Positions 1 through 64,000 of a stretch of DNA of 64,000 nucleotides are shown here, piece after piece. The notes under the pieces were generated by a model. It was given only the letters and a program-made list of their open reading frames with translations, was not told where the DNA came from and did not search any database. Each line of letters starts with the position of its first letter. Position 1 is the first letter of the stretch. The translations under genes were made by a program, and so were the position numbers. The stretch comes from an uncultured Nocardioides sp. (GTDB taxonomy: Bacteria; Actinomycetota; Actinomycetes; Propionibacteriales; Nocardioidaceae), in contig NZ_CANKYS010000007.1 of assembly GCF_947488025.1 (NCBI RefSeq), positions 62,001-126,000 of the forward strand, given 5' to 3'.

Positions 1-190
1 CGAGACCGGTCGTGACGCTGACGCCACCGCCGACCACGAACGTCTCGCGGGGATCCTCGGTGCACGCCTGGTAGTCGAAGGCCGGCACGCCGTCGTCGGT
101 GCGGTCGACGCCGAAGACCTCGTGGACGACGCCGAGCTCGAACGGCGCGAGCGGCGCCTGGAGGATCACGCGGACACGCTGGAGAGCCAC
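1..190 (-). CDS. GlxA-family transcriptional regulator, N-terminal fragment
   Basis: Partial gene whose remainder lies off the left edge. The 63 visible residues read VALQRVRVILQAPLAPFELG and continue with VVHEVFG, which resembles the first strand and helix of the DJ-1/PfpI-like domain that opens GlxA-type AraC regulators; in that family a C-terminal AraC helix-turn-helix follows, but it is not visible here. The only canonical start in frame before the sequence degenerates is a GTG at its right end. It is divergent from the alcohol dehydrogenase gene, so it could control it; that is inference. Family assignment rests on a short stretch and is moderately sure. Confidence 0.6.
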   Translation of the reverse strand, partial: MALQRVRVILQAPLAPFELGVVHEVFGVDRTDDGVPAFDYQACTEDPRETFVVGGGVSVTTGL

Positions 191-272
191 GTGGTCAAGT
201 ATGGCGCGATATTTGCGGACATGGTCGCGCGCGCCACTGGTCTCGGTGTTCGTGGGCTCGGACGATGGAGTC

Positions 273-1323
273 ATGACAGGCCACACCGCCGCCCTGCCGG
301 CCACCTCCCGGAGGTGGCTGACCGCCGGGGACGGCATCGACCGACTCGAGGTCCGCGACGTCGAGACGCCGTGTGTCGGCCCGGGGCAGGTCCTGCTCCG
401 GGTCGAGGCGGTGTCGCTGAACTATCGCGACCTCCTGGTCGTCAAGGGCGAGGAAGGGTGGCGTCCGCCGGAGCCGGTGACGCCGATCTCGGACGCTGCC
501 GGAACGATCGAGGCGGTCGGCGCGGGGGTCACCCGTTTCGCGGTGGGGGACCGGGTCTCGCCGATGTTCCTTCCCCACTGGCGCTCGGGGGCGTTGAGCG
601 CGGAGACGTATCGCTCGCCCGTCGGTGGCCCCGTCGCGTCGGGTGTGCTCGCCGACTTCCTCGTGCTGGACGAGGACCACGTCGAGGCGGTGCCTGCCAG
701 CCTGGATGCCGCCGAAGCGGCCGCACTGCCGATCGCGGCGTTGACGGCGTGGCACGCCGTCGCGGTCCGCTGCCGGGTGGGCCGGGGCGATCGGGTCCTC
801 GTCCACGGAACGGGTGGCGTGGCGATGTTCGCCCTGCGGTTCGCGACTGCGTTGGGCGCGCGGGTCGCGGTCACGACGAGCAGCTCCACCAAGGCGGTCC
901 GCCTCGCGGATCTCGGTGCCGACCGTGTCATCGACTACCGCAGTGCGGACGTGGCCGACGAGGTCCTGAGGTGGACCGGAGGGCGAGGCGTCGACCACGT
1001 GGTCGAGACCGTCGGGGGCGCGAACCTCAACCAGTCACTGCGTGCGGTGCGGATCGGTGGTTCGATCGCGTTCATCGGACTGCTCGCCGGGCTCAGCGCC
1101 CCCATCAACACCTACGAGCTCGTCACCAAGAACGTCGAGCTGCACGGCATCGAGACGGGCTCGGCCGAGATGTATCGGGACATGGCTCGTTTCATCGACG
1201 CGCACGCGATCAAGCCGGTCATCGACTCGACCGCCCCCCCTCACCGACGTACGCGACGCGCTCCACAGGCTCGAGAAGGGCGATCACTTCGGCAAGATCG
1301 TCCTGGTGGCCGGTGGCGCGTAG
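273..1323 (+). pseudogene. NAD(P)-dependent zinc-type alcohol dehydrogenase with a C-terminal frameshift
   Basis: A quinone reductase/alcohol dehydrogenase of the medium-chain superfamily: GroES-like N-half (SLNYRDLLVVKG, AVGDRVSPMF), then a Rossmann half with GTGGVA and the segment DHVVETVGG. The reading frame breaks in a run of seven C at 1234-1240. Before it the frame reads IDSTAP; the expected ending (LTDVRDALHRLEKGDHFGKI, stop at 1321-1323) continues in the next frame. Six C would restore one continuous protein, so there is one extra base here. This may be a genuine slipped allele or a sequencing error in a homopolymer. Without repair the product runs on as nonsense well past the normal end. 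Start chosen at ATG 273; GGAG just before it is very close. Confidence 0.75.
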
Positions 1324-1334
1324 CCGGCGGTGAC

Positions 1335-1571
1335 CTACCGGAGGTGACGGACGTGCTCCCAGTCCCGCGTCCGCGCGTTCCAGCGCTCCAGCACCCAGGG
1401 CCACTGGCTCCGGAGCTCGGGTGGCCGCTGCCGGTTGCGGCTGGCGGCCCACCGGTGTGCCTCTTCCTGGGCCTCGCGGCCGGTCGGGCCGGCGAAGTCC
1501 CGCACGATCCGGTCGCGCTCGGGTGGGTCGTCGGGTCCCGGCGCGTAGGCGACGCGGTACACCACCTGCAT
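1335..1571 (-). CDS. Small hypothetical protein
   Basis: A 78-residue soluble protein of unknown function, rich in Arg, Trp and Pro, without signal peptide or membrane segment. The start is set by a GGGAGGG ribosome-binding site three bases before an ATG whose product begins MQVVYRVAY; the open frame extends further upstream but those codons lack a ribosome site. It ends just after the frameshifted dehydrogenase on the opposite strand and runs convergent with it. I do not recognise the family. Real-gene status rests on the ribosome site and the codon pattern. Confidence 0.5.
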   Translation of the reverse strand: MQVVYRVAYAPGPDDPPERDRIVRDFAGPTGREAQEEAHRWAASRNRQRPPELRSQWPWVLERWNARTRDWEHVRHLR

Positions 1572-1696
1572 GGTCCCTCCCGAGCACGGCCGAGGCTCGT
1601 GCCGTCGGTTTCTCGTCCACCTGTTCAGGAGGCCGGACGGAGGGATCTGATACGTCGGTGCGCCGAGCCGCGTGGCGTCGTGCGAGGCTTGCCGGC

Positions 1697-2218
1697 ATGG
1701 CACGCGGAGCCGGTGACCCCGACGTGCTGCTCGAGACCACCCGCCTGCTGCTCAGGCCGTGGCTGGTGGAGGAAGCCGTCGTCCAGCGCGAGATGTGGCT
1801 CGAACGCGACGCGCGGGTGCCGCCGCACCGTCGCATCGACGCGGACGGACACCCCACGCTGGCGGCGTTCGAGACGTCGATCCGAGCGGGCGACCCGTCG
1901 TCCGCCGGGCTGCTCGCAGTCGAACGCAAGGCCGACGGGGACGTCATCGGATACTGCGGTCTGGTGGGTGGAACCGGCGTGCACGAGCCGGAGCTGGCGT
2001 TCGAGCTCCTGCGTCGGTCCTGGGGCCAGGGCTACGCGACCGAGGCCGGGTGGGCGGTGCTGGACTGGGCGAGGGCGTCCGGTCACGACCGGCTGTGGGC
2101 ATCGGTCTGGGACTGGAACGTCGCCTCTCGCCGCGTGCTGGCGAAGCTCGGGTTCACCGAGTCCGGCCGCGAGGAGACGCCGTACGGCATCAATCTCATG
2201 ACGACGAGAGGCCTCTGA
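1697..2218 (+). CDS. GNAT-family N-acetyltransferase (RimJ/RimL type)
   Basis: A 173-residue acetyl-CoA dependent acyltransferase. It opens with the family-typical ETTRLLLRPW strand, and the acetyl-CoA binding region is visible as ELLRRSWGQGYATEAGWAVL, followed by NVASRRVLAKLGF near the end, which is the usual RimJ/RimL-like C-terminal motif. Length fits a single GNAT domain. The substrate (protein N-terminus, amine or small molecule) cannot be told from sequence. GAGG lies nine bases before the chosen ATG. It stands alone between a convergent repressor gene downstream and an oppositely oriented small gene upstream. Confidence 0.85.
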   Translation: MARGAGDPDVLLETTRLLLRPWLVEEAVVQREMWLERDARVPPHRRIDADGHPTLAAFETSIRAGDPSSAGLLAVERKADGDVIGYCGLVGGTGVHEPELAFELLRRSWGQGYATEAGWAVLDWARASGHDRLWASVWDWNVASRRVLAKLGFTESGREETPYGINLMTTRGL

Positions 2219-2232
2219 CCGGGACCTGCATG

Positions 2233-3273
2233 TCAGCCCAGTGTCGACGTCCGGGCGACCAGCTCGGGCGTGAACTCGACCTGCTGGTGCTCGTGGTCGG
2301 GGTTGTTGACCTCGTCGATCAGCAGCTCGGCGGCCGCGCGTCCGAGGGCCTGTCGCGGCTGTCGTACCGACGACAGCGGGACAGCGGCACCCGCGGCGAA
2401 GGAGATGTCGTCGTAGCCGACGATGGCGAGGTCCTCCGGCACGCGTTGCCCGCTCGACACCACCTGCTGGAGGAGACCCAGGGCGACCAGGTCGTTGGCG
2501 CAGAAGACGGCACTGGGCCGCTTGCGCTTCGGCAGTCCCGCGAGCCGCTCGCCGGCGACGTGACCCTCCTGGACCGACAGCGCCTCGGTCTCGACCCGGA
2601 TCAGGTCGGTGTCGGGGAGACCTGCCTCGCGCCACGCCTCGCACGCTCCCTCGTAGCGGTCCCGGACCTGTCCGATCGAGTCCGGTCCACCGACGAACGC
2701 CACGCGGGTGTGGCCCTGGTCGAGGAGGTGCTCGATGGCGATGCGTCCACCGAGCCGGTCGTCGACGGTCACGGAACAGAACGACCCGCTCGTGGCGGCG
2801 CGGTCGACGACCACCAGGGGAGTGCCCTGCTGCACGATGCGGGGAAGCTCGGGAGCGTCCGGGTCGACGGGCGTGATGAGGATGCCGTCCACGCGCTGCT
2901 GCTGCAGGTGGGCCAGGTGCGCGCCCTCACGGGTGCTGCGACCGTCGCTGTTGCAGAGGAACAGGGAGAGGTCCGCCTTCTCGGCCGCGAGCTCGATCCC
3001 GCGAGCGACATCGGTGAAGAACGGGTTGGTCGCGTCGAGCATGACGTAGGCGAAGGTGTTGCTGCGGCCCATCCTGAGCTGTCGCGCGGACTCGTTGAGC
3101 ACGAAGCCCAGGTCGGCCATCGCCCGCTCGACCCGGTCCCGCGTGCTGGCGCTCACGCGGTCCGGGCGGTTGAGCACGTTGGAGACGGTGCCCAACGACA
3201 CCTGCGCCCGCTCTGCGACGTCCTTGACCGACGGGCGTCGACCGGGTCGCGGCGACGCGGCGGTCCTGGACAT
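2233..3273 (-). CDS. LacI-family repressor, probable L-rhamnose regulator
   Basis: A 346-residue LacI/GalR regulator. The N-terminal helix-turn-helix and hinge are clear (VKDVAERAQVSLGTVSNVLN, residues about 16-35, then the hinge helix with ESARQLRMGRSNTFAYVM), followed by a periplasmic-binding-protein-like effector domain (AVFCANDLVALGLLQ, AIVGYDDISFA). AAGGAG precedes the ATG. It is divergent from the rhamnose transport and catabolism operon and shares a 150-base intergenic region with two LacI-like palindromes, so it most likely represses that operon and is released by rhamnose or an early intermediate. Effector identity is inferred from context only. Confidence 0.88.
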   Translation of the reverse strand: MSRTAASPRPGRRPSVKDVAERAQVSLGTVSNVLNRPDRVSASTRDRVERAMADLGFVLNESARQLRMGRSNTFAYVMLDATNPFFTDVARGIELAAEKADLSLFLCNSDGRSTREGAHLAHLQQQRVDGILITPVDPDAPELPRIVQQGTPLVVVDRAATSGSFCSVTVDDRLGGRIAIEHLLDQGHTRVAFVGGPDSIGQVRDRYEGACEAWREAGLPDTDLIRVETEALSVQEGHVAGERLAGLPKRKRPSAVFCANDLVALGLLQQVVSSGQRVPEDLAIVGYDDISFAAGAAVPLSSVRQPRQALGRAAAELLIDEVNNPDHEHQQVEFTPELVARTSTLG

Positions 3274-3325
3274 CTGGCTCCTTGACTGAGGGGGCCCTCG
3301 GAGCGTAGTCGACGGATCCTTCTGA

Positions 3326-3337
3326 GTGAAACGTCAC
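3326..3337. promoter_or_regulatory. Candidate LacI-type operator, upstream copy
   Basis: GTGAAACGTCAC, an imperfect palindrome whose left half matches the TGAAA half-site of the downstream copy. It lies about 53 bases upstream of the repressor start and upstream of the likely -35 of the transporter operon, so it could serve autoregulation or looping. Confidence 0.4.
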
Positions 3338-3356
3338 AGAAAATGTCGCTGAGTGC

Positions 3357-3386
3357 TTGACGCGTGTGATCGTCGCCACTTAGCGT
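3357..3386 (+). promoter_or_regulatory. Probable promoter of the rhamnose operon
   Basis: TTGACG (3357-3362), an 18-base spacer, then TAGCGT (3381-3386), matching the actinobacterial housekeeping pattern TTGAC / TANNNT. The operator TGAAACCTTTCA begins about 12 bases after the -10, placing it at the start of the transcript. Confidence 0.5.
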
Positions 3387-3397
3387 CGTCCCCGTTG

Positions 3398-3409
3398 TGA
3401 AACCTTTCA
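3398..3409. promoter_or_regulatory. Candidate LacI-type operator overlapping the transcript start
   Basis: TGAAACCTTTCA: perfect inverted repeat TGAAA-CC-TTTCA, the size and style of LacI-family operators. It sits between the probable -10 and the AAGGA ribosome site of the ATPase gene, the expected position for a repressor block. Confidence 0.6.
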
Positions 3410-3423
3410 ATCAAGGATGGACC

Positions 3424-4941
3424 ATGGGTACGACTCCAGCTGCCGCACCGGTGCTCGAGCTGCGCGACGTCTCCAAGTCGTTCGGGCCCGTGGTCGCCCT
3501 GCGCTCGGGAAGCCTCCGCGTCGAGGCCGGGTCGATCCACGCGCTGATCGGCGAGAACGGCGCCGGCAAGTCGACGCTGGTCAAGGTCGTCGCCGGAGTG
3601 CACCGCCGTGACTCGGGCACCTTCGAGCTCGGTGGCGAGCCCGTGGACTTCCCCTCCACCGCCGAGTCGAAGAAGTCGGGCGTCGCGGTCATCTACCAGG
3701 AGCCGACGCTCTTCCCCGATCTCTCGGTCACCGAGAACATCTTCATGGGTCGCCAGATCCTCGCCCGCGGGCGGCGCATCGACCGCCACGCGATGTACGC
3801 CGAGGCGGAGCGGCTCTTCGACCGGCTCGGCGTGCGGATCGACCCCCGCCGTCCCGCTGAGGGCCTCTCGATCGCCGACCAGCAGATCATCGAGATCGCG
3901 AAGGCCATCTCGCTCGACGCCCGGCTGCTCGTCATGGACGAGCCGACGGCCGCGCTCAGCGGCGTCGAGGTCGACCGGCTGTTCGCCGTCGCCCGCAGCC
4001 TGCGCGACGAGGGCCGCGCCCTCGTCTTCATCTCCCACCGTTTCGACGAGGTCTTCGACCTCGCCGACACCGTCACCGTCATGCGTGACGGCTCCTACAT
4101 CGACACCTTGACGATCGCCGACACCACGCCCTCAGAGCTCGTGTCGCTGATGGTCGGCCGCGACGTCGACGACCTGTTCCCCAAGGTGGCCGCCGAGATC
4201 GGCGAGCCGGTGCTGCAGGTGCGCGGCCTCAACCGGGCCGGGGTCTTCCACGACATCGACCTCGAGGTCCGCGCCGGTGAGATCGTCGGGCTGGCCGGTC
4301 TGGTCGGCGCCGGTCGCAGCGAGGTCGCTCGCGCGGTCTTCGGCGTCGACTCCTACGACTCCGGGTCGGTCACGGTGTCCGGCAAGGCGGTCAAGGGCAA
4401 CGACCCCCGCTCCGCGATCCGCGCAGGCATGGCGTTCATCCCCGAGGACCGCCGCAAGCAGGGCCTCGTCATCGACTCCTCGGTCACCCGCAACGTCGCC
4501 GGCGTCATCCGCCGCAACATCGCGAAGGCCGGGCTCCTGACCTCCTCGATGGAGAACCGGGCCGCCGGCCCCTGGGCCGGACGCCTGGAGGTGAAGACCA
4601 GCGCGCTCGACATGAACGCAGCCACGATGAGCGGCGGCAACCAGCAGAAGGTCGTCATCGCCAAGTGGCTGGCCACCGACCCCAAGCTGCTGATCATCGA
4701 CGAGCCCACCCGCGGCATCGACGTCGGCACCAAGGCCGAGGTGCACCGGCTGCTGTCCGAGCTCGCCGGCCAGGGCCTCGCGATCCTGATGATCTCCTCC
4801 GAGCTCCCTGAGGTCCTCGGCATGGCCGACCGCGTCGTCGTCCTGTGCGAGGGCCGCGTGACCGCCGAGCTCGACCGCGCTGACGCCACCCCCGAGGCCG
4901 TCATGCACGCCGCCACCCACCACCTGGAGGACGTCCGATGA
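3424..4941 (+). CDS. Sugar ABC transporter ATP-binding protein, probable rhamnose importer ATPase (RhaT-type)
   Basis: A 505-residue double-ATPase subunit of the RbsA/XylG/RhaT class that powers sugar import from the cytoplasmic face. First cassette: GENGAGKST (about 43-51), a degenerate signature LSIADQQ, Walker B LLVMDEPTAAL. Second cassette: weak P-loop LVGAGRSEVA, signature MSGGNQQK, Walker B LLIIDEPTRGID. The start is the ATG served by AAGGA six bases upstream; an in-frame GTG nine codons earlier lies inside the operator and is unlikely. The stop overlaps the next start by four bases. First gene of the operon. Rhamnose specificity comes from the neighbouring enzymes, not from this protein itself. 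Confidence 0.9.
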   Translation: MGTTPAAAPVLELRDVSKSFGPVVALRSGSLRVEAGSIHALIGENGAGKSTLVKVVAGVHRRDSGTFELGGEPVDFPSTAESKKSGVAVIYQEPTLFPDLSVTENIFMGRQILARGRRIDRHAMYAEAERLFDRLGVRIDPRRPAEGLSIADQQIIEIAKAISLDARLLVMDEPTAALSGVEVDRLFAVARSLRDEGRALVFISHRFDEVFDLADTVTVMRDGSYIDTLTIADTTPSELVSLMVGRDVDDLFPKVAAEIGEPVLQVRGLNRAGVFHDIDLEVRAGEIVGLAGLVGAGRSEVARAVFGVDSYDSGSVTVSGKAVKGNDPRSAIRAGMAFIPEDRRKQGLVIDSSVTRNVAGVIRRNIAKAGLLTSSMENRAAGPWAGRLEVKTSALDMNAATMSGGNQQKVVIAKWLATDPKLLIIDEPTRGIDVGTKAEVHRLLSELAGQGLAILMISSELPEVLGMADRVVVLCEGRVTAELDRADATPEAVMHAATHHLEDVR

Positions 4942-6032
4942 GCCACACCGACGTCGAGCGCCCGGAGTCCGGTCACGGCTCGGACCACGAGACGTCCGCC
5001 GGCGAGGCGCTGCTGGTGGGGCCCAGCCAGCTGTCCCCGACGCGCCGTGCGCTGACGACCGTGCTGCGATCGCGCGAGCTGTCGATCTTCCTCGTGCTGG
5101 TGGCCGTCGTCGTGCTCGCGACCACGAAGAACAACGGCTTCCTCTTCAGCGACGACGGCTGGCGCAACTTCCTGCTCAACCCGTCGATCCTGCTGCTCCT
5201 CGCCGTCGGCCAGGCCGTCGTCATCATCACCCGCAACGTCGACCTGTCCGTCGGCTCGGTGATGGCGCTCACCGCCTACCTCGCCGGCCGGCTGTTCATC
5301 GAGCAGCCCAACATCCCGATCGTCGCGGTGCTGGTGGCCTGCCTGCTCCTCGGCGCGGTCCTCGGCCTCGTGAACGGCGTCCTGGTGGCCTACGGCGGCG
5401 TGCCCGCGCTCGTCATCACGCTCGGCACGCTCTACATCTACCGCGGCATCATGCTCACCTGGGCCGGCAGCGACCGGATCAACGCCGGCGACCTGCCCCG
5501 CGAGTTCCTCCAGCTCGGCACCCGCTCCGTGCTCGGCGTGCCCCTGCTCACCATCCTGGCGCTGGTCGTCCTGGCGATCGTCGGCTACTACCTCCACACC
5601 GCGCGCGGTGGCCGCGAGCTCTACGCGATCGGCTCCGACCCGGACGCCGCGGTCCTCTACGGACTCCCCGTACGCCGCCGCCTGCTCGCCGCGTTCGTCC
5701 TGAGCGGCGCGCTGGCCGGGCTGGCCGGCGCCCTCTACACCGCCCGCTACGGCACCGTGAGCTCGAGCGTCGGCCTGGGCATCGAGCTGCAGGCCGTCGC
5801 CGCGGCCGTCATCGGTGGCGTCGCGATCTTCGGCGGCAGCGGCACCGTGTGGGGCGCGGCCATCGGCGCCTTCCTGCTCGTCACCATCAACCGGGCCCTG
5901 CCCAGCCTCGGCATCGAGGACTTCTGGCAGCGCGCCGTCGTCGGGGCCCTGATCCTCGGCGCGATCGTGCTCGACCGCGTCCTCGCCGTCAGGCAGGCCC
6001 GCAAGCTCGCCGAATCGAGGGACCACTCATGA
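4938..6032 (+). CDS. Sugar ABC transporter permease, probable rhamnose importer subunit (RhaP-type)
   Basis: A 364-residue integral membrane protein of the BPD_transp_2 class. A hydrophilic N-tail of about 45 residues precedes roughly ten hydrophobic segments; the family motif appears as ITRNVDLSVGSVMALTAYLA, and a conserved IELQAVAAAVIGGVAIFGG loop follows near the C-terminus. It pairs with the next gene to form the heterodimeric membrane pore. Translationally coupled on both sides by 4-base ATGA overlaps. Confidence 0.9.
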   Translation: MSHTDVERPESGHGSDHETSAGEALLVGPSQLSPTRRALTTVLRSRELSIFLVLVAVVVLATTKNNGFLFSDDGWRNFLLNPSILLLLAVGQAVVIITRNVDLSVGSVMALTAYLAGRLFIEQPNIPIVAVLVACLLLGAVLGLVNGVLVAYGGVPALVITLGTLYIYRGIMLTWAGSDRINAGDLPREFLQLGTRSVLGVPLLTILALVVLAIVGYYLHTARGGRELYAIGSDPDAAVLYGLPVRRRLLAAFVLSGALAGLAGALYTARYGTVSSSVGLGIELQAVAAAVIGGVAIFGGSGTVWGAAIGAFLLVTINRALPSLGIEDFWQRAVVGALILGAIVLDRVLAVRQARKLAESRDHS

Positions 6033-7075
6033 GCCGCACGTACGCCGACTACTCGGCGCCGCTGTGGAAGCGCTGGCTGCTGACGCGGGAGATGGCCGTC
6101 ATCGCGCTGACCGTCGCGGTCTTCGTCTACGCCACGATCAACGTGGACAACTTCGACGGTCCGCTGACCGTGAAGTTCCTCCTCCAGGACATCGCACCGA
6201 TCCTGCTGATCGCCCTGCCGATGACGCTCATCATCATCACCGGCGAGATCGACCTGTCGGTCGCCAGCATCATGGGCCTGAGCAGCGTGCTGCTCGGCGT
6301 CTTCCACGACAGCGGCATGTCGATCCCGGCCGCCGCGGCCCTCGCCCTGATGGCCGGTCTGGCGTGCGGCGCCCTCAACGGCTTCCTCATCGCCTACGTC
6401 GGGCTGCCGTCGCTCGCCGTCACCATCGGCACCCTCGCCCTCTTCCGCGGCATCGCGGTCGGCCTGCTCGGCACGACGGCCATCACCGAGTTCACCGACT
6501 CGTGGGCCGACCTCGCCACCGACACCATCGGCGAGACACGGATCCCGCTGGTGATGATCCCGTTCGCGGTGCTGACCGTCGCCTTCGTCGTGCTGCTGCA
6601 CTTCTCCACCTTCGGGCGCGGCATCTACGAGATCGGTCTCAACGACGAGGCGGCCCACTTCACCGGCGTCAACGTCGCCCGCACCAAGTTCATCCTCTTC
6701 GTCCTGTCGGGCGTGGTGTCCGCCTTCGCCGGCATCTACTTCACCCTGCGCTACGGCTCGGCCCGCGGCGACAACGCCACCGGCTATGAGCTGCAGGTCA
6801 TCGCAGCGGTGCTCCTCGGCGGCGTCTCGATCTTCGGCGGCCGCGGCCGGCTGCACGGCGTGCTCGCCGGCGTCGTGCTGATCGGCGTCATCTCCAGCGC
6901 CCTGCGCCTGGAGAGCGTGACGGTCAACGTCACCAACATCATCGTCGGCCTGCTGCTCGTGGCCTCGGTGATCCTCCCCAGCGTCCTTGCGTGGACCTCG
7001 TCGAGGTTGCCCCGCAAGGCATCGACTCCTCGGGAGTCGAGCCCCACCCAGAACGCCGCATCCGCCGGCGTCTAG
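6029..7075 (+). CDS. Sugar ABC transporter permease, probable rhamnose importer subunit (RhaQ-type)
   Basis: A 348-residue second BPD_transp_2 permease, with IITGEIDLSVASIMGLSSVL and YELQVIAAVLLGGVSIFGG matching the equivalent motifs of its partner. Two different permeases with one double ATPase is the arrangement known for RhaSTPQ importers of rhizobia. The ATG overlaps the previous stop by four bases; a longer open frame upstream is only the shifted frame of the first permease. The C-tail after residue about 325 is hydrophilic and low in complexity. Confidence 0.9.
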   Translation: MSRTYADYSAPLWKRWLLTREMAVIALTVAVFVYATINVDNFDGPLTVKFLLQDIAPILLIALPMTLIIITGEIDLSVASIMGLSSVLLGVFHDSGMSIPAAAALALMAGLACGALNGFLIAYVGLPSLAVTIGTLALFRGIAVGLLGTTAITEFTDSWADLATDTIGETRIPLVMIPFAVLTVAFVVLLHFSTFGRGIYEIGLNDEAAHFTGVNVARTKFILFVLSGVVSAFAGIYFTLRYGSARGDNATGYELQVIAAVLLGGVSIFGGRGRLHGVLAGVVLIGVISSALRLESVTVNVTNIIVGLLLVASVILPSVLAWTSSRLPRKASTPRESSPTQNAASAGV

Positions 7076-7096
7076 GAACACGAAAGGCAGACCCAC

Positions 7097-8140
7097 ATGA
7101 AGTTCCACACCCGGCGGCCGATCGCTCTGGCTGCGATCATCCTCACCGCCTCCGCGGCGCTCACCGCGTGCGGCAGCGACGACGACGGTGGCGACAGCGG
7201 CTCGAGCGGCGGCGACGGCGGCTCGCTGAGCATGACGATGCTGCCGAAGAACCTGGGCAACCCGTACTTCGACACCAGCACCGCCGGTGCCGAGGCGGCC
7301 GCCGAGGAGCTCGGTGCCGAGATCGAGGAGGTCGGTCCCGAGACCGCGAGCCCCGACGCGCAGGTGTCCTACATCAACACCGTCGCCCAGCAGGGCAAGG
7401 ATGCCCTGATCCTGTCGGCCAACGACCCCGAGGCGCTGTGCGACGCGATCGAGGAGGCCCGCAGCGCCGACGTCAAGGTGATCACCTTCGACGCCGACAC
7501 CAACCCCGAGTGCCGCGACCTGTTCATCAACCAGGCCACCGCCGAGGGCATCGCCGCCAAGCAGCTCGAGCTGATCTCGGAGCAGATCGGCGGCGAGGGC
7601 GAGATCGCGATCCTGTCCGCGGCCGCCAACGCGACGAACCAGAACGCGTGGATCGACATGATGGAGACCGAGCTCGCCGACAACCCCGACTACGCGAACA
7701 TCGAGCTCGTCGACACGGTCTACGGCGACGACGACGACCAGAAGTCGTTCGACCAGACCGAGGCGCTGCTGCAGAACCACCCCGACCTCAAGGGCATCAT
7801 CTCGCCCACCACGGTCGGCATCGCCGCCGCGGCGCGCTACCTGTCGGACTCCTCCTCCAAGGGCAAGGTCGCGCTGACCGGCCTCGGCACCCCCAACCAG
7901 ATGCGTGAGTACGTCGAGAACGGCACCGTCGAGTCGTTCGCGCTGTGGAACCCGGGCGACCTCGGCGCCCTGGCCGCCTACGCCGCCGCCGCACTCGCCA
8001 ACGGTGACATCTCGGGCGAGGAGGGCGACTCCTTCGAGGCCGGCGACCTCGGCGAGTTCGAGGTCGGCGCCGACGGCGTCGTCCTGCTCGGCGAGCCGTT
8101 CACCTTCGACGCCGACAACATCGGCGACTTCGACTTCTGA
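7097..8140 (+). CDS. Rhamnose ABC transporter substrate-binding lipoprotein (RhaS-type)
   Basis: A 347-residue RbsB-like periplasmic-type binding protein, lipid-anchored outside the membrane. The signal peptide MKFHTRRPIALAAIILTASA leads to the lipobox LTAC with the lipidated Cys at position 25, then a Gly/Ser/Asp linker. The mature domain carries MLPKNLGNPYFDTSTAGAEA (first-lobe sugar site) and ALILSANDPEALCDAIEEA. The gene starts 21 bases after the second permease, with a GAAAGG-like ribosome site. It delivers substrate to the two permeases; a hairpin follows its stop codon. Confidence 0.92.
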   Translation: MKFHTRRPIALAAIILTASAALTACGSDDDGGDSGSSGGDGGSLSMTMLPKNLGNPYFDTSTAGAEAAAEELGAEIEEVGPETASPDAQVSYINTVAQQGKDALILSANDPEALCDAIEEARSADVKVITFDADTNPECRDLFINQATAEGIAAKQLELISEQIGGEGEIAILSAAANATNQNAWIDMMETELADNPDYANIELVDTVYGDDDDQKSFDQTEALLQNHPDLKGIISPTTVGIAAAARYLSDSSSKGKVALTGLGTPNQMREYVENGTVESFALWNPGDLGALAAYAAAALANGDISGEEGDSFEAGDLGEFEVGADGVVLLGEPFTFDADNIGDFDF

Positions 8141-8155
8141 GTCGACCGCACAGCT

Positions 8156-8197
8156 CCGCTGGTCGAGGAGGCGCCTCCGGCCCTCCTCGACCAGCGG
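8156..8197 (+). terminator. Intercistronic hairpin between binding protein and mutarotase genes
   Basis: Perfect 16-base-pair stem CCGCTGGTCGAGGAGG / CCTCCTCGACCAGCGG with a 10-base loop, no T-tract. Located between the high-demand binding protein and the enzyme genes, it more likely attenuates or protects the upstream message than ends the operon, since the next genes have the same orientation and a good ribosome site. Confidence 0.6.
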
Positions 8198-8225
8198 ATC
8201 CCACCCACCCGAACAGGAGACCGCG

Positions 8226-8609
8226 ATGCACCGCGTCTGCTTCACCCTGCAGGTCCGTACGGACCGCATGGAGGAGTACGCCGAGCGCCACGCCGCTGTG
8301 TGGCCCGAGATGCTCCGCGCCCTCCACGACACCGGCTGGACCAACTACTCCCTCTTCCTCCGCGAGGACGGCCTGCTCGTCGGCTACCTCGAGACGCCCG
8401 ACCTCGCCGCCGCGCAGGAGGGCATGGCCCGCACCGACGTGAACGCCCGCTGGCAGGCCGAGATGGCCGAGTTCTTCGTCGACCTCGACCTCCCGCCCGA
8501 CCAGGGCTTCTGGTGGCTGACCGAGGTCTTCCACCTCGAGGACCAGCTCGCCGCGCTCCCCACCAGCACGACCACCGACACGCACACCACGACAGCTCAG
8601 GACCAGTGA
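8226..8609 (+). CDS. rhaM: L-rhamnose mutarotase
   Basis: A 127-residue RhaM/YiiL-type dimeric alpha-beta barrel enzyme that interconverts the alpha and beta anomers of L-rhamnose. Visible family motifs: HRVCFTLQVR at the N-terminus, EEYAERHAAVWPEML (the conserved RH-x3-WPEM stretch), and NYSLFLREDG. The C-terminal 20 residues are a Thr-rich tail. AGGAG lies six bases before the ATG. The stop shares one base with the isomerase start (TGATG), so the two are co-translated. Confidence 0.9.
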   Translation: MHRVCFTLQVRTDRMEEYAERHAAVWPEMLRALHDTGWTNYSLFLREDGLLVGYLETPDLAAAQEGMARTDVNARWQAEMAEFFVDLDLPPDQGFWWLTEVFHLEDQLAALPTSTTTDTHTTTAQDQ

Positions 8610-9781
8610 TGACCTCCCCTTCCGGCTTCTCCGCCATCAGCGACCGACTCGGCGAGCTCGCGATCGAGGTCCCGTCCTGGGCCTACGGCAACTCGGGCAC
8701 CCGCTTCCGGGTCTTCGGCACCCCCGGCACCCCGCGCACCGTCGAGGAGAAGATCGCCGACGCCGCGACCGTGCACCGCTTCACCGGCCTCGCGCCGTCC
8801 GTCGCCCTCCACATCCCGTGGGACGAGGTCGACGACTACGCCGCGCTGACGGCGTACGCCAAGGAGCAGGGCGTCGCGCTCGGCACGATCAACTCCAACA
8901 CCTTCCAGGACGACGACTACAAGCTCGGCGCCCTGACCCACACCGACCCGCGGGTGCGGCAGAAGGCGATCGACCACCACCTCGCCTGCATCGAGGTGAT
9001 GAACCAGACCGGGTCGCGCGACCTGAAGATCTGGCTCGCCGAGGGCACCAACTACCCCGGCCAGGGCGACATGCGCGCCCGCCAGGACCGCCTCGCCGAG
9101 GGCCTGCGCACGATCTACGACCGGCTCTCCGACGACCAGCGGCTCGTGCTCGAGTACAAGTTCTTCGAGCCGGCGTTCTACCACACCGACGTCCCTGACT
9201 GGGGCACGTCGTACGTCCACGTGGCCGCTCTCGGCGACCGCGCGAAGGTCTGTCTCGACACCGGCCACCACGCGCCCGGCACCAACATCGAGTTCATCGT
9301 GGCGCAGCTGCTGCGCCTCGGGAAGCTCGGCTCGTTCGACTTCAACAGCCGCTTCTACGCCGACGACGACCTCATCGTCGGTGCGGCCGACCCGTTCCAG
9401 CTGTTCCGGATCATGGTCGAGGTCATCCGCGGTGGCGGCTTCGGCGCCGAGAGCGACGTCGCGCTGATGCTCGACCAGTGCCACAACATCGAGGACAAGA
9501 TCCCCGGCCAGATCCGCTCGGTGCTCAACGTGCAGGAGATGACCGCCCGCGCGCTGCTCCTCGACACCGAGGCCCTCGACGAGGCGCGCTCGGCCGGCGA
9601 CGTGCTGCGCGCCAACGAGATCTTCATGGACGCCTTCTACACCGACGTACGCCGTGACCTGGCGGCGTGGCGCGAGGAGCGCGGCCTGCCCGCCGACCCG
9701 ATGCGCGCCTACCTCGAGTCGGGCTACCAGCAGCAGATCGAGGCCGACCGCGTCGGCGGCTCGCAAGCCGGCTGGAACTGA
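8609..9781 (+). CDS. rhaI: L-rhamnose isomerase (RhaI type)
   Basis: A 390-residue TIM-barrel isomerase converting L-rhamnose to L-rhamnulose. It matches the Pseudomonas stutzeri/RhaI branch rather than the Escherichia coli RhaA branch: SWAYGNSGTRF at the N-terminus, LVLEYKFFEPAFY, CLDTGHHAPGTNIEF and FDFNSRFYADDDL carry the expected metal-binding Glu, Asp and His residues, and MLDQCHNIEDKIPGQIRSV is the C-terminal signature. Begins on the mutarotase stop. An earlier open frame upstream is the shifted mutarotase. Confidence 0.92.
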   Translation: MTSPSGFSAISDRLGELAIEVPSWAYGNSGTRFRVFGTPGTPRTVEEKIADAATVHRFTGLAPSVALHIPWDEVDDYAALTAYAKEQGVALGTINSNTFQDDDYKLGALTHTDPRVRQKAIDHHLACIEVMNQTGSRDLKIWLAEGTNYPGQGDMRARQDRLAEGLRTIYDRLSDDQRLVLEYKFFEPAFYHTDVPDWGTSYVHVAALGDRAKVCLDTGHHAPGTNIEFIVAQLLRLGKLGSFDFNSRFYADDDLIVGAADPFQLFRIMVEVIRGGGFGAESDVALMLDQCHNIEDKIPGQIRSVLNVQEMTARALLLDTEALDEARSAGDVLRANEIFMDAFYTDVRRDLAAWREERGLPADPMRAYLESGYQQQIEADRVGGSQAGWN

Positions 9782-9810
9782 CCCCCACAACCCGTAAGGA
9801 AACCAGCACC

Positions 9811-11865
9811 GTGAGTGACCTCAACCCCGCCGTCAGCCCCGTCGTGGAGGAGCTGGTCCAGCGCTCGAACCGCCTGGGCCAGGACCCCAAGAACACCAAC
9901 TACGCCGGCGGCAACACCTCCGCCAAGGGCACCGAGACCGACCCGGTCACCGGGGAGGACGTCGAGCTGCTGTGGGTGAAGGGATCCGGTGGCGACCTCG
10001 GCACGCTGACCCCGGGCGGCCTGGCCGTGCTGCGGCTGGACCGGATGCGCGCGCTCGTCGACGTCTACCCCGGAGTGGAGCGCGAGGACGAGATGGTCGC
10101 GGCCTTCGACTACTGCCTGCACGGCAAGGGCGGCGCCGCCCCCTCGATCGACACGGCCATGCACGGCCTCGTCGACGCCGCGCACGTCGACCACCTGCAC
10201 CCCGACTCCGGCATCGCGATCGCGACCTCCGCCGACGGCGAGGAGCTGACCACGACCATCTTCGGCGACCAGGTCGTGTGGGTGCCGTGGCGCCGCCCCG
10301 GCTTCCAGCTCGGCCTCGACATCGCCGAGATCAAGGAGAAGAACCCGCAGGCCCGCGGCTGCATCCTGGGTGGTCACGGCATCACCGCGTGGGGTGACAC
10401 GTCCGAGGAGGCCGAGGCCAACAGCCTCTGGATCATCGACACCGCCTCCGCCTACATCGCCGAGCACTCGAAGGCCGAGTCGTTCGGTCCCGCGCTCGAG
10501 GGGTACGCCGCCCTGCCGGAGGCCGAGCGCCGCGCCAAGGCCGCCGCCCTCGCGCCGACGATCCGCGGCATCGCCTCGGCGGACCGCCCGATGGTCGGCC
10601 ACTTCACCGACGCCGACGTGGTCCTGGAGTTCCTGGCGCACGCCGAGCACCCCCGTCTCGGCGAGCTCGGCACGTCGTGCCCCGACCACTTCCTGCGCAC
10701 CAAGGTCAAGCCGCTGGTCCTCGACCTGCCCGCCTCCGCCTCGGTCGAGGAGAGCGTCGCCCGCCTCCAGGAGCTCGCTGTCTCCTACCGCGAGGACTAC
10801 CAGGGCTACTACGACCGCAACGCCACGCCCGACAGCCCCGCGATCCGCGGCAAGGACCCGCTGATCGTGCTGGTGCCCGGTGTCGGCATGTTCAGCTTCG
10901 GCAAGGACAAGCAGACCGCCCGCGTCGCCGGCGAGTTCTACGTCAACGCGATCAACGTGATGCGCGGCGCGGAGGGCCTGTCGTCGTACGCCCCCATCGA
11001 CGAGGCGGAGAAGTTCCGCATCGAGTACTGGGCGCTCGAGGAAGCCAAGCTCCAGCGGATGCCGAAGCCCAAGCCGCTCGCGACCCGCGTCGCGCTCGTC
11101 ACGGGTGCTGCCTCGGGCATCGGCCTGGCCACTGCGAGGAAGCTCGCCGCCGAGGGTGCGTGCGTCGTCGTCGCCGACCTGTCGCTGGAAAAGGCCCAGG
11201 CCGCGGCGGCGGAGATCGGGACGAGCGACGTCGCGGTCGGCGTCCAGGTCGACGTCTCCGACGCCGCCGCCGTGCAGGCTGCGCTCGACGCCACGGTGCT
11301 GGCCTTCGGCGGTGTCGACCTCGTCGTCAACAACGCCGGTCTCTCGCTGTCGCGCTCGCTGCTCGAGACGACCGAGCAGGACTGGGACCTCCAGCACGAC
11401 GTGATGGCCAAGGGCTCGTTCCTCGTCGCGAAGGCCGCGGCCAGGGCGATGATCGAGCAGGGGATGGGCGGCGACATCGTCTACATCTCGTCGAAGAACT
11501 CGATCTTCGCCGGCCCCAACAACGTGGCCTACGGTGCCGCCAAGGCCGACCAGGCCCACCAGGTGCGGCTGCTGGCCGCCGAGCTCGGCGAGCACGGCAT
11601 CAAGGTCAACGGCGTCAACCCCGACGGCGTCGTCCAGGGCTCCGGCATCTTCGCCTCCGGCTGGGGCGCCAACCGTGCCGCGGTCTACGGCGTGGTGGAG
11701 CAGGACCTCGGCAAGTTCTACGCTCAGCGCACGATCCTCAAGCGCGAGGTCCTGCCGGACAACATCGCCAACGCGGTCTTCGTCCTGTGCACCGACCAGC
11801 TCAGCCACACCACCGGCCTGCACATCCCCGTCGACGCCGGCGTGGCCGCGGCCTTCCTGCGATGA
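9811..11865 (+). CDS. Bifunctional L-rhamnulose-1-phosphate aldolase / L-lactaldehyde dehydrogenase
   Basis: A 684-residue fusion (RhaEW/YuxG type). Residues about 1-420 are a class II aldolase domain, with DHLHPDSGIAIATS and LGGHGITAWG carrying the metal-binding histidines; it splits L-rhamnulose-1-phosphate into DHAP and L-lactaldehyde. Residues about 425-684 are a short-chain dehydrogenase: TGAASGIG near 431, NNAG, and catalytic YGAAK near 574; in this family it oxidises L-lactaldehyde to L-lactate with NAD. GTG start after TAAGGA. The stop overlaps the kinase start by four bases. The lactate product feeds the downstream LutABC. Confidence 0.92.
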   Translation: MSDLNPAVSPVVEELVQRSNRLGQDPKNTNYAGGNTSAKGTETDPVTGEDVELLWVKGSGGDLGTLTPGGLAVLRLDRMRALVDVYPGVEREDEMVAAFDYCLHGKGGAAPSIDTAMHGLVDAAHVDHLHPDSGIAIATSADGEELTTTIFGDQVVWVPWRRPGFQLGLDIAEIKEKNPQARGCILGGHGITAWGDTSEEAEANSLWIIDTASAYIAEHSKAESFGPALEGYAALPEAERRAKAAALAPTIRGIASADRPMVGHFTDADVVLEFLAHAEHPRLGELGTSCPDHFLRTKVKPLVLDLPASASVEESVARLQELAVSYREDYQGYYDRNATPDSPAIRGKDPLIVLVPGVGMFSFGKDKQTARVAGEFYVNAINVMRGAEGLSSYAPIDEAEKFRIEYWALEEAKLQRMPKPKPLATRVALVTGAASGIGLATARKLAAEGACVVVADLSLEKAQAAAAEIGTSDVAVGVQVDVSDAAAVQAALDATVLAFGGVDLVVNNAGLSLSRSLLETTEQDWDLQHDVMAKGSFLVAKAAARAMIEQGMGGDIVYISSKNSIFAGPNNVAYGAAKADQAHQVRLLAAELGEHGIKVNGVNPDGVVQGSGIFASGWGANRAAVYGVVEQDLGKFYAQRTILKREVLPDNIANAVFVLCTDQLSHTTGLHIPVDAGVAAAFLR

Positions 11866-13349
11866 CCGACCTCCGCGTCGCCGCCGTCGACCTGGGCGCC
11901 ACCAGCGGCCGGGTCATGGCGGCGCGCGTGGGGGCCGGGCACCTGTCCCTGAAGGAGGTGCACCGGTTCCCGAACGGTGGTGTCCCGGTCGGCGGCTCGC
12001 TCTTCTGGGACGTGCTGGGCATCCACCGTGAGGTGCTGGCCGGCATGGCCGAGGTGGCACGCACCGGCGAGCTGCACGGGATCGGCATCGACTCCTGGGC
12101 CGTGGACTACGGCCTGCTCGACCGCGACGGCGAGCTGCTCGGCAACCCCTACAGCCACCGCGACCCCCGCACCCGCGACGTGCCCGAGCTGGTCGCCAAG
12201 ACGGTCAGCGTCCAGAAGCAGTACGCCGTCAACGGCCTGCAGCAGCTGCCGTTCACCACCGTCTTCCAGCTCGCGGCTGCCCGCGGCACCGCAGCGCTCG
12301 AGTCGGCCCACACCCTGCTCCTGCTGCCCGACCTGCTGAGCTACTGGCTGACCGGGGAGGTCGGCGCGGAGCGCACCAACGCCTCCACCACGGGCCTGCT
12401 CGACGTCACGACGGGGGAGTGGTCGAGCGAGCTGGCCAGTCGTCTGCAGCTGCCCTGGTCGATCCTGCCGCCGCTGCGCGACGCCGGCTCCGTGGTCGGC
12501 CCGCTGCGGGTCGAGGTCGCAGCCGACCTCGGCCTCGCGCCCGACGTCCCGGTGGTGGCGGTGGGATCCCACGACACCGCCTCCGCCGTCGTCGCCGTAC
12601 CGGCCGACTCGACCACCTCCTTCGGCTACATCTCCTCGGGCACGTGGTCGCTCGTCGGCCTCGAGCTCGACCAGCCGGTCCTCAGCGAGGAGGCCCGCGA
12701 GGCGGACTTCACCAACGAGGGCGGCGTCGACGGCACCGTCCGCTTCCTCAAGAACGTGATGGGCCTCTGGGTGCTCTCCGAGTGCCTCCGGGCGTGGAAG
12801 GACCGTGGGACCCCTGCGACCGACCTCGCCTCCCTCCTCGCCGGCGCCAGCACGGCGGCGCCCCTGCGCACCGTCGTCGACATCAACCACCCGTCGCTGC
12901 TGGGCCCCGGCAGCGCCACCGACCCGATGCCCGAGCGCGTCGTGCGGCTGGCGCGAGACGCCGGCGAGCCGCTCCCGCAGACCCCGGGCGAGATCACCCG
13001 CTGCGTCCTCGACAGCCTCGCGCTGGCCTACCGGCGCCATCTCCGCACGGCCGCCCGGCTGGCCGGTCGCGACCTCGAGGTCGTGCACGTCGTCGGCGGC
13101 GGCTCCCACAACCACCTGCTCTGCCAGCTGACCGCGGACGCCCTCGGCGTACCCGTGCTGGCCGGCCCGGGCGAGGCGGCCGCGCTCGGCAACGCCCTCG
13201 TCCAGGCACGCGCCCTCGGCGCCGACCTGCCCGACCTCGCGGCCATGCGCGCCCTCGTCCGCGAGACCCACGACGTACGACGTCACGACCCCCGCCCCGG
13301 CCTCGACTGGGACGCCGCCGACCACCGCGTCGGTCCCCCCACCGCCTGA
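11862..13349 (+). CDS. rhaB: Rhamnulokinase
   Basis: A 495-residue FGGY-family kinase that phosphorylates L-rhamnulose at O1, preparing the aldolase substrate. N-terminal phosphate-binding motif AAVDLGATSGRVMAARV, GIGIDSWAVDYGLLD with the catalytic Asp, VGSHDTASAVVAVP, and C-terminal adenosine motif VVGGGSHNHLLCQLTADALG are all present. The starting ATG overlaps the aldolase stop. In pathway order it acts before the aldolase although encoded after it. Confidence 0.92.
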   Translation: MTDLRVAAVDLGATSGRVMAARVGAGHLSLKEVHRFPNGGVPVGGSLFWDVLGIHREVLAGMAEVARTGELHGIGIDSWAVDYGLLDRDGELLGNPYSHRDPRTRDVPELVAKTVSVQKQYAVNGLQQLPFTTVFQLAAARGTAALESAHTLLLLPDLLSYWLTGEVGAERTNASTTGLLDVTTGEWSSELASRLQLPWSILPPLRDAGSVVGPLRVEVAADLGLAPDVPVVAVGSHDTASAVVAVPADSTTSFGYISSGTWSLVGLELDQPVLSEEAREADFTNEGGVDGTVRFLKNVMGLWVLSECLRAWKDRGTPATDLASLLAGASTAAPLRTVVDINHPSLLGPGSATDPMPERVVRLARDAGEPLPQTPGEITRCVLDSLALAYRRHLRTAARLAGRDLEVVHVVGGGSHNHLLCQLTADALGVPVLAGPGEAAALGNALVQARALGADLPDLAAMRALVRETHDVRRHDPRPGLDWDAADHRVGPPTA

Positions 13350-13368
13350 CCCACCACAGGAGACCCCG

Positions 13369-16300
13369 ATGGACCAGCCCGGCCCGACCCACCTCACCCG
13401 CCGCACCCTGCTCGGTGCGTCCGCCGCCGCCGCGGGCTTCGTGGCCGCCGCGTCCGCCACGCCCGCCGCCGCCGCGCCGGGCGGTGCCTCCGCCGCCACC
13501 CAGTGGCTCCCGAAGGACCTCGTGCGCCGCTTCGCCTCGCCCGGCACCGCGACCGCAGCCGGCTTCCGCTGGTGGTGGCCGCACGGCCTCGTCGACCCCG
13601 TCGAGATCGCGCGGGAGGTCGACCAGGTCGCCGACGCCGGCTTCGGCGTCCTCGAGGTCGCCGACGTCACCCACAGCCTCCGCGCCCGCAACATCACCAT
13701 CGACGTCGAGTCGCACGGCTGGGGCACGGCACCGTGGGTGGCCGGCGTCAAGGCCGCCCTCTCCCGCGCGGCCGAGCGCGACGTGCGCATCGACATCACC
13801 GTCGGCCCGTCGTGGCCAGCCGCCGTCTCGACCATCACGCCGGACGATGACGCCGCCTGCACGGAGCTCGCGCACGGACGGGCCGACCTGGCCGCCGGGG
13901 CGACGTACGACGGCGTGGTCCCCGAGGCGCTGCTGCACGCCGAGGGCGCCGTCACGAAGCAGACGCTCGTGGCGCTCCAGGCCCACCGCTACACCCCCTC
14001 GACCAACACGCGCGTGCTGCCGCAGGTCGACCCCGACTCCTACGTCGACCTGCTCGACCAGGTCGTCGACGGCCGCATCACCTGGACGGCGCCGTCCGCG
14101 CCCGCCGGCGGGTCGTGGGTGCTGCTGTCCTTCTGGCAGCGCGGGTCCGGCCAGGAGCCCGAGGCCGCGCCGCACACCTCGCCGCGGTCGTACGTCGTCG
14201 ACCACTTCAGCGCGCTCGGCTCCCAGGCCGTGGTCGCTCTTTGGGAGGACAAGGTCCTCGACCGCGACCTGCGCGGCCTGCTCGGCCGCGCCGGGGGCTA
14301 CCTCTTCGAGGACTCCCTCGAGATCGAGACGGAGGCGACCATCTGGACGCCGATGATGTTCGAGGAGTTCGAGAAGCGTGCCGGCTACGACCTGCGGCCG
14401 TGGCTGCCGGTCGTGATGGAGCTGAAGGAGAAGTACCTCTACGACCTCGGCACCGGCGTCGACGCGGCGACCACCGACAGCCTGCGCACCAACCAGGTCC
14501 GCGACGACTACAACCAGGTGCTCTCCGACCTCTACCGCGACCACCACCTGCTCCCGCTGCAGGCCTTCGCCCGCACGCTCGGCATGGGTCTGCGGGTCCA
14601 GCCCTACGGCCTCGAGACCGACACGGTGGAGCACGCGGCGCTGCTCGACATCCCCGAGACCGAGTCGCTCGGCTTCAAGAACCTCGACGACTACCGGGTG
14701 ATGGCGGGCGGTCGCGACATGGCCGGTCACACGATCCTGTCGTGCGAGGCGATCTGCTACAACGGCGCGGCCTACAACACGATGCTCGGCGGCAACAGCG
14801 CCAGCCCCACCCAGCAGAACCAGGCGCTCTTCACCCTCAACAGCATCTTCGCCGCGGGCGTCAACCAGGCGATCATCCACGGCTTCCCCTACGCCGACGC
14901 GCCCGGCGTGACGTGGCCCGGCTTCGCTGCCTTCTCGCCCTACTACAACGGCGCGATCGGCTTCGGCGAGGCGTGGGGGCCCCGCACCCCGCAGTGGCAG
15001 CACATGCCCGACATCGCGGCGTACCTCTCCCGCACCCAGTTCGTCCTGCAGACCGGCACGCCGAAGTACGACATCGTCTTCCTACGGCAGAAGGGCTGGA
15101 CCTCGACCGGCATCGGCGCCTTCTGGGCGACGAACGACGGCATCCCGCTCGGGTGGACCCACTCCTTCGCGACCCCGGCGCTGCTCGACCTGCCGCTGGC
15201 CACGGTCAGCGGTGGCCGGCTCGCTCCCGAGGGCCCGGCCTACAAGGCGATGATCGTCGGCACCGACCAGTTCCGCGGCCAGGTCGCCACGATGGCGGTC
15301 GCGACCGCGCGCAAGGTGCTCGAGCTCGGCCGCGCCGGGCTGCCGATCGTGTTCGTGCGCGACTGGTCGGACCCGCGCCCCGTCGGCCTGCCCGAGGGTG
15401 CGCCCGAGACCGCCGAGCTGCGTGACCTCGTCGCGCAGATCAAGGCGCTGCCGACGACGCGCTCGGCGGCGGCCGACGCCGACATCCCCGGTGCGCTCGC
15501 CTCGCTCGGCATCACGCCCGACGTCGAGCACGAGCGGTCGACCGTGATGACCCTGCGGCGGGTGGTCGGCGACGTCGACCTCTACTACGTCGCCAACGCG
15601 CGGCACGCCGAGAACCGCCGGCTCAACCGCGTCACCCAGGACGTCTGGCTGACCACCACCTCGCCGCGCGCGGTGCCGGTGGTGCTCGATGCCTGGACGG
15701 GTGAGACCCGCCCGGTCGGCCTCTGGGAGCGCCAGGCCGACCGGGTGCGGGTCCGCGTCGACCTCGCGCCCGGGCAGTCGACCGTGATCGCCTTCGCGAC
15801 CCCGCAGTCGGCCGACCCCGCCCAGCTGCACGCGACCGCCACCACCGCCCTCGACGTGCTGCGCGAGCCGGGCAAGCTCGTGGCCCGCGCCGGTACCGCC
15901 GGCGACCACACCGTCACCCTCGGCGACGGCCGCACGGTCGCCGCGAAGGTGGACCGGGTCCGCGACCCGGTCGCGCCGTCATCCTGGCGGCTCGAGGTCG
16001 AGGACTGGCAGCCCGGCGCGACGGCCACCGAGACGGTCAAGCCGGTGCGGACGGCCGAGCTGACCACGCTGGTGCCGTGGAGCCAGATCCCCGGGCTCGA
16101 GGACGTCTCCGGTCTCGGTCGCTACACCGCCCAGGTCGACCTTGGCTCCGACTGGACCGACCGCGACGGTGCCTGGCTCGAGCTCGGCGAGGTCACCGAC
16201 ACCTTCCGGGTCACCGTCAACGGTGTGGCCGTGGGCGGGTGCGACCCGCTCCACCCGCGTGTGGACCTTGCCGGCCTGCTGCGCCGCGGGACCAACGTCA

Positions 16301-16443
16301 TCGAGGTGGAGGTGGCCTCCACCCTCCTCAACCGGCTGAGGACGGTCACGCCGGCTGTCTACGGCGTGGCCCAGCGGCAGGCGTACGGCCTCCTCGGACC
16401 CGTTCGTCTGGTGCCCTACGTCGACCAGCCGGTCCGCCGCTGA
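13369..16443 (+). CDS. Tat-exported glycoside hydrolase, probable GH106 alpha-L-rhamnosidase
   Basis: A 1024-residue secreted enzyme. A twin-arginine signal is clear: LTRRTLLGASAAAAGF, with a probable Ala-x-Ala cleavage near residue 37. The mature protein has the GH106-type opening FRWWWPHGLVDPVEIAREVD, a TIM-barrel-like middle, and a C-terminal beta-sandwich (YTAQVDLG, GVAVGGCDPLHPRVDL, GTNVIEVEVAS), typical of the galactose-binding-like domain of these hydrolases. It would release L-rhamnose from plant or bacterial glycans for the adjacent importer. An AGGAGA site precedes the ATG. GH106 rather than GH78 is judged from the N-terminal motif and the length. Confidence 0.82.
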   Translation: MDQPGPTHLTRRTLLGASAAAAGFVAAASATPAAAAPGGASAATQWLPKDLVRRFASPGTATAAGFRWWWPHGLVDPVEIAREVDQVADAGFGVLEVADVTHSLRARNITIDVESHGWGTAPWVAGVKAALSRAAERDVRIDITVGPSWPAAVSTITPDDDAACTELAHGRADLAAGATYDGVVPEALLHAEGAVTKQTLVALQAHRYTPSTNTRVLPQVDPDSYVDLLDQVVDGRITWTAPSAPAGGSWVLLSFWQRGSGQEPEAAPHTSPRSYVVDHFSALGSQAVVALWEDKVLDRDLRGLLGRAGGYLFEDSLEIETEATIWTPMMFEEFEKRAGYDLRPWLPVVMELKEKYLYDLGTGVDAATTDSLRTNQVRDDYNQVLSDLYRDHHLLPLQAFARTLGMGLRVQPYGLETDTVEHAALLDIPETESLGFKNLDDYRVMAGGRDMAGHTILSCEAICYNGAAYNTMLGGNSASPTQQNQALFTLNSIFAAGVNQAIIHGFPYADAPGVTWPGFAAFSPYYNGAIGFGEAWGPRTPQWQHMPDIAAYLSRTQFVLQTGTPKYDIVFLRQKGWTSTGIGAFWATNDGIPLGWTHSFATPALLDLPLATVSGGRLAPEGPAYKAMIVGTDQFRGQVATMAVATARKVLELGRAGLPIVFVRDWSDPRPVGLPEGAPETAELRDLVAQIKALPTTRSAAADADIPGALASLGITPDVEHERSTVMTLRRVVGDVDLYYVANARHAENRRLNRVTQDVWLTTTSPRAVPVVLDAWTGETRPVGLWERQADRVRVRVDLAPGQSTVIAFATPQSADPAQLHATATTALDVLREPGKLVARAGTAGDHTVTLGDGRTVAAKVDRVRDPVAPSSWRLEVEDWQPGATATETVKPVRTAELTTLVPWSQIPGLEDVSGLGRYTAQVDLGSDWTDRDGAWLELGEVTDTFRVTVNGVAVGGCDPLHPRVDLAGLLRRGTNVIEVEVASTLLNRLRTVTPAVYGVAQRQAYGLLGPVRLVPYVDQPVRR

Positions 16444-16445
16444 CG

Positions 16446-16652
16446 ATGCACGACCATCCGGTGCCCCTCGGTGACGACGAGCTCGTCGTGCTACGCATGA
16501 TGGCCGAGGGGCAGACGGTCGAGGCGGTCGCGCGCCGGCTCGATGTCTCCGAGCGGACCGTGCGGCGCAAGGCCCGTGCGGCGTGCGAGAGCGTGGGCGT
16601 CGACACCACTGTCGAGGCGATCGTGTGGGCCGTGCGCCGGCGGCTCATCTGA
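16446..16652 (+). CDS. Stand-alone LuxR/GerE-type helix-turn-helix protein
   Basis: A 68-residue protein that is little more than one DNA-binding domain: DDELVVLRMMAEGQTVEAVA then RRLDVSERTVRRKARAACES, the scissor helices and recognition helix of a LuxR C-terminal domain, with no receiver or sensor part. The ATG lies three bases after the rhamnosidase stop and has no strong ribosome site, so translation is probably coupled. It sits between the rhamnosidase and lutA. It could tune the lactate genes or bind a partner; both are inference. Confidence 0.7.
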   Translation: MHDHPVPLGDDELVVLRMMAEGQTVEAVARRLDVSERTVRRKARAACESVGVDTTVEAIVWAVRRRLI

Positions 16653-16690
16653 GACCACCACACCTGCATCACCATGAAAGGATCGCCAGC

Positions 16691-17431
16691 GTGAGGGTCG
16701 CCCTCCAGGTCACCTGCGTCAACGACGCCATGTTCCCCGACACGGGGAAGGCCGTCGTGAGGCTGCTGCGCCGTCTCGGCGTCGAGGTCGACTTCCCGCA
16801 GGCGCAGACGTGCTGCGGGCAGCCGATGGTCAACACCGGCTACCTCGACGAGGCGGTGCCAGTGGTGCGGACCTTCGTGGACGCGTTCGCGGGGTACGAC
16901 GCCATCGTCACGCCGTCGGGCTCGTGCGCCGGGTCGGCGCGGCATCAGCACTCGATCGTCGCCGACCGCTCCGGCGACCCCGCCCTCGTGGCGGCCGTCG
17001 CGGAGACCGGGCCGCGGACCTACGAGCTGAGCGAGTTCCTCGTCGACGTCCTTGGCGTGACCGACGTCGGTGCCTACTTCCCGCACCGGGTGACCTACCA
17101 CCCGACCTGCCACAGCCTGAGAATGCTCGGCGTCGGCGACCGGCCCACCCGGCTGCTCGAGGCCGTCCGCGGCATCGAGCTGGTCGACCTCCCCAATGCC
17201 ACCGAGTGCTGCGGCTTCGGCGGCACCTTCGCCCTCAAGAACGCCGACACGTCGATCGCGATGGGCGCCGACAAGGCCCGCCACGTGCGCGACACCGGCG
17301 CCGAGGTGCTGGTCGCCGGTGACAACTCCTGCCTGATGCACGTCGGCGGGCTGCTCTCGCGCCAGCGCGCCGGCGTACGCGTCATGCACCTCGCCGAGGT
17401 GCTGGCGTCGACCGAGGAGAACGACGCATGA
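16691..17431 (+). CDS. lutA: L-lactate utilisation protein LutA, Fe-S oxidoreductase
   Basis: A 246-residue (Fe-S)-binding protein made of two cysteine-rich CCG domains: TCCGQP near residue 40 and TECCGFGG near 172. It is one of three subunits of the LutABC complex that oxidises L-lactate to pyruvate. GTG start, with AAAGGA eight bases upstream. Translation is coupled to lutB by a 4-base overlap. Here it probably consumes lactate made from rhamnose by the fused dehydrogenase upstream. Confidence 0.9.
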   Translation: MRVALQVTCVNDAMFPDTGKAVVRLLRRLGVEVDFPQAQTCCGQPMVNTGYLDEAVPVVRTFVDAFAGYDAIVTPSGSCAGSARHQHSIVADRSGDPALVAAVAETGPRTYELSEFLVDVLGVTDVGAYFPHRVTYHPTCHSLRMLGVGDRPTRLLEAVRGIELVDLPNATECCGFGGTFALKNADTSIAMGADKARHVRDTGAEVLVAGDNSCLMHVGGLLSRQRAGVRVMHLAEVLASTEENDA

Positions 17432-18906
17432 GTGGCACCTTCGTCGGCATGCCGGCCTTCCCCACCGCCGCCCGCGAGGCGCTGGGCGACACCCAGCTGC
17501 GGCGCAACCTCGCCCACGCCACCCACACCATCCGCGACAAGCGCGCCGCGGTCGTCGCCGAGGTCGAGGACTGGGAGGACCTGCGCCTCGCGGGAGCGGC
17601 CGTGAAGGAGGCAGCGCTCCGCGACCTCGCCACCCACCTCGAGACCCTGGAGGAGTCGCTGACCCGGGCCGGCGCGACCGTTCACTGGGCCCGCGACGCC
17701 GAGGAGGCGTGCGCGATCGTCGCCGAGGTGGCGCGGTCCCACGGCGTCGACGAGGTGGTGAAGGTCAAGTCGATGGCCACCGGGGAGATCGGCCTCAACG
17801 AAGCCCTCGAGGCCGAGGGCATCCTGGCCTGGGAGACCGACCTCGCCGAGCTGATCGTCCAGCTCGGCGACGACCTGCCCTCGCACATCCTGGTGCCGGC
17901 GATCCACCGCAACCGCGCCGAGGTGCGCGAGATCTTCCGCCGCCGAATGGGCGACGTCGGGCGGCCGGCGCCCGACGACCTGACCGACGAGCCGGCGGTG
18001 TTGGCCGGTGCTGCCCGCGAGCACCTGCGCGAGAAGTTCCTGCGCGCCAAGGTCGCCGTCAGCGGCGCCAACTTCGCCGTCGCCGACACGGGCACCCTGG
18101 TCGTGGTCGAGTCCGAGGGCAACGGCCGCATGTGCCTGACCCTGCCCGAGGTGCTGGTCAGCGTCGTCGGCATCGAGAAGGTCGTCGCCACCTGGTCCGA
18201 CCTCGACCCGATGCTGCGGCTCCTGCCGCGCTCGTCGACGGGGGAGCGGATGAACCCCTACACCTCGACCTGGTCCGGCGTGACGCCCGGAGACGGTCCG
18301 CAGGAAGTGCACGTCGTCCTGCTCGACAACGGCCGCACCCGCGCCCTGGCCGACGACGTCGGGCGGCAGGCGCTGCGCTGCATCCGCTGCTCGGCCTGCC
18401 TCAACGTCTGCCCGGTCTACGAGCGGGTCGGCGGCCACGCGTACGGCTCGGTCTACCCCGGCCCGATCGGCGCGATCCTCAACCCGCTCCTCAACGGCGT
18501 CGCCGACGAGCAGACCGCGTCCCTGCCCTACGCCTCGTCGCTGTGCGGCGCCTGCTTCGAGGTCTGCCCGGTCCGCATCGACATCCCGTCCGTGCTGGTC
18601 GACCAGCGCGCGGCCGTCGTCGACTCGCACCGCGGCGACCGGGTGCCCAAGGCCGAGGCCGTCGCCATGAAGACCGCCGCCTGGGCGTTCTCCGACTCCC
18701 GTCGACTCGCGTGGGCGGAGAAAGCCTCCGGTCTGGCCGGCCGCGTCCTCGGGCGCTTCTCCCGTACGACGTTGCCCGGCGGCCGCACCGCCGCGGGTCG
18801 CCTGCCCGGGCCGGCCGCCGGCTGGACGGGCGCACGAGACCTGCCGGCGCCGCCCACCGAGTCCTTCCGCGAGTGGTGGGACCGCACCGACGGGGGCCGC
18901 ACATGA
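17428..18906 (+). CDS. lutB: L-lactate utilisation protein LutB, iron-sulfur subunit
   Basis: A 492-residue LutB/YkgF-type protein. The N-terminal LUD domain is recognised by VVKVKSMATGEIGLNEALEA and VAVSGANFAVADTGTLVVVE; two 4Fe-4S motifs follow, CIRCSACLNVCP beginning near residue 318 and CGACFEVCP near 373. The C-terminal region is Pro/Arg-rich and ends in ESFREWWDR. It passes electrons from lactate oxidation. Overlaps both lutA and lutC by four bases. Confidence 0.92.
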   Translation: MSGTFVGMPAFPTAAREALGDTQLRRNLAHATHTIRDKRAAVVAEVEDWEDLRLAGAAVKEAALRDLATHLETLEESLTRAGATVHWARDAEEACAIVAEVARSHGVDEVVKVKSMATGEIGLNEALEAEGILAWETDLAELIVQLGDDLPSHILVPAIHRNRAEVREIFRRRMGDVGRPAPDDLTDEPAVLAGAAREHLREKFLRAKVAVSGANFAVADTGTLVVVESEGNGRMCLTLPEVLVSVVGIEKVVATWSDLDPMLRLLPRSSTGERMNPYTSTWSGVTPGDGPQEVHVVLLDNGRTRALADDVGRQALRCIRCSACLNVCPVYERVGGHAYGSVYPGPIGAILNPLLNGVADEQTASLPYASSLCGACFEVCPVRIDIPSVLVDQRAAVVDSHRGDRVPKAEAVAMKTAAWAFSDSRRLAWAEKASGLAGRVLGRFSRTTLPGGRTAAGRLPGPAAGWTGARDLPAPPTESFREWWDRTDGGRT

Positions 18907-19487
18907 GCGCGCGCGACGAGATCCTCCGGCGTGTCCGCTCGGCACTGTCCGGCGTGTCGCCGGCCGAGGACCTTCCTCCGGCCCCTCGGGTACCGGACCG
19001 CGGCGACCTGGTCGCGCTGTTCGTCGAGCGCGTCGAGGACTACCGGGCGGTGGTCACGCGCTGCGCCGTCGCAGACCGGGAGGCAGCGGTGGCCGAGGCG
19101 CTCGCCGGCGCCAGCGTCGTCGTACCTCCCGGGCTCGATCTCGACGTCCCCGGCTCGGTCGTGGACGACAGGCTGACAGCGGACGAGCTCGACCGCATCG
19201 ACGCCGTCGTCACCCGGGCCCGCGTCGGCATCGCCGAGACCGGCACGATCGTGCTCGACCACCAGCCCGACCAGGGTCGCCGGGCGATCAGCCTCGTGCC
19301 CGACCTCCACGTGTGCATCGTCGACGTGAGCCAGGTCGTCCCCGACATCCCGGACGCGATCGCGCTCCTCGACCCAGCGCGTCCCACGACCTGGATCAGC
19401 GGGCCGTCGGCCACGAGCGACATCGAGCTCGACCGGGTCGAGGGCGTCCATGGGCCTCGGAAGCTGCACGTCGTCCTCGTGGGGTGA
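18903..19487 (+). CDS. lutC: L-lactate utilisation protein LutC
   Basis: A 194-residue LUD-domain protein, third member of the LutABC set. Motifs: SARDEILRRVRSAL at the N-terminus, VGIAETGTIVLDH and SLVPDLHVCIV in the core, then GPSATSDIELDRVEGVHGP, the nucleotide-loop-like stretch typical of LutC. Last gene of the plus-strand run; its end almost touches the convergent oxidoreductase gene and a short hairpin spans the junction. Confidence 0.92.
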   Translation: MSARDEILRRVRSALSGVSPAEDLPPAPRVPDRGDLVALFVERVEDYRAVVTRCAVADREAAVAEALAGASVVVPPGLDLDVPGSVVDDRLTADELDRIDAVVTRARVGIAETGTIVLDHQPDQGRRAISLVPDLHVCIVDVSQVVPDIPDAIALLDPARPTTWISGPSATSDIELDRVEGVHGPRKLHVVLVG

Positions 19488-19492
19488 CGCCC

Positions 19493-19506
19493 GGGCTGCT
19501 CAGCCC
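19493..19506. terminator. Short hairpin at the convergent gene ends
   Basis: GGGCTG-CT-CAGCCC, a perfect 6-base-pair inverted repeat covering the stop of the minus-strand oxidoreductase and lying just after the lutC stop. Small, without T-tract; a weak two-way terminator candidate. Confidence 0.3.
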
Positions 19507-20516
19507 TCGGCCGGGAGCCCCATGCTCACGACGACCTTGCCCGCCGTACCCCGGCGCTGCTGGACGTACGCCATCGCCTCCGGCGTCTCGTCGAAGGGGA
19601 AGGTGCGGTCGAGGACCGGGCGCAGGGCGCCGGAGTCGTAGAGCGCGGTGAGCTCGCGCAGCTGGGCGCCGCTGGCCCGCATGAAGAAGAACTCGTAGCG
19701 CACGCCGAGTCGCGCGGCCCGGCGGCGCACCCGGTGGCTGAGGAGGTGCATCACCAGGGCGAGCGGTCGGGGTGCGCCGAGCTGGTGGGCGAAGGCGGCG
19801 TCCGGTGGGCCGGCGACACCGACAGCGAGGCCGCCCTTGCGCAGCACGGTGAGCGACCTCCGCAGGTTGTCACCTCCCAGGGAGTCGACGACCAGGTCGT
19901 AGTCGGAGAGCTCCTCGGTGAAGTCCTGGGTGCGGTGGTCGATGACGATGTCGGCGCCCAGGCCGCGTACGAGGTCGGCCGTGCCCGCGCTGCAGGTCGT
20001 GGCGACGGTGGCGCCCAGGTGCTTCGCCAGCTGGACCAGGCTCGATCCGAGCCCGCCGGCCCCCGCATGGACGAGGACCTTCTGGCCGGGTTGCACCCGC
20101 GCGCGCTCGACCAGGATCTGCCAGGCCGCCAGGGAGACGAGCGGGACCGCCGCCGCCTCGTCGAAGCCCAGCGACCGTGGCTTGGGGGCCACGTCCTCGT
20201 GGTCCACCGCGACGTACTCGGCGAACGTCCCGATGCGCTGGTCCCGCGGACGTGAGTAGACCTCGTCGCCGACGGCGATGTCGTGCACCTGTGCGCCGAC
20301 CTCGGTGACCACCCCGGCGAGGTCGTGGCCCAGGACGAACGGCGGCCTGCGCTTGATGAGCTGCTTGAACTCGCCCTTCCGCGTCATGGTGTCGAGCGGG
20401 TTGATGCTGGCGGCGCGGACCTGGACGAGGACGTCCGCCGGCCCGATGGTCGGATCCGCCACCTCGGCGGGCACGATCGCGTCGGCGCCGTACTTCTCGA
20501 CGACGAATGCCTTCAT
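19500..20516 (-). CDS. NADP-dependent quinone/zinc-type oxidoreductase
   Basis: A 338-residue medium-chain dehydrogenase/reductase without the zinc-binding cysteines. GroES-like half: RAASINPLDTMTRKGEF, VLGHDLAGVVTEVG; Rossmann half: VLVHAGAGGLGSSLVQLAKH. The C-terminus has the usual PVLDRTFPFDETPEAMAYVQ. It probably reduces quinones or enones. The ATG overlaps the stop of the upstream TetR gene (ATGA), so both form one operon and the regulator probably controls this gene. Upstream in-frame codons belong to the shifted regulator gene. Confidence 0.87.
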   Translation of the reverse strand: MKAFVVEKYGADAIVPAEVADPTIGPADVLVQVRAASINPLDTMTRKGEFKQLIKRRPPFVLGHDLAGVVTEVGAQVHDIAVGDEVYSRPRDQRIGTFAEYVAVDHEDVAPKPRSLGFDEAAAVPLVSLAAWQILVERARVQPGQKVLVHAGAGGLGSSLVQLAKHLGATVATTCSAGTADLVRGLGADIVIDHRTQDFTEELSDYDLVVDSLGGDNLRRSLTVLRKGGLAVGVAGPPDAAFAHQLGAPRPLALVMHLLSHRVRRRAARLGVRYEFFFMRASGAQLRELTALYDSGALRPVLDRTFPFDETPEAMAYVQQRRGTAGKVVVSMGLPAEG

Positions 20517-21133
20517 GAGTGCTCCATCCTGAGGTTGTCGTGGGGGGTGCGGCCGCCGAGGAGCTGCTCTGCCTGGCGCAGCACGTCGTGCCTGCCCCGG
20601 ACCAGCAGCTCGTCGGCCAGGTCGTCCGGCAGGGCGCGGGCCAGCTGGAGGATGCCGACCATGGCGGCGAAGAGGCTCATCGCGGCGATGCGACCCCCCT
20701 CGGGATCCTCCGGGTCGACGAGGGCCGCCATGGCGTCGACCATCACGACGAGCTCCTCGCCGTAGGCCCGGCGGGTCGCAGCAGAGCCTCGCGACACGTC
20801 CAGCAGCAGGGCCGCCGACGGGCACCCGCCGGCGACGCTGTCGCGGTGCTCGCGCGACAGGTAGTCCTCGATGAAGGCGAACAGGCCGTCGGGGGTGCCC
20901 AGGTCGACACCGGCCCGTTCGTTCTGGTGGCGCACCTGGTCGGCGACGACGTGCGCGACGAGGTCGTCCTTGGAGTCGAAGTGCGCGTAGAAGGCGCCGT
21001 TGGTGAGCCCGGCGTCCGCCATCACCGCGGCGATGCCGGAGCCGTCGACGCCGTCACGCTTGAACCGCTCGCCGGCCGCGTCGAGGATGCGTCGACGTGT
21101 CGCGGCCTTGTGGTCCTCGGCGTACCTGGTCAT
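20513..21133 (-). CDS. TetR-family transcriptional regulator
   Basis: A 206-residue regulator. The N-terminal helix-turn-helix is visible at about residues 28-60 (GSGIAAVMADAGLTNGAFYA, HFDSKDDLVAHVV), followed by an all-helical ligand domain with GGCPSAALLLDVSR, a stretch common in YxaF/LfrR-like members. It is co-transcribed with the oxidoreductase after it and divergent from an alpha/beta hydrolase gene. A perfect 20-base palindrome in the shared promoter region is the likely binding site. The inducer is unknown. Confidence 0.88.
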   Translation of the reverse strand: MTRYAEDHKAATRRRILDAAGERFKRDGVDGSGIAAVMADAGLTNGAFYAHFDSKDDLVAHVVADQVRHQNERAGVDLGTPDGLFAFIEDYLSREHRDSVAGGCPSAALLLDVSRGSAATRRAYGEELVVMVDAMAALVDPEDPEGGRIAAMSLFAAMVGILQLARALPDDLADELLVRGRHDVLRQAEQLLGGRTPHDNLRMEHS

Positions 21134-21173
21134 GCGGCCTCCTCCGGGCTGGTCGGATCATGTCGGGCGTGCG

Positions 21174-21179
21174 TAGTAT
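21174..21179 (+). promoter_or_regulatory. Candidate -10 element of the hydrolase gene
   Basis: TAGTAT just before the 20-base palindrome, fitting TANNNT. No clear -35 was found at the right distance. A bound TetR dimer would cover the transcript start. Confidence 0.35.
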
Positions 21180-21181
21180 GA

Positions 21182-21201
21182 CGATCGTAATATTACGATC
21201 G
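21182..21201. promoter_or_regulatory. Probable TetR operator, perfect 20-base palindrome
   Basis: CGATCGTAATATTACGATCG, perfectly self-complementary, AT-rich at its centre in otherwise GC-rich DNA. It lies between the divergent TetR and hydrolase genes, 19 bases upstream of the hydrolase ATG. Confidence 0.8.
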
Positions 21202-21220
21202 GCAGACAAGCGAGTTCCCG

Positions 21221-22081
21221 ATGACCAGCGATGCGTCCGACCCCGTCGTCACGGCCTACCGCGATGCCCCCACGCGTCAGCTCACGGCAGGCGGCGTCAC
21301 CTTCGCCTATCGCGAGCTCGGGCCGACCGGTGGTGTGCCGGTCGTCTTCTTCGTGCACCTGGCCGCGACGCTGGACAACTGGGACCCGCGGATCGTGGAC
21401 GCCATCGCCGCCCACCGGCACGTGATCACCTTCGACAACCGCGGCGTCGGGGCCTCGTCCGGCACGGTGCCCCCCACCATCGAGGCGATGGCCGACGACG
21501 CCCTCACCTTCATCCGGGCGCTGGGGCACGACACGATCGACGTCTTCTCCTTCTCGATGGGCGGCATGATCGCCCAGGCGCTCATCGTCAAGGACCCCGG
21601 CCTCGTGCGCAGGCTAGTCCTGACCGGCACCGGTCCCAAGGGCGGCAAGGACATGGACAAGGTCGCGCGCACGACCTACTACGACATCCTGCGAGCCACC
21701 CTGACCCGCTCGGACCCCAAGGAGTTCCTCTTCTTCAACCGCGACCCGGCGGGCAAGGCGGCCGGCAAGGCGTTCGTGGAGCGCCTCCACGAGCGGACCG
21801 TCGACCGGGACGCGCCGATGGCGCTCAGGGGGTTCCAGACGCAGCTCTCCGCGATCAAGACGTGGGGGCGCGGTGCACCCGACGACCTCGCGGTCATCAC
21901 CCAGCCGACCCTGATCGCCAACGGCGACAACGACCGGATGGTCCCCTCGATCCTGTCCCAGGACCTGCACCGCCGGATCACGGGCTCGGAGCTGATCATC
22001 TACCCGAACTCCGGGCACGGGGGGATCTTCCAGCACCACGTCGAGTTCGCGCCGATCGCCGCAGCGTTCCTCGCGGCCTAG
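21221..22081 (+). CDS. Alpha/beta hydrolase
   Basis: A 286-residue single-domain alpha/beta hydrolase. Oxyanion-side motif VVFFVHLAATLDNWDPR, ITFDNRGVGASSG, nucleophile elbow FSFSMGG (Ser in place of the first Gly of GxSxG), acid loop TLIANGDNDRMVP and catalytic His in YPNSGHGGIF are all present. Substrate unknown; haloperoxidase-like or esterase members look similar. Divergent from the TetR gene and probably repressed by it. The EthD-like gene follows 29 bases later in the same direction. Confidence 0.85.
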   Translation: MTSDASDPVVTAYRDAPTRQLTAGGVTFAYRELGPTGGVPVVFFVHLAATLDNWDPRIVDAIAAHRHVITFDNRGVGASSGTVPPTIEAMADDALTFIRALGHDTIDVFSFSMGGMIAQALIVKDPGLVRRLVLTGTGPKGGKDMDKVARTTYYDILRATLTRSDPKEFLFFNRDPAGKAAGKAFVERLHERTVDRDAPMALRGFQTQLSAIKTWGRGAPDDLAVITQPTLIANGDNDRMVPSILSQDLHRRITGSELIIYPNSGHGGIFQHHVEFAPIAAAFLAA

Positions 22082-22110
22082 GCGACCACGGCAGGGACGA
22101 GGAGGTCATC

Positions 22111-22893
22111 ATGGGCGCAGAGAGGCACTTCAGCTCCTCCATCCTGCTCTGGGTGCGCGACGACCAGTCCCGCCAGACCGGCATGGACTACTGGAAGGGG
22201 CCGCACTCGAGCATCATCGCGGCGACCAAGGGTCTGCTGGAGTACCGACAGATCCACCTGGCCGCGGTGAACCCCGGACGGTGGCCGGCCATCGACGGGG
22301 TCGAGACGGAGATCCCGCCCGACCGCAGGATCGACGGGGTCGCCGAGGTGACGTTCCGCTCCGCCGTGTCGCCCGTCCTGGGGCGCACGCAGACCAAGCT
22401 GGCCTACCAGGACGAGGTCAACGTCTTCCGGCGCACCCTGCTCTACGCCGGTCCGCCGGGCTCGTCCCGCTGGTACGACGTCGCGCCCGCCGGCGGTGGT
22501 GCGAGCGGCGCACGCGCCATGATCTACCTCCGCCGACGCCCCGGCGTCCCGGGACGCGCCTTCCGGCGGTTCTTCAAGCGCGACTTCATCCCGGCCCTGG
22601 CCGCCACCGGCCCGCTGACCGAGCTGCGGACGCAGACCTTCCTCCCGTGGAGCAAGAAGCTGTGGGACACACCCGACGTGGCGCACGACAACCCCGCCGG
22701 CCAGCACCTGCACGCGTCGGTCAGCCTGGGCTTCCCTGACGAGGCGGCCCGCTCGACCTTCTTCAGCGCACCCGCCGTCGCCGACCTCACGGCCGGCCTG
22801 GCGGCACACGTGTCGGCCGTGCACGCCTACGACGTCGATGCCGCGCTCACCTTCGTCCGGGACGGCCGGATCCTTCCCCACTACGAGGCGTAG
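22111..22893 (+). CDS. EthD-like dimeric alpha-beta barrel protein
   Basis: A 260-residue protein beginning SSSILLWVRDDQSRQTGMDY and then WKGPHSSII, which resembles the EthD pattern of a Tyr/Trp followed by xGPH. It probably contains two tandem ferredoxin-like halves (a second LRRRPGVPGRAFRRFFKRDF segment starts near residue 140). EthD-type proteins are small auxiliary or lyase-like proteins in degradation pathways. AGGAGG lies five bases before the ATG. Likely co-transcribed with the preceding hydrolase, so the TetR regulator may control both. Exact function unknown. Confidence 0.65.
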   Translation: MGAERHFSSSILLWVRDDQSRQTGMDYWKGPHSSIIAATKGLLEYRQIHLAAVNPGRWPAIDGVETEIPPDRRIDGVAEVTFRSAVSPVLGRTQTKLAYQDEVNVFRRTLLYAGPPGSSRWYDVAPAGGGASGARAMIYLRRRPGVPGRAFRRFFKRDFIPALAATGPLTELRTQTFLPWSKKLWDTPDVAHDNPAGQHLHASVSLGFPDEAARSTFFSAPAVADLTAGLAAHVSAVHAYDVDAALTFVRDGRILPHYEA

Positions 22894-22990
22894 GGGGCCT
22901 GCGTCCCCGAAGGTCCCCGCTCAGCAGGCACAACGGCACTGGTCACCTGTCCCTGCCGGCGGTGTGCTGGGAGATGGAGGAGGTGACGAC

Positions 22991-23188
22991 ATGAACGACA
23001 TGTCGAAGGCGGAGTCGATGCGCGCTGCCCGCGAGGCCAGGGAGACCGCTGGGTCGTCCCGCGGGTCCTCCGCGGCGGCGATCGAGTCTGCGATGCGGCG
23101 CTACCTGAGCGCGGAGCAGTACCACCAGCTCGAGGAGGACGCCCCGAAGCAGGACGACGAGCAGGCAAAGGGCGACCGCAAGGACTGA
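22991..23188 (+). CDS. Small hypothetical charged protein
   Basis: A 65-residue, highly charged, Ala/Glu/Arg-rich protein without membrane segment. The N-terminal half is predicted helical (SKAESMRAAREARETAG), and the C-terminus is acidic and basic mixed (EEDAPKQDDEQ). A very strong ribosome site (AGGAGGTGA) directly precedes the ATG, supporting expression. It ends 15 bases before the convergent ABC permease gene. No family recognised. Confidence 0.55.
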   Translation: MNDMSKAESMRAAREARETAGSSRGSSAAAIESAMRRYLSAEQYHQLEEDAPKQDDEQAKGDRKD

Positions 23189-23203
23189 CCGGGCGATGAG
23201 AGC

Positions 23204-24820
23204 TCAGCCGGCGACGGCGTCCCGTCGCCGGTAGCCCCAGAGTCCGGCCGCGACGAGTGCGCCCGCGATCAGGACCAGCGTGGCGTAGGGCACGATCTCG
23301 AAGTCGTCGACGGGGACTGCGGCCAGGTGCCAGAACGGCGAGATGGCCTGGACGGCGTCGGGGAGCCCGAGGAGCTGGCCGAGCACGACCTGCAGGGCGA
23401 TGAGCGCGACCGCGGCCCAGGCGATCCCGGTCCCACGGGGCAGCAGGCCGTACAGCGCCGCGGCGAGGGCGCCCACGACGAGCGTGCCGGGGAGGTAGGC
23501 CAGCTGGCCCGCGACCTGGGTGAGGACCTGGTCCCACTCGCCGCTGCCGATGCCGTAGCCGACAGCGAGCCCGAGCCCCATGAGCACGGTCAGCGCGACG
23601 GCGGCGACGAGCGCGAGGGTGGTGGTCGCGGCCATCCAGGACGTCCTGCTGACCGGTGTCGCGAGGACGACCTCCGCGCGGCCGGCCTCCTCCTCGGCCC
23701 GCAGGCGCAGCACCGACGCGACGACGAAGCCGCACGCGATGACGGCCATGAAGAGGTAGATGTAGCCGAGGAAGGCGTCGACGAGCGCGTCCTCGGCGGC
23801 CTGGCCCGAGGCGCCGACGACGTCGGCCATCTCGGGGTTGGACTCGATGAGGTCGGGGACGGTGGGGATCACGGCGCCGTAGAGCACGCCCAGCAGGAAC
23901 AGCCCGACGGCCCACCCGACCAGCAGGCCGCGCTGGAGCCGGGTCGCGAGGCCGAACGGGGTGTCGAGCAGCCGGCCCGCCCGCGCGGGGCCGGGACGGG
24001 TCGCGATGAGCCCGCCGCCGAAGTCGCGGTGCGCCATCAGCCGCGCGGCCAGCCACAGCAGGAGCGCGGTGAACACGAGGAGGATCAGAGCGGGCCACCA
24101 GCGCTCGTCCCCGAACGCGTTCATGCCCTGCGCCCACCCGAACGGGGACAGCCAGACGAGGGCGTTGTCCTGCATCGCACCGATGCCTCGCACCAGGTAG
24201 CCGACGGCGACGGCGGCCCCGGCCAGGCCGAGCGCCCCGCGGGCCGAGGTGGAGATCTGGACCGCGACCAGGGTGATCGCCGTGTACGCCACCCCGAGCA
24301 GCGCCAGTCCGACGCCGTACGTGAGGCTGCCGCCCGCAGGCAGGCCCGCTGCCAGCATCGAGATCGACGTGATGGCGCCGAGGAGCAGCGCAGCCGTGAC
24401 GCCGTACACCAGTCCGGCGAGGGTGGCGGCGTGGCGGCCCAGGACGGTCGAACGGAGCAGCTCGGCCCGCCCGGACTCCTCCTCGGCGCGGGTGTGGCGC
24501 ACCACGAGGAACACGACCATCAGGCAGACACCGAGCTGGGCGACCTGCGAGATCTCGTTGGCCACGATGCCGCCGAGGGTGTCGAGGCCGACCTGGCGGC
24601 CCGACATCAGGTAGCTCACCGGGCTGGCGCCGACGGTCCGGGCGTAGCCCGCGACCTTCTCGGGGGTGTCGTACAGCGGGGGGACGGCGAGTGCGCTCGC
24701 GACGATCGACCCGCCGAGCCCGACCAGCCACAGCGGCAGCCGCACCCGGTCGCGGCGCAGGATCAGGCGCAGCAGGTGGCCGACGCCGGTCACCGAGCTG
24801 GTGGCTGGGGTGGTCCTCAT
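23204..24820 (-). CDS. ABC exporter permease (polyketide-antibiotic exporter type)
   Basis: A 538-residue membrane protein with about twelve hydrophobic segments arranged as two similar halves, each containing a conserved RAEEE-x-GRAE motif ([20 protein letters not shown] and [20 protein letters not shown]). This duplicated layout is typical of permeases annotated as exporters of polyketide antibiotics. It works with the ATPase encoded immediately upstream; the two overlap by four bases. Export substrate unknown. Confidence 0.85.
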
Positions 24821-25707
24821 GCGGTCACCTCGTCGCCGTACTGGCGCAGGAACAGCTCCTCCAGCGTGGGCGGGTGCGCGGCGAGGGAGCGTACGCCGAG
24901 GCCGGAGAGCGCGCGGACCGCCTCGTCGAGGTGGTCGGAGTCGACGTCGAAGGTGACCCGGTTGCCGTGCAACTCGGGCTCGTGGACGCCGGGCACGCTC
25001 GCCAGCTGCGTGGCGGGTCGGTCGGTCTCGGCGATGACGGTGGTGCGGGTCAGGTGGCGCAGCTCGGCGAGCGTCCCGGACTGCACCACGCGCCCGGCGC
25101 GGATGATGCTGATCCGGTCGGAGAGCGCCTCGGCCTCGGCGAGGATGTGGGAGCTGAGCAGGATGGTGGCGCCCTCGTCCTTGAGCTCGAGGACGGCCTC
25201 CTGGAACTCGGCCTCCATCAGCGGGTCGAGCCCCGACGTCGGCTCGTCGAGCAGGTAGAGGTCGGCCCGGCTGGCGAGCGCCGCGACCAGCGCCACCTTC
25301 TGTCGGTTGCCCTTGGAGTAGGTGCGGGCCTTCTTCGTCGGGTCGAGGTCGAAGCGCTCGAGCATCTGCTGGCGTCGTGCCTCGTCGAGCCCGCCGCGCA
25401 TCCGGGCCAGTACGTCGATCACCTCGCCGCCGCTCAGGTTGGGCCACAGCGAGACGTCGCCCGGCACGTAGGCGAGCCGCCGGTGCAGGGTGGCGGCGTC
25501 GCGCCACGGGTCGCCGCCCAGCATCGAGGCGACACCGGAGTCGGTCCGCAACAGCCCGAGGAGGACGCGGATGGCGGTGGACTTCCCGGCGCCATTGGGT
25601 CCGAGGAAGCCGTGCACCTCGCCCTGCTCGACCGTGAGGTCGAGGTGGTCGAGCGCGCGGGTGGCGCCGAAGGTCTTGACGACGTCGTGGAGCTCGATGA
25701 CAGCCAT
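24817..25707 (-). CDS. ABC exporter ATP-binding protein
   Basis: A 296-residue CcmA/DrrA-type ATPase: Walker [10 protein letters not shown] near residue 35, a divergent signature YSKGNRQKV, Walker [14 protein letters not shown], and H-loop [11 protein letters not shown]. The C-terminal extension after residue 220 is typical of drug-exporter ATPases. The chosen ATG starts [14 protein letters not shown], the family-typical beginning; the open frame continues 77 codons upstream into the neighbouring promoter without a ribosome site. Operon with the permease downstream. Confidence 0.88.
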
Positions 25708-25783
25708 GGGTCCGAGTATGGTCCCGTCGCGCGGTCCGGTGCCGCTGTCATCCGCCTTGTCGGGCACCTGTAGGACTGACGCC

Positions 25784-26776
25784 ATGGAACACCGCACGCT
25801 TGGAAGGACCGGCCGCGAGGTCTCGGTCGTCGGCCTCGGCACCTGGCAGCTCGGCGCTGACTGGGGCGACGTCAGCGAGGCCGACGCGACGGCCGTGCTG
25901 GAGGCGTCGGCCGAGTCGGGTGTCACCTTCTTCGACACCGCCGACGTCTACGGCGACGGACGCAGCGAGCAGCTCGTGGGCCGCTTCGTCGCGTCGCACC
26001 CGGGCGCCGGGTTCACCGTGGCGACCAAGATGGGCCGGCGGATGGACCAGGTGCCGGCGAACTACGTCGAGCCCCACTTCCGCTCCTGGCTCGACCGGTC
26101 GCGGAAGAACCTCGGGGTCGACACGATCGACCTCGTGCAGCTGCACTGCCCGCCGAGCGAGGTCATCGACGACGACGCGACGTACGACGTCCTCGACCGC
26201 CTCGTCGAGGAGGGCGTCATCGCGGCGTACGGCGTCAGCGTCGAGACCGCAGCGCAGGCGCTCAGCGCGATCGCCCGGCCGGGCGTCGCCAGCGTGCAGA
26301 TCATCCTCAACGCCTTCCGGATGAAGCCGCTCGACGAGGTGCTCCCCGCGGCTGAGGCTGCCGGCGTCGGGATCATCGCCCGGGTGCCGCTGGCCTCCGG
26401 CCTGCTGTCGGGGAAGTACGACCTCGACACGACGTTCGCCGAGGACGACCACCGCACCTACAACCGCGACGGCAGCGCCTTCGACGTCGGCGAGACCTTC
26501 TCCGGCGTCGACTACGCGACCGGCGTCGAGGCGGCGCAGGAGTTCTCCGCGCTCGTCCGGTCCTCCGGGCTCGACGTCACCCCCGCCCAGGCCGCGATCG
26601 CGTGGATCTGGCAGCAGTCCGGCGTCTCGACCGTCATCCCGGGTGCGCGCAACGTCGGGCAGGCGCAGGCCAACGCGGCCGCCGGTCTGGTCGGGGAGCT
26701 GCCCACCGCGTTCCGGCACGGTGTGGCCGACCTCTACGACCGGCGGATCCGGGAGCAGGTCCACGCGCGCTGGTGA
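25784..26776 (+). CDS. Aldo/keto reductase
   Basis: A 330-residue NADPH-dependent AKR of the YajO/general-stress type. The catalytic tetrad is visible: Asp and Tyr in [11 protein letters not shown], Lys in TVATKMG, His in DLVQLHCPP; the coenzyme-binding end is [19 protein letters not shown]. The product begins [20 protein letters not shown], classic for the family. AGGA lies eight bases before the ATG. Monocistronic, divergent from the ABC exporter. Substrate not predictable. Confidence 0.9.
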
Positions 26777-26780
26777 GGTG

Positions 26781-26805
26781 GCGCGGGACGCCCGGTCGTC
26801 CGCGC
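26781..26805 (+). terminator. Hairpin downstream of the aldo/keto reductase
   Basis: GCGCGGGACG pairs with CGTCCGCGC across a six-base loop, with one bulged G. Four bases after the stop codon. No T-tract, as usual in high-GC actinomycetes. Confidence 0.4.
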
Positions 26806-26994
26806 GCGGGTGAAGAACCGCGGCCGCGCGACGGTGCCACGGCCCGGAATGCGTCGTACGGCCGCAGTTCTCCGTCTGGCGGGCCCTGGTGGGCTCGGGC
26901 GCCGCGGTGGGGAACGAACGGCAGGCCCAGTCGTCCCGTGCGCCTGCCGATGGTTCCCCAACCGGCACGATGGAGCCGCGGGTGAAGAACCGCG
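26806..26994. repeat. Pair of 17-base direct repeats flanking a hairpin, in a 370-base gene-free gap
   Basis: GCGGGTGAAGAACCGCG occurs at 26806-26822 and again at 26978-26994. Between them lies the TGGGGAAC-type inverted repeat (26908-26960). The gap 26777-27146 has no convincing coding frame: reading frames through it lack ribosome sites and show no family likeness. It looks like repeat-bearing intergenic DNA. Confidence 0.6.
26908..26960. repeat. Imperfect hairpin of the TGGGGAAC family
   Basis: TGGGGAACGAACGGCAGGC pairs with GCCTGCCGATGGTTCCCCA (17 of 19 positions) around a 15-base loop. The outer half matches the ends of the perfect hairpin at 62443-62497, suggesting a dispersed palindromic repeat family. 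Confidence 0.6.
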
Positions 26995-27146
26995 ACCGAC
27001 GCGAACTTCGGCATGTGTGCAGCATGGCTCGACGACAGCGGCATCGTGGGTCCCGCTCCTGCCTCGCAGACGCTTCGTCGGCAGCCGGAGGCGACTGCGA
27101 CTGGAGGGCGGGACCTCGTCGTCCTCGACGTCCGCAAGGGAGGCTT

Positions 27147-27932
27147 CTACCTGTGCGGTTGGTCGAGGACCGCCACCCACAGCTCCTCCGCCGGCCACGC
27201 CGTCGCCCACCCCGGGGACACGATCTCGTAGAAGGGATGGTCGAGGCCGTCGGCCGGCGCGTACAGCTCGTGCAGAGCCTCGATCACGAAGCCGGAACGG
27301 CGCAGCTGCCTGACCCACTCGCCGTGCGACGGATGGAACTCGAACCCGCCGCCCGGCCACTGAACCCGATGGACCTCGCGCTGGCCGCGCAGCAGCTGGT
27401 CCTGGGCCACGCCGCCCTCGGCCGGAACGCACAGCGTCGACAGGTTGCTGTTGGTGAGGAAGGCCAACCGGCCGCCGGGTCGCAGCAGCCGGGCGGCCTC
27501 GGGCAACCAGCGCTCCGGATCGCACCAGGCGGCCGCTCCGTGCTCGCTCACGATGAGGTCGAACCGTCCGTCTGCCAGCGGCACCCGCTCCGCGTCCCCC
27601 TGGATCAGCGGGAAGTCGGGACCGAGCCGGGCCTGGAGGTTCCGTGCCGTGGCGAGCTGCTCACCGGAGAAGTCCAGCGCGACCGGGCGGGCACCTGCGC
27701 GTGCGAGCCAGGCGGAGACGTAACCGGTCCCGCAAGCCAGGTCCAGGACGTCCAGGCCGCGGACGTCGCCAAGGACGCCCAGCTGCGCCTCGGGCACGGC
27801 GAACAGGCCCCACATCATCTCCGCCCGCCGCCACATGCTCTCGGCCGCGGCGTCGGTGTAGCGCTCGTTCACGATTGCCCAGAGCCTCCGGTTCGCGGCG
27901 ATCTCTGTGGCTCTGTCCTCCGACACCGCCAC
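27147..27932 (-). CDS. Class I SAM-dependent methyltransferase
   Basis: A 261-residue methyltransferase of the UbiE/Methyltransf_11 type. Motif I VLDLACGTGYVSAWLA near residue 62 binds S-adenosylmethionine; the following acidic strand (PVALDFSGEQLATARN) and a motif near LIVSEHGAAAWCDPERWLPE, then LLRPGGRLAFLTNS, match the fold. GTG start. It stands alone between the repeat-bearing gap and a divergent aldose epimerase. Substrate unknown. Confidence 0.85.
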   Translation of the reverse strand: MAVSEDRATEIAANRRLWAIVNERYTDAAAESMWRRAEMMWGLFAVPEAQLGVLGDVRGLDVLDLACGTGYVSAWLARAGARPVALDFSGEQLATARNLQARLGPDFPLIQGDAERVPLADGRFDLIVSEHGAAAWCDPERWLPEAARLLRPGGRLAFLTNSNLSTLCVPAEGGVAQDQLLRGQREVHRVQWPGGGFEFHPSHGEWVRQLRRSGFVIEALHELYAPADGLDHPFYEIVSPGWATAWPAEELWVAVLDQPHR

Positions 27933-27994
27933 AGTCTCTCAGCGTCCACGGAGCCCGCGGGGGCCTCGCGGGCGTGATGCCGGAGGATGAGCCC

Positions 27995-29044
27995 GTGACC
28001 CACGACGCGACGCGCGAGACCACCTTCGGCCGGATGCCCGACGGACGTGAGGTCCGCCTGCTGACGATCGGCGCCGAGCCGGGCCCCGTCGTGGAGGTGC
28101 TCACGCTGGGCGCGACGGTGCACAGCCTGGTCGTCACCTGTGGGGACGGCGAACGGCGCAACGTCGTCCTCGGCCATCCCGACGTGGGGGAGCGGCTGGC
28201 GGCCGACACCTACATCGGGGGCACCATCGGGCGCTACGCCAACCGCATCGCCGGGGGCCGGTTCACCTTGGATGGCCGGGACGTCGAGGTGCGCACGCAC
28301 GACCGGGGCAACAGCCTGCACGGCGGCCCCGACGGGTTCGACGTACGCCTCTGGGACGTCGAGTCGCACGACCCCGACCGGGTCGTGCTGTCGCTGGTGA
28401 GTCCTGACGGCGACCAGGGCTTCCCCGGCGAGGTCACCGCCCGCGTCACGTACGACATCGACGGCGACGTCGTGCGGGTCACCATGCAGGCGACGACCGA
28501 CGCCCCGACGGTGGTCAACCTGACCAACCACGCCTACTTCAACCTCGACGGCGAGGGGTCCGGCACCGTCGACGACCACGAGCTGCTCGTGGAGGCCGAG
28601 GAGTTCACGCCGGTCGACGCCACCGGCATCCCGGCCGGCGGCCACGCCCCGGTCGACGGCACGCCCTTCGACTTCCGCACCTCGACCCCCATCGGCCCGG
28701 CGATCCGCGCCGAGCACCCGCAGGTCGTCGACGCGCGCGGCATCGACCACAACTACGTCGTACGGGGCGACGGCCTGCGCCGGGCCGCCGCGCTCGCCTC
28801 GCCGAGGACGCGCACCGGCGTCGAGCTGTGGAGCGACCAACCCGGCCTGCAGGTCTACACCGGCAACTTCCTCGACGGCACCCGCCGCTCGACCAGCGGC
28901 GCCCGCTACCGCCAGGGCGACGGCGTCGCGCTCGAGCCGCAGCTGTTCCCCGACTCGCCCCACCACTCCGAGTGGCCCTCGGCGGTCCTGCGCCCGGGGG
29001 AGACGTACGCCGCCGTGCTCGAGTGGCGCTTCGCGACGACCTGA
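27995..29044 (+). CDS. Aldose 1-epimerase (galactose mutarotase type)
   Basis: A 349-residue GalM-family mutarotase interconverting sugar anomers. Family residues are visible: GRYANRIAGGRFTLDG, NSLHGGPDGFD, catalytic His in NLTNHAYFNLDG, RGIDHNYVV, and the catalytic Glu in VALEPQLFPDSPHH. I chose the GTG start because GGAGG stands eight bases before it; an ATG six codons upstream is possible but has no ribosome site. It is distant from the rhamnose locus and probably serves general hexose metabolism. Confidence 0.88.
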   Translation: MTHDATRETTFGRMPDGREVRLLTIGAEPGPVVEVLTLGATVHSLVVTCGDGERRNVVLGHPDVGERLAADTYIGGTIGRYANRIAGGRFTLDGRDVEVRTHDRGNSLHGGPDGFDVRLWDVESHDPDRVVLSLVSPDGDQGFPGEVTARVTYDIDGDVVRVTMQATTDAPTVVNLTNHAYFNLDGEGSGTVDDHELLVEAEEFTPVDATGIPAGGHAPVDGTPFDFRTSTPIGPAIRAEHPQVVDARGIDHNYVVRGDGLRRAAALASPRTRTGVELWSDQPGLQVYTGNFLDGTRRSTSGARYRQGDGVALEPQLFPDSPHHSEWPSAVLRPGETYAAVLEWRFATT

Positions 29045-29115
29045 GCGCCGGGGCATAGCCCGCCGCACCCGCGTGTTGGGCCCCACGAAGACGTCCCCGA
29101 CGAAGGAGAGGCGCG

Positions 29116-30138
29116 ATGCGTGCCGTGGTCTACACCGAGACAGGCGACAGCTCGGTCCTCGAGCTGGTCGAGCGCGAGGCGGCCGACCCGGGGCCGGGCG
29201 AGGTCCGGGTGCGGATCGTCCGGGCCGGCGTCAACCCGACCGACTGGAAGTTCCGCGCCGGCGGCATGGGCGAGCTCGCGTTCCCCGAGGTCGTTCCCGG
29301 CCAGGACGGCGCCGGCATCGTCGACGCAGTCGGCCCCGACGTCGAGGGCTTCGCCGTGGGCGACCGGGTCTGGACGATGCTGGCGCAGCACCAGCGCCCC
29401 GGCGGCACCGCCCAGGAGCTGGTCGTGCTGCCGGTGGCCCGCCTGACCGCGCTGCCCGAGGGGGCGTCGTACGACGTCGGCGCCTCGCTCGGCGTCCCCG
29501 CGATCACCGCCCACCGGGCCCTGACCACCTCCGAGGACGGCCCCGACCGGCTCGCCCCGGGCGCGCTGTCCGGTCGGACGGTCCTCGTCGCCGGCGGCGC
29601 GGGCGCGGTCGGCAACGCCGCGATCCAGCTCGCGCGGTGGGCGGGCGCGACCGTGATCGCCACGGTGAGCAGCGACGACAAGGCGCGGCTCGCGACCGCC
29701 GCCGGCGCCCACCACACCGTGAACTACCGCGACGGTGACACCGCCGACGCCGTCCGCGGCCTGGCGCCCGACGGCGTCGACATCGTCGTCGAGGTGGCGC
29801 CCGCGCAGAACCTCCGGCTCGACCTGCGCGTGATCAAGCCGCGCGGCACGATCGCGATCTACGCCAACAACGGTGGCGACGAGGTGACCCTGAGCGTCCG
29901 CGAGACGTTCTCGACCAACGCCCGCTTCCAGTGGGTGCTGCTCTACACGGTCGGGGAGGCTGCGCTGCGCGCGGCGGCCGACGACGTCGCGGCCGCGGTC
30001 GCCGACGGCGCGTTCGGCGTCGGCGAGGAGCGCGGTCTGCCGGTGCACCACTACCCGCTCGAGCGGACGGCCGAGGCCCACGCGGCCGTCGAGGACGGGG
30101 CGGTCGGCAAGGTGCTGATCGACGTCAGCGACGCCTGA
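29116..30138 (+). CDS. NADPH:quinone reductase, zeta-crystallin type
   Basis: A 340-residue zinc-free medium-chain reductase. N-terminal RAVVYTETGDSSVLELVERE and VRIVRAGVNPTDWKFRAGG define the QOR type; AGGAGAVGNAAIQLARWAG is the NADPH-binding loop. AAGGAGAG precedes the ATG. Its last 14 bases overlap the end of the convergent MFS gene. Probably detoxifies quinones or enones. Confidence 0.88.
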   Translation: MRAVVYTETGDSSVLELVEREAADPGPGEVRVRIVRAGVNPTDWKFRAGGMGELAFPEVVPGQDGAGIVDAVGPDVEGFAVGDRVWTMLAQHQRPGGTAQELVVLPVARLTALPEGASYDVGASLGVPAITAHRALTTSEDGPDRLAPGALSGRTVLVAGGAGAVGNAAIQLARWAGATVIATVSSDDKARLATAAGAHHTVNYRDGDTADAVRGLAPDGVDIVVEVAPAQNLRLDLRVIKPRGTIAIYANNGGDEVTLSVRETFSTNARFQWVLLYTVGEAALRAAADDVAAAVADGAFGVGEERGLPVHHYPLERTAEAHAAVEDGAVGKVLIDVSDA

Positions 30139-31288
30139 CCACCACCGCGCCGGCGAGGCAGAGCAGGGCGGCGGTGGCCGCCGCTCCTGCTCCGCCGGCG
30201 ACGTCGCGCCACGCATCGAAGCCGACCGCGCCGACCGCCTGGCCCACCGCGAGCGCGACGAAGAGCACCGACGTCCCGCGACCGGCCGCCTCGGGCCACA
30301 CGTCCCTGGCCCACAGGATCAGCACGCCCGACAGGCACATGTAGCCGGCGCCGAAGCACGCCATCGCGACGTACGCCGGCCACGCGAGGCCCAGGTCCAC
30401 GGCCGCGGCGAGCGCGACGGAGGCGAGGGCGACCGCACCGACGGACCAGCTCCACGCCCCGGCCAGGCCGCGGCCCGCGACCAGCCGTCCGGTCAGCGGG
30501 CCCGCGAGCCCGCCGATCCCGAGCACGATCCACAGCAGCCCGACCCTGCTGTCGGCGACCTGCCCCGACCCGGTGGCGATGAGCGGACCGTAGGACCACA
30601 CGAGCGCCGAGCCCGCGCCGGCGACCACCGCTGCCACGGCCGGCGTCGCCAACGGCCTCCAGTCGTACGACGACCCGCTGGCCGTCGCGGTCGCCGTACC
30701 GTCGCGCCCGCTGCGGCCCCCCGCGAGGAGGAGCACGGCAGCGGCGGCAAGGGCGTTGATCGCCGCCATGGTCCACCAGGCGACGGTGGTGGACGGCACC
30801 GCCAGTGCGAGCACGCCGGCGACGACGACGCCGACCGCCGTCCCGGTGTTGACCAGGGCCTGGGCGGTCGCGGCCGAGCGGGGCGGGGTGACCGCGTCGA
30901 CGACGCGTACCAACGCGGGCGAGGCCAGCCCGGCGCCCGCGCCACCCACGAGCACGAGCACGACGAACCAGGTCGGGGACGCGGTCGTGGCGACCCCGAG
31001 GCAGCCGAGCGCGGCCGTGGTCCCTGCGGCCAGCACGAGAGCGCGAGGCCGGCGGTCCGAGACCCGCGCCGCGATGGTCGCTGCCACCGCGTACGAGACG
31101 AACTGGGCCGCGGCCGCCCACCCGACGACCGGCTCCAGGTCCGGGCGTTCGGCGACCAGACGCGGGGCGAAGAGGCCGACGCCGAAGCGCGCCATGCCGT
31201 AGGTCGAGGCGATGAGCAGGGTGCCGGCCAGCGCCACCGCGACGCTCCGGGCGGGCGCGCGGACGTCGGGTGCTGTCGTCGAGACCAT
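30125..31288 (-). CDS. MFS transporter, YbfB/YjiJ-like
   Basis: A 387-residue, twelve-segment major facilitator protein. The opening ASTYGMARFGVGLFAPRL resembles the YbfB/YjiJ group, and SDRRPRALVLAAG is the loop 2-3 motif. Divergent from a TetR gene with two tandem palindromic operators between them, one overlapping this gene's own ATG, so expression is almost surely under that repressor. This layout is typical of drug or metabolite efflux; direction and substrate are not shown by sequence. Confidence 0.87.
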   Translation of the reverse strand: MVSTTAPDVRAPARSVAVALAGTLLIASTYGMARFGVGLFAPRLVAERPDLEPVVGWAAAAQFVSYAVAATIAARVSDRRPRALVLAAGTTAALGCLGVATTASPTWFVVLVLVGGAGAGLASPALVRVVDAVTPPRSAATAQALVNTGTAVGVVVAGVLALAVPSTTVAWWTMAAINALAAAAVLLLAGGRSGRDGTATATASGSSYDWRPLATPAVAAVVAGAGSALVWSYGPLIATGSGQVADSRVGLLWIVLGIGGLAGPLTGRLVAGRGLAGAWSWSVGAVALASVALAAAVDLGLAWPAYVAMACFGAGYMCLSGVLILWARDVWPEAAGRGTSVLFVALAVGQAVGAVGFDAWRDVAGGAGAAATAALLCLAGAVVVRRR

Positions 31289-31301
31289 AACGATCGTTCT
31301 A
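31286..31301. promoter_or_regulatory. Candidate TetR operator 1, overlapping the MFS start codon
   Basis: CATAACGATCGTTCTA: left half identical to operator 2, right half 5 of 7 positions, with a perfect core AACGATCGTT. It includes the complement of the MFS start codon. Confidence 0.6.
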
Positions 31302-31302
31302 C

Positions 31303-31318
31303 CATAACGGACGTTATG
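31303..31318. promoter_or_regulatory. Candidate TetR operator 2
   Basis: CATAACGGACGTTATG, a perfect 7-base inverted repeat with a two-base centre, 17 bases from operator 1 and nine bases before the TetR start codon. Spacing puts both sites on nearly the same DNA face plus a half step. Confidence 0.75.
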
Positions 31319-31326
31319 CTTCCTGC

Positions 31327-31893
31327 GTGGCCAGGACCGAGACCCGCGAACGCATCCTCGACAGCGCCGAGCGGCTCTTCTTCGGCGACGGCATCGGCGT
31401 GACCGGCGTCGACCGGGTCGCCGCCGACGCGGGGGTCGCGATCGCCACGCTCTACCAGCACGTCGGCAGCAAGGACGGGTTGCTCGAAGCGGTCCTCGAG
31501 CGCCGGCTCGCGGCGTGGACGGCGCAGTGGGAGGCGGCGATCGAGGCCGCCCCGACGCCGCGGGAACGGGTGCTGGCCCTCTTCGACGCGCTGGTGGAGT
31601 TCCGGCGCGTGTCGGGCACGACCCAGTGGTGCTGCTTCCTCGCGACTGCCTCGGAGCGTCCGGGCGGTGCCGGTGCGGACCCCGTCCTCCGGCTGGTCGA
31701 CGCGGACACCGCCGCCCTGGTGTCGCGGCTGCGCGTGCTCGTCGAGGAGGCGGGCGTGCCCGACCCGGACGTGATGGTCGCCCGGCTCCTCGTGGTCTAC
31801 AGCGGGGCGCTCGCCAGCCTGCTGCGCGGCGAACCCGCCGACCCGCTGGGGGAGGCGCGCGCGATCGCCGACGTGCTCCTGCCTGCGGTCTGA
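31327..31893 (+). CDS. TetR-family transcriptional regulator
   Basis: A 188-residue repressor. The DNA-binding part is clear at residues about 5-50: RERILDSAERLFFGDG then VDRVAADAGVAIATLYQHVG, followed by SKDGLLEAVLERR. GTG start. Divergent from the MFS gene and probably represses both itself and that transporter through the tandem CATAACG palindromes. A perfect terminator hairpin follows. Ligand unknown. Confidence 0.88.
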   Translation: MARTETRERILDSAERLFFGDGIGVTGVDRVAADAGVAIATLYQHVGSKDGLLEAVLERRLAAWTAQWEAAIEAAPTPRERVLALFDALVEFRRVSGTTQWCCFLATASERPGGAGADPVLRLVDADTAALVSRLRVLVEEAGVPDPDVMVARLLVVYSGALASLLRGEPADPLGEARAIADVLLPAV

Positions 31894-31911
31894 CCGCAGG
31901 CATCCCACGAC

Positions 31912-31945
31912 GAGACGGCCCCCACCCGAGGGTGGGGGCCGTCTC
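31912..31945. terminator. Strong two-way terminator hairpin
   Basis: GAGACGGCCCCCACCC and GGGTGGGGGCCGTCTC form a perfect 16-base-pair stem around the bases GA. It lies between the ends of the convergent TetR and TM-helix genes and can serve both strands. Confidence 0.85.
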
Positions 31946-31957
31946 CGGGAGCGTGCG

Positions 31958-32773
31958 TCAGCGGGCGGGAGGCGGCATGTGCTGGGTCGCCTCCGGGTCC
32001 ACGCTGGTCGGGTAGTTGGAGGGCGTGTCATAGCTGCCGAGCGCGTCGTCGCGACGGCCACCCATCTCGTCGCGGGCCCGGTCGGCACCGACGTGGGCGT
32101 CGTGCTTGGCCCGGTCGGCGGCCTGGCCACCCTTGTCCTTCGCCTGACGGAGCAGGTCGGCGGCGAGGTCGCGACCACCCAGGCCGAAGGCCAGGGCGAG
32201 ACCGAGGGCGAGGGCGAACATGATGGCGGTGAAGGCGATCCGCACGATCTCGGGAGCGATCTGGAGCTGCTCGAGGATCATGAAGAGCGCGATCGTCATG
32301 ATGATGGCCGGGGCCACCGTGCCGACGACCTTGCCGGTCGGGGTGTCGCCCATGAAGCGCACCACCGCGCCGGCCACGGCGCCGGACAGGAGCGCGGCGA
32401 CGATGAAGATGAGGATCGCCACGATCACGTTGGGCAGGTAGGCCAGGACCTGGTTCATGAAGTTGGTCGCGGCCGGGATGCCGAGCGCGCCGATCGCCGC
32501 GGTGATGAAGAAGATGAAGATCAGCCAGAACACGACCCGGGCGATGCCCGCGGCCGGTGACGCTCCGGGGAGCACCGCGTCGACGTACCGGTTGGCGGAG
32601 CTCTCGTGGAGGCGCCGGTCGAGGTGGACCTTGTCGAGGACCTTGCGCACGATGCCGGCGACCACCTTGGAGATGAGGTAGCCGACAAGGAGGATGAGGA
32701 GGAAGCCGACGAGGTTCGGCAGGAAGTCGAAGATGCCGTCGGTCGTCCGCTGGAAGCTGTCACCGATGTCCAC
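31958..32773 (-). CDS. TM-helix-repeat membrane protein, MscS-channel-like pore region
   Basis: A 271-residue membrane protein. Residues about 15-190 contain five hydrophobic segments with the TM_helix repeat pattern (LPNLVGFLLILLVGYLISKV and LPNVIVAILIFIVAALLSGA), which occurs next to MscS-type mechanosensitive channels, but no MscS beta domain is present. The tail after residue 205 is hydrophilic, charged and probably disordered. A GTG start is chosen because AAAGGA lies eight bases before it. Function: small conductance channel or membrane-stress protein; uncertain. Confidence 0.75.
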   Translation of the reverse strand: MDIGDSFQRTTDGIFDFLPNLVGFLLILLVGYLISKVVAGIVRKVLDKVHLDRRLHESSANRYVDAVLPGASPAAGIARVVFWLIFIFFITAAIGALGIPAATNFMNQVLAYLPNVIVAILIFIVAALLSGAVAGAVVRFMGDTPTGKVVGTVAPAIIMTIALFMILEQLQIAPEIVRIAFTAIMFALALGLALAFGLGGRDLAADLLRQAKDKGGQAADRAKHDAHVGADRARDEMGGRRDDALGSYDTPSNYPTSVDPEATQHMPPPAR

Positions 32774-32927
32774 GGGGGGTGTCCTTTCGTTCGGTGTGAG
32801 TCCTCCACGTTGCCGGGCGCCGGACCACCACAAAACACCCTTGGGATCCGAATGATCCGGGGCCGACGGGGTAGGCAGGGGCGGTCCTCCACCCCCGCGG
32901 GTGAACGGTCGGCAGGTCGGTCGTGCG

Positions 32928-33626
32928 CTATCCCGATCGCCGCGGCCGCAGGTCCCTCAGCAGCACCTCGCGACCGAGCCGCCGCTCGAGGTCCGCGACC
33001 TGCGCGAGCAGCAGCTCGGCGGCCGCGAGGGCGTCGGTGAGGGCGTGGTGGGCGGCATAGCCGGGCAGGCCGTGGGCGCGGCGAGCCGCGTCGAGGCGCA
33101 GCGAGCCGTGGACCTCGCCGTTGACGTCGGCGCGGAGGCGGTGCTCGACGGCCAGGGTGTCGACCACGGTCAGCGGCGGACGGGCGTCGTACGCCGTCGC
33201 CGTCGCGGCACCGACGAAGTCCACCTCGAGCGCGGCGTGGTGCGCGAGCAGCACCCGACCCCGCAGGGCGTCCAGCAGCAGCGGGAGCACCTCGGTCAGC
33301 GGCGCGGCGTCGGCGAGTGCGTCGTCGGTCAACCGGTGGAGGGTCGCCGATGAACCGACCTCCACGCCCTCGGGCGGGCGGACCCGGTGCTCGTGCGCCT
33401 CGGCGAGCAGCACCTGCCCACGCACGACGGGCACCCACCCGAGCGACAGGACGTGGTCGGTGCGCGGGTCGAGGCCGGTCGTCTCGAGGTCGAGCGCGAG
33501 GAGCTCGAGCTGCGACACCGGGGTCGTCGGGGGTGGTGGTGGCGCCGCGGCGAGGTCCCGCAGCGGACCCGGCGGGTAGTGGTCGGGACGCCGGGGGCGA
33601 CGGAGGAGGGAGAGGCGCGCCCTCAC
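32928..33626 (-). CDS. 3'-5' exonuclease, DnaQ/DEDD type
   Basis: A 232-residue exonuclease. Exo I DLETTGLDP carries the first Asp and Glu, VDFVGA (preceded by LLAHHAALE) is Exo II, and HHALTDALAAAELLLAQ is Exo III of the DEDDh type. The first 45 residues are Arg/Pro-rich and not conserved. The GTG start overlaps the upstream stop (GTGA), so it is co-translated with the cNMP/CBS nucleotidyltransferase gene. DnaQ-like proteins trim DNA or RNA 3' ends; its target here is unknown. Confidence 0.85.
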   Translation of the reverse strand: MRARLSLLRRPRRPDHYPPGPLRDLAAAPPPPPTTPVSQLELLALDLETTGLDPRTDHVLSLGWVPVVRGQVLLAEAHEHRVRPPEGVEVGSSATLHRLTDDALADAAPLTEVLPLLLDALRGRVLLAHHAALEVDFVGAATATAYDARPPLTVVDTLAVEHRLRADVNGEVHGSLRLDAARRAHGLPGYAAHHALTDALAAAELLLAQVADLERRLGREVLLRDLRPRRSG

Positions 33627-35491
33627 TCGAACCCCGGCGGCAGGTGGCTCGACAGGCTCTGCTGCGCGGACCGCACGATCTCGAAGGCGTCGCGCAGGTG
33701 GCGCCGCTGCCGCTGGGTGAGGTCGGCAGGCCGGAGGAAGTTGTCGGGCGTGAGGCCCGACCGCGCCTGCGCCGCCTGGTGGTGCAGCCGCAGGTACGAC
33801 ATCAGCTCGAGGGCGTCGGTCAGCTCGGTCGCCGTGTCGCGGTCGATCGTGCCCGCCGTCGCCGCGGCAGCGAGTCGTCGGCGCGTCGACAGCGCCGGTG
33901 ACCCGGACCTCAGCGCGTGGATGCGCGCGAGCTGGACGACCGCGGAGATCGGGCGCTTGATGTCGAGGGTGTCGCGGTGCTCGCCGTGCCGCTCGAGCAC
34001 GAAGCCGCGGAAGAAGCCGAGCGGGGGTCGCATCGAGAGGGCCTGGCGCGACAGGTGGCCGAGCAGGCGCGGGGACGCCGTCGAGACGGAGGCCAGGTGC
34101 ACCTGCTCGGTGAGCTCCCGGTCGCCGGCGAGGTGGCGCATGTCGTGGAAGACCGCCGTGTGCAGGACGGCGTCCGGCCGGGGTTCGCGTGACCAGTCGG
34201 CGAGGAGCGCGCGCCACTGCGGGACGGTCAGTCGCCACTGGGGGTTCGTGGCCATCACGTCCCCGGGGCAGCGCGGCCAGCCGCACTGCTCGAGCACGAC
34301 CGTGACCCGGTCAGCCAGCGCGGCGAACCAGGCGGCGCCGGTTGCGTCGGGCTCCGCGCCCAGCACGATCGCGTGGTCCTGGTCGGCGGTGAACCCCTCC
34401 TCGTCCCGCGCTGCCGACCCGAGCACGACCCAGCTGTACGGCACCGGCGCCGGCCCCAGGCCTTCCGCGACCAGCTCCTCCTCGACCAGCGCCACCACGC
34501 GCCGTCGTACGGCGTCGCCGAGCGCGGTCGCCACGCGCGAGATGTCGGCGGCGCTGACGTCGCGCTCGACGAGCTGCCCGAGCACGGCGTGGATGCCCGG
34601 GGCCTCCGCCACGACGTCGGCCAGCGACGTCTGGCCCCCGATCGCTGCCGCGAGGTAGACGGGGTTGGCGTTCTCCAGGCGCACGAGGTCGGTGGTGGTG
34701 ACCAGTCCGGCCGGGCGACCGGTGTCGTCGACGACGGGGAGGTGGTGGATGTCGCGGCTCACCATCTCCAGCAGCGCCTCGAAGGCGAGGGCGTCGGCAG
34801 AGAGGATCACCGGGTCGGGAGTCATCACCGACCGCACCGGGCGGTCGGGCGGGAGGTCAGCGGCGAGCACGCGGTTGCGCAGGTCGCGGTCGGTCACGAT
34901 GCCGACGAGGGCGAGGTGCTCGACGACGAGGATGCAGGAGACGCCGGCGTCGGCCATGGCCGCTGCGGCGTCGCGCACCGACGCGGTCGGCGTGGTCGTC
35001 ACCGGCTCGCGCGTGACGAGGTCACCGACGCGGGTGCCGAGCGCGGTGCTGCCGGACGTCGCGCGCTGCAGGTTGCCGATGGCGCGGGAGAGGCGCGCGT
35101 GGTGGGTGGTGGCGTAGAAGGTCGCGACGTCGGGATGGGCGTGCGTCAGCTCCTCGAACGCCGACGGCTCGAGGACCAGCAGCAGGGTGTCCTCGACCGC
35201 GGTGCAGCGGTAGCGCGTGGGCCGGTGCTCCAGGAGCGAGCTCATCCCGAAGGCCTCGCCGGTGCCGACCCGGTCCACCAGCTCGCCGGTCTCGTCGCGC
35301 ACCTCCACGGCGCCCGAGCGGACGAGGTACAGCCCGTCGCCGCGGTCGCCCACCTCGAGCACGACGCTGCCGCGCCTGGCGTAGCGGATCGTGCACCGCC
35401 GGGGCAGCGCCGAGAGCTCGGCGGCGGGCAGGAGCTCGAACGGCGCGTGGTCGGCCAGGAAGTCGCGGACCTCGGCGAGCTCGACCTCCAT
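33623..35491 (-). CDS. cNMP-binding / CBS / DUF294 nucleotidyltransferase protein
   Basis: A 622-residue signalling protein. Domains in order: cyclic-nucleotide-binding-like barrel (about 10-125; GDRGDGLYLVRSGAVEVRDE), two CBS domains (about 150-275; VTDRDLRNRVL, RDIHHLPVVDDTGRPAGLVT), a DUF294 nucleotidyltransferase with VLGSAARDEEGFTADQDHAI (GS-x4-E...D-x-D active site), and the DUF294 C-terminal helical domain. GlnD-like transferases of this class modify proteins or make nucleotides in response to bound ligands; the target is not known. Begins 14 bases after the PPK2 stop. Confidence 0.87.
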   Translation of the reverse strand: MEVELAEVRDFLADHAPFELLPAAELSALPRRCTIRYARRGSVVLEVGDRGDGLYLVRSGAVEVRDETGELVDRVGTGEAFGMSSLLEHRPTRYRCTAVEDTLLLVLEPSAFEELTHAHPDVATFYATTHHARLSRAIGNLQRATSGSTALGTRVGDLVTREPVTTTPTASVRDAAAAMADAGVSCILVVEHLALVGIVTDRDLRNRVLAADLPPDRPVRSVMTPDPVILSADALAFEALLEMVSRDIHHLPVVDDTGRPAGLVTTTDLVRLENANPVYLAAAIGGQTSLADVVAEAPGIHAVLGQLVERDVSAADISRVATALGDAVRRRVVALVEEELVAEGLGPAPVPYSWVVLGSAARDEEGFTADQDHAIVLGAEPDATGAAWFAALADRVTVVLEQCGWPRCPGDVMATNPQWRLTVPQWRALLADWSREPRPDAVLHTAVFHDMRHLAGDRELTEQVHLASVSTASPRLLGHLSRQALSMRPPLGFFRGFVLERHGEHRDTLDIKRPISAVVQLARIHALRSGSPALSTRRRLAAAATAGTIDRDTATELTDALELMSYLRLHHQAAQARSGLTPDNFLRPADLTQRQRRHLRDAFEIVRSAQQSLSSHLPPGFE

Positions 35492-35505
35492 GGCGTCCGA
35501 GTGGC

Positions 35506-36351
35506 TCAGAACAGCTGCGGCACGAAGGTCTGCTCGTGCATCGGCGTGCGGACGTAGGGGATGTCCTTCACCTCCGGGAGCACGACCGGGTCGGGCGCGA
35601 CGTCCTCGTAGTCGAACTGCGAGAGCAGGTGGCTGATGCAGTTGAGGCGTGCAGCGCGCTTGTCGTCCGACGGGACGACATACCAGGGCGCCTGCTTGAT
35701 GTCGGTGTACTGGAAGGTGGTGTCCTTCGCCATCGAGTAGCGGATGTAGAGCTCGCGCTCTGCCAGGTCCATGTCCGAGAGCTTCCACCGCTTGAGGGGC
35801 TCGGCGTTGCGGGCCTCGAAGCGGCGCTCCTGCTCCTCGGCGCTCACGGAGAACCAGTACTTCAGGACCACGGTCCCCGAGCGGACCAGCATCCGCTCGA
35901 ACTCCGGGCAGCTGCGCAGGAACTCCTGGTGCTGCTCCTCGGTGCAGAAGCCCATCACCCACTCGACGTTCGAGCGGTTGTACCAGCTGCGGTCGAACAG
36001 GACCATCTCGCCGGCGGCGGGCAGGTGCTCGGCGTAGCGCTGGAAGTACCACTGGCTGCGCTCGCGCTCGGTCGGCTTGGGGAGCGCGGCGATCCGCACG
36101 GTGCGTGGGCTGGTGCGCTCGGTGATCCGCTTGATCACCCCGCCCTTGCCCGCCGAGCCACGCCCCTCGAAGATCACCAGGACCTTGAGGCCCTGCGACT
36201 GGATCCAGTACTGCAGCAGCACCAGCTGCTCCTGCAGCCGCTCCATCTCGACGTCGTAGACCGACCCGCGCAGGCGTCCTGCAGCGTTGTAACGGTCGTC
36301 GCGGGGCGGACGGGCACCCGGCTCGCCGTGCGTGCCGTCGCTCTTGGCCAT
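35506..36351 (-). CDS. ppk2: Polyphosphate kinase 2
   Basis: A 281-residue PPK2-family kinase transferring phosphate between polyphosphate and nucleotides. Walker A-like FEGRGSAGKGGVIKRI, the lid-type segment ERERSQWYFQRY, DRSWYNRSNVEWVMGFC and KYWFSVSAEEQERRFEAR are all family hallmarks. Length fits a single-domain class I PPK2 (NDP-phosphorylating), which is inferred. First gene of a three-gene minus-strand operon with the cNMP/CBS transferase and the exonuclease, suggesting a nucleotide- or polyphosphate-linked stress module. Confidence 0.92.
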   Translation of the reverse strand: MAKSDGTHGEPGARPPRDDRYNAAGRLRGSVYDVEMERLQEQLVLLQYWIQSQGLKVLVIFEGRGSAGKGGVIKRITERTSPRTVRIAALPKPTERERSQWYFQRYAEHLPAAGEMVLFDRSWYNRSNVEWVMGFCTEEQHQEFLRSCPEFERMLVRSGTVVLKYWFSVSAEEQERRFEARNAEPLKRWKLSDMDLAERELYIRYSMAKDTTFQYTDIKQAPWYVVPSDDKRAARLNCISHLLSQFDYEDVAPDPVVLPEVKDIPYVRTPMHEQTFVPQLF

Positions 36352-36393
36352 GGGCGCCTCCGCTCGTGTGCGACGAGACTACGCCGCCGCGGG

Positions 36394-36837
36394 TCAGGCG
36401 GGCAGGCGGTTGAGGACAGTCGTCATGTCGTCCTCGGTGTCGCTCCCGATCTTCTCGAAGACGATCTTCATGACCGGGTCGGCGATCTTCGCTGCACCCT
36501 TGAGCTCGATGACGGCCTCGTAGGTGATGCGGCTGCCCGGACCGTCGGGGCTCGGCACGACCGTGATGGTGTCGATCGACCGCGCCGTGTCGTTGTGCCC
36601 CACCAGCACGATCGTGTCGTCGGTCAGCTGCTGCAGCGTGTAGGTCAGCTCGGTGCTCACGCCGGCGATCTTCGAGACGTTGTGCCACGTCGAGCCCACC
36701 TGGACCGGGCCGGAGTCCTGGCGGGTGCACGACTCGGTGCCGGGGTCCCACTCCTCGGCGTGGCCGAAGTCCTTGAGGTAGTCGATGACGACGGAGGGCT
36801 GGGGGCGGACGTCGAAGGTGCGGCTGACGGTGGTCAT
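36394..36837 (-). CDS. SRPBCC-family (polyketide cyclase-like) protein
   Basis: A 147-residue START-like helix-grip protein: VSRTFDVRPQPSVVIDYLKD, FGHAEEWDPGTESC, and VGSTWHNVSKIAGVSTEL. Such proteins bind hydrophobic ligands, usually without known catalytic residues. The ATG begins MTTVSRTF. Monocistronic, upstream of the minus-strand PPK2 gene but separated from it by 42 bases; it may be co-transcribed with that operon. Ligand unknown. Confidence 0.8.
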   Translation of the reverse strand: MTTVSRTFDVRPQPSVVIDYLKDFGHAEEWDPGTESCTRQDSGPVQVGSTWHNVSKIAGVSTELTYTLQQLTDDTIVLVGHNDTARSIDTITVVPSPDGPGSRITYEAVIELKGAAKIADPVMKIVFEKIGSDTEDDMTTVLNRLPA

Positions 36838-36933
36838 GCCTCGACAGTAGGCAGGCGCTGACACGCGGGAGACCGCCCCAAGGGGTACGGACGGTCCTTG
36901 TCGGCCCGTCACCGGATCGACCACATTGGGCCC

Positions 36934-37455
36934 ATGCCACCCGACCAGACCAACCAGCCCCACCTCCCCGGCCTGCCCGACCTCCCCGGCGCGGCCGACC
37001 ACCTCGACCTGTGCCTGCGCCTGGCCGAGCAGGCGTGGGAGGCGGGCAACTCCGCCTTCGGCTCGGTGCTGGTCGACCCGGGCGGGACCGTCCTGCGGAC
37101 CGGGCACAACGAGGAGGTGTCGCGCGCCGACCCGACGGCGCACCCCGAGCTCGAGCTGGCGCAGTGGGCAGCTGCCCACGTGGCTCCGGAGGAGCGCGCG
37201 GACCACGTCGTCTACACCTCCGGCGAGCACTGCCCGATGTGCGCCGCCGCCCACGCGTGGGTCGGGCTCGGGCCCGTGGTGTACGCCGCCTCGTCCGCGC
37301 AGCTCTCGAGGTGGCGCGCAGAGTGGGGGCTGCCCGCCGCGCCCGTCGCCCCGCTCCCGGTCACCGACGTGGCGCCGGGCGTGCGCGTCCACGGACCCGT
37401 GCCGCCGTACGACGACCGCATCCGCGCGCTCCACGAGCGCAGCCTCGGTCGATGA
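36934..37455 (+). CDS. Nucleoside/cytidine deaminase-family protein
   Basis: A 173-residue zinc-dependent deaminase of the CMP/dCMP-type fold (guanine deaminase-like). The zinc ligands are visible in DPTAHPELELAQWA (His and catalytic Glu) and GEHCPMCAAAHAWVG (two Cys). The first 20 residues are a Pro-rich tail. The stop overlaps the amidohydrolase start by four bases, so the pair probably acts in the same catabolic path, for example nitrogenous base breakdown; that link is inference. Confidence 0.85.
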   Translation: MPPDQTNQPHLPGLPDLPGAADHLDLCLRLAEQAWEAGNSAFGSVLVDPGGTVLRTGHNEEVSRADPTAHPELELAQWAAAHVAPEERADHVVYTSGEHCPMCAAAHAWVGLGPVVYAASSAQLSRWRAEWGLPAAPVAPLPVTDVAPGVRVHGPVPPYDDRIRALHERSLGR

Positions 37456-39062
37456 CCGATCTCGTCCTCACCGGCGCTCGCGTCTTCAACGGCTTCCGCC
37501 ACCTCGGCGACGTCGGCGACGTGCTGGTGCGCGACGGACGGGTGGCGGCGGTCGGTGGCTCGCTGCGCAGGCCCGGCGCCGAGGTCGTCGACTGCGGCGG
37601 GGCCCTGCTCCTGCCCGGCTTCACCGACGCGCACGTCCACCCGGTGCAGGGCGGGCTCGAGCGCCTGACCTGCGACCTCAGCGACCTGCCGGTCGACCGC
37701 GCCGCCTACCTCGCGCACGTGGCGTCGTACGCCGCCTCGCGTCCCGACCTCGACTGGGTGCAGGGCGGCGGCTGGGCGATGGCGGCGTTCCCCGGCGGGC
37801 TCCCGACCGCGGCTGAGCTCGACACCGTCGTCGCCGACCGTCCGGCGGCGCTGGTGAACCGCGACCACCACGGCATGTGGGTCAACAGCCGTGCCCTGGA
37901 GGTCGCCGGCATCACCCGCGACACCCCGGACCCGGCGGACGGCCGCGTCGAGCGTGACGCCTCGGGCGAGCCGACCGGCGTGCTGCACGAGGGGGCGATG
38001 GACCGCGCCCTCGCGGTGCTCCCCGCGGCGACGGCCGAGGAGCTCCACGCGGGACTGATGGAGGGGCAGCGCCACCTGCTCTCCTTCGGCATCACCGGCT
38101 GGCAGGACGCCATCGTTGGCGCGTACGCCGGCATGCAGGACACCGGACCGACCTACCTGCGCGCGGCCACGTCGGGCGACCTCGTGGCCACCGTGGTCGG
38201 GGCGCTGTGGTGGGAGCGCGAGCGCGGCCTGGAGCAGGTGGCCGAGCTGGTTGAGAAGCGGGCGGCGTACTCCCGCGGGCGTTTCGCCGCGACCTCGGTC
38301 AAGATCATGCAGGACGGGGTGGCCGAGAACGGGACGGCCGCGCTCGTCGAGCCCTACCTGGACCGGTGCGGCCACGCGACCACCAACGCGGGCCTCTCCT
38401 TCGTCGACCCCGCCGCGCTGCGCGGGATCGTCGGCGCCCTCGATGCGGCCGGCTTCCAGGTCCACGTCCACGGGCTCGGCGACCGCGGCGTGCGCGAGGC
38501 GCTCGACGCGCTCCAGGGCACCGAACCGCTGCGCCGCCACCAGATCGCACACCTGCAGCTGGTGCACCCGTCGGACGTGCCGCGGTTCGCCGAGCTGCAG
38601 GTGGCGGCCAACATCCAGGCGCTGTGGGCCTGCTACGACGACCAGATGGTCGACCTCACCATCCCGTTCCTCGGCGCGGAGCGGGCGGCGCGGCAGTATC
38701 CCTTCGGCGACCTGCACCGGGCCGGCGCGCGCCTCGTCGCTGGCAGCGACTGGCCGGTCAGCACCCCCGACCCGCTCGAGGCGATCCACGTCGCCGTCCA
38801 CCGCATGGCCTACGGGGAGTCCGGGCCTGCTGGGAGCGAGCCGTTCCTCCCCGATCAGGCCCTGTCCCTCGAGGTCGCGCTGGCGGCGTACACCTCCGGG
38901 TCGGCGTGGGTCTGCCACCGCGACGACGCCGGGATGGTCAAGCCCGGCGCGGTCGCGGACCTAGTCCTGCTCGACCGCGACCCGTTCGACGCGCCCGACG
39001 AGGTGGGCGCTGCCCGGGTCGAGCGGGTGTGGGTCGGGGGAGAGCCGGTCGTCGCGGGCTAA
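37452..39062 (+). CDS. YtcJ-type metal-dependent amidohydrolase
   Basis: A 536-residue amidohydrolase of the YtcJ/amidohydrolase-3 group. Metal-binding motif DAHVHP near residue 60, a Lys site in SVKIMQDGVAENG, HVHGLGDRGVREALDAL, and VAGSDWPVSTPDPLEAIHVA with the catalytic Asp are all present. Members hydrolyse C-N bonds of cyclic amides or formamides. Translationally coupled to the upstream deaminase; a PPOX gene follows nine bases later. Confidence 0.88.
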   Translation: MTDLVLTGARVFNGFRHLGDVGDVLVRDGRVAAVGGSLRRPGAEVVDCGGALLLPGFTDAHVHPVQGGLERLTCDLSDLPVDRAAYLAHVASYAASRPDLDWVQGGGWAMAAFPGGLPTAAELDTVVADRPAALVNRDHHGMWVNSRALEVAGITRDTPDPADGRVERDASGEPTGVLHEGAMDRALAVLPAATAEELHAGLMEGQRHLLSFGITGWQDAIVGAYAGMQDTGPTYLRAATSGDLVATVVGALWWERERGLEQVAELVEKRAAYSRGRFAATSVKIMQDGVAENGTAALVEPYLDRCGHATTNAGLSFVDPAALRGIVGALDAAGFQVHVHGLGDRGVREALDALQGTEPLRRHQIAHLQLVHPSDVPRFAELQVAANIQALWACYDDQMVDLTIPFLGAERAARQYPFGDLHRAGARLVAGSDWPVSTPDPLEAIHVAVHRMAYGESGPAGSEPFLPDQALSLEVALAAYTSGSAWVCHRDDAGMVKPGAVADLVLLDRDPFDAPDEVGAARVERVWVGGEPVVAG

Positions 39063-39071
39063 CCTCGACGC

Positions 39072-39548
39072 ATGGCTCCGAACATCGCGACGAACACCGA
39101 GGTCGGTCTCGACGAGCTGCTGGAGTTCGTACGCCCGCGCCACCGCATGCTGCTGATCACCGAGCGCGCGGACGGCACCCCGCAGGCATCGCCGGTGAGC
39201 GGCGGCGTCGACGACAGCGGTCGCATCGTCATCGCGACCTACCCGCAGCGCGCCAAGACGAGCAACGCGCGGAAGCGGCCCGGCGTCTCGGTGGTCGTGC
39301 TCTCCGACGAGTGGGACGACGCGTGGGTGCAGGTCGACGGGACGTGCGAGGTGCTCGACGCCAGTGCTGGGGAGGAGGCGCTCGACGCGTTCGTGGAGTA
39401 CTTCCGCTCCATCGCCGGTGAGCACTCCGACTGGGCGGAGTACCGGCAGGCGATGGTCGACCAGGACAAGTCGCTGCTCCGCATCACGCCCACCCGCTGG
39501 GGCACCGTCTCGACCGGCGGCTTCCCGCCCGAGGTCGCTCCACGCTAG
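39072..39548 (+). CDS. PPOX-class F420-binding protein
   Basis: A 158-residue split-barrel flavin/F420-binding protein. The opening LDELLEFVRPRHRMLLITER and GTPQASPVSGGVDDSGRIVI with NARKRPGVSVVVL match PPOX-class F420-dependent enzymes of actinobacteria. It may reduce an unknown substrate with F420H2 or act as an F420 carrier. Nine bases after the amidohydrolase and probably in its operon. Confidence 0.85.
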   Translation: MAPNIATNTEVGLDELLEFVRPRHRMLLITERADGTPQASPVSGGVDDSGRIVIATYPQRAKTSNARKRPGVSVVVLSDEWDDAWVQVDGTCEVLDASAGEEALDAFVEYFRSIAGEHSDWAEYRQAMVDQDKSLLRITPTRWGTVSTGGFPPEVAPR

Positions 39549-39633
39549 ATGTCTGAGGACGTCGCGTACGGATCAGCGGCCCGATTCCGTTCACAGCGTC
39601 ATCAGATATCGGGGTTTCACGCGGGATGTCACG

Positions 39634-40233
39634 ATGAAGGGCATGCAGACCACGGCCCGCGAGCCCGCCTGGAAGGGGGCTGCGCTCATCACCGGCGGGT
39701 TCGTCGCGCTGCTGTGGGTGCTCGAGATCTTCGACGCCGCAACGGGCAACCCGCTCGACGCGTACGGCGTCCAGCCCCGCAGCGAGGACGGGCTGGCCGG
39801 CGTCGCCTTCGCCCCGACCCTGCACTTCGGCTTCGACCACCTGGTCAGCAACACCGTGCCCGTGCTCGTGCTGGGCTTCCTCACCCTCGCCACCGGCATC
39901 GCCCGCGGCCTCGCCGCCACCGCGATCATCTGGGTCGTCGGCGGGCTCGGCGTGTGGCTCTTCGCCCAGCCGGGCAGCACCCACGCGGGCGCGTCCGTGC
40001 TGATCTTCGGCTGGATCGTCTACCTGATCGTGCGCGGCTTCCTCAACCGCCGCACCACCGAGATCCTGATCGGGGTCGCGGTCTTCCTGCTCTACAGCGG
40101 CGCGCTGCTCGGCGTGCTGCCCGGGCAGCCGGGGGTCTCGTGGCAGGGACACCTCTTCGGCGCCGTCGGCGGCTTCATGGCCGCCCGCCTGCTGACCACC
40201 CGGCAGCGCCGGGAGTCGAGCATCGCCTACTGA
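39634..40233 (+). CDS. Rhomboid-family intramembrane serine protease
   Basis: A 199-residue membrane protein with six hydrophobic segments. The catalytic Ser is in THAGASVLIFGW (GxSx4G) and the catalytic His in WQGHLFGAVGG; the HFGFDHLVSNTVPVLVLG segment is the conserved HxxxN region. A compact rhomboid that would cleave membrane proteins within the bilayer. The ATG at 39634 has GGGA seven bases upstream; an ATG three codons later is possible. A short gene-free leader separates it from the PPOX gene. Confidence 0.88.
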   Translation: MKGMQTTAREPAWKGAALITGGFVALLWVLEIFDAATGNPLDAYGVQPRSEDGLAGVAFAPTLHFGFDHLVSNTVPVLVLGFLTLATGIARGLAATAIIWVVGGLGVWLFAQPGSTHAGASVLIFGWIVYLIVRGFLNRRTTEILIGVAVFLLYSGALLGVLPGQPGVSWQGHLFGAVGGFMAARLLTTRQRRESSIAY

Positions 40234-40246
40234 TCGACGCCGGCCG

Positions 40247-41233
40247 TCAACGCGGGTCCGGGATCGTCTCGGGCAGGTCGCGCACGGGCACCACGACGAC
40301 GTCATGGACCTTCCAGTCCAGCTCCCGCAGCACGTCGGCCGCCGCCTCGAGCTGCTCGAGGGTCGGGGTCCGGCCGGAGACGGGCCGCACGAACGACTCG
40401 ACGTGGAAGACGTGGCCCTGGTCGCGCACGCGGCTGCGGCTGTCGTCGACCCAGGAGAGGCGGGACAGCACCTCGTCGACCCGGTCGGTGAGCGGGTGCG
40501 GGCGCGCGTCGTCGTACGTCCGCGCGCGCTCGTCCATCAGCGCCGTGGTCGAGTAGTGCAGGTTGGTCCAGCCGTCGCGCACGATCGAGAGCGAGATGAG
40601 CAGCGCCGCGCCGGAGTCGGCCCACCACAGCCCGAGGCCGATGCCGAGGACGCCGGCGATGGTGCCGGCTGCGGTCATCCAGTCGGCCTTCTGCATGTCG
40701 GCGTCGGCGTAGAGGACCTTGTCGTGGAGCTGCTCGGCGAGCGGCAGCTTCATCCGGCCCAGGATGAACGGGCCGATGCCGGTGTAGACCATCGCCGCCA
40801 CCATCAGCCAGCCGGCCCAGAAGGTGTGGCCGAGCAGCCGGACGGTGCCGATCGGCGGGTGCTCGGCGCGCAGCAGCCCCATCGCGGACTCCACGGCCAG
40901 CAGCAGGCCGACCGTCAGCAGCGCGATGGCCGCGGTGAGGTGTCCGACGCCGGTGGCGCGGTGGAAGCCGTAGGGGTGGTCGGCCGTGGGACGACGTCGA
41001 CCGAGGCGTACGGCGATTAGGAAGGCCAGCGGTGGCACGAGCGCCAGCGAGTCCTCCACCCAGGCCGTCTTCATCGCCTGCGAGCTGCCGGCCGTCGCGA
41101 AGACCACGGCGACGCAGGTGAGCATGTAGAGGAGCGTGACGACCTCGAGGCGCCTGGCCCGGTGCAGTGCCTCGGCCTGCGGCGGTGGCAGCTCGGCGTG
41201 CCCGAACCAGTGGCCGGAACCCGCGCGGCTCAC
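40247..41233 (-). CDS. Cation diffusion facilitator (CDF) transporter
   Basis: A 328-residue metal efflux protein with six hydrophobic segments. Metal-binding Asp residues sit in WVEDSLALVPPL (segment 2) and QKADWMTAAGTIAG (segment 5), and the cytosolic C-terminal domain ends in DWKVHDVVVVPVRDLPE. It exports divalent metal by proton exchange; Zn, Fe, Mn or Ni cannot be told apart. GTG start overlapping the upstream lipoprotein stop (GTGA). Last of four coupled genes that also include a Rieske/FAD enzyme. Confidence 0.87.
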   Translation of the reverse strand: MSRAGSGHWFGHAELPPPQAEALHRARRLEVVTLLYMLTCVAVVFATAGSSQAMKTAWVEDSLALVPPLAFLIAVRLGRRRPTADHPYGFHRATGVGHLTAAIALLTVGLLLAVESAMGLLRAEHPPIGTVRLLGHTFWAGWLMVAAMVYTGIGPFILGRMKLPLAEQLHDKVLYADADMQKADWMTAAGTIAGVLGIGLGLWWADSGAALLISLSIVRDGWTNLHYSTTALMDERARTYDDARPHPLTDRVDEVLSRLSWVDDSRSRVRDQGHVFHVESFVRPVSGRTPTLEQLEAAADVLRELDWKVHDVVVVPVRDLPETIPDPR

Positions 41234-41700
41234 GGTCGACCGCCGGCGGTGGGCTGGGTGTCGAGCCAGCGCTCGAGCTCGGACTGCAGGGCGTTCTCGC
41301 CCATCGGCACCATCATCACGTGCGCCTCGGTGTAGGGCCGGGTCAGGCCCACCTTGTCGACCCACGCGTTGGTGTCGGTGAAGCCGCCGACCGCCAGGTC
41401 GATCTCGCCGGCCTCGAACAGCCGCACCAGCTCCTCCTCGCCGGCGACGGTCCACTCGACCTCGGCGCCGAGGTGGTCGGCGAAGCCGGAGACCAGACGC
41501 GGCTCGCGGCCCGTCGGCGGGTCGTCGGCCACGTCGACCCAGCCCGGCCGCGGTGAGGCCCCGGCCCGGAGGACGCCCTCGCTGCGCACCCGGTCGAGGG
41601 TGCCGTCGGGGTCGGCCGGGAAGTCGTCGGGGACCACGGCTGCGCATCCCGCCAGGAGCAGGAGGGCGGCTGCGAGCAGCACGCGGCGGACCTGCGGCAT
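41230..41700 (-). CDS. Short solute-binding (SBP_bac_3-like) lipoprotein, one lobe only
   Basis: A 156-residue lipoprotein: signal peptide with lipobox LAGC, then an N-lobe of a family-3 solute-binding protein (DRVRSEGVLRAGASPRPGW, LVSGFADHLGAEVEWTVAGE, GEIDLAVGGFTDTNAWVDKV). Normal members run about 250-280 residues; here the second lobe is absent and the protein passes from the PYTEAHVMM strand straight to a C-terminal helix. No frame disruption is visible. Start ATG shares a base with the preceding stop (TGATG). It may sense rather than deliver a ligand. Confidence 0.75.
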   Translation of the reverse strand: MPQVRRVLLAAALLLLAGCAAVVPDDFPADPDGTLDRVRSEGVLRAGASPRPGWVDVADDPPTGREPRLVSGFADHLGAEVEWTVAGEEELVRLFEAGEIDLAVGGFTDTNAWVDKVGLTRPYTEAHVMMVPMGENALQSELERWLDTQPTAGGRP

Positions 41701-43154
41701 CACTCCACCCGGTCCTCGGCTCCTGCAGCGGCGCCCGGGCGCTTCAGCAGCGGCCGGGTCGCCGGCCCCTCGAGGACGGCACCGTCGCGGGAGAAGCGCG
41801 ACCCGTGCAGGGGGCAGTCCCACGTGTCCTCGGCGTCGTTCCACTTCAGCAGCCCGCCGAGGTGGGTGCAGACACCGACCACGCCGCACGCGCCGGCCTG
41901 GGCCGGGCCGGCGGTGCCCGGCAGCCGCTCGCGGGCGGTGCGGACTGCGCCGGTGACGACGGCAGCGCCGACCCCGAGGTTGATCCGGGCGATCTCGGCG
42001 GCGTTCGACGGCGACGGGGACCGCCCGCTGAGGGTCTGCGCCCACGACGGCATCTCGCCGAGGATGTCGGAGGAGATGGCGCGGGCGGCCACGACAGCGT
42101 TGGTCATGCCCCACTTCTCGTAGCCGGTGGCGACGTGGATGCGGTCGCCGCCCCGCCGGAGCGGCCCGACGTACGGCACCCCGTCGGGGCTGCTGTAGTC
42201 CTGGGCCGACCAGTGGTGGGTCTCGGTGGTGGCGGGGTACCACTTCGCCGCCCACGCCCGCAGCGCCTCGAGGTGGGCGAGGTGGGAGTCCGTACGACCG
42301 ACGACGTGGCCCGCGCCGCCGACGACGAGCGTCCCGCCGGGGGCGTCGCGCACCGACCGGGCGTCGGAGCCGGCGGACAGGTACATGCCCTCCATCGGTC
42401 CGGCGCCGTCGAGGGCGAGCACGTAGGAGCGCTGCGGCTCGAGCCGGGCGAAGTGCAGGCCGCGGTCGAGGATCGGGGTGCCGGTGGCGAGCACGAGGTG
42501 CTCGGCGGTCAGGGTCTCGCCGCCCTCGAGGCGGACGGTCGGCCGGCCGCCCTTCGAGACCGAGCGCACGCGGTGGCCCTGGTGCAGGGTCCCGCCGTGT
42601 GTGCGCAGCTGCTCGGCGAGCGCGCCGAGGACGTCCATGGCGTCGAGCTGGGCCTGGTCGGCGAGCGTCGTCGCCGCCACGTGCGGGAACGGCACGTCGA
42701 GGGTGTCGCGCCACGCGACGTCCAGGCCGAGCGCGGCGGCGGCCTGGTGCTCCTGCTCGACCGACGAACGCTCCTGCTCGTCGGCGGCGTACGTCACCGC
42801 GGTGCGGCGCTGGACGGGGACGCCGTGGTCGTCGCAGAACCGCAGCAACCACTCCATCCCCTCGCGGTTGGCGTCGACGTAGGCCGCCGCGACGTCCTCG
42901 GACTGGTGGCGGCGGATCCGCGAGAGGTGGGTGCCCTGGAGCAGGGAGACCTTGCCGGTGGTCCGGCCCGTGGTGACCGCGCCGACGTGGCGGGCCTCGA
43001 CGCACGCGACGCGCAGGCCCGCGCGCGCGAGCAGGAGGGCGGTCGTCAGGCCGGTGAGGCCGGCGCCGACGACGAGCGCGTCGAGCGCCTCCCCGGAGCC
43101 GGGCAGCGGGTCGTCGGCGACCGGGGCGGCGCGGTCGAGCCAGAGGGAGGTCAC
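41700..43154 (-). CDS. FAD-dependent oxidoreductase with C-terminal Rieske domain
   Basis: A 484-residue DAO-type FAD enzyme: VVGAGLTGLTTALLLARAG near residue 27 binds FAD, VGAVTTGRTTGKVSLLQG and GYEKWGMTNAVVAARAIS are conserved in this group, and residues about 430-470 form a 2Fe-2S Rieske domain (VCTHLGGLLKW, WDCPLHGSRF). Such proteins are common in soil bacteria and their reaction is unclear. GTG start overlapping the stop of the 43-residue peptide gene (GTGA). The operon pairs it with a binding lipoprotein and a metal exporter. Confidence 0.87.
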   Translation of the reverse strand: MTSLWLDRAAPVADDPLPGSGEALDALVVGAGLTGLTTALLLARAGLRVACVEARHVGAVTTGRTTGKVSLLQGTHLSRIRRHQSEDVAAAYVDANREGMEWLLRFCDDHGVPVQRRTAVTYAADEQERSSVEQEHQAAAALGLDVAWRDTLDVPFPHVAATTLADQAQLDAMDVLGALAEQLRTHGGTLHQGHRVRSVSKGGRPTVRLEGGETLTAEHLVLATGTPILDRGLHFARLEPQRSYVLALDGAGPMEGMYLSAGSDARSVRDAPGGTLVVGGAGHVVGRTDSHLAHLEALRAWAAKWYPATTETHHWSAQDYSSPDGVPYVGPLRRGGDRIHVATGYEKWGMTNAVVAARAISSDILGEMPSWAQTLSGRSPSPSNAAEIARINLGVGAAVVTGAVRTARERLPGTAGPAQAGACGVVGVCTHLGGLLKWNDAEDTWDCPLHGSRFSRDGAVLEGPATRPLLKRPGAAAGAEDRVE

Positions 43155-43282
43155 GACCCGTCCTCGTCGTCCTCGTCGGGCTCGTCACCTTCGGGCGTCG
43201 GCTCGGCGTTGACGGGGTCGGTGTCGAGGTGGGTCTGCGGGTCGGTCCAGGGCTCCTGCGACCGGTCGTCGGACGGGCTCAT
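43151..43282 (-). CDS. 43-residue acidic peptide
   Basis: A short gene: 43 residues, beginning MSPSDDRSQEPWTDPQTHLD and ending in an Asp/Glu-rich tail (DEPDEDDEDGS). AGGAGGAGAG directly precedes the ATG, a very strong ribosome site, and its stop overlaps the start of the FAD/Rieske gene (GTGA). No transmembrane part and no known family. It leads the four-gene operon, so it may be a translational starter, a metal-binding peptide or a small partner protein. Confidence 0.6.
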   Translation of the reverse strand: MSPSDDRSQEPWTDPQTHLDTDPVNAEPTPEGDEPDEDDEDGS

Positions 43283-43433
43283 CTCTCCTCCTGGGGGCGG
43301 TGCGGGGGATGTCTGGTGACGCCGTGTCCGTACCCCGTCTCGATCCGATCAATCGGGGGTGTATGGACTCCACCCCTGAGGGGTACATCTCCACACAGGC
43401 CGGGAACGTCCCGCACGGTCTCGGCGGCCAGCG

Positions 43434-43491
43434 CGAGACCCGCCGGTCTTGACCTCCCGTACGCCGTGCGAGGTGACTCCGGCGGGTCTCG
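43434..43491. terminator. Long hairpin between two minus-strand genes
   Basis: CGAGACCCGCCGG pairs perfectly with CCGGCGGGTCTCG; an inner ACCTC/GAGGT stem shortens the 32-base loop. It follows the end of the HAD gene and precedes the acidic peptide gene's promoter region. 43283-43433 also holds ACCCC-TGA-GGGGT near 43374-43386; no gene seen. Confidence 0.6.
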
Positions 43492-43519
43492 TACGTCGCG
43501 GGTGTCGCAGGGCGTGTGC

Positions 43520-44227
43520 TCAGTGCGAGCGCAACGGGCTGTCGTCGAGGCGCTCCAGCAGGTCGCGCGGGCCGTCGTAGACCGCTGACGCACCGGCGGA
43601 GGTGAGGCGCTCGGCCGGGACGCCGCCGCTGCGCAGCCCGATGCACGACGCGCCGGCGGCCTCGGCCGACAGGACGTCCCACACGGCGTCGCCCACGACG
43701 ACGGCCTGACCGCCGCCCGCGCGCTCGACGGCCAGCCGCACCATGTCGGGCGCAGGCTTGGTGGCGGCGTCGTCGGAGCCGGTGACGACCGCCGCGAGGT
43801 GACGGCGTACGTCGACGAGCTCGAGCAGGTCGTCGACGAGGTCGCTCTCCGAGGAGCTGGCCAGCACCAGCCGGTGCCCCTGGGTGGCCAGCGCCTCCAC
43901 CAGCTCGGCGGCGCCGTCGAGGGCGCAGACCGTGCGGAGGTGGGAGCGGAAGTAGTCGTCGTGCAGCTTGCGCACGTCCTCGCCCACGGCCGACTCGGCC
44001 GGGTCGCCGGCGACGTGGGCGACCAGCCGGTCGCCGCCCATCCCGATCGCCTCGTGGATGCGTACGGCACTGACGTGCAGGCCGACGTCGTGGAAGGCGG
44101 CGTTCCAGGCGCTGACGTGCTGGTAGACCGAGTCGACGAGGGTTCCGTCCAGGTCGAGCACGACGACAGGGGGCTGCGAGGTCTCGGCGTTCACGGCAGC
44201 GTCGTACCCAGTCGTCCGGAGCCACAT
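43520..44227 (-). CDS. HAD-family phosphatase (phosphoglycolate phosphatase-like)
   Basis: A 235-residue HAD hydrolase: motif I VVLDLDGTLVDS with nucleophile Asp, motif II VLASSSESD, Lys of motif III in ATKPAPDMV, and motif IV VVVGDAVWDVLSAEAAG. The cap is of the helical C1 type (YQHVSAWNAAFHDVGL). The ATG used gives MWLRTTGY; a GTG eleven codons later (VNAETSQ) is equally likely. A hairpin follows its stop. Substrate unknown, a sugar phosphate being usual. Confidence 0.87.
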   Translation of the reverse strand: MWLRTTGYDAAVNAETSQPPVVVLDLDGTLVDSVYQHVSAWNAAFHDVGLHVSAVRIHEAIGMGGDRLVAHVAGDPAESAVGEDVRKLHDDYFRSHLRTVCALDGAAELVEALATQGHRLVLASSSESDLVDDLLELVDVRRHLAAVVTGSDDAATKPAPDMVRLAVERAGGGQAVVVGDAVWDVLSAEAAGASCIGLRSGGVPAERLTSAGASAVYDGPRDLLERLDDSPLRSH

Positions 44228-44324
44228 GCGCGCGCAGGTGGCCGCCCGGGCGGGTGTGGTGTGGCACCGGGCGGCGGAGGACCATCGAGGGCTCAGGCAA
44301 CACCGATGTGTCGAGGGGATCGAT

Positions 44325-44987
44325 ATGGAGCTGCTGCCGCAGAGTCGGGAGGCGTTGGACGAGTACGTGACGGCGTCCATCGATGACATGGAGGGCTTGC
44401 TGCGGGTGATCGAGGGCTGGGCCGTGCGCTCGGTGCCGGACTGCGTTGCCCTGAGCGTGACCCTCCTCGACGAGGACCTGACCTTCACCCTGGTCGACCG
44501 GGCGGCGACGGGGGAGCCCCGGCACGACGAGCCCCGCGACGCCGGGCCCGCGCCGCCACCGGGAGAGGTCCACCCGCTTGACGAGCTGGACTGGGCCGAC
44601 ACGGCCCGCGAGCGCGCGTTCGGTGCGATCGCCAGCACCGTGAGCCTGCCGGTGGTGGAGCACGGTCGCGCGGTGCTCAACATCGACCTCTACGCCTCGA
44701 CCGCCTACGCCTTCCGCGACCGCATCGACGGCCTGGTCGAGGCCCTCGGCGCCTGGCAGGCCGGCGCCGTCACCAACGCGGACCTCGGCTTCGAGACCCT
44801 CCGCCGCGCCCAGCAGGCGCCCGAGCGGCTGCGCGAGCAGCGTCTCGTCGACGTGGCCGTGGGCCTGGTCGCGGCGCGCATGGCGGTGACCACCGACATG
44901 GCGGCGCTGATGCTGCGCGAGTCCGCCGAGCGCGCGGGCGTCTCGGAGTCGGAGGCGGCGTGCGTGGCCCGGGTGCTGCTGGCGTAG
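44325..44987 (+). CDS. GAF and ANTAR-domain regulator
   Basis: A 220-residue protein with a GAF-like sensory half (CVALSVTLLDEDLTFTLVD, VVEHGRAVLNIDLYASTAYA) and a C-terminal ANTAR helix bundle (QRLVDVAVGLVAARMAVTTD, ESAERAGVSESEAACV). ANTAR proteins usually bind paired RNA hairpins and prevent transcription termination. GAGGGG sits six bases before the ATG. It precedes a LuxR regulator gene. Signal unknown. Confidence 0.8.
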   Translation: MELLPQSREALDEYVTASIDDMEGLLRVIEGWAVRSVPDCVALSVTLLDEDLTFTLVDRAATGEPRHDEPRDAGPAPPPGEVHPLDELDWADTARERAFGAIASTVSLPVVEHGRAVLNIDLYASTAYAFRDRIDGLVEALGAWQAGAVTNADLGFETLRRAQQAPERLREQRLVDVAVGLVAARMAVTTDMAALMLRESAERAGVSESEAACVARVLLA

Positions 44988-45041
44988 ACGTCCACCGCCA
45001 TCGGGGCGTATGCGGCCCGCCCATGGGGGTACTGCACGGCC

Positions 45042-45719
45042 ATGCAGCGACCTACAGCCCCCGTCACCCGTCACGTCAAGGTGGCGATCATGGAGGAGAG
45101 CGAGCTGGTCGTCCACGGCCTGCGCACCATGCTCGAGCCCCACTCCGCACTCGTCACCGTCGTGGCGCACCGCGCCGACGGCCCGGCCCCCCTCTGTGAC
45201 CTCACCCTCTACGAACCCCACCGCCGCTCCGCCGGCGTGCGCCCCGCCCCGCAGCGGTTCCCGACCCGGATGGTGGCCTTCGGCTGGGACTGCAGCCCCG
45301 AGGCGGTCTCCACCGAGATGTCGCGCGGCGCCGCCGGCTTCGTCAGCAAGTGGCTCCCGGCCCGTCGTCTGGTGTGGAACCTGCTCCAGATCGCCGACGG
45401 CCGCGTCGTCGTCGACGCGTGGACCGGCCAGGCCGAGGCGGAGAAGGCAGCAGCCGAGAAGTGGCCGCTGACCCAGCGCGAGACCGAGGTCCTCTCGATG
45501 ATCGCCTCCGGCAAGGCCAACCGCGACATCGCCGAGGAGACCAACCTCAGCATCAACTCGGTGAAGTCCTACATCCGCGGCGCCTACTCCAAGATCGAGG
45601 TGACCTCGCGCTCGCAGGCAGTGCTCTGGGCGATCCAGCACGGTCTGCTCATGGCGCCGGAGAAGCCGGAGAAGCAGGTCGTCCGCCCCCGCGCGGCCGC
45701 CCACTCGCTCGCGCGCTGA
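45042..45719 (+). CDS. LuxR-type regulator with a degenerate receiver domain
   Basis: A 225-residue NarL-shaped protein. The C-terminal helix-turn-helix is strong (WPLTQRETEVLSMIASGKAN, EETNLSINSVKSYIRGAYSK). The receiver half appears to lack the normal phosphoacceptor: where DLRMP would follow an Asp, the sequence has CDLTLYEP, and the N-terminal acidic pair is MEESE; Lys of FVSKWLP is kept. It is thus probably regulated without phosphorylation. Its stop shares a base with the start of the LLM gene (TGATG). Confidence 0.8.
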   Translation: MQRPTAPVTRHVKVAIMEESELVVHGLRTMLEPHSALVTVVAHRADGPAPLCDLTLYEPHRRSAGVRPAPQRFPTRMVAFGWDCSPEAVSTEMSRGAAGFVSKWLPARRLVWNLLQIADGRVVVDAWTGQAEAEKAAAEKWPLTQRETEVLSMIASGKANRDIAEETNLSINSVKSYIRGAYSKIEVTSRSQAVLWAIQHGLLMAPEKPEKQVVRPRAAAHSLAR

Positions 45720-46678
45720 TGACCCGCTTCGGCTACTTCCTGTCCTGCGAGGAGTACGCCCCCGAGGAGCTGCTCGAGCAGGCGCGGCTGGCCGAGCGCG
45801 CCGGCTTCGACAGCCTCTGGATCAGCGACCACTTCCACCCGTGGACCAACGCGCAGGGGCAGTCGCCGTTCGTCTGGTCGATGATCGGTGCGGTCGCGCA
45901 GGTGTGCGACCTGCCGGTCACCACGGCGGTCACCTGCCCGACCGTGCGCACGCACCCCGCGATCATCGCCCAGGCGGCGGCGACGTCCGCCGTCCTGCTC
46001 GGCGAGGGACGCTTCACCCTCGGCGTGGGCACCGGCGAGGCGCTCAACGAGCACGTGCTCGGTGACGTCTGGCCCCACGCCGCGCGTCGGCTGGAGATGC
46101 TCGAGGAGGCGGTCGAGGTGATCCGCGAGCTGTGGACGGGCGAGGTGGTCTCCCGTGAGGGCAAGCACTACACCGTCGACACGGCCCGGATCTACACGCT
46201 GCCCGACCAGCCGCCGCCGATCTACATGAGCGCCTTCGGGCCGAAGGCGCTCGACGTGGCGTGCCGGATCGCCGACGGCTTCATCACCACCCAGCCCGAC
46301 GCGGAGTCGGTGCAGACGTTCCGCGCCGCCAAGGGTGCCGACGCGCCCACGCAGGCGGGCTTCAAGGTCGCCTGGGGTCCCACGCGCGACGACGCGATCG
46401 ATGCGGCGTACGAGCTGTGGCCCAACTCCGGCGTGCCCGGCGAGCTGAGCCAGGTGCTCACCAGCCCGCAGCACTTCGAGCAGGCCAGCGAGCTCGTGAC
46501 CCGCGACGCGTTCGCCGACAAGGGTGCCTTCGGGCCCGACGTCGCCGAGCACGTCGAGGCCTACGCGCCGTTCGTCGACGCCGGCTTCGACGAGGTGTAC
46601 GTCGCCAACATGGGCCCGCACTACGCCGACATGATCGCGGCCTACGGGTCCGACGTGCTCCCGCAGCTGCGCTCCTAG
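45719..46678 (+). CDS. F420-dependent LLM-class oxidoreductase
   Basis: A 319-residue TIM-barrel enzyme of the luciferase-like monooxygenase family, using coenzyme F420. GFDSLWISDHFHPWTNAQGQ, VTTAVTCPTVRTHPAIIAQA and [16 protein letters not shown] match the glucose-6-phosphate dehydrogenase-like F420 group found in actinobacteria. Co-translated with the LuxR regulator. Differs from the true Fgd (61396) in lacking its C-terminal signature, so the substrate is unknown. Confidence 0.87.
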   Translation: MTRFGYFLSCEEYAPEELLEQARLAERAGFDSLWISDHFHPWTNAQGQSPFVWSMIGAVAQVCDLPVTTAVTCPTVRTHPAIIAQAAATSAVLLGEGRFTLGVGTGEALNEHVLGDVWPHAARRLEMLEEAVEVIRELWTGEVVSREGKHYTVDTARIYTLPDQPPPIYMSAFGPKALDVACRIADGFITTQPDAESVQTFRAAKGADAPTQAGFKVAWGPTRDDAIDAAYELWPNSGVPGELSQVLTSPQHFEQASELVTRDAFADKGAFGPDVAEHVEAYAPFVDAGFDEVYVANMGPHYADMIAAYGSDVLPQLRS

Positions 46679-46695
46679 CGCTGGTCGGCGGCGCC

Positions 46696-47157
46696 TCAGG
46701 CGTCGTACTCGGGGTGACCCTCGACGTCCGCGGGCCTGGCCTCGTGGCCCTCGCGGCCGCGGGTGCGACGCAGCTCCTTCATCTCCGCCTCGAAGACGTG
46801 GCGCTGCCCGTCGACGAGCTCGTCGAGGATGCGCTGGTGCAGCCGCTTGGTGCGGGCGTAGAAGCCGTCGTCGAAGGCCTCGACCATCTGGAACGACCAC
46901 ATGCCCGGGAGCGGGTTCTGCCCGAGCACCTCGCGGTCCAGGGCGTCGGCCAGCTCGCCGTGGCCGGCCTCGCGCACCAGCGCCTCCGCCTCCTCGAAGG
47001 TGGACTCGGCGCTGCCCATGAGGCGGTGGAACGCGTAGAGGTGCCCGCGCGCGTCCTCGACGTGGTCGAGCGCGGCCGAGACCTTGCCGACCGCCTCGAC
47101 GGTCTCGTCGGTGACCCCGTCGGGTCGGCGGTGCTCGGGGGCGGGCTGGTCGTCCAT
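46696..47157 (-). CDS. Hypothetical helical protein
   Basis: A 153-residue soluble protein, mostly helical by composition, with HRLMGSAESTFEEAEALV and QMVEAFDDGFYARTKRLHQR. His and Glu are abundant in helix-like spacing. It begins MDDQPAPEHRRPDG. Convergent with the LLM gene and just after the ANTAR gene on the same strand. No family recognised; function unknown. Confidence 0.65.
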   Translation of the reverse strand: MDDQPAPEHRRPDGVTDETVEAVGKVSAALDHVEDARGHLYAFHRLMGSAESTFEEAEALVREAGHGELADALDREVLGQNPLPGMWSFQMVEAFDDGFYARTKRLHQRILDELVDGQRHVFEAEMKELRRTRGREGHEARPADVEGHPEYDA

Positions 47158-47209
47158 GTTCCGAGGGTCACAGATCCTGCGCGTCAGACGCCACCTGCCA
47201 ACGGGCGGG

Positions 47210-47956
47210 TCAGTTCGCGGCGGGGTCGGCCCCGACCGGGAGGTCGCGCGTCTGGACGACCTGGGCTGCGAGGTCGCGGAGCTTGACGTTCTGCTGCGAC
47301 GACAGCCGACGCAGCACATCGAAGGCGCGGTGGTCGTCGAGGCCGTAGCGTTCCATCAGCATCCCGGTGGCCTGGCCGATCAGGGTGCGGGACTCCAGGG
47401 CCTGCGCGAGCTGCTCGTCGTGGATCGACCGCGCCAGCGTGACCGCCGCCAGCGCGGCGATGATGCGGCCCTGCTCCACGTCCTCGTCGGTGAACGCGCC
47501 CGGCGTCCTGGAGTAGACGTTGAGGGCGCCCCAGGTGCGGTCGGGCCGGGTGAAGAGACGGAAGCTGGCACTCGACCGGATGCCCAGCTCGGAGACCATC
47601 GCCCGCCCCCATGAGGGCCACCGCGGGTCGGTGGCCAGGTCGTCGACCACGACGGTCTCGTGCTCGAGGATCGCCTCGCGGCACGGACCCTCTCCCATCT
47701 CGTACTGCGCCTCGTCGAGCTGTCGCAGCCTCTCGTCGGTGGCGATGGGCGTGCCGATCCGGTCACGCTCGACGAGCGAGATGCCGACGTAGTCGCACGC
47801 GGTGAAGAACTCCGGGGTGATCTCGGCAACCCGCTGCAGGGTGTGCGGCGGATCGGCCTGGGCGCCGAGCTCGAGGACGGCGTGGGTCAGCTGACGTTCG
47901 AAGACGTCGTTGATGGGACACCTACCTGGGGTGGGGCGAGACCTCCACCGTCCCAC
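47210..47956 (-). CDS. GAF and ANTAR-domain regulator
   Basis: A GAF domain (ACDYVGISLVERDRIGTPIA, GEGPCREAI, WGALNVYSRTPGAFTDEDVE) followed by an ANTAR domain (SRTLIGQATGMLMERYGLDD, AFDVLRRLSSQQNVKLRDLA). Family-like sequence starts at NDVFERQLTHAVLELG, but no canonical start codon lies close: the nearest in-frame ones are GTG at 47956 (used) and ATG at 47992, neither with a ribosome site. AGGTAGGTG stands just before an in-frame ATC at NDVF, which could be a rare start. Divergent from the zinc dehydrogenase operon. Confidence 0.8.
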   Translation of the reverse strand: MGRWRSRPTPGRCPINDVFERQLTHAVLELGAQADPPHTLQRVAEITPEFFTACDYVGISLVERDRIGTPIATDERLRQLDEAQYEMGEGPCREAILEHETVVVDDLATDPRWPSWGRAMVSELGIRSSASFRLFTRPDRTWGALNVYSRTPGAFTDEDVEQGRIIAALAAVTLARSIHDEQLAQALESRTLIGQATGMLMERYGLDDHRAFDVLRRLSSQQNVKLRDLAAQVVQTRDLPVGADPAAN

Positions 47957-48070
47957 CGAAGCCAGGCGCCCGCAACCCGCACGGACGCGCATGGAAGGGG
48001 CCCAGCGGGGCACTGGCTGAGCACGCAAATCAGCACTCAGCACGACCGACCCGAGGAGGTCACCGGTTTC

Positions 48071-49252
48071 ATGAAGGCAGTCACGTGGCAGGGCAAGCAG
48101 GACATGCAGGTCAAGGAGGTCCCGGACGCGGTCATCGAGGAGCGCACGGACGTCGTCATCGAGGTCACCTCGACCGGGCTGTGCGGGTCCGACCTGCACC
48201 TCTACGACCCGCTGACGCCCTTCATGGCCGCGGGCGACATCGTCGGCCACGAGCCGATGGGCGTCGTGCGCGAGGTCGGCTCGGCCGTGACCACCCTGGC
48301 GCCCGGCGACCGCGTCGTGGTGCCCTTCAACATCAGCTGCGGCACCTGCTGGATGTGCACGCGCGGCCTCCACAGCCAGTGCGAGACCACCCAGAACACC
48401 GACACCGGCACGGGCGCCAGCCTCTTCGGCTACAGCAAGCTCTACGGCCAGGTGCCCGGCGGGCAGGCCGAGCTGCTGCGAGTGCCGTTCGGCGACACCC
48501 TCCCGATCAAGGTGCCGCACGGTCCGACCGACGACCGCTTCCTGTTCCTCTCCGACGTGCTGCCCACCGCGTGGCAGGCCGTGGAGTACGCCGACGTCGA
48601 GGAGGGCGGCACGCTCGCGGTCGTCGGCTCCGGCCCGATCGGCGACATGGCGGCCCGGATCGCGCTCCACCGCGGCCTCCGGGTCATCGTCGTCGACTCC
48701 GTGCGCGAGCGGCTCGCCCGCGTCCACGGCCGCGGCGCCGAGACGATCGACTTCACCGAGGTGGACGGCGTCGGCGACGCCGTACGCCAGCTGACCGACG
48801 GCCGCGGCGCCGACGCCGTGATCGACGCCGTCGGCATGGAGGCGCACGGCTCGCCCGTCGCGGAGACCGCTCAGAAGGCGCTCGGCCTGCTCCCCAAGAA
48901 GGTGCAGGAGAAGGTGATGCTCAACTTCGGCGTCGACCGGCTCGCCGCCCTGATGAGCTGCATCGACAGCGTCCGCCGCGGTGGCACCATCAGCATCTCG
49001 GGCGTCTACGGCGCCCCCACCGACCCGCTGCCGATGTTCCAGCTGTTCGACAAGCAGGTGCAGGTGCGGATGGGCCAGGCCAACGTCCGGCGCTGGAGCG
49101 ACGACATCCTCGCGCTCCTCCAGCAGGAGGAGGACGTGCTGGGCGTCGAGTCGTTCGCCACGCACCACCTGCCCCTCGACGACGCCCCCGAGGCCTACCG
49201 CAAGTTCCGCGACAAGGAGGACGGCATGGTCAAGGTGGTGTTCCAGCCGTGA
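48071..49252 (+). CDS. Zinc-dependent alcohol dehydrogenase (formaldehyde-dehydrogenase-like)
   Basis: A 393-residue medium-chain zinc enzyme. Catalytic-zinc residues in TGLCGSDLHLYD and IVGHEPMGVV, structural-zinc cysteines in NISCGTCWMCTRGLHSQC, and the NAD loop AVVGSGPIGDMAARIAL are present. It resembles the glutathione-independent formaldehyde dehydrogenase branch. GAGGAGGT lies ten bases before the ATG. The stop overlaps the next start, so it is co-translated with the diiron and CDGSH proteins. Confidence 0.9.
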   Translation: MKAVTWQGKQDMQVKEVPDAVIEERTDVVIEVTSTGLCGSDLHLYDPLTPFMAAGDIVGHEPMGVVREVGSAVTTLAPGDRVVVPFNISCGTCWMCTRGLHSQCETTQNTDTGTGASLFGYSKLYGQVPGGQAELLRVPFGDTLPIKVPHGPTDDRFLFLSDVLPTAWQAVEYADVEEGGTLAVVGSGPIGDMAARIALHRGLRVIVVDSVRERLARVHGRGAETIDFTEVDGVGDAVRQLTDGRGADAVIDAVGMEAHGSPVAETAQKALGLLPKKVQEKVMLNFGVDRLAALMSCIDSVRRGGTISISGVYGAPTDPLPMFQLFDKQVQVRMGQANVRRWSDDILALLQQEEDVLGVESFATHHLPLDDAPEAYRKFRDKEDGMVKVVFQP

Positions 49253-50211
49253 GACTGCCCAAGCCGCGCGGCGGGCTGAGCGAGTGGCTCGTCGCCCGGC
49301 TGGGCGAGCCGGGGCTGACCGGCTCGGCGCCCGGCGCGGACTCGTGGGACGACGAGTCGATCTCGCTCTGGACGCTGCACGAGCTGTCGTTCCGCGGCTT
49401 CGAGGACGCCGACGACCGCGCCGAGTGGGACCCCGACCTCCTCGGCGTGCGCCGCGACCTCGAGACGGCCCTCGAGGAGCGGCTGCGCGCGCGGTGGTCG
49501 GCATCGGACGCCTCGGCCGCGGCCGCACCGTCGCCGGCGGAGGTGCCCTCGGCGCTCGAGGCGATCGTCGCCGCGGACGACGGCCCGTCGCTCGCCGACC
49601 GCGTGCGCCGGCATGCCGACCGCGACCAGGTGCTGGAGCTGCTGCGCCAGCGCTCGGTCTACCACCTCAAGGAGTCCGACCCGTCGGCCTTCGTCGTCCC
49701 GCGCCTGCCGGTGCGGGCCAAGGCGGCGCTGATGGCGCTGCAGTTCGACGAGTACGGCGACGGCGACCCCAACCGGCTCCACTCCCACCTCTTCGCGCGC
49801 GGCCTCGAGGCCGTCGGCCTGCGGGCGGAGTACGGCGCCTACGTCGACGACGCGATCCCCGAGAACCTCGAGATGAACAACGCCGGCTCCCTCCTCGGCC
49901 TGCACCGTCGGCTCCGCGGTGCGGCGATGGGGCACCTGGCGGCCTTCGAGATGACCAGCTCGCTGCCCTCGCGCAAGATGGTGCAGGGGCTCGAGCGGCT
50001 CGGTCTCGACGGTCCGATGTCGGCCTACTACGACGAGCACGTCGAGGCCGACGCGATCCACGAGCACCTCGCCGCCCGCGACATCTGCGGGACCCTCGCC
50101 GAGGACGAGCCCGACCAGGCGGTCGAGATCCTCTTCGGCGCCTGGACCTGCCTCGACGTCGAGGCCCGCTTCGCGACCGCGATGCTCGGGGTGTGGGAGG
50201 AGCAGTCGTGA
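49249..50211 (+). CDS. Haem-oxygenase-like iron-containing redox protein
   Basis: A 320-residue protein of the iron-containing redox (Haem_oxygenas2-like) family: LQFDEYGDGDPNRLHSHLFA, NNAGSLLGLHRRLRGAAMGH, FEMTSSLPSRKM and YYDEHVEADAIHEH carry the Glu/His ligands expected of a diiron site. The first 100 residues form a family-specific extension (WTLHELSFRGFED). GTG start overlapping the dehydrogenase stop; the next gene, a CDGSH protein, also overlaps. The reaction is not established for most of this family. Confidence 0.85.
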   Translation: MRLPKPRGGLSEWLVARLGEPGLTGSAPGADSWDDESISLWTLHELSFRGFEDADDRAEWDPDLLGVRRDLETALEERLRARWSASDASAAAAPSPAEVPSALEAIVAADDGPSLADRVRRHADRDQVLELLRQRSVYHLKESDPSAFVVPRLPVRAKAALMALQFDEYGDGDPNRLHSHLFARGLEAVGLRAEYGAYVDDAIPENLEMNNAGSLLGLHRRLRGAAMGHLAAFEMTSSLPSRKMVQGLERLGLDGPMSAYYDEHVEADAIHEHLAARDICGTLAEDEPDQAVEILFGAWTCLDVEARFATAMLGVWEEQS

Positions 50212-50411
50212 GCGATGATCACCCCGACTTCGACCACCCCGACGTCGTGCTCGTCCCGCACGGCCCGATGCTGCTGCGCGGCGCCGAGTCGGTCCAGGAC
50301 CTCGAGGGCACGGTCCACGCCGTCGACCGCCCCGTGGTGGCCCTCTGCCGCTGCGAGAAGTCCAGCCGCCTCCCCTGGTGCGACGGGACCCACAAGGTCA
50401 TCCCGCGCTGA
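50208..50411 (+). CDS. CDGSH iron-sulfur domain protein
   Basis: A 67-residue protein with a complete CDGSH cluster site: CRCEKSSRLPWCDGTH holds the three Cys and one His that bind a 2Fe-2S cluster. No membrane anchor. GTG start overlaps the upstream diiron-protein stop by four bases. Adjacent, coupled genes suggest it donates electrons to, or receives them from, that protein; this is inference. Confidence 0.87.
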   Translation: MSDDHPDFDHPDVVLVPHGPMLLRGAESVQDLEGTVHAVDRPVVALCRCEKSSRLPWCDGTHKVIPR

Positions 50412-50470
50412 GTCGTCTCCCGCCGCGCGTGTCCCGGCCGTCGGACGCCGACCCGCCCCATCGGCGGTGG

Positions 50471-50588
50471 GTGAGGCAGGTTTCGCACCTCGAGAACCTG
50501 CGTCACGCACCGCTCGCCAACGGACCGCTGGTGCGGCGGTGAGTGAGGCAGGTTCCCCAGCTCCAGAACCTGCGTCACGCACCGCTCG
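50471..50588. repeat. Two tandem 46-base hairpin repeats
   Basis: Copies at 50471-50516 and 50543-50588 (72-base period) start GTGAGGCAGGTT and end AACCTGCGTCACGCACCGCT. Each folds into GTGAGGCAGGTT / AACCTGCGTCAC (one mismatch) around a 12-base loop that differs between copies while the stems are identical. Located between the convergent CDGSH and methyltransferase ends; may terminate both. Confidence 0.75.
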
Positions 50589-50597
50589 ACGGCAGCG

Positions 50598-51215
50598 TCA
50601 GGCGCGGTCGATCCGGGCGAGCACCCCACGCACCTGCTGGCGCACCTCGACCATCGCGAGCCGTCCCTCGGTGAAGCAGGGCTCGCCGCGCAGGGCGTCG
50701 GTCTGGGCGCGGGTGCCCACCTGGAGCACGGCCGAGCCGCCGGGGGCGAGGTGCTCGTCGACGACGGCGAGGCAGGCGCGGGCGACGTCGAGGCCGTCGT
50801 CGCCGCCGTCGATCGCGGTGAGCGGGTCCTCGGGGAAGCGACCGGTCTCCTCGCGCGGCACCCACGGCGGGTCGGCGATGATCACCGGGAACAGCTCGCC
50901 GGGCTCGAGCGCGTCCTGCAGCCGGCCCTCGCGCACCTCGACCCGGTCGGCCATCCCGGCGGCCAGCGCGTTGGCGCGGGCGTAGTCGCAAGCGACGGGG
51001 TTGGCGTCGACGCAGAGCAGGTGGCGCTCCGACGACGCGACGGCGAGGAGGCCGATGTGGCCGGCGCCCGCGCAGAGCTCGAGCACCGTGCCGTCCGGCG
51101 CGGTGGCGAGCAGGTCGGCCGCCCAGTCGGACTGCGCGGCCGTCCACTCGCGCGGGCGCAGCACGCGGTCGTCGAAGGCGATCGTGAGGGACCCGAAGGT
51201 CAGCTGGTCGGTCAT
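50598..51215 (-). CDS. HemK-like class I methyltransferase
   Basis: A 205-residue SAM-dependent methyltransferase. Motif I TVLELCAGAGHIGLLAVA, acidic strand LLCVDANPVACDYARANALA and the (D/N)PP(Y/W) motif ADPPWVP, typical of N-methyltransferases acting on amino groups of proteins or nucleic acids. AAGGA lies seven bases before the ATG. Last gene of the seven-gene operon; the start overlaps the FAD enzyme's stop. In this setting it may methylate the pathway product instead. Confidence 0.83.
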   Translation of the reverse strand: MTDQLTFGSLTIAFDDRVLRPREWTAAQSDWAADLLATAPDGTVLELCAGAGHIGLLAVASSERHLLCVDANPVACDYARANALAAGMADRVEVREGRLQDALEPGELFPVIIADPPWVPREETGRFPEDPLTAIDGGDDGLDVARACLAVVDEHLAPGGSAVLQVGTRAQTDALRGEPCFTEGRLAMVEVRQQVRGVLARIDRA

Positions 51216-52801
51216 CGGCGGATCCTTCGGTTCCAGAGGGCGGCGCGGGCGGCGTTGGCGCCGGCCGCACCGTGGACGCCGCCACCGGGGTGGGCGGAGG
51301 CGGAGGCGAGGTAGAGACCGGGAAGCCCGGTCGTGGCCCGGCCGCGCATGGCCGGGACGGGGCGGAAGACCAGCTCCTGGTGCAGCTGGGAGGTGCCGCC
51401 GTTGACGGCGCCGCCGACGAGGTTGGCGTTGCGCGCCTCGAGCTCGTGCGGGCCGAGCACCCGGCGCTCGAGGACGAGCTCGCCGAAGCCCGGCGCGCGA
51501 GCCTCGATGCGCGCCTGCATCCGGTCGGCGAAGCGTTGCGTGTCGTCGTGGTCCCACGCGCCCGTGACCTCGTCCGCGGCGTCGCGGCGGGTCTTCCCCG
51601 GCTGGGGGACGTGCGTGTAGGCCCAGAACGACTCGGTGCCGGCGGGCGACCGGGTCGGGTCGCTGGTCGTCATCTGGCCGGTCAGCAGGAACGGTCGGTC
51701 CGGCACGACCCCCGACGAGACCTGGGCCAGCGTCTGGGTCATCTCCTCCACGGAGTCGGCGACGTGGACGGTGCCGGGTGCCTGCTCGGGCCGGTTGGTC
51801 CACGGCACGGGCCCGGAGAGCGCCCAGTCGACCTTGACGGTGCCGGGGTCCAGCTCGAAGTCGCGCATGCCGCGCACCAGTCGCGCGGGCAGGTGCTCCT
51901 CGGCGACCAGGCGGCCGAAGAGGTGGGTGGCCGACACGTCGGCGAGCACGGCGCGGGTGGCGTACGACTGCCCGTCACGGGTGCGTACGCCGACCACGCG
52001 GCCGTCGCGGACGTCGACGGCGGTCACCTCGGCGTCGGTCACCAGCTCGACGCCGAGGCTCGTGGCGCGGGTGACGAGCGCCTGGGTGAGCTGCTGGGCG
52101 CCACCGCGGGGGACGGGGAACCCGACGGTCTGGCCGAGCATCGTCATCAGCACGCCGAAGACGCCGGAGCCGGGGGAGGAGAGCGGGAAGTCGGCGTGGC
52201 CGGCGTTGCCGCTGAGCAGCAGCTGCGCGGCGGGCCCGGCGAAGAGCTCGCGGCCCAGGGAGGCGACCGGTGTCGCCAGCCGTCGCACGGTGTCGAGGCC
52301 GCCGGCGCGGGCCATCGCGGGCACCAGCCGGGCTCCCGCGCGCACGGGCGGGAAGGGCGAGGTGAGCCCGTCGACCAGTGCCGGGCCGATGCGGTCCCAG
52401 GCGCCGCACAGCTCCAGCCAGGCGTCCCCGTCGCCGGCCCGGAGCGCGTCGAGGCCGGCCGCGGTGTCGTGGCGGTCGCGGTGCAGGACGGCCCACTGGC
52501 CGTCGCCGAAGGGGTGGCCGAGCACCGCCGGTGCGTGCTCCCAGGTCAGTCCGTGGTCCTCCAGCCGGAGGTCGGTCATCGCGCGCGAGGCCACGGCCAG
52601 CGGGTAGAACGCGCTGAAGGTGTCGTGCACGAAGTCGGGGCGCACCTCGCGGTCGCTGCGGACCGCGCCGCCCGGCGTGGCCTGTGCCTCGAGCACCAGC
52701 ACCCGCCAGCCGGCGTCGGCGAGCACGTTGGCGGCGACCAGCCCGTTGGGTCCGGCCCCCACCACGACGGCGTCGTACGCGCCCGTGGACGCGGCGCTCA
52801 C
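51212..52801 (-). CDS. Phytoene-dehydrogenase-like FAD oxidoreductase
   Basis: A 529-residue COG1233-type flavoprotein: AVVVGAGPNGLVAANVLADA near residue 10 binds FAD, LEAQATPGGAVRSD follows, PRGGAQQLTQALVTRATSLG is the conserved central motif, and the C-terminus has LYLASASAHPGGGVHGAAGA. Relatives desaturate or isomerise polyenes; others are of unknown use. GTG start in a 4-base overlap with the SRPBCC gene. It is the only clear redox enzyme of the glycosyltransferase operon. Confidence 0.85.
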   Translation of the reverse strand: MSAASTGAYDAVVVGAGPNGLVAANVLADAGWRVLVLEAQATPGGAVRSDREVRPDFVHDTFSAFYPLAVASRAMTDLRLEDHGLTWEHAPAVLGHPFGDGQWAVLHRDRHDTAAGLDALRAGDGDAWLELCGAWDRIGPALVDGLTSPFPPVRAGARLVPAMARAGGLDTVRRLATPVASLGRELFAGPAAQLLLSGNAGHADFPLSSPGSGVFGVLMTMLGQTVGFPVPRGGAQQLTQALVTRATSLGVELVTDAEVTAVDVRDGRVVGVRTRDGQSYATRAVLADVSATHLFGRLVAEEHLPARLVRGMRDFELDPGTVKVDWALSGPVPWTNRPEQAPGTVHVADSVEEMTQTLAQVSSGVVPDRPFLLTGQMTTSDPTRSPAGTESFWAYTHVPQPGKTRRDAADEVTGAWDHDDTQRFADRMQARIEARAPGFGELVLERRVLGPHELEARNANLVGGAVNGGTSQLHQELVFRPVPAMRGRATTGLPGLYLASASAHPGGGVHGAAGANAARAALWNRRIRR

Positions 52802-53235
52802 CGCGTCCGGCCCTCCACCACGAAGGCCAGTCGCTGCAGGGCCTCGACGTTGCGCCAGTGCAGCTGGGCGTCGCGCAGGGGCTTGGGCACCAGCACGCCG
52901 GGGCCGGCGGTGGCGTCCTCGACCATGGTGACCAGGGTCGCGTCGCCGTCGGGGCGCAGCGAGATCTCGACGTGCGCCTCTCCGGCCGGCCAGCCGCGGG
53001 CCTTGAGCAGCAGCCGCCGTCCCTCGTCGACCTCGAGCACCTCGGTGGTGTCGTCGATCAGCACCGGCCAGCTGCCGACGCTGTGGTGCAGCCTGCTCCC
53101 GACGGCGGGCCACGAGTCGTCGACCTCGCGCATCCGCGACGCGCCGACGACGAAGAGGGGGTAGAGCCACCCGTCGGACAGGACCTCCCAGACCTGCTCG
53201 GGGGTGGCGGACACGGTGCGGGTCGTCGTGCTCAT
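52798..53235 (-). CDS. SRPBCC-family protein
   Basis: A 145-residue helix-grip (START-like) protein: TRTVSATPEQVWEVLSDGWL, SWPAVGSRLHHSVGSWP and WPAGEAHVEISLRPDGDATL. It could bind a hydrophobic intermediate or act as a cyclase/aromatase. Coupled by 4-base overlaps to the GT2 gene upstream and the FAD oxidoreductase downstream, which suggests that the operon handles a hydrophobic aglycone. Confidence 0.82.
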   Translation of the reverse strand: MSTTTRTVSATPEQVWEVLSDGWLYPLFVVGASRMREVDDSWPAVGSRLHHSVGSWPVLIDDTTEVLEVDEGRRLLLKARGWPAGEAHVEISLRPDGDATLVTMVEDATAGPGVLVPKPLRDAQLHWRNVEALQRLAFVVEGRTR

Positions 53236-54089
53236 GGTGTCGTCTCCTTGACGCTGATCGAGGGTGTCTCGCGGATCCAGTGCCCATCCTCTCGCCGCAC
53301 CAGTCCCCGGCGCTCGAACTCCTCCAGCCACCCGGTCATCGGCCACTCGCCCCAGCGCTCGTGGAAGAGCCGGCCGTTGCGGAGGATGTCGTCGAGGTGC
53401 TCGACCGGGGGGCTGCTCACCGGGTGGTGCTGGTGGTAGGCGCGGGCGCCGCCGACCCAGCCGAGGCCGATGCCGCGGGCGATCGCCGTACGACCCAGGT
53501 CGGTGTCCTCGCCGCCGTAGCCGACGTAGTCCTCGCAGAAGCCGCCGAGGCGGTCCCACGTGCGCGGGCCCACGGCGAAGGAGAGCGACCAGAAGAGGTC
53601 GGGGTTGTCGGACTGCAGCAGCTCGCCGGGCGCCGGGGCCGGTCGTGCGGGGTGCGGGTCGTCCCAGCCGGCGAGGGCGGCGGGGTCGGCGGGGTAGCCG
53701 TCGGGCGGGCGGGGCGGGAGGTAGGTCACCGGACCCGACCAGATGCGGTGCGGTCGCGTGGTGACGACATTGGCGTACGACGCCACGAGCCCGGCCCCGG
53801 CCAGGCAGTCGACGTCGAGGAGCACGACGACGTCGGCACCCGTGTCGAGCGCCGTCTCGACCCCGAGGTTGCGCGCGGCGGCGAGCGGCAGGCCGCCCCG
53901 GGGGCCGCGGCCGACGGCGACGACGTCGCGCGCGAGTCCGTCCACCTCCTCCGCGACGATGTCCGGGTCGTCCATGGCGACCGCGAGGTAGGTGTCGGGG
54001 CGCATCGCACCGCGGGCGAGCGAGCGGTGCTGGGCGGCCAGGTGCTCGTGACGGCCGTGCGCGATCGTGACGACGGCGACCCGGGTCAC
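53232..54089 (-). CDS. GT2-type glycosyltransferase with galactosyltransferase C-domain
   Basis: A 285-residue GT-A enzyme: VAVVTIAHGRHEHLAAQHRS at the N-terminus, DVDCLA as the metal-binding DxD-like motif, and GGFCEDYVGYGGEDTDLGRT, which resembles the Glyco_transf_7C acceptor/catalytic motif. Uses a nucleotide sugar; sugar and acceptor unknown. GTG start, overlapping the stop of the next upstream glycosyltransferase. Confidence 0.83.
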   Translation of the reverse strand: MTRVAVVTIAHGRHEHLAAQHRSLARGAMRPDTYLAVAMDDPDIVAEEVDGLARDVVAVGRGPRGGLPLAAARNLGVETALDTGADVVVLLDVDCLAGAGLVASYANVVTTRPHRIWSGPVTYLPPRPPDGYPADPAALAGWDDPHPARPAPAPGELLQSDNPDLFWSLSFAVGPRTWDRLGGFCEDYVGYGGEDTDLGRTAIARGIGLGWVGGARAYHQHHPVSSPPVEHLDDILRNGRLFHERWGEWPMTGWLEEFERRGLVRREDGHWIRETPSISVKETTP

Positions 54090-55129
54090 GGCGTGGGCCT
54101 CGCGCTCACGCGGTCACGGGTGGCGAGCACGACGTCGGCGAAGCGGTCGGCCGCCCAGCCGTCGCACCACTGGGTCCAGGGGCGTGGGTCGAGGGCAGCG
54201 GCCCGGTCGAGCACGTCGCTCCACTCGCCGGCCTCGGGCCAGGCGGTGCGCACCACGGCCGGCCAGCCGTGGGCCAGCACCTCGCCGGTCGCGCGCTGCT
54301 CGTCGTGGGGCCTGGCCTGCGGCAGCACGACGGCGGGGCGCCGCGCGGCTGCGGTCTCGGCGAGCGCGTTCTGCCCGGCGTGGGTGACGACGACGTCGGC
54401 CCCGGCCAGCACGGCGGACGGGTCGTCGACCCACGTGCCGCGGTCGGCGCCCAGGACGTGCCACCGCCACTCGGGGGTGGCCCCCCGCGCGAGGCGTACG
54501 TCGTCTGCGCTGACGTCGTGGCCGCCCGAGCCGAGCATGAGGGCGACGGTGCGCTCGCGACCGTGCGAGCGGGTGCGCAGCGCGGGCCGCACCGGGTGAC
54601 GCGACAGGGCGCCGACCGGCACCAGCCGGTCACGGAGGTCGTCTGGCAGCCCGGGTGTCATGTCCCCCGCGGTGCGCGGCCAGAACCCGACGAGCGCCTC
54701 GGCGACCCCGAACCCGAGGAGGTGGGCGCGGTCGTCGCGGCGCCCGGGGAGGACCACCCCGATCGCGGGCACGCCGTGGAGGCGGGCGAGCAGGAGCACC
54801 TCGACCGAGACGTCGACGACGACCAGGTCCGGTCGCGCGGACTCCAGCCAGGCGCTGAGCGCCGCGGCGCGGGACCGGGTGCCGTCGTGGAGCAGGGGGG
54901 CCCAGTGGAGGTGTCCGTCGGCGGTGACGTCCCGGGGGTCGCCGTCGTCGTCCGGGGGCAGCCGGACCCAGTCGCCGACCCACCCGTCGGGTCGCGGCAG
55001 CGACGACAGGCCGGTGACCGCGATGCCCTCGCGCCGCAGCCGGGCGGCGAGCACCCCGGCGCGGTGGCGGTGACCGCTGCCGACGTGGTGGACGTAGTAG
55101 CCGATGGTCGCCGTCTCGTCGCGGGTCAC
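54086..55129 (-). CDS. GT-B glycosyltransferase (MurG/GT28-like)
   Basis: A 347-residue GT-B enzyme. The N-domain has IGYYVHHVGSGHRHRAGVLA, the usual glycine-rich start of MurG/GT28-like members, and the C-domain has LGSGGHDVS and VLAGADVVVTHAGQNALAET, the nucleotide-sugar-binding hairpin. GTG start with a 4-base overlap on each side. The acceptor is not known; location in the cytoplasm or at the membrane face is typical. Confidence 0.8.
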   Translation of the reverse strand: MTRDETATIGYYVHHVGSGHRHRAGVLAARLRREGIAVTGLSSLPRPDGWVGDWVRLPPDDDGDPRDVTADGHLHWAPLLHDGTRSRAAALSAWLESARPDLVVVDVSVEVLLLARLHGVPAIGVVLPGRRDDRAHLLGFGVAEALVGFWPRTAGDMTPGLPDDLRDRLVPVGALSRHPVRPALRTRSHGRERTVALMLGSGGHDVSADDVRLARGATPEWRWHVLGADRGTWVDDPSAVLAGADVVVTHAGQNALAETAAARRPAVVLPQARPHDEQRATGEVLAHGWPAVVRTAWPEAGEWSDVLDRAAALDPRPWTQWCDGWAADRFADVVLATRDRVSARPTP

Positions 55130-56193
55130 GCCGCGTGGTCCTGGCGGGTCATCTCGGCGTAGAGGTCGAGGTAGCCCTCGACCATCGCGTCCGCGCTGCA
55201 CGTGGACTCCGCATAGGCACGGACGCCGCGACGGTCGAGCCGGGCCGCGGCCACGACGGCGTCGGCGAGGGCGGCCGCGTCGCCGGGTGCGGCGAGCACG
55301 CCGCCCTGCGGCGAGACGACCTGGCTGAGACCACCGCGGGCGAAGGTCGCGACGGGGGTGCCGCTGGCCATCGCCTCGGCGGCGACGAGGCCGTAGGGCT
55401 CGTCCCACATGGGCGTCACCACCGCCACCGACGCCTGGCGCAGCAGCTGGGACAGCTCGCGCTGCGCGAGGTGACCGGCGTACATCGCGTCGACGCCGAG
55501 CAGCGGGGCGACCGCGCGGTCGAAGTAGGCCTGGTCCTGCACGGGACCGGCCAGCACCAGCGGCACCCCGGCGAGCCGGCAGGCCTCGACGGCGAGGTGG
55601 GGTGCCTTCTCCGGCACGATGCGGCCCGACCACACGGCCGGTCCGCCGCCCGGACCGGCGGGCCAGTCGCGCAGGTCGAGCCCGTTGAGCACGACGTCGC
55701 TGTCCACCGCGTGGCGCCACGCGGTCGACGTCCACTCGCTCACCGCGACGAAGCGCGGCGGGCGCGAGCACAGCGCCACCGCCGACTCGATCATCGGCAG
55801 CGGAGGGGTGTGGAGCGTCGTGAGCATCGGTACGTCGACGGCCGGCGCCATGGCGATGGGCAGGTGGTGGAGGCTGTTGTTGTGCACGACGTCGTACTCC
55901 TCGGCGCCGGTACGGGCGAGGGAGAGCATCAGGGAGAGGTAGGCGTGGTGCTCGGCCAGCCAGCCGGGCCCGGGCGCGAACTTGTCGGCCATCGCGGCGG
56001 AGCTGACCTCGACGGTCGACAGCGGGAGCAGCCGCACCGGCAGCGAGGTGTCGGACCCCGGTCCGGCGAAGAGCGTGACGTCGTGGCCGCGCTCGGCGAG
56101 ACCGCGGGCGGTCGTCCAGGTCATCGACTCCAGACCGCCGGCGAAGGGCTCTCGGATCGGGAAGCGGCTCGAGGCGATGAGGCAGATCCTCAC
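55126..56193 (-). CDS. GT4-type glycosyltransferase
   Basis: A 355-residue GT-B enzyme: ASSRFPIREPFAGGLESMTW in the N-domain (acceptor side), VWSGRIVPEKAPHLAVEACR at the domain hinge, and VTPMWDEPYGLVAAEAMASG with the E-x7-E motif of GT4. GTG start. One of two GT4-like enzymes at the head of the operon. Confidence 0.88.
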   Translation of the reverse strand: MRICLIASSRFPIREPFAGGLESMTWTTARGLAERGHDVTLFAGPGSDTSLPVRLLPLSTVEVSSAAMADKFAPGPGWLAEHHAYLSLMLSLARTGAEEYDVVHNNSLHHLPIAMAPAVDVPMLTTLHTPPLPMIESAVALCSRPPRFVAVSEWTSTAWRHAVDSDVVLNGLDLRDWPAGPGGGPAVWSGRIVPEKAPHLAVEACRLAGVPLVLAGPVQDQAYFDRAVAPLLGVDAMYAGHLAQRELSQLLRQASVAVVTPMWDEPYGLVAAEAMASGTPVATFARGGLSQVVSPQGGVLAAPGDAAALADAVVAAARLDRRGVRAYAESTCSADAMVEGYLDLYAEMTRQDHAA

Positions 56194-57329
56194 CGTCGGA
56201 CCACCGACTCGTAGACCGCCGCGTGTGCGTCGGCGACCTGCGCGCGCTGGCGGCGCCGGTCGTCCACGCTCGGCGGCGCAGCGACGTGACCGGCGTGCGC
56301 CTCGCGCAGTGCGGCCACCAGGCTGTCGGCGTCGAGGTGGTCCTCGTCGTGCTCGTAGGTCAGCACCGGCGCCTGGTCGGCGAAGTAGCCGCACGAGGGC
56401 GCGACGACGGCGGTGCCGAGGTCGCGACAGGCCTCCAGCCAGCCACTGTGGGTGCCGAAGCGGTAGGGCAGCACCGACACGTCGAGGGAGGCCAGGTAGG
56501 CCCACAGGCCGTCGTCGTCGAGGAAGTCGTGGACGTGCAGGTCGAGCTCGCCCGCGGCGGCGTGCGCCTGCAGGGCCTCGGCGAGCGCGGCGTCGTACCC
56601 CGCCCCCTCGGGGAGCAGCACGTCGCGGTGCCCGTTGACCTGCAGCACGGCGCCCGGCAGGTCGCGGACCGCGTCGACGAGCACGGGGATGAGCGCGTGC
56701 GGGTTCATGCCGGCACGCAGGCTCTTGACGTGCATGCCGATGCGGAACTCGCGCTCGCGCGGTCCCCGCCTGCGGACGTCGCGCATCGCGGCGACGCGGC
56801 GCATCACGTCGAGGGGTACGACGTGGGGGTGCGGCACGACCACGGCATCGCGTCCCCAGCGGGCCCGGATCTCTGCTGCGGCGCCCGGCGTCAGCGTGAT
56901 GATGGCGTCGGCGGCCGGCACCAGCACGTCGAGGTGCCGGTCGTGGGCCTCGCGGTCGAGGTGGTGCGGGTTGCGCAGGTCGTGGACGGTGAAGACGAGC
57001 GGCTTGCCGCGTCGGCGCAGCGCCGCGACGAGCTCCTCGAGGTCGGCGGGGCTGCGGGCGTCGAAGCCGAAGTGCAGGTGGAAGACGTCGAAGTCGTGGG
57101 TCTCGACCCAGGTGGCGTCGAGCATGACCGGGGGCCACCACTGCTGCGTCGTCGCCGCACCCGGCGGCGTCGGGTCGGGCAGGCGCACCGGCCCCGAACC
57201 GTCCTCGGGCGCGAGGTGGCGGACGTACACGTGGTTGGCGGGAACCGAGGCGATGACGAGGCGCCCGGTCCGGGGGCGCGGCACGGGCAGCGCCGCGGGC
57301 GCGTCCGTGGTCATGTCGGAGGTGGTCAC
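56190..57329 (-). CDS. GT4-like glycosyltransferase
   Basis: A 379-residue GT-B enzyme, first gene of the seven-gene operon. FDVFHLHFGFDARSPADLEE and PLVFTVHDLRNPHHLDREAH are the acceptor-domain strands; VSVLPYRFGTHSGWLEACRD replaces the usual E-x7-E loop of GT4 members. The product starts at a GTG; an ATG five codons later (MTTDAPAA) is an alternative. No strong ribosome site is visible for either. Confidence 0.82.
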   Translation of the reverse strand: MTTSDMTTDAPAALPVPRPRTGRLVIASVPANHVYVRHLAPEDGSGPVRLPDPTPPGAATTQQWWPPVMLDATWVETHDFDVFHLHFGFDARSPADLEELVAALRRRGKPLVFTVHDLRNPHHLDREAHDRHLDVLVPAADAIITLTPGAAAEIRARWGRDAVVVPHPHVVPLDVMRRVAAMRDVRRRGPREREFRIGMHVKSLRAGMNPHALIPVLVDAVRDLPGAVLQVNGHRDVLLPEGAGYDAALAEALQAHAAAGELDLHVHDFLDDDGLWAYLASLDVSVLPYRFGTHSGWLEACRDLGTAVVAPSCGYFADQAPVLTYEHDEDHLDADSLVAALREAHAGHVAAPPSVDDRRRQRAQVADAHAAVYESVVRR

Positions 57330-57389
57330 GCGCAGAGGTACCCGTGCGACCGGGGGTCATGCACGTGCGAGGCCAGGAGGCGACGAACT

Positions 57390-57405
57390 ACCTCCTATGG
57401 GAGGT
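57390..57405. promoter_or_regulatory. Inverted repeat in the divergent promoter region
   Basis: ACCTCC-TATG-GGAGGT, a perfect 6-base-pair inverted repeat, between the start of the glycosyltransferase operon and the promoter of the ANTAR gene. Possible operator, or a hairpin presenting a GGAGG-like sequence. Confidence 0.4.
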
Positions 57406-57411
57406 GTCGCG

Positions 57412-57441
57412 TTGAGTCACGGCCAGCGGGGACGATAAATT
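57412..57441 (+). promoter_or_regulatory. Candidate promoter of the GAF/ANTAR gene
   Basis: TTGAGT (57412-57417), 18 bases, TAAATT (57436-57441), fitting TTGAC/TANNNT; about 50 bases before the proposed TTG start. Confidence 0.4.
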
Positions 57442-57494
57442 CCGTCCAGGCTCCAGAAGACGGGTCTCAGGCGTACGTCCTTCAAGGATCCTCA

Positions 57495-58193
57495 TTGTCA
57501 TCCCATGACTCCTTGGCCGTGTTCGCGGCACTCGCAGCGGAGCTGCAGCAGGAGCCTGACGAGGCCGTCACCTCGCGCGCGATCGTCACCCGGATGCGCG
57601 ACCTGGTCCCCGAGGCCGACCAGGTCAGCCTCACGATCCGCACGTCCCGCGGCCATCGCACGCTGGCCAGCAGCGACCCGCTCGCCCGGGAGGCCGACGC
57701 ACTGCAGTACGCCCTGGGCGAGGGGCCCTGCCTCGAGATCGCCGACACCGGCGGCTGGCTGCGCAGCGGCGACGTCGGCGCCGACACGCGCTACCCCGCC
57801 TGGGGACCGCGCGCCTCCGAGCTGGGCGTGGGGTCGCTCCTCGCCGTCGCGGTGACCGACCGTGACGAGCCCCTCGGGGCCCTCAACCTCTACAGCACCC
57901 GCACGGGCGCGTTCGACGACCGCGACGTCGTCGACCTCGCCCTCGTGTACGCCGTCCACGCCACGACGGCGCTGTCGTCGGCCCGCCACGTCAGCACGCT
58001 GCAGACCGCGATCAGCTCCCGGCACGTCATCGGCATGGCGCAGGGCATCGCGATGGAGCGCTACGGCATCGACCAGCACCAGAGCTTCGAGCTGCTGCGC
58101 CGGCTCTCCTCCACCACCAACGTCAAGCTGCGCGACGTGGCCACGCAGATCGTGGAGACGCGGACCATCCCGCACGAGCGGGTGGACGACTGA
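57495..58193 (+). CDS. GAF and ANTAR-domain regulator
   Basis: A 232-residue GAF (GEGPCLEIADTGGWLRSGDV, GALNLYSTRTGAFDDRDVVD) plus ANTAR (SRHVIGMAQGIAMERYGIDQ, FELLRRLSSTTNVKLRDVAT) protein, close in layout to that at 47210. No ATG or GTG is near the family start; a TTG with AAGGA exactly six bases before it is the best start. It is convergent with the next GAF/ANTAR gene. Probably an RNA-binding antiterminator responding to a small ligand. Confidence 0.82.
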   Translation: MSSHDSLAVFAALAAELQQEPDEAVTSRAIVTRMRDLVPEADQVSLTIRTSRGHRTLASSDPLAREADALQYALGEGPCLEIADTGGWLRSGDVGADTRYPAWGPRASELGVGSLLAVAVTDRDEPLGALNLYSTRTGAFDDRDVVDLALVYAVHATTALSSARHVSTLQTAISSRHVIGMAQGIAMERYGIDQHQSFELLRRLSSTTNVKLRDVATQIVETRTIPHERVDD

Positions 58194-58203
58194 CGCGGGC
58201 GCG

Positions 58204-58914
58204 TCAGGCCGGCAGGGAGCCGGTGTCGAGGACGTGCTCGGAGATGACCCCGATCTTGGTGCGTCGACTGCGCGCGGCCGTGCGCAGCGCGTTGAAGGCG
58301 CCGACGGCGTCCAGCCCGTGCTTGGCCATCAGGAAGCCGACGGCCCGCTCGATGAGCACGCGGTAGTCGAGGGCGTACTGCAGCTGTCGGGCGAGCTCGC
58401 CGGCCGTGTGGGCCTGCAAGGCGGCGCCGAGGGTGGTGGAGATGATCTCGGCGTAGCGCCCGATCGCGGCCTGCTCGCTCTCGTCCCAGTCGTGGGGTTC
58501 GCTCTTGTAGACGTCGAGGGTGCCGACCGGCACGCCTCCGAGGAGCACCGGCGTGCCCAGCACGGCGCGCACCGGTTGCTCGGCCATCGCCCGGGCCAGG
58601 GTCGGCCAGCGGTCGGCCTCGGCGGTCACGTCGCGGCTCGTCACCACGCGCGCCTGGACGAACGCCTCGGTGCACGGGCCCTCGCCGGCCTCCGCCTCGG
58701 TCTGCTCGAGCAGCCGGCCCGGGCCGTCGCTGGCGGCGGCGTAGACCAGGATGTCCTGCTCGTCGGCGATCAGCACGCCCGCGCCGTCCACGCCGAACAG
58801 GTCGACGCAGGCGGTGACCACGACGTGGAGGGCCGAGGTGATGCTGCCGTCGTCGTCCCGCGGCTGGGACAGCCGGCGCAGGCTCTCGGCGAGGGCGGCG
58901 TCATCGATGTTCAT
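58204..58914 (-). CDS. GAF and ANTAR-domain regulator
   Basis: A 236-residue protein. GAF half: CVDLFGVDGAGVLIADEQDI, GEGPCTEAFVQARVVTS, VGTLDVYKSEPHDWDESEQA; ANTAR half: YRVLIERAVGFLMAKHGLDA, AFNALRTAARSRRTKIGVIS. Starts with an ATG eight bases after the stop of the small ANTAR gene and is likely co-transcribed with it. Sensing and RNA-binding roles are inferred from the fold. Confidence 0.82.
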   Translation of the reverse strand: MNIDDAALAESLRRLSQPRDDDGSITSALHVVVTACVDLFGVDGAGVLIADEQDILVYAAASDGPGRLLEQTEAEAGEGPCTEAFVQARVVTSRDVTAEADRWPTLARAMAEQPVRAVLGTPVLLGGVPVGTLDVYKSEPHDWDESEQAAIGRYAEIISTTLGAALQAHTAGELARQLQYALDYRVLIERAVGFLMAKHGLDAVGAFNALRTAARSRRTKIGVISEHVLDTGSLPA

Positions 58915-58922
58915 GCGCCGGA

Positions 58923-59258
58923 TTATCCCTGAGCCGTCGGTCCTCCCGGCCAGCCGGACGCAGGGAGGTGTCCGACGAACCTCGCCAGCGCCTCGTGGTC
59001 GTCCGCGTCCGCAGTGCCGTCGTGGGTCGCCACGAGGACGCGCGCGACGATGCGGACCTTGGTGTTGCTGTCCTGCGAGACGCGCAGCATCGTGCGCCAG
59101 GCCTGGTCGGTGCTGCAGTCGAAACGGGCCGACAGCAGACCGATGGCCATGCCGATGTCGCGTTGCGACCGCACGGCCTCGTGCAGCTGGGCGACCTCGT
59201 CGCGCAGCGCATCGCCCTGAGGGGCGGGATCGCCCGAGGAAAGGGGTGTGGCAGACAT
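58923..59258 (-). CDS. Small ANTAR-domain protein
   Basis: A 111-residue protein consisting mainly of one ANTAR domain: QRDIGMAIGLLSARFDCSTD and AWRTMLRVSQDSNTKVRIVA. There is no sensory domain, only a short N-tail and a His/Gly-rich C-tail. AGAGG sits five bases before the chosen ATG; another ATG five codons earlier overlaps this ribosome site. Upstream member of a two-gene minus-strand operon with the GAF/ANTAR gene. Confidence 0.78.
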   Translation of the reverse strand: MSATPLSSGDPAPQGDALRDEVAQLHEAVRSQRDIGMAIGLLSARFDCSTDQAWRTMLRVSQDSNTKVRIVARVLVATHDGTADADDHEALARFVGHLPASGWPGGPTAQG

Positions 59259-59377
59259 CGTCACCTCTTGCATGACGTAGGTCCGCGGACACAGGGCGGA
59301 GTTGAACTGGAAGCAAGTTCCACCCTACAGGCTGGGCCCGTCACCTCCGAACGGGCGGAACGTCCGCATCTGGGTTA

Positions 59378-59392
59378 GAGTCGATGCGACTC
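59378..59392. promoter_or_regulatory. Palindrome at the AraC-gene promoter
   Basis: GAGTCG-ATG-CGACTC, perfect 6-base inverted repeat that overlaps a TAGAGT -10-like element (59376-59381). Possible autoregulatory site. Confidence 0.45.
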
Positions 59393-59433
59393 AAGCCGCC
59401 GGGTCGTCCGCACGCTCCTCAGGAGGTGCTCAG

Positions 59434-60405
59434 ATGCCCGACCGGGTTTCCCGACGCGAGTCCCCTGACGCCTTCGACTTCGACGGCGACGGCGACGCGG
59501 CCCGCGACTGGCTGGAGACGGCGTACGGCACCGCGCTGGGGCTGGACGGTCGGATGGGCGCGGTGCACCACCGGCGGCGCGAGCGCGGGGGCGTGTCGTT
59601 CGACCGGCTGCGCATCGACGAGTCCGTCAGCTTCGACGCCGAGCCGATGCCGCTGCTCGTGGTCGTCGACGTGCTGAGCGGCGAGATCGAGTACTCCCGC
59701 GGCTCCGTCACCGACCGCGGTCGCGCAGGCGACACGCTCCTCGCGGCCGGGTGGGGGATGGCGTTCTCCGGGGGTGGCAACGGCTACGACGTCCGCAACA
59801 CCAGCGTCTCGCTCGAGGTGCTGAGCGCCGCGATCGCCGACATCGACCCCGACAAGACGAGCGACGACCTCCGGTTCAGCAGCTTCACGCCCCGTTCGCC
59901 GGCCGCGGCCGCGCAGTGGCGCGCGGTGGTCGACCGGCTCGGCGTCTCGCCGGAGGGCAGCGACCGCCCGGTCGGGCAGGGCGACGCGTCCCGCCTCCTG
60001 GCGCACAGCCTCCTGCAGACCTTCGCCAACAACGTGGTGGGGGACGACCGCGGGGCCGTCCGCGACGCCCGCGACGCCACCCAGGCCGTCGTACGCCTCG
60101 CGCAGCGCATCATCGCCGAGCGGGCCGGTGACGACCTGACGATGTCCGACATCGCCCGGGAGTGCCACGTCACGCCTCGTGCCCTGCAGTACGCCTTCCG
60201 GCGCCACCTCGACTGCACCCCGCACGCCTACCTCCGCCAGGTCCGCCTCGACCTCGTGCACCAGGTCCTGCGCGACGGCTCCGTGCCCACCGTGGGCGAC
60301 GCGGCCGCCCGCTTCGGCTTCTTCAACCCCGGTCGCTTCGCGACCGAGTACCGCCAGGTCTTCGGCGAGAACCCTGGACAGACCTTGTCGCACGGCTCGC
60401 CCTGA
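59434..60405 (+). CDS. AraC-family transcriptional regulator
   Basis: A 323-residue regulator. The C-terminal pair of helix-turn-helices is clear: LTMSDIARECHVTPRALQYA, FRRHLDCTPHAYLRQVRLDL and DAAARFGFFNPGRFATEYRQ, VFGENPGQ. The N-terminal half is an AraC-binding-like domain (VVDVLSGEIEYSRGSVTDRG). A strong AGGAGGTG ribosome site stands five bases before the ATG. A sigma-factor gene follows 110 bases downstream. The effector is unknown. Confidence 0.88.
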   Translation: MPDRVSRRESPDAFDFDGDGDAARDWLETAYGTALGLDGRMGAVHHRRRERGGVSFDRLRIDESVSFDAEPMPLLVVVDVLSGEIEYSRGSVTDRGRAGDTLLAAGWGMAFSGGGNGYDVRNTSVSLEVLSAAIADIDPDKTSDDLRFSSFTPRSPAAAAQWRAVVDRLGVSPEGSDRPVGQGDASRLLAHSLLQTFANNVVGDDRGAVRDARDATQAVVRLAQRIIAERAGDDLTMSDIARECHVTPRALQYAFRRHLDCTPHAYLRQVRLDLVHQVLRDGSVPTVGDAAARFGFFNPGRFATEYRQVFGENPGQTLSHGSP

Positions 60406-60434
60406 CGGGTGCGTTCGCATTGCGGCTGTCGTAC

Positions 60435-60446
60435 TGGTCCAGACCA
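60435..60446. promoter_or_regulatory. Short palindrome upstream of the sigma-factor gene
   Basis: TGGTC-CA-GACCA in the 110-base gap before the sigma factor. Possible operator; no clear promoter seen. Confidence 0.3.
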
Positions 60447-60515
60447 TGCGACTGTGGTGGTTGATCGTCTTGCTGGAGACCACGGCAGACGCCATCAACA
60501 CCCAGGAAGCGAGCC

Positions 60516-61355
60516 GTGGATTCCATGTCGATCGCCCCTGCACTGCCTGCTGGACTCAACCCTGTCCGGCTCCGTCCCGCCCAGCCCCTCGAGGGTCGGG
60601 CACGTGCCCGTCGCACCGACGCCATCGTCAGCGACCTCCGCGACGTCCGCCGCCAGGCCGACGCCCACGAGCTGACCCGTCAGCTCATCGAGACCAATGC
60701 GGCCGTGGCCCGCAGCATGGCCTCCCGCTACCGCAACCGCGGCATCGACCTCGACGACCTCGAGCAGGTCGCGCTGCTCGGCCTCACCAAGGCCGCACAG
60801 CGCTTCGACCCTGCCGCGGGCCACGACTTCCTGTCGTTCGCCGTGCCCACCATCCGCGGTGAGCTGCGCCGGCACTTCCGTGACTCGGGCTGGATGGTCC
60901 GCCCGCCTCGTCGGGTGCAGGACCTGCAGACCCGCATCGCCGGCGCGCAGGAGGAGCTCGAGCCGCGGCTCGGCCGCTCACCCCGCCCCAGCGAGCTCGC
61001 CGCCCACCTCGGTGAGGACACCTCCGACGTGGTGGAGGCGCTCGCCGCCGACGGGTGCTTCACGCCCACCTCGCTGGACGCACCGGTGGCCGACGGCTCG
61101 TCGTCGATCGGCGACCTGCTGGGCGGGGAGGACCGGGCCCTGGCGCAGACCGAGGCCAAGGTCATTCTCGACCCGCTGATGCGCGGCCTCACGGCGCGCG
61201 ACCGTCGGATCCTGCAGCTGCGCTTCTTCCAGGAGCAGACGCAGCAGGAGATCGCGGAGTCCGTCGGGCTGACGCAGGCCCAGGTGTCGCGGGTCCTGAC
61301 GCGGATCCTCGCCGACATGCGGGTCGGTCTGGTCGACCGACACGTGGCCGCCTGA
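60516..61355 (+). CDS. RNA polymerase sigma factor, SigB/SigF type
   Basis: A 279-residue group 3 sigma factor. Region 2: [40 protein letters not shown] and [19 protein letters not shown]; region 3 [15 protein letters not shown]; region 4 [20 protein letters not shown] and [18 protein letters not shown]. Actinobacterial members direct stress or stationary-phase genes. AGGAAG is six bases before the GTG start; an ATG three codons later is too far from it. No anti-sigma kinase gene adjoins it here, unusual for the family. Confidence 0.9.
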
Positions 61356-61395
61356 GTCCCGAGGGCTCTGGGGGTCGCCGTGCCACCATGGCGCG

Positions 61396-62409
61396 GTGAC
61401 CCCCTCTCTCGCCGTCGGTTACAAGGCCTCCGCCGAGCAGTTCGGGCCGCGTGAGCTCGTCGAGCTCGGCGTCCGTGCCGAGGGGGTCGGCCTCGACAGC
61501 GTCTGGGTCAGCGACCACCTCCAGCCGTGGCGCCACGAGGGCGGCCACGCGCCGCACGCCCTCACCGCGCTGGCGGCCCTCGGTGAGCGCACCGAGCGCG
61601 TCGTGCTCGGCACCAGCGTGCTGACGCCGACGTTCCGCTACAACCCGGCCGTGCTCGCCCAGCAGCTCGCCACGCTCGCCCTGCTCAACCCCGGCCGCCT
61701 CGTGCTCGGCGTCGGCACGGGCGAGGCGCTCAACGAGATCTCGGTCGGCCTGCCGGAGTGGCCCGACTTCAAGGAGCGCTGGGCGCGGCTGCGCGAGGCC
61801 GTACGCCTGATGCGCGAGCTGTGGGCCGACGAGCGGGTGAGCTTCGAGGGCGACTACTACCGCACCGTCGACGCCACGATCTACGACCGTCCGGACGGTG
61901 GTGTCCCGATCTGGGTCGCCGCCGGCGGGCCGCAGATGGCGAAGTACGCCGGTCGCGTGGGCGACGGCTTCATCTGCACCAGCGGCAAGGGCATGGACCT
62001 CTACACCGACAAGCTGCTGCCCGCGGTCGAGGAGGGGCGCGCCGCGTCCGACCGGTCGCCGCGCGACTTCTCCCGCATGATCGAGATCAAGCTGTCCTAC
62101 GCCGCCACCCGCGACGAGGCGCTCGAGAACACCCGCTTCTGGGCGCCGCTGTCGCTCAGCGCGGAGGAGAAGCACCGGCTCCACGACCCCGTCGAGATGG
62201 CCGCCGCCGCCGACCGGCTGCCGATCGAGCAGGTCGCCTCGCGCTGGATCGTCGCCACGACGCCGTCCGAGGTCGTGGACGCGGTCCGGCCCTATGTCGA
62301 CGCGGGCTTCGACCACCTCGTCCTCCACGGCCCCGGGCACGACCAGGAGTCCTTCCTCGCCGCCCTCGGCTCCGACGTCGTACCCGCCCTCCGCGAGCTG
62401 GCCCGCTGA
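61396..62409 (+). CDS. fgd: F420-dependent glucose-6-phosphate dehydrogenase
   Basis: A 337-residue LLM-type TIM barrel converting glucose-6-phosphate to 6-phosphogluconolactone while making F420H2. It closely follows the mycobacterial Fgd1 pattern through its length: [86 protein letters not shown] and [19 protein letters not shown] start. It supplies reduced F420 for enzymes such as the LLM and PPOX proteins here. Confidence 0.95.
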
Positions 62410-62442
62410 GCGCTGGCCCCCTGCTTGCACGACGTACGCCGG

Positions 62443-62497
62443 CTGGGGAACCGTCGGGCAGTGGATCGGGCCGATCGGGAGCCCGACGGTTCCCCAG
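62443..62497. terminator. Perfect 17-base-pair hairpin, TGGGGAACC family
   Basis: CTGGGGAACCGTCGGGC pairs perfectly with GCCCGACGGTTCCCCAG; the loop itself contains ATCGG-G-CCGAT. Located between the convergent fgd and DAO oxidase ends, so it can terminate both. Shares its outer half with the repeat at 26908-26960. Confidence 0.75.
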
Positions 62498-62519
62498 GTG
62501 AGGCCCGGGCCCGCCGAGC

Positions 62520-63929
62520 TTAGGAGTCGAAGCCCAGCCCCGCGCGGTCGAGGGCGCGCAGGAACCCGTTGCGCCGGCCCTCGCGGTGGTCGGCGCGGTC
62601 GAGCGACCAGCGGGTGAGGTTGATGCCTGCGGAGGCGAGGGGTTCGGGTGGGAAGGGGAGGGGCCGCTCGCGCACCATCCGCAGCTCGGTGCGCTCCGTC
62701 GGCTGCCCGGTGAGCAGGTCGAGCAGCACCTCGGCCGCCCAGCGGGTGGCGCCCACCCCGAGACCGGTGAAGCCGGCGGCGTGGGCGACGCGGCCGCCGT
62801 GGGTGGTGCCGTAGAACGCCGCGAACCGGGTCGACGTGTCGATGGCGCCGGCCCAGCGGTGGGTGAACCGGACCCCCTCGAGCTGCGGAAAGGTCGCGAG
62901 GAAGTGGGACGCGAGCCGAGCGTGGCTCTCCGGGCGGTCCTCGTGGCGCACGTGCAGCCCGCCGCCGGCGGGGTAGACGGCGTCGTACCCGCCCCAGAGC
63001 ACCCGGTCGTCGGCGGTCAGGCGTGCGTAGTGGAACTGGTTCGCGAGGTCGCCGAGGCCCTGCTGGCCGGCCCAGCCGATCGAGGCGCGCTGCTGCGCGG
63101 TGAGCGGCTCGGTGACGAGCACGTAGTCGTAGACGGGCACCGTCATCAACCGGTTGCGGCGCAGCAGGGCCGGGAAGACGCCGGTGGCGAGCACGACGTG
63201 GTCCGACGTCACGACCGCCCGGTCCGTGGCGACCTCGACGACGCCGCCCTCGCGCCGCAGGCCGGTCACCGCGGAGTGCTCGTGGACCTCGACGCCGAGG
63301 TCGGCCGCCGCCCGGGCCAGGCCGAGCGCCAGCCGCGCCGGGTGGACGAGGGCCGTGGTGTCGGGCTCGAGCGCACCACCGAGAAATAGCGGGCTGTCGA
63401 TCTCGGACCGTACGCCGGCCGCGTCGAGGACGTGCGGCGAGCCCGCCAGCCACGCGAGCTGGTGGTCCTCGACGGCCACCGACAGCGTGCCCGTGCGCTC
63501 CCACTCGCACGCCAGGCCGAGGTCGCGCACGTCGGCCTCGAAGGCGTCGAGGTTGTCGGCACCCAGCCGCTCGAGGACGTCGTACTCCTCGGGCCAGCGC
63601 GACCGGCCGTTCTCCTCGCCGTGGGTCAGCGACGCCTCGCAGAAGCCGCCGTTGCGCCCCGACGCCGCCCACCCGACGGTCTGCGCCTCCAGCAGCACCA
63701 CCCGTCGACCGGGGTCGCGGCGCTTGGCGTGCACGGCCGCCCAGAGCCCGAGGTAGCCGCCTCCGACGACGGTGAGGTCGGCGCGGCTCGCGGCGGTGAG
63801 GGGGTCGTACGCCGGCGCCGCACCGACGTCGTCGAGCCAGAAGACCGCCTGCTCGCTGCCGGCCAGCGACTCCGCCACGAGCCGCGGGTCCGGGGCGTGC
63901 CGCTCGTACGCCGTGAGGTGGCCGCTCAC
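62520..63929 (-). CDS. FAD-dependent DAO-type oxidoreductase (PuuB-like)
   Basis: A 469-residue FAD enzyme of the glycine/D-amino acid oxidase group. ADLTVVGGGYLGLWAAVHAK near residue 50 binds FAD; WAASGRNGGFCEASLTHGEE and TGVFPALLRR are typical of gamma-glutamylputrescine oxidase-like members, and GFTGLGVGATRWAAEVLLDL is the C-terminal FAD motif. GTG start overlapping the stop of a class III aminotransferase, the partner expected for polyamine or amine breakdown. The exact amine is not determined. Confidence 0.85.
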   Translation of the reverse strand: MSGHLTAYERHAPDPRLVAESLAGSEQAVFWLDDVGAAPAYDPLTAASRADLTVVGGGYLGLWAAVHAKRRDPGRRVVLLEAQTVGWAASGRNGGFCEASLTHGEENGRSRWPEEYDVLERLGADNLDAFEADVRDLGLACEWERTGTLSVAVEDHQLAWLAGSPHVLDAAGVRSEIDSPLFLGGALEPDTTALVHPARLALGLARAAADLGVEVHEHSAVTGLRREGGVVEVATDRAVVTSDHVVLATGVFPALLRRNRLMTVPVYDYVLVTEPLTAQQRASIGWAGQQGLGDLANQFHYARLTADDRVLWGGYDAVYPAGGGLHVRHEDRPESHARLASHFLATFPQLEGVRFTHRWAGAIDTSTRFAAFYGTTHGGRVAHAAGFTGLGVGATRWAAEVLLDLLTGQPTERTELRMVRERPLPFPPEPLASAGINLTRWSLDRADHREGRRNGFLRALDRAGLGFDS

Positions 63930-64000
63930 CCCGCCGCAGCCGTCAGCGCCGCGTCCAGGATCGCCAGGCCCTCGCGTGCCTCGTCGTCGGTGGTGGTCAG
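63926..64000 (-). CDS. Class III aminotransferase, C-terminal fragment
   Basis: Last 24 residues of a gene continuing beyond the window: LTTTDDEAREGLAILDAALT then AAAG. The pattern, two acidic residues then a Gly-Leu-x-Ile-Leu helix, is the usual ending of 4-aminobutyrate-type class III aminotransferases. It overlaps the DAO-type oxidase start by four bases, so both are one operon. Confidence 0.6.
   Translation of the reverse strand: MTTTDDEAREGLAILDAALTAAAG

Follow-up and report, generated by a model that had tools for sequence, protein, structure and literature searches.

A conserved four-glycosyltransferase unit within a seven-gene Nocardioides operon, a candidate composite stress operon

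The window analysed here, a 64,000-nucleotide stretch of contig NZ_CANKYS010000007.1 from an uncultured Nocardioides sp., carries seven predicted ORFs, g1 to g7, all on the minus strand (Table 1). Their starts and stops were reproduced by a codon-usage gene caller that was trained on g1-g7 at first and on the full window afterwards, and every one of the six junctions is a 4-base overlap (GTGA at four, ATGA at two), confirming the coordinates and overlaps given in a first-pass annotation and supporting its view of the genes as one coupled operon. Junctions of this type are ordinary, making up 19 of 43 same-strand adjacent pairs in the window and 358 of 986 in 80 related loci (the best 80 of 172 recovered in a g4 search, and therefore biased towards g4 holders and Nocardioides); at that rate, six specified junctions in a row have a probability of approximately 0.002, the number of possible operons being uncounted. 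The overlaps were thus rejected as a sign of unusual coupling, although 57 of 60 junctions are exactly 4 bases long in the ten further loci that hold all seven genes, a conservation that fits a composite operon and a single pathway alike. A search of positions 47000-62500 for RNA families returned none at gathering thresholds.

Table 1. Position and character of the operon genes and of nearby features in the window
Feature	Coordinates	Strand	Description
g1	56190..57329	-	GT-B fold, GT4-like glycosyltransferase; EX7E first Glu replaced (F291), second (E299) invariant
g2	55126..56193	-	GT4 glycosyltransferase; homologues on alphaproteobacterial plasmids
g3	54086..55129	-	GT-B glycosyltransferase, GT1/GT28 (OleD/MurG) type
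g4	53232..54089	-	GT2/GT7C-like glycosyltransferase; conserved LDVDC and GYGGEDTD stretch
g5	52798..53235	-	SRPBCC (Polyketide_cyc2) protein
g6	51212..52801	-	CrtO/CrtI-like FAD oxidoreductase; partner of g5
g7	50598..51215	-	HemK/PrmC-like SAM methyltransferase; conserved ADPPWV motif
Promoter-like site	57338..57362	-	GCATG-N14-GGGTAC, SigB/SigF type; ends 8 bases before g1 GTG start; leaderless-like
Sigma factor gene	60525..61355	+	SigB/F/G family; 3 kb from operon; TIGR02980 232.1 bits, marginally under curated cut-off of 234.35
Convergent neighbour operon	48071..50411	+	three genes joined by 4-base overlaps; recurrent island companions
Zn alcohol dehydrogenase	48071-49252	+	convergent neighbour operon
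Iron-containing redox enzyme PF14518	49249-50211	+	convergent neighbour operon
CDGSH protein	50208-50411	+	convergent neighbour operon

The domain content first assigned to the operon was broadly right, but the description of four different transferase folds was not, since g1, g2 and g3 are all GT-B types and g4 is GT2/GT7C-like. The g1 product matches Glyco_transf_4 (Pfam), and its predicted structure (pLDDT 91.9) resembles GT4 enzymes, with BshA/MshA-type matches at a TM of about 0.4-0.6 that place it in the GT-B fold. Of 45 sequences, at least 90% have F at position 291, and E299 is invariant; we take these to be the first and second Glu positions, respectively, of the EX7E motif of retaining GT4 enzymes. 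A GT4 assignment was also obtained for g2 by Pfam, whereas g3 is Glyco_tran_28_C by sequence, and the nearest matches to its model are GT1 macrolide glycosyltransferases and MurG. The Pfam matches of g4 fall under curated cut-offs, and several of its relatives in PLSDB are labelled 'galactosyltransferase-related protein'. PF10604 matches g5 above its gathering score (40.4 bits versus 27.4). The closest described family of g6 is the CrtO beta-carotene ketolase (NF045689), at 191.2 bits against a cut-off of 1000, and its score against the CrtI phytoene desaturase family (TIGR02734) is 105.1 bits against 238.1. The g7 product likewise falls below the cut-offs for PrmC/HemK glutamine methyltransferases, at 85.9 bits for TIGR03534 (cut-off 199.1) and 66.5 for TIGR00536 (cut-off 115.5). 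As first reported, the operon lacks an aglycone synthase, and a named pathway with this gene set was not found; nor was the set described in the titles and abstract openings listed by literature searches on it and on its regulation.

The genes g1-g2-g3-g4 are contiguous and in that order in 61 of the 80 loci, with g2-g3-g4-g1 in a further three; these contiguity counts are lower bounds, because some g1 and g4 genes escaped the gene caller or were put in the wrong place (e.g. in L027 and L085). A class-level sample of 118 genomes was searched for g1, g3, g4 and g6, and g1, g3 and g4 occurred in an identical set of 11 genomes, even where g1 lies on a separate contig (G044). Since g2 sits between g1 and g3 in the same 61 loci, g1-g4 form a tight four-glycosyltransferase unit, and the earlier suggestion that the four glycosyltransferases belong together is borne out. 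Gene order is also conserved beyond the window, with all seven genes in order in 10 of the 80 loci, so the lack of conserved order that the first-pass annotation had named as evidence against its reading was not what we observed. On this reading, g1-g4 are an old and so far uncharacterised glycosylation unit.

The distribution of g6 is different. It was found in 37 of the 118 class genomes, 30 of them without g4 and seven shared with the 11-genome set of g1, g3 and g4, and in a family-level sample of 61 genomes a strong g6 was present in 41, 30 of these again without g4. Among the loci fetched, g5 and g6 are immediate neighbours in 10 family genomes that have no g4, and either g5 or a cluster-18 gene (labelled SDR by eye, each cluster label coming from one representative) directly adjoins g6 in 22 of 29 other g6 loci from family genomes. 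The g5-g6 genes are therefore a separate and commoner conserved pair that is not part of the g1-g4 unit. The methyltransferase gene g7 is also present apart from both g1-g4 and g5-g6, as well as elsewhere in these islands. Some functional tie of g6 to the core may nevertheless exist: g6 is somewhat enriched with g1-g4 at the class level (7/11 versus 30/107, p=0.02), although not at the family level (11/15 versus 30/46, p=0.40), and in 3 of 13 other genomes having both genes g6 and g4 lie less than 25 kb apart (p=0.0005 under random placement). A functional link is conceivable on account of this closeness and the class-level enrichment; the p-values ignore relatedness, several tests were chosen after the data were seen, and since several genomes are drafts, the distance between genes on different contigs is undefined.

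All ten loci with the seven genes in order belong, with the window, to one Nocardioides clade, across which g4 proteins are as little as about 71% identical. A tree of 47 g6 proteins requires two separate unions with g4, one in this clade and one in a Streptomyces pair, so that an SRPBCC-g6 pair joined g4 independently in Streptomyces. This double union, the retention of seven coupled genes in one order across the clade, the presence of g7 alone after g4 in L028, and the closeness of g6 and g4 noted above would all be expected if the operon encoded a dedicated seven-step pathway, its aglycone oxidised by g6, methylated by g7, bound or carried by g5 and glycosylated by g1-g4. Against this, no g5, g6 or g7 match at E 1e-20 turned up within at most approximately 10 kb on each side in 54 of the 80 g4 loci, the slot after g4 is filled by other stress-type genes (catalase in L060 and L134, an alcohol dehydrogenase in L076), and g6 is frequent in genomes without g4. 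With the pair separable, g7 found on its own and predicted partners of the core on another contig, C15, the claim that all seven genes make one coherent glycoside pathway did not hold up, and we consider such a pathway unlikely.

It is also possible, though less probable still, that accessory stress genes have simply gathered in islands as a hotspot effect, sharing no function and forming no functional operon apart from g1-g4. The company kept at these loci is indeed mixed and recurrent, with catalase, alcohol dehydrogenase, iron-containing redox enzyme, CDGSH and SigB-type genes in varied orders, but the fused order and the exact 4-base couplings are kept across the Nocardioides clade in spite of its divergence. 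A glycosylated carotenoid or other polyene, with g6 as ketolase or desaturase and sugars added by g1-g4, is the least probable alternative and a poor candidate: full-length FAD oxidoreductase similarity to CrtO/CrtI, a phytoene-synthase-CrtI cluster on contig C2 of the same genome, phytoene synthase genes adjoining g6 in G029 and (with CrtI) the g1/WcbI genes in G044, a phytoene-synthase-like gene 10-14 kb from the core in G054 and G137, and a PF00494 gene in 35 of 37 g6 genomes versus 62 of 81 without g6 (p=0.013, phylogeny ignored) are outweighed by g6 scores far under the curated cut-offs, by five probes that detected no phytoene-synthase-like gene in the ORFs called across the 80 g4 loci, by the coverage of squalene synthases in PF00494, by g6 genomes with no PF00494 match (G106 and the 72% complete G074), by g1-g4 occurring without g6 in 4 of 11 class genomes, and by the location of g6 mostly beside SRPBCC or SDR-type genes and not crt genes, G029 excepted.

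Upstream of g1, both boxes of the promoter-like site are kept across the window clade although the spacer between them varies, as expected, in that clade only, of a SigB/SigF-type promoter with a GNNT-like -35 and a GGGTA -10 at 12-16 nt; GGGTA[CT] is found before g1 in 10 of the 11 clade members. Outside the clade GGGTA[CT] was not enriched before g1 (9/53 versus 78/683, p=0.16), and SigB-type regulation across all loci was rejected on that ground. The pattern GCATGN{11,15}GGGTAC was no commoner in the genome itself than a control (10 sites versus 12) and therefore marks no regulon on its own. In its GGGTA -10, G-type -35 and spacing the site resembles the SigF/SigB general stress regulons of mycobacteria and streptomycetes, to which its sigma dependence is assigned by prediction. 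In the literature, the SigB-homologue promoter SCO0566p of S. coelicolor is GCATAA-N14-GGGTAT, of the same type as the g1 site (PMC8346170), and the M. smegmatis SigF motif is GGGTA (PMC6448022), whereas the -35 boxes of M. smegmatis SigF (mostly GTTT-like; PMC4694148) and Actinoplanes sigma-H (GTTT-like; PMC11205660) are unlike it. A sigma gene of the same cluster as that in the window is present in 20 of the 80 loci. A stress sigma factor probably turns the operon on, with both the identity of the sigma factor and induction by stress predicted from these sequence features.

Homologues of g2-g3-g4 are found on sphingomonad plasmids, interleaved with genes for an ACAD-like protein, a PIG-L deacetylase, a NodS-like methyltransferase and a glycosyltransferase. 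Of six sphingomonad plasmid records containing g2, five were inspected; each has g2-GT-g3-ACAD-PIG-L-methyltransferase-g4 as a single run, and catalase is adjacent in four. Identities to the Sphingobium RAC03 homologues are 47% for g2, 36% for g3 and 42% for g4. The window genome has its own ACAD-like/PIG-L-NodS-like methyltransferase/GT2 triad, which is also matched in RAC03 (by HMMs too); it is unlinked to the operon, on contig C15, whereas in the five sphingomonad runs triad and g2-g4 are joined, HMMs detected neither g1 nor g6, and nothing within the run is annotated like g5 or g7. The 'ACAD-like' label follows the names that the records give to the sphingomonad homologue (30% over 295 aa), because the actinobacterial representative has no Pfam or PDB match. 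The PIG-L/methyltransferase fusion occurs in 3 of the 118 class genomes, all of them among the 11 core genomes and including that of the window (hypergeometric 0.0006, phylogeny ignored); it is absent from the other eight at E 1e-40, and G137 has two of the three triad genes beside the core. No GGGTA box was found in the region upstream of the C15 triad.

Taken together, we are inclined, by a modest degree, towards a composite stress operon in which g1-g4 would be a stress-induced glycoconjugate unit, and g5-g6 and g7 passengers of separate origin, regulated together with it but biochemically distinct. A SigB/SigF-type holoenzyme would produce an mRNA that is leaderless or nearly so from the g1 GTG, and translation of all seven genes would be coupled. 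The g1-g4 enzymes would then act in the cytosol to assemble a short oligosaccharide or glycoside, whose amino-sugar part would probably be deacetylated, N-methylated and extended in trans by the enzymes of the C15 triad; we infer the leaderless start, the order of sugar transfer and the link to the triad. The SRPBCC-flavoenzyme pair and the methyltransferase would each act independently, sharing stress regulation and not a pathway. If this is right, a real and widespread glycosyltransferase unit has been told apart from passengers that mask its function, and its likely partners can be named in the same genome, from which a stress-linked hypothesis follows.

More tentatively, g2-g3-g4 (with g1 in actinobacteria) and the triad might make a stress glycoconjugate common to Actinomycetota and Alphaproteobacteria. 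It would be an oligosaccharide whose amino sugar is deacetylated and N-methylated, made alongside catalase for general stress protection, and in the window operon it would be hard-wired with the redox pair. If true, a glycoconjugate encoded beside catalase genes in two phyla would be a new class of stress protectant. In Nod factor decoration, the NodB deacetylase acts with the NodS N-methyltransferase. The plasmid runs are alike, by analogy only, in placing a deacetylase, a NodS-like methyltransferase and glycosyltransferases together, but the deacetylase here is of the PIG-L family, NodA and NodC are not annotated in the inspected runs, and the L048 fusion protein scores 66.8 against the NodS model (cut-off 300). 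No name was found for the ACAD-like/PIG-L/NodS-like methyltransferase/GT set of sphingomonad, Acinetobacter and Pandoraea plasmids, whose gene products are called here by their record names. The triad also occurs apart from g2-g4, which counts against the composite reading: 23 plasmid records match the PIG-L/methyltransferase query over at least 80% of its length, and g2-g4 are absent from the triad sets of the three inspected, L159 (Acinetobacter), L160 (Pandoraea) and L161 (Kitasatospora). An EcfG-type promoter was not found before catalase or g2 in nine regions of the sphingomonad runs, while strict EcfG matches are present elsewhere in L155, L163 and L165.

The seven minus-strand open reading frames reported by the first-pass annotation (g1 to g7) were found with the same boundaries by a codon-usage gene caller, and each of the six junctions between them is a 4-base overlap, as it had described (in order GTGA, GTGA, GTGA, ATGA, GTGA and ATGA). 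This is the commonest junction type in this kind of genome: among adjacent genes on the same strand, it joins 358 of 986 pairs in 80 related loci and 19 of 43 in the window. Ten other loci share all seven genes, and 57 of their 60 junctions are exact 4-base overlaps. The overlaps support a single transcript with coupled translation, though their type is not unusual. The further claim that all seven genes form one coherent glycoside or lipid pathway was only partly supported: g1-g4 are one unit, and g5-g6 and g7 are modules separate from it.

Operon genes and flanking features in the window
Feature	Position	Strand	Remarks
g1, glycosyltransferase	56190-57329	-	
g2, glycosyltransferase	55126-56193	-	
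g3, glycosyltransferase	54086-55129	-	
g4, glycosyltransferase	53232-54089	-	
g5, SRPBCC protein	52798-53235	-	
g6, flavoenzyme	51212-52801	-	
g7, methyltransferase	50598-51215	-	
Zn-ADH, iron-containing redox enzyme (PF14518), CDGSH protein	48071-50411	+	4-base-overlapping operon, convergent with g1-g7
Several GAF/ANTAR and LuxR-type regulator genes	44325-48000 and 57519-59150		Flank operon on both sides
GAF-ANTAR gene	57519-58193		By eye
GAF-ANTAR gene	58204-58914		Pfam
F420-dependent glucose-6-phosphate dehydrogenase	61396-62409		TIGR03554, 526.7 bits (exceeds cut-off of 420)
Second F420-dependent LLM enzyme	45719-46678		

GTDB species genomes were scanned with g4, and the best 80 loci of 172 relatives were kept. 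Their hosts include Nocardioides, Mycobacterium, Rhodococcus, Nocardia, Williamsia, Gordonia, Streptomyces, Kitasatospora, Pseudonocardia, Rothia, Nesterenkonia, Janibacter, Arsenicicoccus and Herbiconiux, among others. All of g1-g4 were detected by tblastn (E 1e-20) in 67 of these best 80, and gene calls place them contiguously as g1-g2-g3-g4 in at least 61 and as g2-g3-g4-g1 in at least 3, both lower bounds since several loci are incomplete or miscalled. Among 118 genomes sampled across the class, g4 (E 1e-30), g3 and g1 (both E 1e-15) each occur in the identical 11 and no others. Three extra genes neighbour the unit in many mycobacterial and rhodococcal genomes, as well as in some of Nocardioides; they encode a WcbI-like enzyme, a GT4 and a GT2 (protein clusters 14, 11 and 8; 19, 21 and 23 of the 80 loci, respectively). 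A search of the 118 class genomes at E 1e-20 detected WcbI in 2, both among the 11 with g4, and not in the window's genome. One of the 11, G044, retains g1 on a separate contig, adjoining a WcbI-like gene. There (L131:8192-12910), g1 and the WcbI-like gene lie beside a phytoene-synthase/CrtI pair, with g2-g4 on another contig.

Pfam identifies g2 clearly as a GT4 enzyme. For g1, Glyco_transf_4 scored 34.1 bits (cut-off 28.5), and NCBIfam gave no match up to E 0.1; its AlphaFold2 model, built from 45 sequences (pLDDT 91.9), resembles GT-B enzymes of the GT4 kind (BshA, MshA, GlgM, glycogen synthase; TM 0.4-0.6, 11-20% identity). The classical EX7E motif has a Glu eight positions before the second Glu; in g1 E299 is invariant and the position eight earlier is F291. 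For g3, Glyco_tran_28_C scored 24.2 bits (cut-off 22), and the predicted structure (pLDDT 94.7) resembles GT1 macrolide glycosyltransferases (OleD, YjiC, CalG) and MurG. The Pfam scores of g4 fall under the cut-offs (Glyco_transf_7C, 21.6 against 23; Glyco_tranf_2_2, 20 against 27.3), and chondroitin synthase is matched only weakly (E 0.0007); LDVDC and GYGGEDTD are conserved, and several relatives are labelled 'galactosyltransferase-related protein' in plasmid records.

Of the remaining genes, g5 is an SRPBCC protein by Pfam and g6 an FAD oxidoreductase, whose nearest described families are CrtO (191 bits, cut-off 1000) and then CrtI (105, cut-off 238); membership of either was rejected, as both scores are far under the cut-offs. 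PrmC/HemK-like g7 scores under the PrmC/HemK cut-offs and conserves an ADPPWV motif, which presumably indicates that a planar nitrogen, and not a sugar hydroxyl, is methylated. Among 61 family genomes, g4 is present in 15 and g6 in 51 at E 1e-60, 41 of them strongly (our own cut, E 2.1e-123 or better). Strong g6 occurs in 11 of the 15 genomes with g4 and 30 of the 46 without (p=0.40); across the class, g6 (E 1e-120) was found in 37 of 118 genomes, including 7 of the 11 that have g4 (p=0.02). We collected 30 g6 loci from family genomes, one being the window. In 12 of the 29 others g5 directly adjoins g6, and 10 of these genomes have no g4; in another 10 a cluster-18 gene (SDR by eye) does so, and in 7 neither was found beside g6, some of these loci being incomplete or g6 uncalled. 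A single pathway for all seven genes keeps some support, as SRPBCC-g6 was united with g4 twice, independently, and g6 is near g4 in 3 of 13 other genomes. The g6 tree (47 proteins) forces these two separate unions, one in a Nocardioides clade that includes the window and the other in Streptomyces typhae and S. aureocirculatus, whose SRPBCC protein (PF10604) is only about 32% like g5.

Immediately following g4 there is a catalase gene in two loci (L060, and L134 from genome G098) and elsewhere an ADH (L076), a cluster-18 gene (L054), g7 alone (L028), an isochorismatase (L026) or others; in 22 of 80 loci the next gene is on the opposite strand. Across the 80 loci, the DNA covered around g4 includes ADH-cluster genes (25 loci), iron-containing redox enzymes (21), SigB-type sigma genes (20), CDGSH proteins (15) and catalases (10). 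The surroundings look like a stress island in which varied genes come to share one promoter. Members of the convergent operon in the window recur in other Nocardioides islands. That g5-g7 adjoin g4 through a hotspot effect only, with no shared function, is improbable, and was made more so because the ten relatives with all seven genes fused keep nearly all their exact junctions. A carotenoid link is less probable still, raised slightly because a PF00494 gene is present in 35 of 37 g6 genomes versus 62 of 81 others (p=0.013); in one locus (L142, genome G029) g6 and a cluster-18 gene directly adjoin phytoene synthase and CrtI; this arrangement was noticed in no other locus examined. Our best reading is that g5-g6 and g7 would ride the g1-g4 transcript for shared timing.

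Directly upstream of g1 is GCATG-N14-GGGTAC, which ends 8 bases before the GTG start. Ten members of the Nocardioides clade with all seven genes fused were registered on GGGTAC, whose columns therefore necessarily reach 2 bits each; information content is 1.3-1.5 bits in the GCATG columns versus 0-1.1 in the spacer and 0.1-0.8 upstream (one column 1.3). Downstream sequence differs at the L020 site, perhaps another site. Within the clade, GGGTA[CT] lies upstream of g1 in 10 of 11 members and of a LuxR-type gene in 10 of 10; before g1 outside the clade, no significant enrichment was found (9 of 53 versus a background of 78 of 683, p=0.16). Published S. coelicolor SigB-homologue promoters include GCATAA-N14-GGGTAT (PMC8346170), and M. 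smegmatis SigF promoters have GGGTA at -10 (PMC6448022); SigF-dependent genes reported for M. smegmatis include that for the group 2 glycosyltransferase MSMEG_1097 (PMC4694148). At a distance of 3 kb from the operon is a gene for a SigB/F/G-family sigma factor (232.1 bits, cut-off 234.35), and on the best reading a SigB/F-type stress sigma factor would drive g1-g4. Because the exact pattern has 10 sites in the window's genome versus 12 for a control pattern, it cannot alone define a regulon.

What makes the operon of interest is the g1-g4 unit with its cross-phylum partners, for which targeted literature searches turned up no description. Six sphingomonad plasmid records carry g2, and each of the five examined (L155, L162-L165) has the run g2, GT, g3, acyl-CoA-dehydrogenase-like (ACAD-like), PIG-L deacetylase, NodS-like methyltransferase, g4. 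At E 1e-15, HMMs from actinobacterial sets identified g2, g3 and g4, and no g1, in all five runs and in a Sulfitobacter plasmid; identities to g2, g3 and g4 in Sphingobium RAC03 are 47, 36 and 42%. A catalase adjoins four of the five runs; it lies upstream with the same orientation in L155, L164 and L165, and is divergent in L163. In Sphingobium xenophagum plasmid p1 (L162:10015-11063) the annotation splits the g3 homologue in two, the run being otherwise complete.

In the window's own genome, contig C15 (L130:2039-5132) carries an overlapping trio of ACAD-like, fused PIG-L/NodS-like methyltransferase and GT2 genes, homologous to the sphingomonad counterparts (30-52% over parts), with no GGGTA box upstream. 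At E 1e-40 only 3 of the 118 class genomes were found to have the fusion, and each of these belongs to the 11 that carry the glycosyltransferases (hypergeometric 0.0006, phylogeny ignored); in a fourth genome, G137, two of the trio's three genes lie beside the core. On our best reading the cytosolic product of g1-g4 would be a short glycoconjugate, which the trio probably modifies in trans; judging by PIG-L and NodS-like chemistry, an amino sugar may be deacetylated and N-methylated. Because no export or polymerase gene was recognised among neighbours recurring with g1-g4 in the partly annotated flanks, we lean towards a small glycoside or glycolipid, not a capsule. Both the missing GGGTA box and the plasmid distribution of the fusion call for caution over the link between g1-g4 and the trio. 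The fusion query was at least 80% covered in 23 plasmid records, of 94 with any match, many to the methyltransferase half only; g2-g4 were not found in the three fusion-matching records examined (L159-L161). In L159, a mobilizable plasmid of Acinetobacter johnsonii, homologues of the trio (ACAD/PIG-L/methyltransferase/GT) occur with a catalase, DUF421, an iron-containing redox enzyme and the otsBA trehalose genes.
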